DNA of 38,455 bases from Gemmata sp. (GTDB lineage Bacteria; Planctomycetota; Planctomycetia; Gemmatales; Gemmataceae): the NCBI GenBank assembly GCA_022843445.1, contig JALHNS010000017.1, positions 1 through 38,455 of the forward strand, given 5' to 3'. Shown here in pieces: positions 1 to 38,455 of the stretch. The translations under genes were made by a program, and so were the position numbers. The first letter of the stretch is position 1, and each line of letters opens with the position of its first letter. A model generated the notes under the pieces. The model had not been told where the DNA came from, did not search any database, and saw nothing but the letters and a program-made list of their open reading frames with translations.

Positions 1-1485
1 GGGCTAGCGGCGGCGGTACTGGTCGCCGTGTGGTTCGGTACGCGCGCGCCGGCCCCGCGCGTGCCCGACGCGCCCGCGGCCCCGGAGTTCGCGCGGCTCA
101 CGTCCGTGTCCGGCACGGTCGAAGTGGTCGGCCCCGCGGGCGCGACCGTCGCGCGGTCCGACCAACCGCTCGCGCCGGACCAGACGCTCCGCACCGTCGG
201 CGAAGAGAGTGCCGCGGTGGTGGAGTTCGCGGACCGCACGCGGGTGGAAGTGTTCCCGGAATCGACGGTGCGGTTCGACGAAGTCGCGCGCAAGGTGGTT
301 CTCGTGGAAGGGCGCGTCACCGCGACCGGCCCCGGGCGCATCGTGGTGGGGGCCGGCGCGACCGAGGTCGAGTCGAGCCGCGGGTCGTTCTCGCTGTGGT
401 CGGCCGGGTCCGGGGCCGCCCGCGTGGAACCGACCGACGGCAACGTGCAGGTGCGCCGCACCGCGCCGGCCGACGCGGTCGTTCTCGCGCCGGGGCGGGC
501 CGCGTTCGTGGGCAGCGAACACGCGCCGGTGCGCATCGACTCGCCGTACCGGACCGAGACGCGGCCCCGCGCGCGGCTCGACTTCGCGGCGCTCGACGTG
601 CGGTTCGCGCCCGGCGGCGAGGTGGTCGCGGTGTCGGCGAAGCAGTGGGCGAAGTGGGTGCCCGGCGCGCCGGACCCCGGCCGCACGCCGTTCCCGCCCA
701 AGGTGTTCAACGACGGGTTGGCCGCGTGGCTGACGCCCGACGCGCGGGCCGCGGCGCTGTGCCGCATCGACGACCGCGAGGAGCGCGTGCAGGTGCGCGA
801 ACTGGCGACCGGGACCGTGCTGGGGCAGATCCCGCTGCGCGTGAGCGAACCGCGGTTCCTGTGCGTCGGGCCGGACGCCACTTGGGTGGCGACCGTCGGG
901 CAGAAGCCGAACAACCGGCGCGTGCGCGTGTGGGCCGTCGGCTCCGGCACCGAGCGGTTCGCGCTCGACTTCGACGGCTCGGTGCCCTGCCTCGCCGCGT
1001 CGCCCGCGGGCGCGGCGCTCGCCGTCGGTTCCGACACCGGTCGGGCCGTGGACAACGCCGTGTCGGCGTTCGACCCCGCGACCGGGGCCCGCCTGTTCGA
1101 CCTGCCGACGCGCCGCCGGCCGACGACGGCGCTGGCGTTCTCCGCGGACGGCAAGCAACTCGCGGCCGGCTTCAACGGTGCCGTTCAACTGTGGGACGTG
1201 GCGAACCGCAAGCTCGCGCGCACGCTCGAAGGCTTCGAGCGCACGGTCACGCGGCTAGCGTTCAGCCCGAAGGGCGACCTGATCGCGGCCGGCACCGGCG
1301 ACGGGCAGGTGTGGGTGTGGTCCGTCGAGACCGGGCGGCGCACCCACATCTTCGACACCGGCCCGCGCGGCGTGCGCTCGCTGAACTTCGATGCGACCGG
1401 TAAGCTGTTGGTGGTCGCGACGAACCGCGCGGGCGTCACGGTGTGGGACGTGAACCCGCTCGCGGCCCCCGAACCGGACGCCTGA
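1..1485 (+). CDS. FecR-domain / WD40-repeat membrane protein, 5'-truncated
   Basis: The reading frame is open from base 1, so the true start lies outside the window; the GTG at 28 falls inside a hydrophobic stretch (LAAAVLVAVWF) and is unlikely to be the start. That stretch looks like a single membrane span. It is followed by a FecR-like domain (about residues 30-160, beginning VSGTVEVVG, with the typical alternating strands and the segment VLVEGRVTATGPG). The C-terminal half carries WD40-type blades, the clearest being LAFSADGKQLAAG...VQLWDV, LAFSPKGDLIAAG...VWVWSV and LNFDATGKLLVVA...VTVWDV. FecR domains often belong to transmembrane anti-sigma or signalling proteins, and the N-terminal cytoplasmic part that would show a sigma-binding module is missing here. 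Function is therefore inferred as an envelope sensor or scaffold. It ends 40 bases before the next gene on the same strand. Confidence 0.85.
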   Translation, partial: GLAAAVLVAVWFGTRAPAPRVPDAPAAPEFARLTSVSGTVEVVGPAGATVARSDQPLAPDQTLRTVGEESAAVVEFADRTRVEVFPESTVRFDEVARKVVLVEGRVTATGPGRIVVGAGATEVESSRGSFSLWSAGSGAARVEPTDGNVQVRRTAPADAVVLAPGRAAFVGSEHAPVRIDSPYRTETRPRARLDFAALDVRFAPGGEVVAVSAKQWAKWVPGAPDPGRTPFPPKVFNDGLAAWLTPDARAAALCRIDDREERVQVRELATGTVLGQIPLRVSEPRFLCVGPDATWVATVGQKPNNRRVRVWAVGSGTERFALDFDGSVPCLAASPAGAALAVGSDTGRAVDNAVSAFDPATGARLFDLPTRRRPTTALAFSADGKQLAAGFNGAVQLWDVANRKLARTLEGFERTVTRLAFSPKGDLIAAGTGDGQVWVWSVETGRRTHIFDTGPRGVRSLNFDATGKLLVVATNRAGVTVWDVNPLAAPEPDA

Positions 1486-1525
1486 CGTTCCGGCGCGACT
1501 CCACCACACCCACCGGAGACCGCGC

Positions 1526-2422
1526 ATGACCCGCTTCGCACTCGCGCTCGCACTGAGCGCCGCGCTCGCTTCGCCCGCGCCCGCGCAGAACGCGGAGGCC
1601 CTCGCTGGCAAGCGCGTCGTGTTCCTCGGCGACAGCAACACGCAAGCCGGCGGGTACGTCGGCTTCACCGCGTACTACCTCGACAAACTGTACCCGAAGG
1701 CGAACTTCGACATCATCGGCCTCGGACTGGCGAGCGAAACGCTTTCGGGGTTGAGCGAAGACGGCCACGCGGGCGGCAAGTTCCCGCGGCCGAGCCTGTT
1801 CGAGCGGCTCGGCCGCGTGCTGGAAAAGGCGAAACCGGAAATCGTGTTCGCGTGCTACGGCATGAACGACGGCATCTATTTGCCGCTCGATAAGGAGCGC
1901 ACCGCGGCGTTCCAGAAGGGCGTCACGAAGCTGATCGATCAGTGCAAGGAAGCCGGCGTCAAGCAAGTGTACCTCATCACGCCGCCCATCTACGACTTCG
2001 CCCCGAAGGGCGACGCCTTCAACTACGACGTGGTGCTGACCGAGTACGCAAAGTGGCAAGCGGCGCTCAAAGTGCCGAGCGTGACCGTGATCGACCTACA
2101 CACCGCGATGCGCAAGGCGCGCGAGGCGCGCACCGAACCGTTCTCGAAGGACAAAGTTCACTTCGGCGACGACGGGCACCTGTTCGTCGCGCGCACGGTG
2201 TTGGACGCGCTCGGCGCGAAGGTACCGAAGGAAACGGTCGCGGAGGTCAAGGCCGACCCGCTGTTCAAGCTGGTGAACGAGAAGCGCGCGCTGCGCTCGT
2301 CCGCGTGGATGAAGCACACCGGCTACACGCGCGAAGCGACGGTGAAGCCGCAACCGCTCGGCACGACCGAAGACGACGCCGCGAAGCTGCAAGAGAAGAT
2401 CGACGCGCTGCGGCGGAAGTGA
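1526..2422 (+). CDS. Secreted SGNH/GDSL-family hydrolase
   Basis: A 298-residue protein with a signal peptide (MTRFALALALSAALASPAPAQ) and SGNH hydrolase blocks: block I VVFLGDSNTQ with nucleophile Ser37, block III YGMND with oxyanion Asn114, and block V DKVHFGDDGH with Asp209 and His212. The triad is intact, so it is probably an active esterase, lipase or carbohydrate deacetylase acting outside the cytoplasm. The substrate cannot be read from the sequence. The start has a GGAG ribosome-binding site about 8 bases upstream. The gene follows the FecR/WD40 gene by 40 bases and may be co-transcribed with it. Its stop lies 9 bases from the stop of the convergent enolase-like gene. Confidence 0.9.
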   Translation: MTRFALALALSAALASPAPAQNAEALAGKRVVFLGDSNTQAGGYVGFTAYYLDKLYPKANFDIIGLGLASETLSGLSEDGHAGGKFPRPSLFERLGRVLEKAKPEIVFACYGMNDGIYLPLDKERTAAFQKGVTKLIDQCKEAGVKQVYLITPPIYDFAPKGDAFNYDVVLTEYAKWQAALKVPSVTVIDLHTAMRKAREARTEPFSKDKVHFGDDGHLFVARTVLDALGAKVPKETVAEVKADPLFKLVNEKRALRSSAWMKHTGYTREATVKPQPLGTTEDDAAKLQEKIDALRRK

Positions 2423-2431
2423 TTGCGCGCG

Positions 2432-3814
2432 CTACTTCGCAGTCGTCACCGGCGGTTCGGCGGGGGTCGTGCCCAAGCCGGGGCCGTCCAGCAGCGCGGT
2501 GTTCATCGTGCCGTCGGTGATCGTGAACACGCCGGGGAACTTCGCGTCCCACGGCGCGTTCGCCGCCGGGCAGTACTGCCGACCGTTACTCTCGATCGCG
2601 GCGACGCCCGGAACGTGCGCCGCCAAGCTCGCCGAGTGGATCAGCGACGGGCCGACGCACGTCAGGTCTTGCACGCACCGGAACAGCCCGTACTTCTGCG
2701 CCGCGGCGGCCAAGAGCAGCGATTGCGTTTGCCCCTTGCACGCTTTGAACGCGACCCCGGAATAGCCCATCTCCATCGAGAGTTTCAGCGTCTCCAAATC
2801 GAGCAGCGATTCGTCGATCACCACGGGTTTCAGCTTCGACGCTTCGTGCATCTTGTTCTGCGGATTAGCCGCGAGGTCGCGCGCGGTGGGCTGTTCCACG
2901 TACTGCACGCGGTCGTACGCGGCCGGGGCGCGGTCGCGCAGTTGCTTCAGGAATTCGAGCAGGTACTGCACGTTCTGGCACCGCTCGTTGAAGTCGAGCG
3001 AGTACCACCACGCACGCGCGCCGCGCTTCGCTTGCACCTCCTCCGCGATGGCGTTCACCGCGACGCACCGGGCCACGTCCCACGCGAGGTCGTCGCCGTT
3101 CAGCTTGATTTTCAGGTGCGTGAGGCCGTCGCGCTTGATCCACTCGCCGAGGTGTTCGGGCAGGCCGTCGCGGATGGGGTTCGTCACGTCCGCGGGCGTG
3201 AGCGGGTCGAGCGCGCCGACGAGGTGGTACAGCGGCATCTTCGGCTTCGCCTGCTGCGTCACGAAATCGCCGAGGTGCAGCCCGTCGAACTCCGCGCCGA
3301 GGTAGTGGTCGAGGTCTTCGGGCAGGAACTCGCGGGTGTAGGTGCGGAAGCAGTTCAGCCCGTGCAGCTTGCCGTAGGCGTCGTGGAGCGCGGCGTCGAA
3401 CGCGGACGCGACGACGAGCACCGCGAGTTTCGGCACCAGGTCCGCGGGGCGGTGCAGCGCGTTGAAGTCTTGCGCCGCGAGGAAGAACTCCGGTTCGAGC
3501 CGGTGCGTGATGTCGACGGGGTGCCCGGCGAGGCCGCACGCGCGGTAGTCTTCCGCAACGCGCGACACCGCGAACTTCATCGCCCCGAGCGTTTGGTCGT
3601 AGGTGAGTGCGCGCGACGGGTACGCCCACACGTTCCCCATCGGCATCGAGCCGACGCCCGCGGCGGTCTTGCCCGCGCCGCTCTCCACGCCCATGCGCAC
3701 GTTCAGAACGGTGACGCGATCGAGCGCGACGCCGCCGAACTTGATGGGCGAGCGGTAGCGGAAGTCTTCGTACTCGAAGTACACTTCGCGGATGCGGATG
3801 TCGGTTGCGCGCAC
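2432..3814 (-). CDS. Enolase-superfamily protein (mandelate racemase/muconate-lactonizing type)
   Basis: The barrel-end motifs of the enolase superfamily are visible. Numbered from the chosen GTG start they are a KxK pair (LKIKLNG, Lys235/Lys237), metal ligands Asp274 (YSLDFNE), Glu307 (YVEQPT) and Asp334 (VVIDES), and a downstream Lys (AFKACKGQ, Lys357 or Lys360). This is the layout of racemase, cycloisomerase and acid-sugar dehydratase members, which abstract an alpha proton next to a carboxylate; the substrate is not predictable here. The frame is open further upstream to a TTG at 3883, but the GTG at 3814 is preferred. It is preceded by an AAGGG-like site, and it begins just before the family's first beta strand. 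The protein is about 460 aa, longer than the usual 350-400. It is divergent from the ADP-ribosylglycohydrolase gene. Confidence 0.85.
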   Translation of the reverse strand: MRATDIRIREVYFEYEDFRYRSPIKFGGVALDRVTVLNVRMGVESGAGKTAAGVGSMPMGNVWAYPSRALTYDQTLGAMKFAVSRVAEDYRACGLAGHPVDITHRLEPEFFLAAQDFNALHRPADLVPKLAVLVVASAFDAALHDAYGKLHGLNCFRTYTREFLPEDLDHYLGAEFDGLHLGDFVTQQAKPKMPLYHLVGALDPLTPADVTNPIRDGLPEHLGEWIKRDGLTHLKIKLNGDDLAWDVARCVAVNAIAEEVQAKRGARAWWYSLDFNERCQNVQYLLEFLKQLRDRAPAAYDRVQYVEQPTARDLAANPQNKMHEASKLKPVVIDESLLDLETLKLSMEMGYSGVAFKACKGQTQSLLLAAAAQKYGLFRCVQDLTCVGPSLIHSASLAAHVPGVAAIESNGRQYCPAANAPWDAKFPGVFTITDGTMNTALLDGPGLGTTPAEPPVTTAK

Positions 3815-3849
3815 GTCGGTCGTCCCTTCGCGGAAGTCCCACTTACGCG

Positions 3850-3881
3850 GTACACTGTACGGTCGGCGCGCGCCGCGCGCC
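3850..3881. promoter_or_regulatory. Two short palindromes in the divergent intergenic region
   Basis: The 104-base gap between the divergent enolase-like and ADP-ribosylglycohydrolase genes holds two adjacent palindromes: GTACACTGTAC at 3850-3860 (5-base arms, one central base) and GGCGCGCGCCGCGCGCC at 3865-3881 (8-base arms, one central base). The position between divergent starts suits an operator or a shared promoter, but no regulator is identified nearby and GC-rich DNA makes short palindromes common. Confidence 0.3.
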
Positions 3882-3918
3882 AAACGTGTTTCGTCCCAAT
3901 TGGCGGAGGAGCGCCCGA

Positions 3919-4842
3919 ATGACCACCCTCGACCGCTACCGCGGCGCGCTGCTCGGCCTCGCGGCCGGCGACGCCCTCGGCACCACGCTCGAATTCGCCC
4001 CGGCCGGTCAGCACTCGCTCGCGGACATGGTCGGCGGCGGGCCGTTCAACCTGAAGCCGGGCGAGTGGACCGACGACACCAGCATGGCGCTCTGCCTCGC
4101 CGAAAGCCTCGTGGCGAAGCAAGACTTCGACCCGGTTCACCAACTCGAAACGTACGTGCGCTGGTGGCGCGACGGGCACCTGAGCGTAAAGGGCCGGTGC
4201 TTCGACATCGGGAACGCGACCCGCGGGGCGCTCTACCGCTTCACGCAATCGAAACAGCCGTTCTGTGGCGACATCAGCCCGCAAGCGGCCGGGAACGGTT
4301 CGCTGATGCGGCTCGCGCCGGCTCCGCTCGCGTTCGCGCGCGACCCGGCGAAGGCCATTTTCATCGCGGGCGAAAGCTCTCGCACCACACACGCCGCGAC
4401 CGAATGCGTCGATGCGTGCCGGTACTTCGCCGGCTTGCTGCTGGCGATTCTCGCGGGGCACAGCAAGCAACAGGTGCTGAACAACGACTTCGACCCGGCG
4501 CTGGCGTGCTGGACCGAGAACCCGCTGTGCGAGGGCGTGCAGCGCATCGCCCGCGGATCGTTCAAAGTGAAAGAACCGCCGCAGATTCGCGGCAGCGGGT
4601 ACGTGATTCACACGCTGGAAGCGGCGCTGTGGGCGTTCCACACCACCGACGACTTCCGCGAGGGCGCGCTCCGCGTGGTGAACTTGGGCGAAGACGCGGA
4701 CACCACCGGCGCGGTGTTCGGGCAGATCGGCGGCGCTTACTACGGTGCCGACGGCATCCCGTCGGAGTGGCGCGAAAAGCTGGCAATGTGCGAACTGATC
4801 GAACAGCGCGCCGCGGAACTGCACGCGCTCGCCGGGTGGTGA
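3919..4842 (+). CDS. ADP-ribosylglycohydrolase family protein (DraG-like)
   Basis: A 307-residue protein with the complete family signature. The N-terminus has YRGALLGLAAGDALG. The first metal site is EWTDDTSMAL (Thr51, Asp52, Asp53, Thr54). Further on come a GNGSLMR loop and a THAATE segment. The second metal site is GEDADTTGAVFGQIGGA (Asp259, Asp261, Thr262). Such enzymes use two Mg2+ ions to remove ADP-ribose from proteins or small molecules in the cytoplasm. The chosen ATG has an AGGAG ribosome-binding site 7 bases upstream; the in-frame extension back to 3805 crosses the promoter region and is rejected. No ADP-ribosyltransferase partner is visible nearby, so the substrate is unknown. It converges on the DUF6807 gene across a 218-base palindrome. 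Confidence 0.93.
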   Translation: MTTLDRYRGALLGLAAGDALGTTLEFAPAGQHSLADMVGGGPFNLKPGEWTDDTSMALCLAESLVAKQDFDPVHQLETYVRWWRDGHLSVKGRCFDIGNATRGALYRFTQSKQPFCGDISPQAAGNGSLMRLAPAPLAFARDPAKAIFIAGESSRTTHAATECVDACRYFAGLLLAILAGHSKQQVLNNDFDPALACWTENPLCEGVQRIARGSFKVKEPPQIRGSGYVIHTLEAALWAFHTTDDFREGALRVVNLGEDADTTGAVFGQIGGAYYGADGIPSEWREKLAMCELIEQRAAELHALAGW

Positions 4843-5064
4843 CGAAAGAAGAGTTTGATCCGCAGATTTCGCAGACGAACGCAGATTTTGAAGGCAAAGA
4901 ACAGAGAAGAGTTGTTGCCAGGATGAACAAGATAAACCGGATGAAATCAGTGTTCTGAAATCCTGTCTATCCTGTTCATCCTGTCAACAAAAACTCTTCT
5001 GTCTTCAAATCTGTGTCCATCTGCGAAATCTGCGGATCAACACTCTTCGCCCGCTCTTCGTCAC
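4839..5064. repeat. Long imperfect palindrome between convergent genes
   Basis: Nearly the whole gap between the convergent genes is one nested inverted repeat. The best part is a perfect 21-base pair of arms at 4855-4875 and 5020-5040, containing ATCCGCAGATTTCGCAGA. Inside it, related arms recur, including CAGGATGAACA near 4919 matched by TGTTCATCCTG near 4974. Outside it, GTGACGAA (4839-4846) matches TTCGTCAC (5057-5064), and these outer arms contain the stop codons of both flanking genes. The element is visibly more AT-rich than the genes. It could fold into a long hairpin and serve as a bidirectional terminator, or be a non-autonomous dispersed repeat. Confidence 0.85.
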
Positions 5065-6260
5065 TTCGCCTTCGGCGGGTTGGCGAAGGCGTCGGCGAGG
5101 GCGGCGCACTGTTCCACCGTCATTTCGCCCGCTTGCACCCAGACGCGGTACTTCAGCTTCAGCGGCTTCTCCGGCGTCAGGTCGTACTCGAAGTAGTCCC
5201 CGAAGCGGCCGTAATCGCGCTCGCTGCCGCGCGTCCCCTTCGGGTTGTCCGGGTGCGGAATCCGCAGCACGGTCCACCGCTTTTCGCCCACCACGAAGCT
5301 GCACGCGTTCCACGGCAGGTCGATCGTTTTGGGGTTCGGCTCCTTCGCCTTCGGCTCCCAGTTGCGCGTCTCGCCCGGCTTGCCCTTGCCGTCCGGCCGC
5401 AGGTAGTAGGTGTTCGCCTTCCCGTTCTTGGAGACCTCTTGGTTCGCGCGGAAGTGGAACCCGGCGTGCTGCGGGTCGCCGTCGAGCCGCACCTTCGGTT
5501 CTTTGGTGCTTAGCGTGGTGCTCCAGTCGATGAGCGTGCCACCGGGCACGTTGTACGCGGTCACTTCGCGCTCTTCGGTGGCGAAGGTCGCGCCGTCTTG
5601 CCCGTGCCACGAAATCGCGCTGCGCTGTTTGCCGAACACTTCGCCCGCTTCGCTCGCGAGCACCTTGTCGTGATTGCTGAACACGTTGTTGGTGCCGTGC
5701 CAGATGTCCGCGGTCTTCTTGTCGCCGTAGCTGATGCGGTTGAACCCGAAGAACAGCCCGCGGTGGTGCGGGAACTGGCCGTCCTTCGCGGTCTTCGCGG
5801 AGGTGTTCGTGAGCAGCGTTTCGCCCTTCACCGGGTCGTACACGTTGTGGAACGGCTTGAACGTGAAGTAGTGGTCCTTCGCGTCGCGCGGCAGGTTGAA
5901 GTAATTCAGCACCTTGCGCCCGTCGAAGCTCAGCGTTTCGGTGCCGTCCTTCTCTTTGGCGAACGCGAAGTGCGGCGGCGCTTTCACGTAGTTCAGCGTG
6001 CCGGGCGTCACTTCCACCTTCTCGCCGGCCTTCAGTTTGGGAACGACGAACACGATGTGCTTACCGTCGGCGGTCGTTTGCGCCGCGGCGTGCAGGCCGC
6101 TCGGCAACGTGACGCTGTTCACACCCTCGGCGCGGGCGAGCGGCGCGACCACGACCGCGTTGGTTTGGTCGGTCGCGCCGCCGGTAATCGCGATCTTGTC
6201 GGCGCGGGCGGCGAGTGCCGAGCACATTAGCGCGATCAGCGCGAGTGGCAAGCGGGTCAT
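5061..6260 (-). CDS. Secreted DUF6807 (PmoA-family annotated) protein
   Basis: A 399-residue protein beginning with a signal peptide (MTRLPLALIALMCSALAARA). The mature part resembles the DUF6807 family, often labelled 'methane oxygenase PmoA family' in planctomycete annotations although no oxygenase role is implied. Recognisable segments are YFTFKPFHNVYDP, FPHHRGLFFGFNR and HGQDGATFATEEREVTAYN. These are conserved His-rich strands of a beta-sandwich resembling sugar-mutarotase folds. Biochemical function is not established. The frame continues upstream to 6479 but that would overlap the divergent phhB gene and precede the signal peptide, so the ATG at 6260 is used. A secreted carbohydrate-related role is a guess from the family's usual context. 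Confidence 0.85.
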   Translation of the reverse strand: MTRLPLALIALMCSALAARADKIAITGGATDQTNAVVVAPLARAEGVNSVTLPSGLHAAAQTTADGKHIVFVVPKLKAGEKVEVTPGTLNYVKAPPHFAFAKEKDGTETLSFDGRKVLNYFNLPRDAKDHYFTFKPFHNVYDPVKGETLLTNTSAKTAKDGQFPHHRGLFFGFNRISYGDKKTADIWHGTNNVFSNHDKVLASEAGEVFGKQRSAISWHGQDGATFATEEREVTAYNVPGGTLIDWSTTLSTKEPKVRLDGDPQHAGFHFRANQEVSKNGKANTYYLRPDGKGKPGETRNWEPKAKEPNPKTIDLPWNACSFVVGEKRWTVLRIPHPDNPKGTRGSERDYGRFGDYFEYDLTPEKPLKLKYRVWVQAGEMTVEQCAALADAFANPPKAK

Positions 6261-6288
6261 GGCAGTTCTCGTTTCGCGGGCGGGAGGG

Positions 6289-6294
6289 TAGAAT
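6289..6294 (+). promoter_or_regulatory. Candidate -10 hexamer upstream of phhB
   Basis: TAGAAT lies 24 bases upstream of the phhB start in the 58-base divergent gap. The same hexamer at a similar distance (22 bases) precedes the radical SAM start at the right end. No convincing -35 box is seen, so this is a weak call. Confidence 0.3.
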
Positions 6295-6318
6295 GCGGCC
6301 ACCGAACCGGAGGCTGTT

Positions 6319-6663
6319 ATGAGCGTATCCGCGAGCGCGCTCGCCGCCAAGAAGTGTACCGCGTGCGAGGGCGGCACGCCGCCGTTCACACCGGAGCAGA
6401 TCGCCGCACACCTGCCCGCCGTGCCGGAGTGGGCGCTCTCCGAGTGCGGGAAGTGGATCCGCCGCAAGTACAAGTTCAAAGACTTCGTTTCCGCGATGGC
6501 GTTTCTGAACCGCGTGACCGAACTAGCCGAGGCCGACGACCACCACCCGGACCTGCACCTGACCGGCTACCGGCACGTGCTGCTCGAACTGAGCACGCAC
6601 GCCATCGGCGGGCTGAGCGCGAACGACTTCATCCTCGCGGCGAAGATCGACGCGCTTTCGTAG
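6319..6663 (+). CDS. phhB: Pterin-4a-carbinolamine dehydratase
   Basis: A 114-residue protein of normal family length. It carries the signature E-x3-HHP-x6-Y-x9-H (EADDHHPDLHLTGYRHVLLELSTH; Glu71, His75, His76, Pro77, Tyr84, His94), followed by the conserved Asp103. The N-terminal CTACEGG motif is also common in the family. The enzyme dehydrates 4a-hydroxytetrahydrobiopterin in pterin recycling for aromatic amino acid hydroxylases. No hydroxylase gene is in this window, so it is an orphan here. The start has a strong GGAGG site 5 bases upstream. It is divergent from the DUF6807 gene, and its TAG stop is inside the outer arm of the palindromic block that follows. Confidence 0.95.
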   Translation: MSVSASALAAKKCTACEGGTPPFTPEQIAAHLPAVPEWALSECGKWIRRKYKFKDFVSAMAFLNRVTELAEADDHHPDLHLTGYRHVLLELSTHAIGGLSANDFILAAKIDALS

Positions 6664-7060
6664 GACGGGCTTCCAGCCGGTCATACGCATCTGAGGAAAG
6701 AACTGCCGTGTTGTCGAACCGCCGGCGTAAGCCGGCCGGGTTCTTCCAAGCAACCCACCGGCTTACGCCGGCAGTTCGACCGGCAGTTTCCTTCTGGGAG
6801 CCCTACCACAAACAGACGGAGCAGGCCGGAAGCCAATGGTACCGACCTCGTGGCTTTGTTCTTGTGGCACCGGCCTCTGGCCGGTGTGAAAATGCCTTGG
6901 ATTTGCACCGGCCAGAGGCCGGTGCCACAATCCAACGAGCCAAAGTCAGTGCCATTGGGCCAGAGGCCGGTGCCACGAAGTCAACACGCCAAAGTCAGTG
7001 CCACTGGGCTTCCAACCTGTCCCGAATCGCAACACGGGACAGGCCGGAAGCCGGTCCTAC
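6660..7060. repeat. Nested block of inverted and direct repeats filling a 393-base gene-free gap
   Basis: The gap between the convergent phhB and PQQ genes has no plausible gene and is packed with repeats. The outer arms, at 6660-6674 and 7046-7060 (14 of 15 match), overlap both stop codons. A 15-base perfect pair with core GGCGTAAGCC lies at 6721-6735 and 6758-6772 and extends imperfectly outward. A 25-base perfect pair lies at 6862-6886 and 6906-6930. Each of its arms is itself a small hairpin (CCGGCCTCTGGCCGG). A 22-base direct repeat (one mismatch) lies at 6939-6960 and 6988-7009. A 9-base hairpin CCTGTCCCG/CGGGACAGG lies at 7016-7043. It may act as a bidirectional terminator or be a cluster of mobile palindromes. 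Confidence 0.85.
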
Positions 7061-8295
7061 TTCCCGAAGCAGTACAGGAACTTGTCCGAGCGGATGAACA
7101 GCCGGCCGTCGGCCGCGACCGGCGTCGCGTGGAACAGGCTGCCGTCGCGCAGATCGGCCGTCGCCAGTTCCTCGAACTTCGGCTTCGCCGCGACCACCCA
7201 CACTCGCCCGCCGCGACTCACGTAGTACACCTTCCCGTCGGCCAAGAGCGCCGAGGCGTAGGTGCCGTCGCCGCGCGTCGGGCGCTCGTCGTACACCACT
7301 TCGCCGGTGCTCGCCTTCAGGCACCGCGCGGTGCCGGCCGCGTCGTTCATGAAGAACAAGTGGCCGTCGTGAAACACCGGCGACGACACGTTCGAGCCGC
7401 TCTTGCCGGTCCACACGCGGTGCGTTTTGGTCACGTCGCCGGTGCCGCCGGTCTTAATCGCCAGCGCCGCGATCCCGCTCCGCCCGCCGATCGCGTACAC
7501 GATTCCCTCGTGCGCGACGACGCTCGGCACCATGTACCACGTGATGTCGGTCTTGCAGGTCCACCGCTCCGCGCCGGTCTCCGGGTCCAAGCCCACCACG
7601 CGCCCGAACATCGGCAGCACCAGTTCCGGTTTGCCCGCGCTGTTCGTCACGATCGTCGGCGTGCTCCACGACTCGCGGACGCCCTTCAGTTTCCACTTCT
7701 CCTTGCCCGTTTTCTTGTCGAGGGCGAACAGCGTTTCGCTCTCCACGCTGGCGTTGATGTAGACGAGGTCGCCGTGAAGCGTCGGCGACGCGGCCGAACC
7801 CCACCCGTGAATCTTGTCGCCCACGTCCGCGCGCCACAGTTCCTTGCCGCTGTGGTCGAACGCGAGCGCGCCGGTCTTGCCGAAGAAGCAGTACACGCGC
7901 TCCGCGTCCGCGGCCGGTGTGCTGGAGGCGTAGCCGTGGGCGTCGCGGATGCTCTCTTGCTCCGGCCCCTTCGCCGCGACCGCGGTGTTCCACAGAATCT
8001 TGCCGGTCTTGCGGTCGAGCGCGAGCAGGTGGCGGCGCAGGTCGGCCTGTTCGCCGCGCGGCTTGCCGGGCACGTTGTAACCGGTGTACGCGGTGACGAA
8101 GATGCGGTCGCCGACGAACACCGGCGACGACGTGCCCGGCCCGGGCATCTCGGTCTTCCACGCGAGGCCGTCGTTCGGCCCGAACTTCGTGGGCAGCCCG
8201 GTTTCGGCGCTCGCGCCGGTGCCGCCCGCGCCGCGGAACTGCGGCCAATCGGCCGCGAGCGACAGACACGCAAGGGAGAGGAAGACGAATCGCAT
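7057..8295 (-). CDS. Secreted PQQ-type beta-propeller protein
   Basis: A 412-residue protein with a short signal peptide (MRFVFLSLACLSLAADW) and the WPQFRG opening typical of planctomycete PQQ-like propellers. Blade repeats follow: LLALDRKTGKILWNT, ALAFDHSGKELWRA, LFALDKKTGKEKWKL, VVGLDPETGAERWTC and CLKASTGEVVYDE. Similar folds occur in BamB and quinoprotein dehydrogenases. No calcium/PQQ-binding residues were identified, so a scaffold or binding role is more likely than an enzyme. The ATG at 8295 is chosen because the longer frame to 8418 runs into the upstream inverted repeat. It is the last gene of the fourteen-gene minus-strand run, 154 bases downstream of the pseudoprotease fusion. Confidence 0.88.
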   Translation of the reverse strand: MRFVFLSLACLSLAADWPQFRGAGGTGASAETGLPTKFGPNDGLAWKTEMPGPGTSSPVFVGDRIFVTAYTGYNVPGKPRGEQADLRRHLLALDRKTGKILWNTAVAAKGPEQESIRDAHGYASSTPAADAERVYCFFGKTGALAFDHSGKELWRADVGDKIHGWGSAASPTLHGDLVYINASVESETLFALDKKTGKEKWKLKGVRESWSTPTIVTNSAGKPELVLPMFGRVVGLDPETGAERWTCKTDITWYMVPSVVAHEGIVYAIGGRSGIAALAIKTGGTGDVTKTHRVWTGKSGSNVSSPVFHDGHLFFMNDAAGTARCLKASTGEVVYDERPTRGDGTYASALLADGKVYYVSRGGRVWVVAAKPKFEELATADLRDGSLFHATPVAADGRLFIRSDKFLYCFGK

Positions 8296-8322
8296 GGCGC
8301 ACCTCGGAAGGGGAGAGGTGCG

Positions 8323-8328
8323 AGTGTA
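8323..8328 (-). promoter_or_regulatory. Candidate -10 hexamer upstream of the PQQ propeller gene
   Basis: On the minus strand GGTACACT precedes the start, with TACACT ending 27 bases before the ATG. The same GGTACACT occurs upstream of the ADP-ribosylglycohydrolase gene (3849-3856). Together with the preceding palindrome this suggests the propeller gene may have its own promoter. No clear -35 box is seen. Confidence 0.25.
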
Positions 8329-8356
8329 CCGCGCCGGCACGCGAAAGCGAAACACA

Positions 8357-8435
8357 ACGAGCCGCGAACGCCAGTGAGCGGCACCCGAGCGCATCGAGTG
8401 CACTTGAGTGCCGCTCACTGGCGTTCGCGGCTCGT
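8357..8435. repeat. 28-base perfect inverted repeat with 23-base loop
   Basis: Arms at 8357-8384 and 8408-8435 are exact reverse complements (core GAACGCCAGTGAGCGGCAC). The element sits between two same-direction genes, 14 bases downstream of the pseudoprotease fusion's stop. A degenerate single copy of the arm (23 of 28 bases) occurs at 16661-16688. It could terminate transcription or belong to a dispersed palindrome family. Confidence 0.9.
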
Positions 8436-8449
8436 CGCAATCATCTCGA

Positions 8450-10618
8450 TCAGATCCGGTCGAGCGAGTCGGCCCAGTTCAGGAACTCCTCGAACGTCTT
8501 CAGGTCGAAGTACTCTTTGCCGCTCTCCTTCATCTCGCGGTAGATCACCGGGAACCGCTTCTCCTTGAGCAGGTCGCGGCCCTCCACGATGTCCTTCAAC
8601 AGCGGGTCCTTGTCGCCGGCCGCGATGAAGAACGACAGCGGCTGGTTCGCCACGTTGTCCTTCGGCGGGTTGCCCAAAGCCGCGCCCACCGCGCACACGC
8701 CGCGGAACACGTCGCGCGCGTTGAACCCCGTGTAGAACGCCATCTGCCCGCCGTTGCCCTGCCCGTGCGCGATCACCCGCGTGCGGTCGATCGTGTACTG
8801 GCCGAACACCGTCTTCACGTCTTGCACCACGGCTTCCGTTTCGCGCGGCACCCAGCCGTCGTTGCCGCTCGCCTTCGGCCCCATGATGATGAAGTGGTGG
8901 TCCTCGGCGAACTCGCGGAACGTCTTGGACATCTTCTCGCCGTCCTTGCCGCCGTCGCCGGCCTTGTGGAACCACACGAGCAGGCCGTGCGACACGTTCG
9001 GGTCGTAGTTGTCCGGGATGTACAGCCAGTACTCGCGCCCCAGCGCCGCGTCCGAGCGGTTCACGAACCCGGTTTCGACCTTCGGCTTGTCCTTCTTGTC
9101 GCCCTTCTTCTCGTCTTGAGCGCCGGCGCACGTGCCGCACTCTTCCGGCTTGCCGAACGGGTCTTTGGGGAACGGGTCTTTCGGCATCGGGTCTTTGGGC
9201 TTCGGTTGGCCCTCGAGCGCTTTGCCCGCCGACGACGGCAGCGGGAGCTTCTCCGGCACATCTTCCGGCGCGGGCACCAGCTTCGCGGTCAGCGTTTCCA
9301 CCTTCCCGTCGGCCTTGCGCTTCACTTCCACCTTCACTTCGGCGTTCGGCGCGGCGCGCTGGAGGGCCGCGAGCAGCGCGGCGCGGTTCTGAATCGGCAG
9401 CGGGGTCGCGCCACCGAACTTCATGATGCGATCACCGACCTTGATGCCGGCGGCGTCCGCCGGGCTTTTCGGGTACACGTACCGCACTTCCACGCCGGGG
9501 CCGGGGTCGTCGCGCATCGGCAGCACGCCGAAGAACGCGTTCACGTAGGCCGTGACCGTGCCGGACAGCTTGATACCCTTGATCTCGATCTCCTTGCCGT
9601 CGCGCAACACTTTGATCGAGATTTCGTCGCCCTCGTACAGCGGGCCCATCACGTGCTGGAGCGCGCTGTAGTTGGGGATCGGCTTGCCGTTGATTTCGAG
9701 AACCTTATCGCCCACTTTGAGGCCCGCGCGGGCCGCGGCCGAATCCGGTTGGACGGAGCCGATCACCGGTTGCACGTTGTAGGTGTCGGCGGTTTGCGGC
9801 GTGATGCCGAGCAGCCCGCGCTTCAGGTCTTTGCCCTCTTTGAGCCGCGGGAGCACCTTCATCACGTCCTCGAACGGCACCGCGAACCCGATGCCGCCGT
9901 CGTACACGTCCACGCCGGCGGTTTCGCCCTCGGCGCGGCTGCTCGCGGGCACGATCACGCCGAACACGCGGCCGTCGATGGAAATCAGCGGCCCGCCGTA
10001 GTTCACCGGCGAGGTCTTCGCGTCGGTCTGGTACGCCTTGCCCCAGATGCGGTTGGTCGCGCTGATGATGCCGGCGCTCATGCTCGGCGGGTGGTCGGCG
10101 TTGTTGTCGAGCGTGCGCCCCAGCGAGAGGCTCCACGCGCCGATTTCCACATCGGCCTTCGGCATCCCCTCGGGCACGGGGAGGCCCTTCGCGTCCACCT
10201 TGAGGAGCGTGAGCATGCGCGTCGTGTCGGTGGCGACGATCTTCGCCACGAGCCGCTGCGGGTTGCCGGGCACCGTGACGAAGATGTCCGACGGCTTGTT
10301 GGCGAAGTTGAACGCGCTGGACACGACGAACCCGTCCGGCGACACGACAAGGCCCGTGGTGGGGCCGACGCCCTTGCGCACGCCCTTCGGCGGCGGCGCG
10401 CCCGGCGGGCCGCCCTTCTTCGGCTCCACGATCGTTTCCGTGCCGCCGGCCGTTTCGATCTTCACCACCGCCGGCGCGACCTTCGCGCTCGCGGCCTTCA
10501 TGGCCTTCTCGGTGGCCTCGTTCACGTCCGGCTTCGGTTGCGCCGGCGCGGGCGCGGCGCACACGAGGGCGGCCGCTACCGCGGCCCACAGCCGCGCGCT
10601 AAAGACAGTGCGGAGCAT
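8450..10618 (-). CDS. Secreted pseudo-HtrA / double PDZ / degenerate alpha/beta-hydrolase fusion
   Basis: A 722-residue protein with four parts: a signal peptide (to about residue 27), a trypsin-like HtrA domain (45-255), two PDZ domains (about 265-350 and 357-450; SAAARAGLKVGDKVLEING and SPADAAGIKVGDRIMKF), and a Pro/Lys/Asp-rich linker with a CGTC pair (Cys494, Cys497). After these comes an esterase-like alpha/beta-hydrolase domain (about 520-722). Aligned by eye to the neighbouring active HtrA, the triad positions are Phe103 for His, Met135 for Asp and Tyr207 for Ser (NYGGPL instead of NSGGPL). In the hydrolase, the nucleophile elbow reads HGQGNGG with Gly621 where Ser is expected. An Asp is retained (AAGDKDPLL), and no catalytic His is seen near the end. 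Both domains therefore look catalytically dead, suggesting a binding or scaffold role. The start at 10618 follows a CA-rich leader without a Shine-Dalgarno sequence. Confidence 0.85.
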   Translation of the reverse strand: MLRTVFSARLWAAVAAALVCAAPAPAQPKPDVNEATEKAMKAASAKVAPAVVKIETAGGTETIVEPKKGGPPGAPPPKGVRKGVGPTTGLVVSPDGFVVSSAFNFANKPSDIFVTVPGNPQRLVAKIVATDTTRMLTLLKVDAKGLPVPEGMPKADVEIGAWSLSLGRTLDNNADHPPSMSAGIISATNRIWGKAYQTDAKTSPVNYGGPLISIDGRVFGVIVPASSRAEGETAGVDVYDGGIGFAVPFEDVMKVLPRLKEGKDLKRGLLGITPQTADTYNVQPVIGSVQPDSAAARAGLKVGDKVLEINGKPIPNYSALQHVMGPLYEGDEISIKVLRDGKEIEIKGIKLSGTVTAYVNAFFGVLPMRDDPGPGVEVRYVYPKSPADAAGIKVGDRIMKFGGATPLPIQNRAALLAALQRAAPNAEVKVEVKRKADGKVETLTAKLVPAPEDVPEKLPLPSSAGKALEGQPKPKDPMPKDPFPKDPFGKPEECGTCAGAQDEKKGDKKDKPKVETGFVNRSDAALGREYWLYIPDNYDPNVSHGLLVWFHKAGDGGKDGEKMSKTFREFAEDHHFIIMGPKASGNDGWVPRETEAVVQDVKTVFGQYTIDRTRVIAHGQGNGGQMAFYTGFNARDVFRGVCAVGAALGNPPKDNVANQPLSFFIAAGDKDPLLKDIVEGRDLLKEKRFPVIYREMKESGKEYFDLKTFEEFLNWADSLDRI

Positions 10619-10666
10619 AGTTGGTGTTATGTGGTTGTTTGTTATTTGTTGCTTGTTATTCGTTCT
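10619..10666 (-). promoter_or_regulatory. A/C-rich leader without Shine-Dalgarno, before the pseudo-HtrA fusion
   Basis: On the minus strand the roughly 45 bases before the ATG at 10618 consist of AAC/CAA-like units, for example ACAAATAACAAACAACC just upstream. They include a direct repeat at 10640-10650 and 10654-10664 that differs at one base. No GGAGG-like site is present. This is the most AT-rich patch among the protease genes. It may be an unstructured translation-enhancing leader or a small dispersed repeat. Confidence 0.5.
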
Positions 10667-10683
10667 TCGCACCCGGCCCGGCG

Positions 10684-11868
10684 TCACTTCTTCTCCGGCC
10701 CCGGGTTCGCCTTCGGCACGACCGGCGCCTTGCCCGGTTGCGCCGCGAGCGTCAGCTTCACCGTTTGCAGGCTCTCGCCGCGGCGCACTTCCAGTTGGAT
10801 CGCGGTGCCGGCGCGCGTGTTCTTGCCGATGAACTCGTTGAACGCCTTGATGCTGATGACCGGTTCGCCGTCCACGAAACTCACGAGGTCGTCCGGCCGC
10901 AGCCCGGCCTTCTCCGCGGGCGAACCGGGGATCACGTCCTCGATGTACGCGGGCGTGCGCTCGAGCACGTTCGGCACGAAGATGATGCCGTGGAAGCCGC
11001 CCGCGCCCGCGATCGGTTTGGGCCGTTCGAACTTCTTGTACTTGCCCTCCATCGCCGCCTTCACGAACTCCGGCATGGTGAGGGTCACGACCTTCTCCTC
11101 TTCCACGTCCTTGCCGTCCTTGTCCTTCACCGTCACGCGGGTTCGGATATCCGTCTTCGCCGTGATCGGGATCGCGTAGTTCATCCACGTGTCGGACTGC
11201 GTGTTCTTGATCTCCCGGCCGATGATGCCGAGCAGTTCGCCCTTGCGGTTCAAGAGCGCGCCGCCGGCCGCACCGGGGTTGTTGGTGATCGCGTCCACCA
11301 CGTACACGTCGCCGGTGTAGGGGAACTCGAACACCCCGCGCCGCCCGGCCATCTTCGCGTACGCGCTCACGACGCCCCGCTGCACGCTGAGCGGTTCGTC
11401 GCGCAGCGCGATCTCGAAGGTGTTCGAGAGCGCGAGCACCCAGTCGCCGGCCTCGGCCGGCGGGCGCTTCGCGGCCTCGAAGAAGTCGAAGTGGTCCAAG
11501 TCCAAGCCGTTCGGCTCGTCGATCTTCTTACCGTCCAAGCGAATCTTGATCAGCGCCACGTCCAGTTCCGGTTCGGTGGCCAGCACTTGCGCCTTGAGGC
11601 GCACGCCGTCGTAGGTGTGGACGACCAGTTCCGACGTGTCGAGCAGTTGGCTCGCCACGGTGAGAATGTGGCCGTCCTTGCTGACCAGAATGCCGGTGCC
11701 GTAGTTGTTGAGCCGCTGGAACCCGCCGGCCCCGAACACCTTCACCAACTTGCGGTTGGCGGTCTTCACGGTGTCGGCGAACGGGTCCGCGGCCGGCGCG
11801 CCCGGCACGAGCGCCACGGCGGCGACGGCGGCTACGAACAGCGTGCGTGTGAACATGGTGGTGCGCAT
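10684..11868 (-). CDS. Secreted HtrA-like pseudoprotease with one PDZ domain
   Basis: A 394-residue protein with a signal peptide (MFTRTLFVAAVAAVALVPGAPAA), a trypsin-like HtrA domain (about 35-240) and a C-terminal PDZ domain (about 290-375; GSPAEKAGLRPDDLVSFVDG). By-eye alignment to the intact neighbour shows the catalytic Asp kept (ELDVALIKI, Asp103). The His position is Ser73 (ILTVASQLL instead of LTNFHV), and the nucleophile Ser is Ala201 (NPGAAGGAL instead of NPGNSGGPL). It should not hydrolyse peptides by the serine-protease mechanism but may still bind substrates. A stretch KDKDGKDVEEEKV before the PDZ is a charged insertion. Two ATGs (11868 and 11856) are possible; the upstream one is given. 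It lies between the active protease (97 bases) and the dead fusion (65 bases). Confidence 0.87.
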   Translation of the reverse strand: MRTTMFTRTLFVAAVAAVALVPGAPAADPFADTVKTANRKLVKVFGAGGFQRLNNYGTGILVSKDGHILTVASQLLDTSELVVHTYDGVRLKAQVLATEPELDVALIKIRLDGKKIDEPNGLDLDHFDFFEAAKRPPAEAGDWVLALSNTFEIALRDEPLSVQRGVVSAYAKMAGRRGVFEFPYTGDVYVVDAITNNPGAAGGALLNRKGELLGIIGREIKNTQSDTWMNYAIPITAKTDIRTRVTVKDKDGKDVEEEKVVTLTMPEFVKAAMEGKYKKFERPKPIAGAGGFHGIIFVPNVLERTPAYIEDVIPGSPAEKAGLRPDDLVSFVDGEPVISIKAFNEFIGKNTRAGTAIQLEVRRGESLQTVKLTLAAQPGKAPVVPKANPGPEKK

Positions 11869-11887
11869 CGGGGGTGTTCGGTTTGGG

Positions 11888-11959
11888 GCGAACGGCCGGC
11901 GCGAGCCGGCCGGTGCGGCGGCGACGGGAAGAACCGGCCGGCTCGCGCCGGCCGTTCGC
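11888..11959. repeat. 27-base perfect inverted repeat with 18-base loop
   Basis: Arms at 11888-11914 and 11933-11959 are exact reverse complements (core GGCCGGCGCGAGCCGGCC). The element ends 5 bases from the stop of the active HtrA gene and begins 19 bases before the start of the next gene. It could attenuate transcription between the active protease and its dead paralogs. Confidence 0.9.
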
Positions 11960-11964
11960 CGCGC

Positions 11965-13767
11965 TCACTTCTCGGTCGTGTACTTCGTGACAGTGAGCGC
12001 CGCGTACCGCTTGTCGCGGTAGTGGACCACCATCTTGTGCGGCAGCTTGCGCCCGTCGACGGCCTTGTAGTCGTAGAAGTACACCTCGCACGGGTCGCGG
12101 TCCGCGGTGTCGTCGGCGTCGGGCGCGAGGTACGTCTCGAAGCCCAGCGGGGTGCCGTCGGGCAGCGCGAAGTACCACTTGCAGCTCACCGACCCGTGCT
12201 TGGTGGCGAGCACCGCGCAATCCACGCGCAGCGCGGCCAGCGACTTCGGCGCGGAGCCGTCCGCGGGCGGCGGGTAGAACGGTTCGTTCCCCGCGTGCGC
12301 GAACAGCCCCTCGAACCCCTTCGGCCCCACCGTCAGGAACCGGTGGTAGTGGTACAGGGCCATCATCAGCCCGCCGCTGCCGATCGGCTCTTGGCGCTGC
12401 ACGAGGTCGGTCTGCTTCAGCGGCTCGAGCGCGGTTTCGATGTTCAGCTTCATCGTCACCTTCGCGTTGCCGCCGGCCTCGGTCACCTCGGCCTTCATGG
12501 GGCCGTTGCGGTCGGCCATCTGGAACGTGCCCTCGAGCGCCCACTTGCCGGGCACCGCGGTGAAGTCGCCGAAGTTGTCCTTCACCTTCTTGAGCAGCTT
12601 GTCGCGCTCGAGCGCGTTGAAGTACCAGTTCGAGTACCCCTTGCGGGCCTCGTACATGCCGGCGGTCTCCGCGGGGCCGCCCTTCGGCACCGGCGGGCCT
12701 TTCGGCACCGGCGGGCCTTTCGGCACCGGCTGCCCGGGCTTCTCCACCTCTTTCGTCTGGTTCGGCATCAGCCGCACCAGCGCCTCGGCGCGCTCGTTGT
12801 TGCGCCGCACGACGAGCGGCAGCCGCCACTCTTTCGGGTAGATGCCGAGAATGTTCTTGTACTGGTTCGTGCTGGTGATCGCGCGGCCCGCGAACGAAAC
12901 CAACTGGTCGCCCTCCTTCAGCCCGCGGCGGAACGCGTCGCTCTCTTCGAGAATCTGCTTCACCACCATCTGCGCCAGCGGCGCGTCTTCGCTCGCGGTG
13001 CCCACGCTCGCGCCGAGCGTCGCGTGGTCGGTGTCGATGCCCGCGTACAGGTGCCCCATGAAGTTCTTGATCTGGTTGATCGAAATCGCGTAGCCCACGC
13101 CGCTGTTCACGCGGCCCCGCTTCTCGAACGAGCCGCGCCCGTTGATGCCGATCAGCTCGCCGTCCATGTTGAACAGCGGCCCGCCGGAGTTGCCGGGGTT
13201 GATCGACGTCTCGATCTGAATGCAGTCGGTGTACTCCAGCAGCCCCTTCCCTTCGGGCGGCTGGTACCGGTTCACCCCGCTCACGAGGCCGTACGTGACC
13301 GTGGGCGTGAAGTCCATCGCCAGCGAGAACGGGTTGCCCATCGCCAGCGACCAGTCGCCGGCCTTCACCTTGTCGCTGTCGCCGAGTTTCACGAACGGGA
13401 ACGGCTTACCCTTTTCCTTCGGCACCAGCTTGATGAGCGCCACGTCGCCCACTTTGTCGATGCCGCACACCACGGCCTTGTAGAGCACGCCGTCGGCGAG
13501 GCCGGCGGTGGGGAACGGCCCGGTGGGTTGCACCACGTGGAAGTTCGTGAGCGCGTAGCCCTCCGGGTCGATGAGGACGCCGGAGCCGCACCCGGAGCCG
13601 TCCGGCATGCACACCGCGACGACCGCGGGGTGAACCTTCTTAATGGCCGCGACGCGCTGCTTCTGCGCGTCCATCACGACCGGATCGACCGGGGCCGGCG
13701 CGGCCGGGGCCAGCGCGACCGCACCGAGCGCGGCGCACGCGGCGAACGGGAGCACGAAGCGGGTCAT
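11965..13767 (-). CDS. Secreted HtrA-type serine protease (S1C) with PDZ and extra C-terminal domain
   Basis: A 600-residue protein with a signal peptide (MTRFVLPFAACAALGAVALA) and an intact trypsin-like domain. The triad is His77 (LTNFHVV), Asp108 (VGDVALIKL) and Ser194 (NPGNSGGPL). A PDZ-like domain follows at about 245-335 (RRGLKEGDQLVSFAGRAI). Next comes a linker built from PVPKGP units (about 347-364), encoded by three 18-base tandem repeats. The last 225 residues or so form an unrecognised domain rich in beta-strand-like segments. HtrA proteases degrade or chaperone misfolded extracytoplasmic proteins. The ATG at 13767 is placed at the signal peptide; the frame extends back to 13902 through a repeat element and is rejected there. 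It is the only catalytically complete member of the three-paralog run. Confidence 0.92.
   Translation of the reverse strand: MTRFVLPFAACAALGAVALAPAAPAPVDPVVMDAQKQRVAAIKKVHPAVVAVCMPDGSGCGSGVLIDPEGYALTNFHVVQPTGPFPTAGLADGVLYKAVVCGIDKVGDVALIKLVPKEKGKPFPFVKLGDSDKVKAGDWSLAMGNPFSLAMDFTPTVTYGLVSGVNRYQPPEGKGLLEYTDCIQIETSINPGNSGGPLFNMDGELIGINGRGSFEKRGRVNSGVGYAISINQIKNFMGHLYAGIDTDHATLGASVGTASEDAPLAQMVVKQILEESDAFRRGLKEGDQLVSFAGRAITSTNQYKNILGIYPKEWRLPLVVRRNNERAEALVRLMPNQTKEVEKPGQPVPKGPPVPKGPPVPKGGPAETAGMYEARKGYSNWYFNALERDKLLKKVKDNFGDFTAVPGKWALEGTFQMADRNGPMKAEVTEAGGNAKVTMKLNIETALEPLKQTDLVQRQEPIGSGGLMMALYHYHRFLTVGPKGFEGLFAHAGNEPFYPPPADGSAPKSLAALRVDCAVLATKHGSVSCKWYFALPDGTPLGFETYLAPDADDTADRDPCEVYFYDYKAVDGRKLPHKMVVHYRDKRYAALTVTKYTTEK
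12683..12736. repeat. Three 18-base tandem repeats inside the HtrA gene
   Basis: The unit TTCGGCACCGGCGGGCCT occurs at 12683-12700 and 12701-12718, with a third diverged copy at 12719-12736. It encodes the PVPKGP repeats that link the PDZ region to the C-terminal domain. Copy number could vary by slippage and would change linker length without a frameshift. Confidence 0.85.
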
Positions 13768-13831
13768 CGGGGGGAACCCTCTTGGGAACTCGTGTGCGTC
13801 TTGTGGAGCGTTTCGTGTTTCGGTCGTTTCT

Positions 13832-13988
13832 GGCCCTCTCCCCGCGAAGCGCGGGAGAGGGTGGCCGAGTCTGCGAGGCCGGGTGAGGGGCGAATCGCAC
13901 ACACCGGATCAAGGAAAGTTGAACCCGTTGTTCAGCTCACCCCTCACCCGGCGGCGAAGCGCCGCCCTCTCCCACAAGGGGAGAGGGC
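13832..13988. repeat. Palindromic element of the CCCTCTCC...GGGTGAGGGG type
   Basis: The 258-base gap before the HtrA gene holds hairpins at 13834-13861 (CCCTCTCC...GGAGAGGG) and 13965-13987, plus a pair CCGGGTGAGGGG (13879-13890) / CCCCTCACCCGG (13940-13951) that makes the whole block one imperfect palindrome. A small GGCGGCGAAGCGCCGCC hairpin lies at 13950-13966. Similar CTCTCCC/GGGTGAGG blocks are common dispersed repeats in many bacteria. It sits downstream of the NPCBM gene and may end its transcript. Confidence 0.8.
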
Positions 13989-14025
13989 AAAACCAAAACC
14001 CGCGCTCGCTGGGGCGGGCGGCGCG

Positions 14026-15258
14026 CTACTTCTGCACGCGCGCGTCGGCGAAGGTCACGTAGTTGCCGTTCAGCGGGGTGTCGGCCTCCACGATGATGCG
14101 CAGCTGCTTCGCGCCCTTCACCGAGAGCACCACGCCCTTGCCCTTGTCCTTGCGCGCCACCTTCTCGCTGAACAGCACCTGCCCGTCGGCCTCGATCGTC
14201 ACCTTCGCGGCGCTGGTCGCGTTCGTGCCGTTCTCGTCGATGCCCACCGTCGCCTTGAACTGCGAGTAGTCGCCCTTCAGGTTGTACGTGAGCGCGGTGT
14301 CCGGGGCGACGCACAGCCCCTTCGGGAACTGCGCGCCGTCCAACTTGATCGGCTCGTTCGAGAGCGCCCGGTCGCGCAACACCGGCGCGACCGGCGTGAG
14401 GCGGCGCTCCTCGATCGGCACCTCCGGCGCGTCCACCTGCGGGTCGAGGTCCGACAGGTACGCGACGTTGCCCAGCGCGTAATCGAGCCGGGCCAGTTCC
14501 GCACTGCCGGCGTACTTCACCGTCGCGCCGCTCACCGTCGTCACCGTGACGCCGCCCTCCGCCGAGAGCGCCACACCGGCCGCGATCAGCACGTTCCCGT
14601 ACACGTCCGCGACGCGGCACAGCGTGGGCGCGACGGCCATCGGCGGCGGCTGGTAGAACACCAAGCCCGCGCACCGCGACAGCCGCAGCGTTTCGTCTTT
14701 GCCGTCGGACTCCTTTTCGAGCGTGATCTCGGTGCCGTCGGCCGAACCGCCCTTCACGGTGCCCTGAATGTAGGTGAAGCCGTTCTCTTGGGCGACCACG
14801 TAGAGGTCGCGCTTGCCGCGGGTGGCGAGCATCTTCTTCCAGTTCTCGCGCGCCTTCGGGTCCTCGGCCCTCTTCATCGCGCTGAACACGGCACCGGTGG
14901 GCAGGTCGGCGGCGGGGCCGCCGCCGGCCAGCGCGTCGAGCGTCACGGCCTTGCCCTTCACGCCGAACTTCGCGCCGCGCAGGATCGACCCGTCGGTCAG
15001 TTCGACTTCGGTGAACGTGTCCTTCGGCAGCGGGCGCACCTTGTTGCCCAGATCGACCACGACGATGTCGCGGGCCGGGATCTCGACGAGCGCGCTTTCG
15101 AGGCGGAGCGACACGCCCTTCGCGTCCACCGCGGCGAGCTTGCCGCTGATCTTCTTGCCGGCGGTGGTGGTCACATCGTCGGCCGTGACCGGCACCAGCG
15201 GAACCGCCACGAGCGCGAGCGCGAGCGCGAAACGGGGTAGCCGGCGGGTGCGGCGCAT
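14026..15258 (-). CDS. Secreted protein with C-terminal NPCBM/NEW2-type carbohydrate-binding domain
   Basis: A 410-residue protein with a signal peptide (RFALALALVAVPLVPVTA). The N-terminal region has two small beta-barrel-like repeats (KKISGKLAAVDAKGVSL and VELTDGSILRGAKFGVKG). The C-terminal portion (about 275-410) matches the NPCBM/NEW2 pattern: FPKGLCVAPDTALTYNL, FKATVGIDENG, VTIEADGQVLF, and a closing NGNYVTFADARV. NPCBM domains bind carbohydrate, often at galactose-type residues, in secreted glycosidases and surface proteins. No catalytic domain is seen. The context, between the secreted coiled-coil genes and the HtrA run, suggests a cell-surface binding factor; that is inference. Confidence 0.82.
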   Translation of the reverse strand: MRRTRRLPRFALALALVAVPLVPVTADDVTTTAGKKISGKLAAVDAKGVSLRLESALVEIPARDIVVVDLGNKVRPLPKDTFTEVELTDGSILRGAKFGVKGKAVTLDALAGGGPAADLPTGAVFSAMKRAEDPKARENWKKMLATRGKRDLYVVAQENGFTYIQGTVKGGSADGTEITLEKESDGKDETLRLSRCAGLVFYQPPPMAVAPTLCRVADVYGNVLIAAGVALSAEGGVTVTTVSGATVKYAGSAELARLDYALGNVAYLSDLDPQVDAPEVPIEERRLTPVAPVLRDRALSNEPIKLDGAQFPKGLCVAPDTALTYNLKGDYSQFKATVGIDENGTNATSAAKVTIEADGQVLFSEKVARKDKGKGVVLSVKGAKQLRIIVEADTPLNGNYVTFADARVQK

Positions 15259-15372
15259 GACGTGCCCTCTGGGTGTGCGGCGCGGTGCGAGCGGGCGTCT
15301 ACCAACGATGCGGGCGGCGACCGGGTTCGGCCGCCGCCCACGGGTTACACGGTACGGCGCAACGGCCGCGGG

Positions 15373-16476
15373 TTAGCGCTTGTTGTAGCCGTGCAGCTTG
15401 TCGAGCGCCTCGAAGTAGTTCTTGATCATCGGCTCGAACTTCGCCGGCAGGTCGCGGGTGATTTCCTTCACCACTTGCGCCCGCTTGTCGGCCGGGAGGC
15501 TGCCCCACTGCTCGGCGATCTGGCGCAGTTGCTTTTCGTCCACGCCGCCCTTGCCGCTGCCGCCCATGATCATGCTGTCCGGGGCCGGCTGGCTCGGGTT
15601 GATGTTGCTGCCCGGCTTGTTGCCTTGGCCCGGCTTGTCGCCACCGCTGGGGCACGCGCCGCCGTTCGCTTGGCCCTGCTGCTTCTGCTGGTTCTCGATC
15701 TGCTTGATCAGTTCGTCGAGCCGGAACACGATCTTCTTCTGGATGTCTTGGGTCTTCTCGCCGCCCTTGGCGATCTCGAGCCGCCGGCCGCTGTTGTCCA
15801 TCAGCTTTTCGATGTTCGCCAAGTCCTTGGGGTCCGGCGACCAGTTCTGCATGTCGAAGAACATCAGCGTGGCGACCATCGTGTAGCGGGCCGGCGTGTC
15901 GGCCACTTCGTCGAGCAGCTTCACGATGGAACCGGTCGCGGCGTCCTTCTTCATGGTCGCGTGTTCGGCGACGGCCTTGAAGAAGAAGAAGGTCGCGGGG
16001 TCCACGGCCTCTTCCGGGTTCACGCCGCGAAGGGCCTCGATGGCCTCTTCGTAGGCCTTCTTGTTCGCGGCGGCCTTGGCGAACGCCAGGGCCACGTTCG
16101 CGCGGAAGAAGGCGCTTTCCTTTTCGTTGGTCAGCGCGCCGGGCAGTTCGGCCGGGGCCAGCGCGTTCGGGTTGCGGACGTTCGCCAGCAGCGCCTGCAC
16201 CTCGGTGTTGCCGATGGCGAGCGCGTCGGCGGTGCGGTCGAGCACCGTGCGGCCCTCGGCGGCCCACACCGCGTCGAACGCCTTCTGGTCGAACTTGCCG
16301 GCGGCCTTCAGCCACGCTTCGGTCTTGGCCTTCGCGGCCTCGACGGTCGCGGCCTTCATCGTGCTGAACCCGAACGCCGGCTTCTTCGACGACGCGGGCG
16401 CGGGTTCGGCGGCGAGCGCCGGGGCGGCGGTGCCGGCGAAGACGGCAGCAGCCGCGAGCCACTTACGAATCTTCAC
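15373..16476 (-). CDS. Secreted alpha-helical protein of unknown function
   Basis: A 367-residue protein that I do not recognise as a known family. It starts at a GTG with a good GGAG site 8 bases upstream, and TATAAT at 16489-16494 lies 12 bases before the start. The N-terminus is a signal peptide (KWLAAAAVFAGTAAPALA). The body is mostly helical, with a Gln/Gly/Pro/Asn-rich linker at about 240-275 and a helical C-terminus ending in YNKR. It follows the coiled-coil protein in the MoxR/VWA locus and shares its pattern of helices joined by a low-complexity linker. A periplasmic partner of that locus is a reasonable guess. The ATG at 16542 would add a non-signal N-terminus and is not preferred. 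Confidence 0.78.
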   Translation of the reverse strand: MKIRKWLAAAAVFAGTAAPALAAEPAPASSKKPAFGFSTMKAATVEAAKAKTEAWLKAAGKFDQKAFDAVWAAEGRTVLDRTADALAIGNTEVQALLANVRNPNALAPAELPGALTNEKESAFFRANVALAFAKAAANKKAYEEAIEALRGVNPEEAVDPATFFFFKAVAEHATMKKDAATGSIVKLLDEVADTPARYTMVATLMFFDMQNWSPDPKDLANIEKLMDNSGRRLEIAKGGEKTQDIQKKIVFRLDELIKQIENQQKQQGQANGGACPSGGDKPGQGNKPGSNINPSQPAPDSMIMGGSGKGGVDEKQLRQIAEQWGSLPADKRAQVVKEITRDLPAKFEPMIKNYFEALDKLHGYNKR

Positions 16477-16660
16477 GACTTGCTCCAGATTATAGGGTGA
16501 ACGTGCGGAGAGTTTCAACCGACCCGCACCGGGCCGCCACAAGTGCGACGCACGGCGCGGGAAAAGCTAACCGAGATTACCCTCACCACCGACCGGGCAC
16601 AACAGTTTACCGCAACACCACAAGCGATTCCTCACAATTCTCTCACCAACGGCAACTCCA

Positions 16661-16688
16661 ACGAGCCGCAAACGCCCGTGAGTACCAC
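16661..16688. repeat. Degenerate single arm of the 8357-8435 palindrome family
   Basis: This 28-base stretch matches the 8357-8384 arm at 23 positions (shared ACGAGCCGC, AACGCC and GTGAG). No inverted partner is found nearby. It lies in the 257-base gap between the coiled-coil and helical genes, where nothing else is visible except the hairpin that follows. Confidence 0.55.
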
Positions 16689-16690
16689 AA

Positions 16691-16720
16691 CCCGGCCGCG
16701 CCCTTGCGGTCGCGACCGGG
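16691..16720 (-). terminator. Hairpin just downstream of the coiled-coil gene
   Basis: Stem arms CCCGGCCGCG (16691-16700) and CGCGACCGGG (16711-16720) pair at 9 of 10 positions, with a 10-base loop. It begins 13 bases past the stop codon of the coiled-coil gene. No long T tract follows on the minus strand (it reads TTGTGG), so it may be an attenuator rather than a strong terminator. Confidence 0.45.
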
Positions 16721-16733
16721 CTAATACGTCGCC

Positions 16734-18740
16734 TTACTGGTTCGCTTGCGTCGCGATCTTGTGCAGCAGGTCTTGCAGCACCTTTTGGCGCTCGGCCAGC
16801 ACCTTCAGTTCGGCCTGAATGAGCGCGTCCTTCGCTTGCTCGCCGGGGTCCTGCATGTTGTACATGATCGTCCGCTTGTTCACCTGCTCCTGTTGGGCCT
16901 TGAGCAGTTTCAGTTCGTTCAGCAGGTCGAGCAGCTTGTTGTTCTGCTTCTGCGCGTTCGGATCGCCGTCCTTCGGGTCGCTCGGCTTGTTCTCGAGGTC
17001 CTGCTTGGCCTTCTTGAGCGCCTCCTTCATCATTTGCAGTTGGTCGATGATGTCCTGCTCGATGGCCTGCGTGTCTTTGCCCACGCGGGTCTCGTTCAGG
17101 CGGCGCTGCACGGCCTCCATATCGCGCTTCACTTCGGTCAGCACGCCGGCGAACACCACGGCCGAACCTTCGCCCTCCATCAGTTTGAGCGCCTTCTCGG
17201 CCTCGGAGACGATGTTGGCCTCCTTGTCGGCTTCGGCTTGGCTCTTTTGGATCTCCGCCACCGCCGGCTTGCCGCCGAGCGCGGTCACGGTCTTGTCGAT
17301 GTTCTCGGTCGCGGCCTTCACCTCGATCTGCATGCGGAGCATGCGGGCGACGCGCTCTTCGAGGTTCGCGAGCAGCTTCGCGAGTTCCTTTTCGCGCAGT
17401 TGCTTCAGGCGCTTTTCGAGTTCCGCGATGGCCTTTTCCAGTTGCTTGATCGCGTCGTCTTGCTTCTTGGACGCTTGGTCGCGCTGGTCCTTCTTGATGT
17501 TGTCTTCGGCCTCTTCTTGGTTCGGCACGGCCTGTTGGACGTTCTCAGCGGCCGGGTCCTTCGGGCCTTGCGGCTTGGGCGGCTGGTTGCCACCGCCCTG
17601 CTGACCGCCGCCCTTCGAGCCGCCGGGGCTGGGTTGGCCCATGCCCATCCCGCCCATGCCCATCCCGCCGCCGTCCATCGGCTTGGCTTCGCCGCCCTGA
17701 CCGGCGCTCGGTTTGCCCTCGCCCTTGCCCGCGCCTTGCGGCTTGCCCTCGCCGCCCATCGGCGGGCCGGCCTTCGGGTCGCCGCCCATCGGCATCCCCA
17801 TCCCGCCCATCGGCATACCGGGTTTCGGTTCGCCGGCCTTGGGGTCGCCGCCCTTGGGGTCGCCACCGGCCTTCGGGTCGGTCGGCTTGTCGCCGCCCTT
17901 CATGTCCCCGCCCATCCCCTCCATGCCGCCGCTCGGCTTGCCCTCGCCGGCCTTGTCGCCGCCCATCGGCATGCCCGTGCCCATGCCCATCCCGCCGTCT
18001 TTGCTCTCGCTCTTGTTCGCGTCGGTGTCCGGCTTCGCGGCCCCGGTGTCTTCGCCCGGCTTCGGCTCGCTCTTCGATTCCGACTTCGGGTCTTCCTTCG
18101 CGCCGCCGCCGTTCGGGTTGCCGCCCTTCGGGTCGTTCTTGTTCGCGTTCTTGTCGAGCGCGTTGCCCACGTCCTTCGTGCGCTGCGCGAGGTCCTTTTG
18201 GTCCTTGGCGATCTTGTTCGGGTCGCCGTTGGGGTTCTCGGTGCGGGCGCGGATGTTCGCCTGCTCGTCGCGCAGCTTCTTGATTTCGGCGATGGCCTTC
18301 TTCAGGTCCGCGATGTCGCGCGCGATGCGGGCGGCCTCGTCCTCGGTTTCGAGAACGGCCAGAATCTCCTCGAGCGCCGCGATCAGCTTCTTGTCTTTGC
18401 CGAGCAGCGTGTTCAGGTCGCCGGGGGTGAACGCCTTCGCGCCCAGCCCTTCGATCAGCTCCTTGAACAGTTTCTCGACGCCCTTCTCTTCCATCAACTT
18501 GAGCGCCCCGCGGAGCGACTTCGCGCGCTCTTTGTCCTCGGTGTTGTCGCTCTTCTCCCAGCGCTGGGCGAGGCGCAACACCTCTTCGGAGAACCGCTTG
18601 AAGAGCTTCAGGTTCTCTTCTTGGGTGCGCTTGATACCGCCCGTGTCGGTCGGTTGGGCCGACGAGTTCGGGGTGAGGGCGAACAGCCCGAGCGCCGCGG
18701 CGAACGCGAGCGGCATGAAACCGGGCAACCTGCGGAGCAT
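16734..18740 (-). CDS. Secreted coiled-coil protein with long Met/Gly/Pro/Lys-rich linker
   Basis: A 668-residue protein with an N-terminal hydrophobic signal (FMPLAFAAALGLFAL). There are two helical, heptad-rich halves (about 35-200 and 400-668; for example IKQLEKAIAELEKRLKQL). They are separated by a roughly 200-residue low-complexity linker (about 200-400) made of units such as GMGMPMGG, DPKGGDPKAG and EGKPSGG. I recognise no enzyme motif. It is encoded 144 bases after the DUF4175-like protein, and genes of this kind (Gln/Lys/Glu-rich coiled coils) accompany that membrane protein in planctomycete MoxR/VWA loci. It probably spans or bridges the periplasm. The linker is the most compositionally biased coding stretch in the window. 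Confidence 0.85.
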   Translation of the reverse strand: MLRRLPGFMPLAFAAALGLFALTPNSSAQPTDTGGIKRTQEENLKLFKRFSEEVLRLAQRWEKSDNTEDKERAKSLRGALKLMEEKGVEKLFKELIEGLGAKAFTPGDLNTLLGKDKKLIAALEEILAVLETEDEAARIARDIADLKKAIAEIKKLRDEQANIRARTENPNGDPNKIAKDQKDLAQRTKDVGNALDKNANKNDPKGGNPNGGGAKEDPKSESKSEPKPGEDTGAAKPDTDANKSESKDGGMGMGTGMPMGGDKAGEGKPSGGMEGMGGDMKGGDKPTDPKAGGDPKGGDPKAGEPKPGMPMGGMGMPMGGDPKAGPPMGGEGKPQGAGKGEGKPSAGQGGEAKPMDGGGMGMGGMGMGQPSPGGSKGGGQQGGGNQPPKPQGPKDPAAENVQQAVPNQEEAEDNIKKDQRDQASKKQDDAIKQLEKAIAELEKRLKQLREKELAKLLANLEERVARMLRMQIEVKAATENIDKTVTALGGKPAVAEIQKSQAEADKEANIVSEAEKALKLMEGEGSAVVFAGVLTEVKRDMEAVQRRLNETRVGKDTQAIEQDIIDQLQMMKEALKKAKQDLENKPSDPKDGDPNAQKQNNKLLDLLNELKLLKAQQEQVNKRTIMYNMQDPGEQAKDALIQAELKVLAERQKVLQDLLHKIATQANQ

Positions 18741-18884
18741 GGGAACCCCCCGTTAGGGTGCGGCGCGGTCAGGGCGCGTCGCGGAATGGTCACGAGACTG
18801 CCATTCTGACGAACCGGTGAGCCGGAGCCAACAGCGCACCGGCGAAAAACCGACTTCGGCACTTCCGGGCGTTACAATTCGCCG

Positions 18885-21800
18885 TCACTTCACGACCACC
18901 GGGTACTCGACCGGGTCGCCGACCGCGGGCGTGACGGTGATCTTGTAAGTGCCTTCCTTCGCGCCGGCCTTCACCTCGTACTCGAACCGGAACTGGTTCT
19001 TCTCGAAGTCCAGTTTCAGTTCGCCCGGTACCACGATCGACGGGTCCGACGCCGTCACCTTCACCACGATGTCGTCTTTCGGGTACTTGTTCCACTGGAT
19101 CGCCTGCGACACCTTGCGCGTTTCGCCCTTGTTGAGCGCGAGCGCGCCGACCGCGCCAACGGTCGGGGCTTCCTTCGAGAGTTCCCCTTCGATCTTCCGC
19201 TGGTACGCGAGCACTTCCACGCTCACGCGCTTTTGCTTTTCGAGCAGCGCGCGGAGTTCGCGGCGCAGTTGTTCCGGCCCGCGGTTCTCGCCGAACAGTC
19301 CGCGGATGTACTTCACGCGGGCTTCGAGTTTGAACAATTCGTCCTCGGCATCGGTGACCGCGGCCAGCGGCGCCCAGCGGCCCACGTTCAGGACGTTCTG
19401 AACGCCGAGCAGTTTGTTCTGCGCCTTCGGGTAGTTCACCGTGTCCGGGCTTTCGACTACCACCGAATCGATCAGGGCCGCGTTTTTGCGGTACGTGTTC
19501 AGCGCCGCTTCGTTCAAGCGGTTGACCTCGCACTCGCGCACGAGGCGCTGGAACTCGCGGCCCACGCTCTGCACCAAGTCGCGGGACTTGTCCACGTCCT
19601 GAATGGCGTCTTGGCACCGCACTTTCACCGAATCGACCTGTTCGGGCACCTCGTCGCGGTACCCGTTCGACTCGCGCACGAACTTGTACTTCTGCTTGGC
19701 GGTGGCGAGTTTGACCAGCGCGTCGTCGAGTTTCAGCACCAGCGCCTCTTCCTCCTTGCCAATTTCCGCGAGCAGGTCGCTGTCGGAGACGATGCGCAAG
19801 CGGATCGGTTCGGTGTTGCGCACCACGTTCGGCCCGCCCTCGCGGTCCACGTTCGTGTCGGTGGCCGCGACGTACAGGTCGAACCGGTAGATGGTCTGCA
19901 CGTCCTCGTTCGATTTCGCCGCGAGTTTGAGCAACCCGGCGTCGTGCAGTTGCTTCAGGTCGAAGTAGTCGCGGTTCGGGTTGTCGAAGGCGAGTTTCAG
20001 GACGCTGCGCTTGCTCGCGTCCGCGGCCGGGGCGTCGACCTTCGGTTTGGTCAGCGCGTCCTTGAACGCCGCGCTCACCTCGCGCTGGAGCGCGTTCTGC
20101 AGTTCGAGGAAGTAGGCGATGTCCGCCTCGCCCTTGCGCCGCCCTTCGGTTCCTTCCACGGCGCGCATGTTCTCCATGTGCTTGACCGAGGCGAGCGGGG
20201 CCACACCGGCCCCCGGCGTCGGCACCTCGAACGCGCGGAGCAGCATCTTCGCCCGCAGGGCCTTCACCACGTCGGAGTCTTCGGCCGAGTACTCGAAGGC
20301 GAACAGCAGGCTTTGCAGGCCGCGGTCGTCCTTCACGAAGCTGGCCGGGTCGAACGGGATGCGCGCGTTCGGCGTCACCATGTAGGAGTTGCCCACCTTG
20401 CGGATCACGTCCACGGCCACTTCCACCGCGGGCGGCGCGTCTTCGGTCGCCTGCACCACGAACGTGCGCGCGCTCGGCACGTTGTACTTGTTCGCCCACT
20501 CCACCTTGAATTCGACCTTCTCGGTGACGCGGAACGCGCCTTCAAAGGTCACGCTCCACTTGGAGCCGTCGGCTTCCACCGTCAGCGGCACGCGGGCCTG
20601 CGTGGGCCGGCCCTCGGCGTCGAGCACCGTGCCCGGGAACCGGCCGCTCACCGGGATCGCCTCGGCGCGCACGATCGCGTCGGTGTCGGACACGGTGCCG
20701 TCGTCGGCGGCGAACGCCTCGCCCGCGACGACCAACTTGGTGCCCGCGGGCACCGCGAACACCGTGCGCTCGCCGGTGGGCGTCATGCCAATCGGGGCGA
20801 TGTGCTGGAACTTGCCCTTGAGCGCCGCGTAGCCGATCGGTTCGTTCGGTTCCGCGGGGTCCGGCACGGGCGGCGCGTGGTGCAGGTATGCCGGCTCCCA
20901 CTGCTCGCGGTACAGGCGCTTCAGCGACGGCGGCGGGATCGGGCGGATGCGCTTGGGCGGGGTGGCGAAGTCTTCGCCGCGCACCGCGAACGCGACCGTT
21001 TCTTGCGGAGTCTTGCCGTTGCGGTCGGCCACCACGCCCACGAACGTGCCCTCTTGCAGCGCCAGTTCGCCGGAGCCGGCGGTGGTGCGCCCGGTGAACT
21101 TGTACGTGACCGTTTCGGGGAAGTCGAGCTTGCGCACCGTGCGGCCCGCGCTCGGTTCCGCCGCGCGCTCCGCCAGCGCCTTGAACGCCTCTTGCGCGAG
21201 GCCGAAGTTGCCGCTGCCGAACTCGGCCATGAGCTTGGTCCGGGCCGCGGCCAGTTCGGCGCTCGCGTCGTCGGTTTCGACGAGCAGCCGCTCGAGGTCG
21301 TCCACGTAACGGCCCGGCAGCGGCGGCGCGGGGCGGCCCGCCAGTTCGCCCACGTCGTCCCACATCAGGGGCCGCCACCCGACCGGGGCGGCGCGGTCCG
21401 CCTTCACCCACTGGAACGCGCGGGCGCGGATCTTCGGCGGCTCGGGCGAGTCGCGGCCCACGGTCAGCTCGCCGCTCTCGGGGAACCCGACCAGTTCGAG
21501 GTGCGCCCGGCGGGGCCAAGGCGTGTCCTGCAGCAGCAGGTCCCGCTCGGCCAGAATGCCGGCGGTGTGCGCGAACTTCCACGCGAACCGGCCCGGGCTG
21601 GCGCTCTTGGTGGCGACGGCGTGGCTGACGAAGCCCACCGCCACCGTGAGCACCGGCACCAGCACGGCCAGCGCGCCGATCACCCACAGCCGCCGCCAGT
21701 TGAATACCTCGCTCACCGGCACTTTCGCCACCCGCTCGCGGGCCTCCGCGATGGTGGCGTTTATCATGTCCGCGGAGTAGCCGAACTTCGCCATGCCCTT

Positions 21801-22193
21801 CACGTCGGCCAGTTCCACCGCGGTGATGAGCCGGTCGCCGAGCAGTTTGGGGAACTTGCGCTCCAGCACCAGCGCCAGCGCGGGGTACGAGAACTCCGTG
21901 GCGAGCCGCCGGGCGATGCGGAAGAACAGCACCGCCGCGAACAGCAGCGCCGCGACGACGAGCGCCGCGGCGCGCAGGCCCTTCGCGCCGTCTTGCACCC
22001 AATCCCAGCCGGTGGCCTTGAACAGCACGAAGTCGAACAGCATGGCGAGCGCGAACCAGAGCGACAGGAACAGGGCCGCGGACAGCGCGCCCTCGACGAC
22101 GACGTAGCGGCGGATGGTGCCGCGCAACCGGTCGAGCGGGTGCAGCACTTGCGGGTCGGCGGCGGAGCGGGGCGGCTGCTGAGCGGTAGACAT
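18885..22193 (-). CDS. Large DUF4175-like membrane protein
   Basis: A 1102-residue protein. Two closely spaced membrane spans lie near the N-terminus (about 34-56 and 73-92) and a third at about 168-192 (VIGALAVLVPVLTVAVGFV). About 900 extracytoplasmic residues follow, with beta-sandwich-like strands and a helical section, and the C-terminus resembles an Ig-like fold (VKAGAKEGTYKITVTP). The N-terminal layout resembles DUF4175-type proteins found with MoxR/VWA operons. The segment ALVLERKFPKLLGDRLITAVEL between spans two and three is typical of them in my recollection. Biochemical role is unknown; a membrane scaffold for the VWA complex is inferred. The ATG has no clear ribosome-binding site. 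It starts 99 bases downstream of the VWA/GATase-like gene. Confidence 0.82.
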   Translation of the reverse strand: MSTAQQPPRSAADPQVLHPLDRLRGTIRRYVVVEGALSAALFLSLWFALAMLFDFVLFKATGWDWVQDGAKGLRAAALVVAALLFAAVLFFRIARRLATEFSYPALALVLERKFPKLLGDRLITAVELADVKGMAKFGYSADMINATIAEARERVAKVPVSEVFNWRRLWVIGALAVLVPVLTVAVGFVSHAVATKSASPGRFAWKFAHTAGILAERDLLLQDTPWPRRAHLELVGFPESGELTVGRDSPEPPKIRARAFQWVKADRAAPVGWRPLMWDDVGELAGRPAPPLPGRYVDDLERLLVETDDASAELAAARTKLMAEFGSGNFGLAQEAFKALAERAAEPSAGRTVRKLDFPETVTYKFTGRTTAGSGELALQEGTFVGVVADRNGKTPQETVAFAVRGEDFATPPKRIRPIPPPSLKRLYREQWEPAYLHHAPPVPDPAEPNEPIGYAALKGKFQHIAPIGMTPTGERTVFAVPAGTKLVVAGEAFAADDGTVSDTDAIVRAEAIPVSGRFPGTVLDAEGRPTQARVPLTVEADGSKWSVTFEGAFRVTEKVEFKVEWANKYNVPSARTFVVQATEDAPPAVEVAVDVIRKVGNSYMVTPNARIPFDPASFVKDDRGLQSLLFAFEYSAEDSDVVKALRAKMLLRAFEVPTPGAGVAPLASVKHMENMRAVEGTEGRRKGEADIAYFLELQNALQREVSAAFKDALTKPKVDAPAADASKRSVLKLAFDNPNRDYFDLKQLHDAGLLKLAAKSNEDVQTIYRFDLYVAATDTNVDREGGPNVVRNTEPIRLRIVSDSDLLAEIGKEEEALVLKLDDALVKLATAKQKYKFVRESNGYRDEVPEQVDSVKVRCQDAIQDVDKSRDLVQSVGREFQRLVRECEVNRLNEAALNTYRKNAALIDSVVVESPDTVNYPKAQNKLLGVQNVLNVGRWAPLAAVTDAEDELFKLEARVKYIRGLFGENRGPEQLRRELRALLEKQKRVSVEVLAYQRKIEGELSKEAPTVGAVGALALNKGETRKVSQAIQWNKYPKDDIVVKVTASDPSIVVPGELKLDFEKNQFRFEYEVKAGAKEGTYKITVTPAVGDPVEYPVVVK

Positions 22194-22223
22194 ATGTCGA
22201 ACCCGGTGCGGACTGTTTGTATT

Positions 22224-22282
22224 GTGGCACGGGCTTTCCAGCCCGTGCGTCGTACCGGCACAGGCTGGAAAGCCCGTGCCAC
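22224..22282. repeat. 20-base perfect inverted repeat between VWA and DUF4175-like genes
   Basis: Arms at 22224-22243 (GTGGCACGGGCTTTCCAGCC) and 22263-22282 are exact reverse complements, with a 19-base loop that adds a few more paired bases. It fills most of the 99-base gap and begins 11 bases past the stop of the VWA gene. The GTGGCAC edge is shared with the palindrome at 6862-6930. Confidence 0.88.
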
Positions 22283-22292
22283 GCGAAGCCCC

Positions 22293-25200
22293 TTACGCCA
22301 AGCGCAGCAACTTGCGGCCGATCCACTCGATCGACAGCAGCAGCGTTACCAGCAGCAACACATAGGAGAGCTGCCGGCCGAGCCACCAGTCCAGCGAGTA
22401 CTTCGCCGGCGGGTTCTGCGGGTCGATCTCCTTGAACACGAACCCGCGGTCCCACAGTTCGTGGACCGGGCCGCGCGTCTGGCTCTGCCGCTTCTCGGTC
22501 TTCATGCACTGCGGGATCAGCTTCAGCGCCTCGCGGTTCTCGAGGCGAAACGCCAGCTTCTGAATCGCGCCGTCGCGCGGCAGCACCTTGCCCAGTTCGC
22601 CGTCGGTGGTGCCGGTCAGTCGCGCGCGGAAGTCCTTGTCGAAGTCGGAGGCCATCTTCAGCATGGCGGCGAAGTCCGGCTTGGTGTTGTCCATTTCCGG
22701 GTCGGAGCGGCGCACGCGGAACTCGCCGGTGAGTTGCTCGCCCGCCGCGTCGGGCACGTCCACCACCACGCGGTACACGAAGTCGCCCGGCGGGAACTGC
22801 TTGGGGTCCAGTTGCACTTGGCCCGCGTAGTACCCGTCGAAGGCGCCCGACGGCGGCACCTTCGCGGCCAGCTCGAACGGGCCGTACTCGGCCTTCTTGC
22901 CGTCCGGCGCTTCTTGGATCACCTTGAACTTCGGGTCGATGCGGCCCACCTCGTAGGGCTTGGCGCTCTCGTTCAGGATGCGCGCCTGCACGCGCATCGG
23001 GCCGCCGCTCACGCCCTCCTTGCCCACCAGCACGCGGCCCCGCGGCGCTTTGAAGTTGCGCTTGGCGGCCGCGTACTTCATCAGCTTCACCCAGAACCGC
23101 TCGTAGAACTCGCGGCCGGTGTTGTTCTCCGGCTCGTACACGCGCAGCCGCCACAGGTCGGACGACGCGAGGAACACCGAGCGGTACGGCGACAGCGGGT
23201 TGTTCGTGACCAGCCACGGCACCCGCTGCGCTTCGCCGTTGTCGCCCACGCCGCCGAACTCCGCGAGCACCGCGCTCTGCGGGCGCACGTCCTTAATCGG
23301 GTACGCGGAGAAGAACCCGCGGCGCGGGAACAGCTCTTCTTTCAGGTCCGCGCTCGGGGCGTACTTGTCGCGGTCGGTGAAGAACCGCTCCCAGCCGGCG
23401 ATGGGGTCGTCGGCCACTTTGTCGTCGAGTTTCAGCAGGTCCGAACCGATCAGCCGCTCCGGGTGCATGTACAGCCGCCGCGGGGTGCGGGCCGACGCCT
23501 GAATGTTCCGCGCGATGATGTCGGCCGGGACCACCGGCAGCAGCCCCAACAGGCCGCTCAGCCGCCCGCCCTCTTCCACGCGCGCCATTTGGAACGTGTG
23601 GATCGGCCCCGCGACGTACAGCAGCCCGCCGCCGCCCTCCTTCACCCACCGGGCGAGGTCTTCCGCTTGCGCCTGCGACAGTTCCGTCCAGTCCGGGTCG
23701 AACGCGATCAGCACGTCGTACTCGTTCAGGTTGTACGGCCGGTCCGCCTCGTCCACCTTCTTGTTGGTCAGGTCCAGCTTGTTCGGGAACCGCAAGACGA
23801 TCTTCTCGTCCGCTTCGGGCGTCAGCTTGCCGGTGGTGCCGGCCTCGTTCTGCACGAACGTGGTGAGCGTGGCCCGCTTGTCTTGCACCTCGCGCACCAG
23901 CATGGTGCGGAGGAACGAGAAGTCGCGCGACGGCGCGCCGGCCATCAGCAGGATGCGCAACTTCTGCTGCACGACGTTGATGTCCGGGCGCTCGCGGACG
24001 TGTTCGGCCTCGGCGAACGCCTCTTGCGGGTCTTTGGCGATGCGCGCCCGGGCGCTCCACTTGCCCTCCAGCAGCACGCGCTTCTTGATGGCCGCGTCCT
24101 TGGATTCGGTGGTGAGGCTCTCGGGCAGCTTCGCGGGGTCGATCACGAACTCCGCTTGGCCGTGCGGCGGGTCGCCCGGCGCGAACGTCAGCTTCTCCTT
24201 CAGCGTGTGGTCGGCGGTCCCCTTCTTCAGGTCGTTACCGGGCTTGAACAGGTCGAGGAACACTTCCACTTCCTTGTTCGCCAAGTTCACCCCGTCGGCC
24301 TCCACGACGATCTTCCACGCCTCGTCCACGGGCGCGCTGTCCGGGGCCTGCACTTCGGTGATGGCGATGCTCGCGGCCTGCCGGTCCTCGCCCACCACCA
24401 CGGTGAACACCGGAATCTTCTCGCGGCCGGCGCGGTCGCGCAGCTCGTTCAGGCTCGTCTCGGAGCCGAGGTTGCTGCGCCCGTCCGAGAACACGACGAT
24501 GCCCTGTACCATGTTGGACGACTCGCGGTTCACCGCCGCGGTAATCGAATCGGGCACGTTCGTGCCCCGCGCGATGGTGCGGGCCACGTCGAGCCGCTTG
24601 TCGAGCCGGTCGAGCGCCTTGCGGAGCTTCTCGGCGTCTTCGGCGCTCAGGCCGAAGGCGCTCAGGAACGCTTGGTCCTCGCGCCGGGTGAAGAGGCGCG
24701 CGGCCCAGTCCGCTTCGCCCGCGCCCTTCTCCGCCCATTCGGGCGACTTGCGCAACTGCCCCGCGCCTTCCGGCGACAGGTCGCGGGTGAGGAACGGGCG
24801 GAAGTCGTAGCTGGCGAACGCCTCCCACTCGGCCTTCGCCCACGCGGGGTCCGTCGGCGCGATCACCGTCGGCGACTCGTCGAGCCGGGTGCCGATCGCG
24901 TACACCGCGACCGGGTTCTTGTCGAGCAACTGCTTCACGAACGCGACGTTCTCGTCGGTCAGGAACTCGATCAGCACTTCCATGCGCGTCTTCGGCTTGC
25001 GGGCCGTGTTGGCGCTAACCTCGTCGGTCACCTTCGTCAGGCTGTCGCTGATGTCGAGCAGCACCACCACTCGCGACTGCTTGTTCGTGGTCTCGAACGT
25101 CTGCATCGCGGGCAGCAGGAACACGAAGCACAGGATGGCGTATACCGTGATGCGCAACAGCGCGAGCGGCACCGCGAAGTACCAGCGGACGGTTTTGGTG

Positions 25201-25610
25201 TCGCGCGCGTACATCCAGATCGCGAACGCGGTGCCGAGTACGAACGCGCCGACGGTGAACGCGAACCACTTGACGTTGTTGCTGGCCCCGAGCGCGGTGA
25301 GCGCGTCGGTTTCGCCGGACTGTTCGCCCGAATCGCGGTTGTAGTAGCTCACCAGCACCCACGCCACGAGCGCCGCGACCGCGCCGGCCGCGCCCCAGCC
25401 GAGCGCGGTGCGCAGTCGGTCCTTCGCCCCGGGCGCGTGCGCCGCGGGGTTCGTGTACCGGTACACGACGCGCGCGACGACGAGCGCCGCGGCGAGCGCG
25501 AGCAGCCACAGGGGCACCGCGGCCCACAGGTCCGAGACGAACTGGTCGAACGAGTCGGCCAGCCGCCGGAACACGAACTCGCTCTGCTTGACGGTCGTGG
25601 TGTCGTTCAT
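22293..25610 (-). CDS. VWA-domain membrane protein with GATase-like domain
   Basis: A 1105-residue protein with four N-terminal membrane spans (about 31-50, 72-90, 117-135, 148-168). A von Willebrand A domain follows with a complete MIDAS: DISDS (Asp186, Ser188, Ser190), Thr350 (GTNVPDS) and Asp376 (VVFSDGRSN). The distance from DISDS to SDG is about 190 residues, so there is an insertion of roughly 90 residues at about 240-335, containing acidic and Trp-rich helices. Next is a region resembling a class I glutamine-amidotransferase fold (about 550-760; LRILLMAGAPSRDFSFLR, LARWVKEGGGGLLYVAGP) with no catalytic Cys recognised. A beta-rich part and a last membrane span (LSYVLLLVTLLLSIEWIG) close the protein. 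It resembles BatA/BatB-type proteins served by MoxR ATPases, and is presumably a metal-dependent ligand-binding part of a membrane complex. Confidence 0.88.
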   Translation of the reverse strand: MNDTTTVKQSEFVFRRLADSFDQFVSDLWAAVPLWLLALAAALVVARVVYRYTNPAAHAPGAKDRLRTALGWGAAGAVAALVAWVLVSYYNRDSGEQSGETDALTALGASNNVKWFAFTVGAFVLGTAFAIWMYARDTKTVRWYFAVPLALLRITVYAILCFVFLLPAMQTFETTNKQSRVVVLLDISDSLTKVTDEVSANTARKPKTRMEVLIEFLTDENVAFVKQLLDKNPVAVYAIGTRLDESPTVIAPTDPAWAKAEWEAFASYDFRPFLTRDLSPEGAGQLRKSPEWAEKGAGEADWAARLFTRREDQAFLSAFGLSAEDAEKLRKALDRLDKRLDVARTIARGTNVPDSITAAVNRESSNMVQGIVVFSDGRSNLGSETSLNELRDRAGREKIPVFTVVVGEDRQAASIAITEVQAPDSAPVDEAWKIVVEADGVNLANKEVEVFLDLFKPGNDLKKGTADHTLKEKLTFAPGDPPHGQAEFVIDPAKLPESLTTESKDAAIKKRVLLEGKWSARARIAKDPQEAFAEAEHVRERPDINVVQQKLRILLMAGAPSRDFSFLRTMLVREVQDKRATLTTFVQNEAGTTGKLTPEADEKIVLRFPNKLDLTNKKVDEADRPYNLNEYDVLIAFDPDWTELSQAQAEDLARWVKEGGGGLLYVAGPIHTFQMARVEEGGRLSGLLGLLPVVPADIIARNIQASARTPRRLYMHPERLIGSDLLKLDDKVADDPIAGWERFFTDRDKYAPSADLKEELFPRRGFFSAYPIKDVRPQSAVLAEFGGVGDNGEAQRVPWLVTNNPLSPYRSVFLASSDLWRLRVYEPENNTGREFYERFWVKLMKYAAAKRNFKAPRGRVLVGKEGVSGGPMRVQARILNESAKPYEVGRIDPKFKVIQEAPDGKKAEYGPFELAAKVPPSGAFDGYYAGQVQLDPKQFPPGDFVYRVVVDVPDAAGEQLTGEFRVRRSDPEMDNTKPDFAAMLKMASDFDKDFRARLTGTTDGELGKVLPRDGAIQKLAFRLENREALKLIPQCMKTEKRQSQTRGPVHELWDRGFVFKEIDPQNPPAKYSLDWWLGRQLSYVLLLVTLLLSIEWIGRKLLRLA

Positions 25611-25633
25611 CGTCGGTGCCGGTCAGTGTGTTT

Positions 25634-25658
25634 TTGTGGCACCGGCCTCTGGCCGGTG
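25634..25658. repeat. Single 25-base copy identical to the arm at 6862-6886
   Basis: This stretch is base-for-base identical to the left arm of the palindrome at 6862-6930, 18.7 kb away, and folds on itself (CCGGCCTCTGGCCGG). It lies in the 105-base gap between the two VWA genes and has no inverted partner here. It supports the view that these arms are dispersed units. Confidence 0.9.
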
Positions 25659-25715
25659 GTTCGAGTGCCTTCGGCGAGCGGCGCGGCGGAAGCCCAGCCG
25701 GTAGCGCGCCGTTCG

Positions 25716-28685
25716 TCAGCCCGCGGTCGCGGGGGCCGCTTCTTCCGCTTCGGCCGGGCGCGGCGCGGTGCCGTGCGCGAACACCGCCGCCGCGCTGGGC
25801 GCGAGCGCCTCCAAATCTTCCGGCTTCGTGTGGTAGCTGATGCGCACCGCCCACGCCTGTTCCGCGATCAGCACCAGCAGCAGCAGCAGGTACAGCCACC
25901 GCCGGCTGGAGAGGTCCGTCGGCTTCTGCTTCAGGTCGTCGATCCACTTCAGGTCTTCGGTGTTGTGCAGCGGGGCCTTGTTCGTGAGCGCCGCCACGTC
26001 GTCGGTGTTCGCGCGGCGCAGGTCGCCCTCGATCAGCGAATCGGTGTTGAACGGCACCGAAACGAACTCGGTGTCGCCGAGCGCGTCCGGCCCGCCGGCG
26101 GCCGGCCCCGCGCCCTTGCGCCGCGTGAGCGCGAACACGTACGCGCCCGGTACCCCCGCCTTGTCGAAGGACAGCTTGTAGGGCGGTTCCGGGTCGTCGG
26201 GCTTCGCGTCCGCGGCCTTCGTCGCCTTGTCCATCGCGATCTTGCCCAGCGGCCGCGCTTCCCACGTGAGGCGGCGCTCGGCGTTGGGCTTGCTCGCGTC
26301 GGCGGTGAGCAGCGTGAGCGCCACTTCCGGCGTGTACTTGGCGAAGTCGAACTCCGCCGCGTACTTGTCGCCCACGGAGCGGTTCACGTCGTCGCCGCCG
26401 CCCGCGAGGTACTTGTGCATTTCGGCGACCACGACGGACCACCCGGCCCCGCCGAGCGACGGCCAGTCGGTCCAAATCTTGTCGCCGTGCTGCCCGCCCG
26501 CGTCGGTGGTCATCACCGCGACGCGCCCGCGGCCGAACTGCTTCACCACGTACAGCGGGTCGCCGTACTTGGTCGCGTCGCGCAGTTCCGCGGCCTTGGC
26601 GCGCAGGTCCGCCAGTTCCGGTTGCTGCCAGAAGTCGCGGAGCACCGGTTCGCGCTCGTCGCCCAAGCTCACCTGGTCGCACAGCAGGTCGTCGAGCAGG
26701 CGGGCCAGTTCCGAGAGCGGCTTGGTTTCGGCCGGCGTGCGGCGGACGCTCTCGAGCATCGGGTCAAGGAACTTGCGCGCCTTCTCGAACTTGGCCTCGG
26801 TGTACCGCTTCTTGATTTCGCCGACGAGGTCCGTCGCCCGGCCCTCGAACGCGCCGATGGGCGCGTCGTTCTGGAGGCAGTACAGTTCCTGCACCGAGCG
26901 GTCGTCGCGCCACGCGCCGCGGCGCGGCACCGGCCAGTAGTGGTCGATGTTCGGGATCAGGAAGAACCGCTCCACGTCCTTCGCCTCGCGCCCGCGGTTG
27001 TCGGTGTAGATGCCCGCCAGTGCCGGGTGCGCGCGGTTGGCCGGGTCGCGGAGCATCAGCCGCGGGTTGAACGCGAGCGTGCGCGTGAGCTTCTGCTCGG
27101 CGGTCAGCTCCTTGCTGAACTCGTTCGCCAAAGGCACCGGGAAGAAGCCCGTGCCGCCGCGGTGCATCAGTTGGTTGTAGTCGGTCGACTTCACGTTCGG
27201 GCCGAGGAACGCCGCCACCCCGCCGCCGCCCGCGACGAACGCTTCGAGGTTCTTCACCGCGGCCTCGCCCAGCGCCGGCACGTTCATCAGGTACACCACC
27301 GAATACGGGCGCAGGTCGGTGGTCGCCAGTTGCGCCGCTTCGCCGTTCACGATCTGAATCTTGCCGAGTTCGTCGATGCCCTTGGGCGTGTTCAAGAGCG
27401 ACCGCACGAACCCGCTGTCGCCGCGGGCCGTGGTGCGCAGGTCCACGCCGCCCTCGACGGTGCGGCCGTCCACGACCAGCACCTTGAGCGCGTCGCGCAC
27501 CTCGATGGCGACGTGCCGCGCGTTGTCGGCCTGCAGGCCGCCCGGTTCGGGGTTCGAGAGCGCCACGGTGAGCAACCGGAACCGCGCCAGCGGGCCGAGC
27601 TTCTGCCGTTCGTCCGGGTTGGTGATTTCGGGGAACCGCACCTCCACGGTGATCGTGCGCTCTTGGTTCGCGGGCAGGTCCGGCACGTTGGCCGACGTGA
27701 TCACGTTGCCCTGCCCGTTCAGGTAGAACGAGATGCCCAAGTCGCGCACGCTCGTGGTGCCGAAGTTCTTGACGCGCACGTCCAGTTCGGTCTTCTGGTT
27801 CACGGTCACCACGCGGTTTCGCGGGCGCACTTCCACGATGCCCACATTGTCGTTGAACGGCGGCGACTTGCGGTCCGGCTTGCGGGCCGGCGTACACACG
27901 TCGATGAAGTGGACCGTGACGTTGTTCTCTTTCAGGTCGGCGAGCAGGTTCTGAATCGCCGGCCCGTCGGCGGCCCAGTCCGCGGCGCGCACGTCCGACA
28001 CGACGTGGATCACGCGGGCGTCGGTGGCCGGGGCCGCTTCGAACAGCGCCTTGGCCCGCAGCAGCGCGCCCGCAAGCGGCTTGCGCGCCGGCGACAGTTG
28101 CAGCGGCTTCAGGTACTCTTCGACGTTCGCCACCGTGCGGCCGACGACGCGGGCCTCGTCGCGCACCTCTTCGGCCGACCGCGGCACCTCTTTGCCGTCG
28201 GCCAGTTTGGTGCGCGCCGGGAACTGCTGGTCCGGGTCGGACTGGCGCACGATCAGCATCGTTTGCGGCGTGGTGGCCTCGCCCACCGCCGGCGCGAGCT
28301 TCTCGTAGATGAGGCGTTTGGCTTCCGCGAACGCGGTGGTCGGCGCGCCGTCCTCGCGCTTGCCCACGTCGGCCATGCTGGGCGTGTCGTCCAAAACCAC
28401 GACGTGCGTGGTCGGGCGCGTTTCCTTCCCGCTGCCGTCGCCGCACCCGATGAACCGGGCGAACAGGACGCCCGCCAGAGCTACCAGCAACATGCGCAGA
28501 AGGAGCAGGATGAGCTGCTCGAGGATCTTCTTGCGGCGCATCTTCTTCTGCGCCTTCAGCAAGAACTCCATCGCCGCCCACCGCACCCGGCGGAACCGGA
28601 TGCGGTTGATCAGGTGAATGATGATGGGCAGGCTGACCAGCGCCGCGCCGATGAGGGCCGTCGTCGGGTTCAGGAACGCTTCCAT
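25716..28685 (-). CDS. BatA-type VWA membrane protein
   Basis: A 989-residue protein opening with the aerotolerance-regulator N-terminal (BatA) domain: LNPTTALIGAALVSLPIIIH, then a basic, Arg-rich stretch (NRIRFRRVRWAAMEFL) and a second span (about 56-78). The VWA domain follows, with MIDAS residues Asp99, Thr101 and Ser103 (LDDTPSM, a Thr in place of the first Ser). Further on are a CARDB-like beta region, a GATase-like section (VLVVDGRTVEGG...VAGGGGVAAFLGP) and a C-terminal membrane span (LYLLLLLVLIAEQAWAV). BatA-like proteins work with MoxR ATPases in membrane complexes. The changed MIDAS Ser/Thr is compatible with metal binding. It begins 49 bases after the DUF58 gene. Confidence 0.9.
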   Translation of the reverse strand: MEAFLNPTTALIGAALVSLPIIIHLINRIRFRRVRWAAMEFLLKAQKKMRRKKILEQLILLLLRMLLVALAGVLFARFIGCGDGSGKETRPTTHVVVLDDTPSMADVGKREDGAPTTAFAEAKRLIYEKLAPAVGEATTPQTMLIVRQSDPDQQFPARTKLADGKEVPRSAEEVRDEARVVGRTVANVEEYLKPLQLSPARKPLAGALLRAKALFEAAPATDARVIHVVSDVRAADWAADGPAIQNLLADLKENNVTVHFIDVCTPARKPDRKSPPFNDNVGIVEVRPRNRVVTVNQKTELDVRVKNFGTTSVRDLGISFYLNGQGNVITSANVPDLPANQERTITVEVRFPEITNPDERQKLGPLARFRLLTVALSNPEPGGLQADNARHVAIEVRDALKVLVVDGRTVEGGVDLRTTARGDSGFVRSLLNTPKGIDELGKIQIVNGEAAQLATTDLRPYSVVYLMNVPALGEAAVKNLEAFVAGGGGVAAFLGPNVKSTDYNQLMHRGGTGFFPVPLANEFSKELTAEQKLTRTLAFNPRLMLRDPANRAHPALAGIYTDNRGREAKDVERFFLIPNIDHYWPVPRRGAWRDDRSVQELYCLQNDAPIGAFEGRATDLVGEIKKRYTEAKFEKARKFLDPMLESVRRTPAETKPLSELARLLDDLLCDQVSLGDEREPVLRDFWQQPELADLRAKAAELRDATKYGDPLYVVKQFGRGRVAVMTTDAGGQHGDKIWTDWPSLGGAGWSVVVAEMHKYLAGGGDDVNRSVGDKYAAEFDFAKYTPEVALTLLTADASKPNAERRLTWEARPLGKIAMDKATKAADAKPDDPEPPYKLSFDKAGVPGAYVFALTRRKGAGPAAGGPDALGDTEFVSVPFNTDSLIEGDLRRANTDDVAALTNKAPLHNTEDLKWIDDLKQKPTDLSSRRWLYLLLLLVLIAEQAWAVRISYHTKPEDLEALAPSAAAVFAHGTAPRPAEAEEAAPATAG

Positions 28686-28734
28686 CGGTGCGAATCTCGG
28701 CGGCGGGTTCGGGAAGATCGGACCACAGCGGAAC

Positions 28735-29679
28735 CTAGCGGCGCGCGGGGTTGGCCCGCGTCGCCATGCGCTGGTACAGGAACTTCGAGAGCACCGCGTC
28801 CATGTAGTCGCTGGTGCGCAGCAGCGTGTAATCGACGCCCATGCGGGTGCACCCGCGGCGCACTTCCGTGAGGTACAGCTCCAGCTCTTCGAGATAGCCG
28901 TCGCGCAGCGCGCGGGGGTCGCACAGCAGGTCCGGCAGCTCTTCCATGCCCTCGAACTTCGTCATCCCGGAGAACGGGAACAGCAGTTCGTCGTCGTCCA
29001 GAATGTGGAACACCATCACGTCGTGCCGCCGGTGCCGGAGCATCTCCAGCCCCTTGAACAGCGGCTCGCGGTCGCACAAGAGGTCGGAGAAGATGAGCAC
29101 GAGGCCGCGCCCCGGCATGCTCTCGGCCACCTGCCGCATGATCTTCAGGATGTCGGTCTTCGCGCGCGGCTTCGACACCTGTAACGCCTTGGTAACGGCG
29201 TCCATGTGGCGCTGCGAGCTGCGCGGCGGGATGGCCTCGCGCACGTCCGAGTCGAACGTGAGCAGCCCGCACGAGTCCTGCTGCTTGACCGTGAGGTACG
29301 CGAGGCACGCCGCGGCCGTCGCCACGTAGTCGTACTTGTGCAGCGAACCGGCGCGCTTGTGCTTCTCGACGCCGTAGAGCATCGATTCGCTCGCGTCCAC
29401 CACCACGTACGAGCGCAGGTTGGTTTCCGCCTCGTACTGCTTGATGACGAACTTGTCGGACCGCTGCCACACCTTCCAGTCGATGCGGCGCAGGTCGTCG
29501 CCGGGCATGTACTCGCGGTGCTGCACGAACTCGACGCTCTGCCCGTACACCGGGCTCTTGTGCATGCCCGCGAGGAACCCTTCGACGATCTGCCGCGCCC
29601 GCAGGTCCAACTGCGAGATGCGCGCGATCACCTTGGGGTCGAGGAACCGCCGCGGGTCTTCGCCGTCGCTCCGAGCCAT
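28735..29679 (-). CDS. DUF58 family protein
   Basis: A 314-residue protein with the DUF58 signature REYMPGDDLRRIDW (residues 55-68) and a VWA-like metal site VVVDASESM (Asp95, Ser97, Ser99). DUF58 proteins are cytoplasmic, VWA-related partners regularly encoded beside MoxR ATPases. The acidic tract ILDDDELLF and the GMEELPDLLCDP segment are family-like. An AAGGA ribosome-binding site 8 bases before the ATG is supplied by the end of the repeat element upstream. It lies 136 bases downstream of the MoxR gene and 49 bases before the BatA gene, in the usual operon order. Confidence 0.93.
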   Translation of the reverse strand: MARSDGEDPRRFLDPKVIARISQLDLRARQIVEGFLAGMHKSPVYGQSVEFVQHREYMPGDDLRRIDWKVWQRSDKFVIKQYEAETNLRSYVVVDASESMLYGVEKHKRAGSLHKYDYVATAAACLAYLTVKQQDSCGLLTFDSDVREAIPPRSSQRHMDAVTKALQVSKPRAKTDILKIMRQVAESMPGRGLVLIFSDLLCDREPLFKGLEMLRHRRHDVMVFHILDDDELLFPFSGMTKFEGMEELPDLLCDPRALRDGYLEELELYLTEVRRGCTRMGVDYTLLRTSDYMDAVLSKFLYQRMATRANPARR

Positions 29680-29681
29680 GT

Positions 29682-29810
29682 CACTGGTCCTTGGTCATTG
29701 GTCCTTCGTCGGTGGGCGGTGGTCAGTGGTCTTTCGTCAGTGGCCCATCGTCCCGCGCCAGTACCGGGAACCGCACGCGGCAAGGGACTACTGACGAAGG
29801 ACCGATGACC
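29682..29810. repeat. GGTCATTGGTCC-type repeat between MoxR and DUF58 genes
   Basis: The gap consists of degenerate tandem GGTC(C/A)-(T/G)TGGTC units. It also has an inverted pair at 29693-29710 and 29793-29810 (17 of 18 positions; core GACGAAGGACC). Its right end lies 5 bases from the MoxR stop. Its left end lies 2 bases from the DUF58 start, so it provides that gene's ribosome-binding site. Confidence 0.8.
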
Positions 29811-29815
29811 TCGGA

Positions 29816-30874
29816 CTAGCTGGCGAAAATCTTCTGGAACCGCGGGTCGGAGAGCAGCGAGCCTTCCTTCTCCGGCGTCTCGTCGATCAGCTTCTTCACG
29901 ACGGTGTCGGTGGTCACGCCCTCGCTGGCCGCGGTGAAGTTCGGCAGAACGCGGTGCCGCAGCACCGGGTACGCCAGCGCCTTGATGTCCTCGGTGGTGA
30001 CGTGCGCGCGGCCGTACAAGAGCGCCCGCGCCTTGCCGCCGAGCACGAGGTTCTGCACCGCCCGCGGCCCCGCGCCCCAGCTCAGCCAGTCCTTCACGAA
30101 CTTCGGCACCCCCGGCTCGCCCACGCGGGTCTGCCGCACCAGCGCCAGCGCGTACTGGATCACGTGGTCGGTCACCGGCACCTTGCGCACGAGGTTCTGG
30201 ATCTCTTGGATCTGCTCGCCGCTGAGCACCGGTTGGATCTCGTCGGCCGCCACGCCCGTGGTGCGCCGCGCGATCTCGAACTCTTCGTTGAACGACGGGT
30301 ACTTCACGTACACCTTGAACATGAAACGGTCCTGCTGCGCCTCGGGCAGCGGGTACGTCCCTTCCTGTTCGATCGGGTTCTGGGTGGCGAGCACGAAGAA
30401 CGGGTTCGCCAGCTTGTGCCGCACGCGGCCCACCGACACTTGGCGCTCTTGCATCGCCTCGAGCAGCGCGGCCTGCGTGCGGGGCGGCGTCCGGTTGATT
30501 TCGTCCGCGAGCACCATGTTGGCGAACAGCGGGCCGGGGCGGAACAGCAGCTCGAAGCTGCCGGTCGCCGGGTTCTTCTCGATGAAGTCGGTCCCGGTGA
30601 TGTCCGCGGGCATCAGGTCCGGGGTGAACTGGATGCGGCTGAAGTCCAGCGACAGGCACCGCGACAGCGTGCTGATCATGAGCGTCTTCGCGAGGCCCGG
30701 CACGCCTTCCAGCATGCAGTGCCCCTTGCTGAAGAGCGCGATCAGCAGCTCCTCGATCACCATGTCCTGCCCGACGATGACGCGGGTCAGTTGCTTCTTG
30801 ATGTTGTCGAAGGCCGACTTCAGCTTCTGGATGGAGTCGATGTCGGACTGCGCCATTTGCCCGGTGCTGCTCAT
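29816..30874 (-). CDS. MoxR-family AAA+ ATPase
   Basis: A 352-residue protein with Walker A GVPGLAKT (residues 57-64), Walker B VLADE (121-125) followed by [16 protein letters not shown], and a sensor region [18 protein letters not shown]. The layout fits the MoxR branch of AAA+ ATPases, chaperone-like motors that mature or remodel complexes with VWA proteins. The first ATG gives [11 protein letters not shown]. It lies 166 bases downstream of the terpenoid-cyclase-fold gene, after an intrinsic terminator, so the MoxR-to-DUF4175 unit probably has its own promoter in that gap. DUF58, BatA and VWA partners follow directly. Confidence 0.95.
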
Positions 30875-30984
30875 CGCGGTCGGCTCTCGGAAAGTGGGTA
30901 AGGGGGATGGCCGTTGGGAATACAGATAAGACGTGCGGGGTGGGGTTGTCCCACGGATCGCACGGATTTTGTGGCCGCGGGAAC

Positions 30985-31024
30985 GAAAACCGGCGGGCAG
31001 GATCGTTACGACCCGGCCCGCCGG
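30985..31024 (-). terminator. Intrinsic terminator of the terpenoid-cyclase-fold gene
   Basis: On the minus strand, arms at 31016-31024 and 30990-30998 (CCGGCGGGC/GCCCGCCGG, 9 base pairs, 17-base loop) are followed by TTTTCGTT. The hairpin begins 17 bases after the stop codon. This is the most textbook-like terminator in the window and separates the upstream pair of genes from the MoxR operon. Confidence 0.62.
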
Positions 31025-31040
31025 CCCCCGCGCGCGGCGG

Positions 31041-32207
31041 TCACTTCTGGTAGATCGGCAGGATGCCCTTCTCCAGTTGCAGCAGGCACAAGTTCATGCT
31101 CGTGCTGTACACCGGGCCGATGTACCCTTGGTTCCACGCCCCGGTGGTCTTGTCCTGACCGTCCAGAATCTGCGGGAACTGCGCGTCTTTGAACTTGGTC
31201 CACGTCAGCCACGAGTCCTTCGGGTCGTTCGGGAACAGTTCGCCGTACTTGGTGTCGCCCAGCGCGTACATGGCTTGGCCGAAGTAGTACGTTTGGTACT
31301 CGTCGTGGCTCTGGCGGCCCTTGCCCAGCGGGATGTTGTCCTTGCAGTACTTGAGCCACTTCTTGGGCAACTCGCCGTTGTACTGACCGGCGCTGAAGCC
31401 ACAGCAGATGGCCGCGGCCGTGAGCGGGGGCCGGCCCGAGCCGCGCGCCGCGATGCCGCCGCCCGCGTAGCTGTAGATGATGCCGCCGTCGGGCGTGGTG
31501 CAGGCCTCGAGGTAGTTGACGGCCTTGTCGATGTTCTCCTTCGGCACCGGGATGCCCGCGTTCTTCGCGGCCCGCAGCGCCTGCAGCGCGGTGATCGTCA
31601 CCGAGCCCTCGTCGAAGTTGTTCCCGTCTTGCGCGCTCACGTAGCCCCAGCCGCCGATCTCCACTTCCTTACCCTCGGGCTTCTTGTGTTTCTTGCTGGT
31701 TTGGGCCTTGCAGATGAACTCCACGGCCTTCTTCAGCAGCTTTTCGAGCTTCTCGCGCTGCTCCTTGTCGTCCTCTTCGCCGTACACGCTGGCGAGGAAC
31801 ATGGTGCCGAAGCCCTGCCCGTAGCAGTACCGCGTGGATTCGGTGGGGTTGCGCACGTCGCCGATCATGCCGTTGGGCTGCTGGCGGGCCGGCGCGAGGA
31901 ACCAGCCCACGGCCTTTTCCACTTGCTCCTTGTACTTGCCTTCCTTGAGGGTGCTGCCCTCCATCAGGAACGCCATGCCCGCCAGCGCGGTCATACTGGT
32001 GGGGTACTGGCCGCCCTGCGCCTCCCAGTGCCCGTCGTTCGCTTGGGTCTTCTTGAGGTACTCGAGGCCCTTTTCGACCGCGGTCTCGATGTCCTTTTTG
32101 CGGTCCTTCTTTTCGTCCGCGGCCTTAGCCGGCGCGGGGGCGGGCACCAAGAACAGCCCGCCGGCCACGAGGGCCGCGAACGGCGCGAGCAACCAGTTCC
32201 GACGCAT
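31041..32207 (-). CDS. Secreted terpenoid-cyclase/prenyltransferase-fold repeat protein
   Basis: A 388-residue protein with a signal peptide ([20 protein letters not shown]) and repeats of the alpha/alpha-toroid fold: [43 protein letters not shown]...[26 protein letters not shown], and a closing segment [20 protein letters not shown]. Automatic annotation would call it prenyltransferase/squalene oxidase repeat protein. I see no DxDD motif of squalene-hopene cyclases and no prenyltransferase zinc ligands. With a signal peptide, a binding role like that of the macroglobulin/pectate-lyase-type toroids is more likely than terpenoid synthesis. The start has GGAGAGG 5 bases upstream. The longer frame to 32291 is rejected. 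Confidence 0.88.
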
Positions 32208-32328
32208 GGGAACCTCTCCGCGGGGACGGCCTCGGCGCGCGCGGCACCGGGCGTATGAAAGAAAGACGACCGACGGCCAAACCGTTAACACCGGTGGTTA
32301 CGGGTTGACCAGCGCGGCACGGGGAGGG

Positions 32329-32359
32329 GCGGCGCGCCGGGGGAGAACCGGCGCGCCGC
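32329..32359 (-). terminator. GC-rich hairpin downstream of the TPR/PQQ gene
   Basis: Perfect 12-base arms GCGGCGCGCCGG (32329-32340) and CCGGCGCGCCGC (32348-32359) enclose a 7-base loop. It lies about 90 bases past the stop of the TPR/PQQ gene on the minus strand. No T tract follows, so termination is plausible but unproven. The rest of the 242-base gap shows nothing else. Confidence 0.5.
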
Positions 32360-32449
32360 GGGGTGCCGCGATTTCCGTTCGACCAATAGTTGAGCCGACC
32401 GCCGCGCGGCCGTCAACCGGGTTGTTCGCGTTTTCGCCGCAGTCGCGCG

Positions 32450-35400
32450 TTACGGCTTCTTTGCCTCTTTCGGCTCCTCGGGCGAGACCACCACGCGCAC
32501 GTCGCCGCGGTTCAGGCTCACTTCCCCGTTCTTGTGGTCCACCGACAGGTTGTAGAACAGCCCGTTCTGGTTCAGGTCGCGGTCGAACACCAGCTTGCCG
32601 CGCTCCTTCTCGATCACCACCGCCGTCGTGGTGGGGATGCCGCGGTTGTTGCCGTCGCGCACGAGCATCGCGGTCGCGATAAGCACCGGCAGGTCGGCGA
32701 ACTGTTCGATTACGAGGTTCTGGTTCTCCAAGATGTCCGCGAACGTCCACAGGCGCTTGCCCGTGGCGCGGTCGAAGGCGTACAAGGGGCCGTTCACCTT
32801 CACCGAGCGCAGCTGCTGCGTTTGGTTGATGGCCCGGGTGCCGTTGGTAGACCCCAGACTCGGATCGCGGTCGAGGACCAGATAGTAGCGGTCGGCGTCG
32901 GCGAACACTTGCGCGCCGGCGCACGCCTTGATCTGCGCCTCGCGGTTCTTCTCGTCGATCGTGAGCTTGGTGGCGATTTCGCCGGTTTGCACCGAGTACA
33001 GTTCCGCGGTGCCGTCGCCCTTGACGAACCCGCACAGGGTCGCGTCCAGCGGCGCGGAAATGGGGATCGCCTTCGCGTCGAACTCTTTCTTCCACACGTC
33101 CTTGCCGGTGGCGAGGTCGTAGTACCGCAGCGTACGGGGCTGGTCGCCGGTACCGCTCGCGAGCAGCGCGTGGCGGCCGAACAGTTTGTACGAGCGCGCC
33201 TCGGTCAGCACCTTCGCGGAGTCCGGCGCGTTCTCGACCGCCATGCCGTCGACGGCGCGGATCAGCCGCGTGGAGAGCGGCTTGCGCTGCGCGTCCAGTT
33301 CGATCAGCACCACGAAGCGGCCGTCGCCCACCATTTGAGTGCGCTCGGGCACCCCGCGGCGCACCCACAGCACGCGCCGCGTGAGCGGCTCCACGCACTC
33401 GAGGCCGTCGGCGGTAAGCAGACACGCGTAGCCGGGCTGGAGGAGCGCGGCGCGGCTAAGCGACACCGACGGGAACGCGCCGTTGTTGTTCCGCACCGAG
33501 ATCGCCACGTCGCCGTCCGAGAACGTGTCGACCATGTAGCTGTTGTTCGGCATCAGCGGCGTATCGGGGAACAGGTCCTTGCGCCACAGCTCCTTCTTCT
33601 CGGCGAGGTCGTAGCAGTACACGGTGAACCCGAACTGCACGATCACGAGGTGCCCGCTGCCCTGTACGAACCGGCCGTAGGGCACCTGTTGGCCGTTGGA
33701 CGAGTAGAAGAACAGGTTCGGGATGGCGGGGGAGCGGAACAGCTCGCGCTGCGTGCCGCGGTCGAACGCGCGGAGCGTCCACCCGTTGCCCCCGGAGACG
33801 AACTGGTCGAGGGTGAACCGGGCGCGGCGGTACATGGGGAACAGGTCCGCGGGCGGCTCCACCTCGAACACCTGCCCGGTGTTCTGCGGCCCGCCGGTGA
33901 CGAGCCGCGCCGACACGCGGGCGGGCAGCGGGAACCGGCTGGGTTCGAGGAACGGGAGCAGGCGCTTGTCGGTGAGCAGGCCGGTGAGGAAGTCGGCCCC
34001 GGTCTTGCCGTCGCGCACCGGCACGGTCGCGAACTCTTTGCCCAGTTGCATGTACAGCGCGACCGCGTCTTCCATCATGCGGCTCTTGATCATCAGTTGC
34101 GCGAGCGCCTCGGTGGCGCGGGCGCGCACGATCGGGTCTTCGGCCGCGGCGCGCAGCTGCGACAGGTGCGCCTGCGCCTCGCGCGCGTCGGCCTCGTTGC
34201 CGGTGCTCAGCAGCACGTCGGCGAGTTTGAACTGCGCGGCGCGGCCGGCCTCGAAGAACGGCCCGAACACCGCGACGAACTCGCGCAGTTTGGGCAGGTC
34301 GGTGCCGGCCTTCACCGCGTCCCACTCCGTGTTCACGCGCTCCTCGAGCGACTTGCGGGCGCCCGCGGTGGTGGCGCGGCGGACCATCGCCTCGATGCGG
34401 CCCCGGGCCCACACGTCCGGGCGCATCTTCACGTTCGGCTCGTCGGGCATGTCGAGCAGTTGCTTGCCCTCGCCCAAGTTGGCCAGCGCGAGGTACTGGT
34501 CGAAGGCGTCGCTCAGCCGGCCCTGCGTCTCGCGGCCGCGGGCGAGCAGGTAGTAGTAGAGGCGCTTGCGGCGCTTGGTCTCGTCGTCGCGGCGCACCTT
34601 GTCTTCGGCCGTTTCGTTCTCGCTCGCGGGCACCTCGCACAGCGGCTCGTACTCCTTCAGGAAGCCCTCCGCCGACACGAAGTCGGCGCGGAGCAGCTCC
34701 GTGTACGCGGTGTACAACTTCTCGCGCAGCAGCGGGCGCTTGTCGGCCGGCAGGTTGTTCTTCTCGGCCGCCTTGAAGTCCGCGACCGCGTCTTTCAGCT
34801 TGCCGTCGTCGAGTTGCAACTCGCCGCGGGCCAGCAGCCCAATCGGGTCGTTGGGGTTCGCGGCCAGCAGCTTGTTCATCTCCTTGATCTTCACGTCCAA
34901 CTGCGGGAAGCACGCGACCTCCCACGGCGACTGCGCGAACACCATGCCGTCTTGGAACACGAGGTTACCGAGACCGAACTTGGCGATCTCGGAGGTGTCG
35001 TTGCGCTTGCGCGCGGCGGTTTTCGAGGCGACGGCCCCGGTCTCGAGGTTGACGGCCCAGATCTCGCCGGCGGGCACGTTGTCGCGGCCGGCGTTCTCTT
35101 GGCGCACGGGCACGTAGAACGTGTTGCGGCCCACGGCCCCGTGCCCGGTGGGGGTGGGGATGATGACCGGCTCCCACGCCACCTTCGGCGCGCCGCCCTC
35201 TTCGCCGGTCAGCCGGTACGCGCGCACCGAGTTGCGGCCCACGACGACGACGCGGTCGTTCACCACGCCGCCCACGTACAGGTCGTCCGTGCCGTGCGGC
35301 ACCGACCAGAGCACCTTCCCGGTGCGCAGGTCCAAGCAGTCGAGGGTGCGCGAGTCGTAGGCGGTCAGGACCACGCGGCCGTTGCTGACGATCGGCCCGG

Positions 35401-37441
35401 CGGCGCGCCACCGGTCGTTGTCGAGTTGCTTCGGCAGGATGGGCTGGCCGGTGTTCGGGTCGAAGCCGGAGTTCTTCGGCGGCTCGACCTCGCGGTACCC
35501 GTGCGCCCACAGCAGGCTGCGCGACATGGTGTCGACCGCGACCACCACGCCCGCGTTCGTGGGGCACACCAGAATGCCTTCCGCGCCGGCGAGGATCGCG
35601 GCTTGGTAGCGGCGGATCGAGTCCTGCGGGAGCGTGCTGTTCGGCTTGCCGAGCTTCTGGCTCCACACCAGCGCCGGCTTCTTGGTCTGGCCGGGCACCG
35701 CGACGAGGTTCTTCGGGTCCAAGCACAGCAGCCGGATGCACCCGGACTGTTCGATCAGCACGTACAGTTTGCCGTTGATGGGCGTGGGCGGTCCGAGGAA
35801 CACGGCGTCGAGGCACAGCCGGAACGCGTCGGTGCTCTTGTCGGCCTCTTCCTCGTTGAGCCGCGGCGGCAGCCCGGCGTCGGCGGCCTCGCGCCCGAGG
35901 TACCACTTGAGCCGCCCGGTGTTCACGTCCACCGCCACCAGTCGGCCGGCGCGCACCATTTCGGCCAACTCGCCGCCCTGCCGGAACTGCTGCTGCGGAA
36001 CGCCGCCGAACTGGTTGGGCGCTATCGGCGGGGGCGTAATCGCCACGTCGTCCACGTAGTACACCGACTGGCCGTCGTGGGCGAGCGAGCCGATGAGCGG
36101 GTTCTCGTAGAAGATGCTGGACACGTTCGCGGTCCGCGAGTTGTACACGGCCCACCACTGCTGCACGTCCCGCTTCATGTCGATGTCGTTGTTCTCCTCG
36201 GACGACGACACCAACTGGTGCAGCCCGGCGGCGGCGGCGGACCGCCACAGCACCTCGCCGGCGCGGATCACCCGCCCGCCGCCGTCCACGCGGTCGCGGG
36301 TGGCGACGCCGTACACGCCGTCGTAGGCGCGGAACATGAGCACCTCGGAGGTGGTCACGGGGAACGTGCCCGGCAGCGGGGTCACCTTGGCGAGGTTCGC
36401 GTTCCGCGAGTCCCGGTTGAAGAGCTTGTCCAGTTCGCCCTTGATCCAGATGTTGCCCTCGTCGTCGCCCTTGTAGAACATGGTGACGCGGAACAGCGGG
36501 TCCAAGAACGGCGGGCCGCCGTCGGCCGCGGCCGAGCGCGCCGCGTTGCCGCCGCGCACCGACCACTCGCTCACCAGCGCGCTGGCGCGCATCAGTTCGA
36601 TGGGCCGCTCCAGTTCGGCCCGCACCTTGTCCATGGTGTAGGTGGTGCGGCCGATCTGCACGCCGTTCTTCGCCACCTTGTCGAGGTCCGCGAGCGCCTT
36701 CTTGAGCAACTCGGTGTGCTTCGGGTCGCCGCCGCGCTTCAGCGCGAGGCACGCCTTGAACAGCGTGCGGGCGGTGAACAGGTCGTCGATGTCCTTGCGC
36801 GCGAGCAGCCGCTCGAACGCGTAGGCGGCTTCGACGTAGTTGCCGCGCTCGAGGTAGATGGTGGCGAGCAGGATCGTGCCCTCGGCCCCGGCCCGCGTGT
36901 GGAAGTACTTCTGCGACAGGTCCGCGAGGGACGCGAGGTCGTAGTTGGCCTTGATCGCGTCGTCGAGTTGCGCGGCGGCGGCGGCCCCGTGCTGCTGCTG
37001 GTAGAACTGGATGCCTTCCGGCGGGAACGTGGCGATGATGCGGTTCGCCTCGGTCTTCACGCTCACGCGGTGAGGCTTCACCACGCCGCCCACGTTCTGC
37101 TTCAGGTCGAAGAACGAGTCGCTCTTCGAGTCCAAAATGAACTGCAGGAACCCGACCACTTCGCCCCACTTGATGTTCGCGGGGTTGTTGACGTTCAGGT
37201 AGTCGCGCACGCCCTCGAGCCGGCGCTTGTGGTCGCGGTCGTAGGGCGGGGCGAACGGCAGGTTCTTGTCCAGTTCGGAGCGCAGCTCCTTCTCTTTGTC
37301 TTTGTCGCCCTTCTTACCGGGCTGAACGCCGGGTTGGAGCACCGGTTGTCCGAGTGCGGAGTGCCCGGCGAGGCTCGTGACGAGCGCCGTGAGGGCGACC
37401 AACGCCCCGAACGACAGGAGCCGGTGCTTGAAGCTGCGCAT
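32450..37441 (-). CDS. Giant secreted TPR / PQQ-type beta-propeller protein
   Basis: The largest gene in the window (1663 residues). A signal peptide (FGALVALTALVTSLAGHSALG) is followed by a charged segment and then a helical TPR-like region (about 190-300; LATIYLERGNYVEAAYAFERLL). PQQ-type propeller blades come next: LVAVDVNTGRLKWYLG, VVAVDTMSRSLLWAHG, DCLDLRTGKVLWSV and AVNLETGAVA. A second TPR-like helical stretch (about 840-1090; LLARGELQLDDGKLKDAVADF) and a second set of blades (CYDLAEKKELWRKD, YYDLATGKDVWKKE, LYAFDRATGKRLWTF) complete it. It is probably exported and binds proteins or surface polymers. No catalytic residues were recognised. It is the first gene of the long minus-strand run. 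Confidence 0.9.
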   Translation of the reverse strand: MRSFKHRLLSFGALVALTALVTSLAGHSALGQPVLQPGVQPGKKGDKDKEKELRSELDKNLPFAPPYDRDHKRRLEGVRDYLNVNNPANIKWGEVVGFLQFILDSKSDSFFDLKQNVGGVVKPHRVSVKTEANRIIATFPPEGIQFYQQQHGAAAAAQLDDAIKANYDLASLADLSQKYFHTRAGAEGTILLATIYLERGNYVEAAYAFERLLARKDIDDLFTARTLFKACLALKRGGDPKHTELLKKALADLDKVAKNGVQIGRTTYTMDKVRAELERPIELMRASALVSEWSVRGGNAARSAAADGGPPFLDPLFRVTMFYKGDDEGNIWIKGELDKLFNRDSRNANLAKVTPLPGTFPVTTSEVLMFRAYDGVYGVATRDRVDGGGRVIRAGEVLWRSAAAAGLHQLVSSSEENNDIDMKRDVQQWWAVYNSRTANVSSIFYENPLIGSLAHDGQSVYYVDDVAITPPPIAPNQFGGVPQQQFRQGGELAEMVRAGRLVAVDVNTGRLKWYLGREAADAGLPPRLNEEEADKSTDAFRLCLDAVFLGPPTPINGKLYVLIEQSGCIRLLCLDPKNLVAVPGQTKKPALVWSQKLGKPNSTLPQDSIRRYQAAILAGAEGILVCPTNAGVVVAVDTMSRSLLWAHGYREVEPPKNSGFDPNTGQPILPKQLDNDRWRAAGPIVSNGRVVLTAYDSRTLDCLDLRTGKVLWSVPHGTDDLYVGGVVNDRVVVVGRNSVRAYRLTGEEGGAPKVAWEPVIIPTPTGHGAVGRNTFYVPVRQENAGRDNVPAGEIWAVNLETGAVASKTAARKRNDTSEIAKFGLGNLVFQDGMVFAQSPWEVACFPQLDVKIKEMNKLLAANPNDPIGLLARGELQLDDGKLKDAVADFKAAEKNNLPADKRPLLREKLYTAYTELLRADFVSAEGFLKEYEPLCEVPASENETAEDKVRRDDETKRRKRLYYYLLARGRETQGRLSDAFDQYLALANLGEGKQLLDMPDEPNVKMRPDVWARGRIEAMVRRATTAGARKSLEERVNTEWDAVKAGTDLPKLREFVAVFGPFFEAGRAAQFKLADVLLSTGNEADAREAQAHLSQLRAAAEDPIVRARATEALAQLMIKSRMMEDAVALYMQLGKEFATVPVRDGKTGADFLTGLLTDKRLLPFLEPSRFPLPARVSARLVTGGPQNTGQVFEVEPPADLFPMYRRARFTLDQFVSGGNGWTLRAFDRGTQRELFRSPAIPNLFFYSSNGQQVPYGRFVQGSGHLVIVQFGFTVYCYDLAEKKELWRKDLFPDTPLMPNNSYMVDTFSDGDVAISVRNNNGAFPSVSLSRAALLQPGYACLLTADGLECVEPLTRRVLWVRRGVPERTQMVGDGRFVVLIELDAQRKPLSTRLIRAVDGMAVENAPDSAKVLTEARSYKLFGRHALLASGTGDQPRTLRYYDLATGKDVWKKEFDAKAIPISAPLDATLCGFVKGDGTAELYSVQTGEIATKLTIDEKNREAQIKACAGAQVFADADRYYLVLDRDPSLGSTNGTRAINQTQQLRSVKVNGPLYAFDRATGKRLWTFADILENQNLVIEQFADLPVLIATAMLVRDGNNRGIPTTTAVVIEKERGKLVFDRDLNQNGLFYNLSVDHKNGEVSLNRGDVRVVVSPEEPKEAKKP

Positions 37442-37652
37442 GGCGGTTCCCCGTACCCAGCAGGGTGCGCGTTCGAGAGGCGGAACGGCGCACGGTACAG
37501 ATTTTGTCAGGTTCCCGAACGGCTAACAAGGAGAATCTACGCGCGGCGCGCGCCGCGGGGAAGGTGGCGAGGGCGCACCCCGTTACACGCGCGCACCGGC
37601 GCAACCGAATAAGACGACCGACGCGCGGGCGGGCTAACCGACGCAATTGGCC

Positions 37653-38030
37653 TCACGCGCTGGCTTGGTGGATGTAGCTCATCGCGAGGAGGAACCAGAA
37701 CAACACACCGACGACGCACAAAACACCGGTCCAAGGCCGCGGGTTGATGGGATGAGACGCAATCATTGCGAGCAGCGGGAGACCGGTTAGGAGACAGTAT
37801 TCGAGCGAATCGGCTTCGAAACCGATGACCGGCCCGAACAGCCCGACGAACGGCCCCGCGAACGGGCCGAGCAGAAACACCGCCGACATCGCCGAGGTAA
37901 CGGAGGGATGGCGTGCCAGTTCACCGTTGAACACGAAAACGAACAAAACGAATGCACCGAACGCCGGCCCGACGACTCGCAAGCGCTGGCTCGGGCTTAA
38001 CTCTTCGTCTTGCTTTCGGGAATCGGTCAT
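37653..38030 (-). CDS. Small four-span membrane protein, unknown
   Basis: A 125-residue protein with a polar N-terminus (MTDSRKQDEELSPSQ) and four likely membrane spans (about 19-35, 45-70, 76-92 and 100-121). I recognise no family. Its third-codon-position GC appears lower than in neighbouring genes, which hints at a different origin, but the gene is too short to be sure. It is followed at 211 bases by the TPR/PQQ gene in the same direction and is divergent from the radical SAM gene. The 37442-37652 gap shows no other feature I can support. Confidence 0.6.
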   Translation of the reverse strand: MTDSRKQDEELSPSQRLRVVGPAFGAFVLFVFVFNGELARHPSVTSAMSAVFLLGPFAGPFVGLFGPVIGFEADSLEYCLLTGLPLLAMIASHPINPRPWTGVLCVVGVLFWFLLAMSYIHQASA

Positions 38031-38122
38031 GGGCCAAACACTCTTTGGGGCGATTCGTGATGCACTCTACCCTCACGATTCAAGCGACTCAAGGTTCGCG
38101 CGTCGGAGTTCGCTGGCGCTGC

Positions 38123-38128
38123 TAGAAT
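38123..38128 (+). promoter_or_regulatory. Candidate -10 hexamer upstream of the radical SAM gene
   Basis: TAGAAT ends 22 bases before the ATG, repeating the hexamer and spacing seen at phhB. No -35 box is convincing. Confidence 0.3.
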
Positions 38129-38150
38129 TTCCGCACCGCGGAGATTCACC

Positions 38151-38455
38151 ATGCAACGCGACTCGCCGTTCGAGCGCCGACCCGCCAAGCAAAGCGCGGA
38201 ACGCACCTTTCGGCCGAACTACATCTCCTTCGCGGGCACTTACCAGTGCAATCTCGAATGCCCTCACTGCTGCGTGCCGATTGAGTGGACCGATCGGCTC
38301 GATATTCCCACCGCGATTCGGTTCCTCGAACAGGCGCGCGCCGCGGGCATCGAACACCTCGGGTTCACCGGGGGCGAGCCGTTCCTCTTCCCCGAGTTCT
38401 TGTGCGCCGTCTCGAAGCGCGCCGCGGAACTCGGGTTCCGCTTCGACAAGCTGAT
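38151..38455 (+). CDS. Radical SAM protein, 3'-truncated by window end
   Basis: Only the first 101 residues are present and the frame is open to the last base. The radical SAM cluster motif is clear: CNLECPHC (Cys33, Cys37, Cys40, C-x3-C-x2-C), binding a 4Fe-4S cluster and S-adenosylmethionine. It is followed by the GGE motif (FTGGEPFLFPEF, residues 72-83). The ATG has a GGAG site 7 bases upstream. Which reaction it performs cannot be told without the rest of the gene. Confidence 0.9.
   Translation, partial: MQRDSPFERRPAKQSAERTFRPNYISFAGTYQCNLECPHCCVPIEWTDRLDIPTAIRFLEQARAAGIEHLGFTGGEPFLFPEFLCAVSKRAAELGFRFDKL

Follow-up and report, generated by a model that had tools for sequence, protein, structure and literature searches.

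One predicted active HtrA protease and two predicted pseudoprotease paralogs in a conserved planctomycete gene trio

Introduction

A stretch of 38,455 nucleotides from Gemmata sp. (GenBank assembly GCA_022843445.1, contig JALHNS010000017.1; referred to here as the window, the whole of contig C17 in a genome of 7.39 Mb in 636 contigs) carries three adjoining genes for HtrA-type proteins. A preliminary description of the window had read the first as an active protease and the other two as paralogs that had lost catalysis. If that is correct, what would two proteases that do not cut be doing beside one that does? The available text of a survey of PDZ proteins reports PDZ expansion in planctomycetes, is silent on dead copies and does not contain the word "inactive". 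The trio provides a large natural data set for asking what dead proteases do, and it is a concrete entry into the planctomycete envelope and MoxR gene clusters, which are poorly understood.

Materials and Methods

We used three sets of loci. The family set consisted of 95 genomes of Gemmataceae, a family of the class Planctomycetia, from 39 genera; gene 2 was found in 88 of these at E ≤7e-64, with a weak match or none in the other seven, and regions were fetched from 80 of the 87 other genomes with gene 2. The class set comprised 40 regions from 19 other families (f2, f4–f6, f8–f14 and f16–f23), and the other-class set comprised 20 regions picked by their match to the gene-3 profile. Overall triad tallies use profile-assigned open reading frames. 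Rows that end at contig ends appear as gaps in the alignments, and one Gemmataceae gene 3 is frameshifted (L129, a 15-residue frame) and contributes a gap or a stray letter. Whole-genome profile searches scored the five, two or three best candidates per genome; the resulting gene-3 tally, 391 of 397 class genomes, also takes in matches of ordinary HtrA strength and is unusable as a count.

The tree was a quick maximum-likelihood tree of 148 protease domains with SH-aLRT support only, in which every second class locus was omitted and rows from the wider phylum were named gene 1, 2 or 3 by motif. Nineteen pairs were tried for dN/dS (NG86); truncated frames or saturation account for some missing values, and dS is saturated in several cases.

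Results

The locus

Genes 1, 2 and 3 follow one another in the order of transcription on the minus strand, with gaps of 96 and 65 bases (Table 1). All three products have the trypsin-like protease domain of the HtrA/Do family, matching Trypsin_2 at 102.2, 72.7 and 56.4 bits against a Pfam cut-off of 27.6, so both coordinates and domain matches bear out three consecutive HtrA-type genes on one strand. PDZ domains had also been proposed for all three. They score above the Pfam cut-off in genes 2 and 3 but below it in gene 1 (18.8 against 27 bits), where the PDZ domain is recognized by the HtrA family profile alone, whose alignment (residues 58–342) runs through it. All three proteins miss the curated cut-off of the Do subfamily, TIGR02037, which is 416.2 bits (gene 1, 206.1; gene 2, 112.8; gene 3, 157.3 bits). 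Judged by eye, the three N-termini look Sec-like, in agreement with the signal peptides originally assigned to them. The residues first named are found at their positions, namely H77, D108 and S194 in gene 1, S73, D103 and A201 in gene 2, and F103, M135 and Y207 in gene 3.

Table 1. Positions, in the window, of the trio, its active-site codons and the same-strand genes upstream
Feature	Position	Strand	Basis
Gene 1, predicted active HtrA-type protease, 600 aa	11965..13767	minus	Pfam, family profile, ortholog alignment
Gene 1 His77 codon (triad)	13537-13539	minus	
Gene 1 Asp108 codon (triad)	13444-13446	minus	
Gene 1 Ser194 codon (triad)	13186-13188	minus	
Gene 2, predicted HtrA pseudoprotease, 394 aa, one PDZ	10684..11868	minus	Pfam, alignments, model and fold comparison
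Gene 2 Ser73/Gln74 codons	11647-11652	minus	
Gene 2 Asp103 codon	11560-11562	minus	
Gene 2 Ala201 codon	11266-11268	minus	
Gene 3, predicted HtrA pseudoprotease, 722 aa, two PDZ, C-terminal hydrolase-like domain	8450..10618	minus	Pfam, alignments, model
Gene 3 Phe103 codon	10310-10312	minus	
Gene 3 Met135 codon	10214-10216	minus	
Gene 3 Tyr207 codon	9998-10000	minus	
Gene 3 C-terminal alpha/beta-hydrolase-like domain, residues ~517-722	8453..9070	minus	NF050058 match below cut-off
Gene 3 Gly621 codon (hydrolase nucleophile position)	8756-8758	minus	
Gene 0, NPCBM-domain protein, frequent neighbor upstream of gene 1	14026..15258	minus	Pfam, loci
Gene -1, no Pfam match, frequent neighbor, start codon uncertain	15373..16542	minus	Loci
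Protein with no Pfam match, same-strand cluster member	16734..18740	minus	
Large protein with no Pfam match, cluster member	18885..22193	minus	
Large protein, vWA match below cut-off, cluster member	22293..25610	minus	
BatA-type (aerotolerance regulator N-terminal) protein	25716..28685	minus	
DUF58/vWA protein	28735..29679	minus	
MoxR-type AAA+ ATPase	29816..30874	minus	
Protein with squalene-hopene-cyclase C-terminal domain match, cluster member	31041..32291	minus	
PQQ-repeat protein (weak TPR), cluster member	32450..37441	minus	

The gap between genes 1 and 2 contains a GC-rich inverted repeat (11891–11956). Its 20-base arm has 36 copies in the genome at up to one mismatch, 18 on each strand, against none for a control, and several copies occur as facing pairs; because of this copy number on both strands and the facing pairs, the repeat looks REP-type. 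No RNA family reaches its gathering threshold within the window. Downstream of gene 3, a PQQ protein (7057–8418) was considered as a part of the module and rejected: the 80 family loci contain no match to it within their reach, and of 80 loci with more flanking sequence, kept as the best of 397 in a genome-contig scan with Gemmataceae patterns, one (L223) has a weak match.

Catalytic residues of the three proteases

Gene 1 has the complete His-Asp-Ser triad in 127 of 132 rows from Gemmataceae, the rest of the class and other classes, and the remaining five rows are gapped at triad columns. In the Gemmataceae alignment, window included, His is present in 73, Asp in 74 and Ser in 74 of 77 rows, the others being gaps. 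The corresponding counts for the other class families are 36, 36 and 37 of 37, and all three residues are present in each of the 19 other-class regions (of 20) in which gene 1 occurs. After its PDZ domain, gene 1 continues for about 210 residues (window 11965–12600) in which no Pfam family scores above its cut-off, and this C-terminal part also appears in the Gemmataceae alignment.

Gene 2 has lost the nucleophile. The Ser column of the 81 Gemmataceae rows holds Ala in 65, Gly in 15 and Ser in one, and in the 40 rows from other class families it holds Ala in 30, Gly in four, His in two, and Asn, Thr, Gln and Ser in one each. Asp is kept in 80 of the 81 Gemmataceae rows, and in the other class families the column is Glu in 23 and Asp in 15 of 40. 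The residue at the His position had been given as Ser73, and this assignment stands in part. An ungapped phmmer alignment to solved HtrA chains places S73 there, but hhalign against the gene-1 profile places Q74 there with one inserted residue, so the register depends on the alignment; in either register the window has no His. Since 34 of 81 Gemmataceae rows have His at column 74, we considered a triad with a shifted His. This was rejected, as no row has that His together with Ser. Over all 135 rows, His and Ser never occur together, and the two rows with Ser at the nucleophile column (L109 and L241) both lack His.

In gene 3, Tyr takes the place of Ser in 127 of 133 rows. It is found in 77 of 79 profile-assigned Gemmataceae rows (78 of 80 in the alignment that includes the window, with two gaps), where Phe occupies the His column in 77 of 80 and Met the Asp column in 74 of 80. 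Tyr is likewise found in 33 of 34 rows from other class families and in 17 of 20 other-class rows, the other three having Thr, Ser and Val. The Asp column is variable beyond Gemmataceae. His and Ser occur together in none of the 133 rows, and the sole row with Ser at the nucleophile column (L315) has no His. The L315 protein, which is gene-3-like, keeps Asp and Ser and has Phe for His.

The loss of the triad is therefore common to the orthologs and is not decay in one strain; orthologs with a normal triad were sought and none were found, and sequence and profile alignments place no intact triad in gene 2 or gene 3. By their residues, genes 2 and 3 are classed as non-peptidase homologues. In the class, the predicted active-site pocket is emptied in gene 2, with Ala or Gly in most rows, and plugged in gene 3 by Tyr and Phe. 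The description of an emptied pocket fails in other classes because the gene-2 Ser column is not small in the 15 regions where gene 2 was profile-assigned (Gln in five, Pro in four, Tyr in three, Phe in two and Asp in one).

The retention of the fold in the two paralogs is borne out by models and structure comparisons, which give a DegQ/DegP fold for both. For gene 3, Foldseek and VIA return HtrA and PDZ chains throughout among the matches listed, and the model has a low-confidence linker (residues 475–510) between the two PDZ domains and the C-terminal domain.

A second, probably degenerate domain in gene 3

The continuation of gene 3 over residues ~517–722 resembles a hydrolase and was absent from the preliminary description. 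Residues 527–646 match NF050058 (type 1 short-chain PHA depolymerase) at 44.4 bits, below the cut-off of 150. The nucleophile column of the 80 Gemmataceae rows holds Gly in 58, Ala in 11, Asp in five, Ser in one (L108, the only such row) and a gap in five. Asp is kept at its column in 74 of the 80 rows, and the His column is Lys in 39, Arg in 18 and His in eight. In the 34 class rows the nucleophile column is Ser in two, a gap in two and otherwise widely varied. In most rows the C-terminus of gene 3 thus lacks a GxSxG nucleophile and a catalytic His, and since these columns are lost in addition to the protease triad, gene 3 is probably a double pseudoenzyme. Gene-3 matches outside the class mostly cover the protease and first PDZ span alone.

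Distribution and linkage

Genes 1 and 2 travel together. Gene 2 (E ≤1e-20) was found in 339 and gene 1 (E ≤1e-75) in 335 of 397 class genomes, with both in 334, one alone in six and neither in 57. The six exceptions (gene 1 alone in G034; gene 2 alone in G025, G080, G086, G106 and G342) are all draft assemblies of 330–790 contigs. One family, f3 (perhaps Isosphaeraceae), has no genome in the gene-2 list at E ≤1e-20, and in 12 of its genomes matches to the gene-1 profile are absent at 1e-40 or no better than 5e-50; we take such matches for ordinary HtrA proteins. With gene 2 unlisted and gene-1 matches at this level, genes 1 and 2 appear to have been lost together in f3, which makes this family a natural control for the function of the gene set. 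Beyond the class, the set is patchier within the phylum: in a draw of 294 genomes, 74 (21 of them within the class) have a gene-3 match at 1e-45 and 220 have none.

The three genes lie on one strand in 75 of 80 Gemmataceae loci; in the remaining five the stretch is without gene 1 or, at L094, without gene 3. The class loci have this arrangement in 34 of 40 cases, and one or more of the trio (gene 1 or gene 3) is missing from L241, L242, L245, L252, L253 and L256. Genes 0 and -1 usually precede the trio. Neighbors are mostly less than 400 bases apart, but two loci have genes 1 and 2 separated by about 5 kb. Linkage of the trio is not obligatory, since in one genome (G051; loci L094 and L296) a single contig of 9.38 Mb has genes 1 and 2 at 1.11 Mb but gene 3 at 8.45 Mb; gene 3 is kept there although it would be at least 2 Mb from genes 1 and 2 even on a circular contig. 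One contig labeled Bacteroidales bacterium (L211) carries genes 2 and 3 of Gemmataceae type, and probably its label is wrong or its bin mixed.

Tree, selection and distances

Genes 2 (42 rows) and 3 (46 rows) each fall on one side of a branch with an SH-aLRT of 99, and gene 1 has one group (97) containing 43 of its 46 rows. Outside that group stand three gene-1 rows, the live members of divergent sets from other classes, L313–L315. The dead members of these sets join beside the clade of gene 3 (97) or that of gene 2 (95), and two of them are long branches that meet, making their placement unsure. It is possible that L313, L314 and L315 represent earlier stages of loss. The idea that catalysis was lost progressively does not agree with the tree, in which each dead lineage forms a deep clade of its own.

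For within-Gemmataceae pairs, dN/dS lies between 0.015 and 0.24 over the three genes, and live and dead genes do not differ consistently. Pairwise evolutionary distances among genes 1, 2, 3, 0 and -1 correlate at 0.79–0.92 (72 genomes, no significance test), and it is as shared descent predicts that all five cluster genes do so. Partial correlations over the same 72 genomes, again with no significance test, are 0.47 for genes 1 and 2, 0.54 for genes 1 and 3 and 0.08 for genes 2 and 3; with gene -1 they are 0.44 for gene 2 and 0.33 for gene 3. In simple correlations restricted to the class rows, gene 2 agrees best with gene -1 (0.92, compared with 0.87 for gene 1).

The upstream gene cluster

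Upstream of the trio, the same strand of the window encodes the NPCBM protein, three proteins with no Pfam match, a sub-threshold vWA protein, BatA, DUF58, MoxR, the cyclase-like protein and the PQQ protein, so that MoxR, DUF58 and BatA lie on one strand as in MoxR/Bat clusters. Among 19 upstream stretches of about 19.5 kb each (ten from Gemmataceae), 13 have a same-strand MoxR, each together with DUF58 and BatA, and six have no MoxR match. At one locus from another class (L304), MoxR and DUF58 stand immediately ahead of gene 1. From these 13 stretches and L304, we conclude that in many lineages, though not in all, the trio forms the distal end of a MoxR/Bat-type cluster.

Discussion

The set of one live and two dead genes recurs across the class, and for that reason the dead copies are probably retained for a job other than cutting. 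We think it rather likely that the trio is an envelope protease module, with gene 1 as the catalytic member and genes 2 and 3 as ancient, catalysis-free, non-catalytic partners. HtrA enzymes are trimers whose activity is switched by PDZ binding, and gene 1 is therefore the most likely target of genes 2 and 3, which would serve either in mixed oligomers as subunits or as regulators or substrate receptors whose PDZ domains bind client peptides; judging by the MoxR, DUF58, BatA and vWA genes upstream, the module would belong to a system of envelope assembly or stress. We infer this partnership from the HtrA trimers, from the MamO/MamE precedent, from co-occurrence and from the distance correlations. 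Several observations speak against it: gene 3 stands apart in G051, six of 40 class loci lack gene 1 or gene 3, the distances of genes 2 and 3 also correlate with gene -1, the gene set is patchy beyond the class, and the Csp complex of two dead proteins leaves out the active one. A more specific version, which we offer tentatively, is that in most class members the enzyme may be an obligate hetero-oligomeric HtrA. One subunit would cut, and two ancient dead subunits, the active site of one emptied and that of the other plugged by Tyr, would use their PDZ and dead-hydrolase domains to sense clients or stress and would pass control on to the cutting subunit, with the membrane MoxR/vWA machine upstream. 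If so, it would be a protease with a built-in division of labor.

The dead copies could instead have been repurposed apart from gene 1, for binding ligands, metals or polymers or as a holdase, with the cluster kept by one pathway. We regard this as somewhat unlikely. It would account for genes 0 and -1, which are not HtrA genes and are likewise kept beside the trio, for the second dead domain of gene 3 and for the correlation of gene-2 and gene-3 distances with gene -1, and MamO binds metal directly, apart from activating MamE, according to the available part of PMC4794232. However, a genome nearly always has both genes 1 and 2 or neither, and the partial correlations of genes 2 and 3 peak with gene 1, if by a slight margin for gene 2.

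In another arrangement, genes 2 and 3 would be a pseudoprotease sensor pair upstream of gene 1 that does not join it, like CspC:CspA of clostridia. Of 40 class loci, 34 carry both genes 2 and 3, the arrangement of one live and two dead proteins equals that of Csp, and CspC and CspA form a heterodimer (PMC12880746, available part). The partial correlation of genes 2 and 3 with each other is near zero, however, and the Csp fold as described in the text available is different, being subtilisin-like, which together make such a pair improbable in our view.

It is very doubtful that the dead copies still cut by means of other residues (the Tyr or the shifted His) and are not pseudoproteases. The near invariance of the gene-3 Tyr, the almost fixed gene-2 Asp and the column-74 His would invite this view, but the two gene-2 rows with Ser lack His, gene-2 Asp becomes Glu in more than half of the class rows, no gene-3 row combines His with Ser, the gene-3 Asp column varies outside Gemmataceae, and no trypsin-fold peptidase with a Tyr in this role is known to us. 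If duplicated htrA genes had decayed recently in one strain, this would explain lost triads; such decay is ruled out for practical purposes by the identical dead state of Gemmataceae, of 19 further families and of other classes, by the single tree group of each dead lineage and by the low dN/dS of the computed pairs.

The favored reading, an envelope protease module, can be set against known systems. The accessible text of open-licence PMC literature on HtrA, pseudoproteases, MoxR and planctomycetes yielded no description of the trio. DegP, DegQ and DegS are HtrA proteins from which genes 2 and 3 differ by the missing catalytic residues. Arabidopsis Deg5 and Deg8 form a hetero-complex. They are likewise two HtrA paralogs in one compartment, but the sources, as far as available, describe both as proteases and give no dead pair. 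MoxR/Bat (aerotolerance) clusters similarly have MoxR, DUF58 and BatA genes on one strand, and Leptospira Bat proteins and Borrelia vWA proteins adjoining MoxR have been described in abstracts whose opening parts, unlike the present cluster, mention no pseudo-HtrA trio.

In clostridia, CspA is fused to CspB, and to our knowledge the Csp proteins have no homology to HtrA. CspB, CspA and CspC resemble the trio, going by the available text, as an active protease with two pseudoprotease paralogs that regulate or sense; they differ in their subtilisin-like fold and in serving spore germination, and the CspC:CspA complex of two dead proteins excludes the active protease (PMC12880746, in part).

On the best reading, which makes genes 2 and 3 non-catalytic partners or regulators of gene 1, the trio is comparable to MamE/MamO and LimE/LimO of magnetotactic bacteria, where a dead HtrA paralog likewise stands beside a live one and where MamO is required for MamE-dependent proteolysis (PMC4794232, in part). 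Gene 2 itself scores 33.6 bits against the MamO family model NF040961, whose cut-off is 800. In those systems each live enzyme has a single dead partner, and MamO has a transporter domain at its C-terminus; the trio has two dead copies, PDZ domains and a dead hydrolase-like domain, and lies in another gene cluster. Its tree joins the class trio to copies in other classes, and, as the class diversified, one active enzyme has stayed together with two dead paralogs whose active-site replacements are fixed. A dead paralog next to a live HtrA was thus already known; what is new is the double form with a second dead domain, retained across a class.
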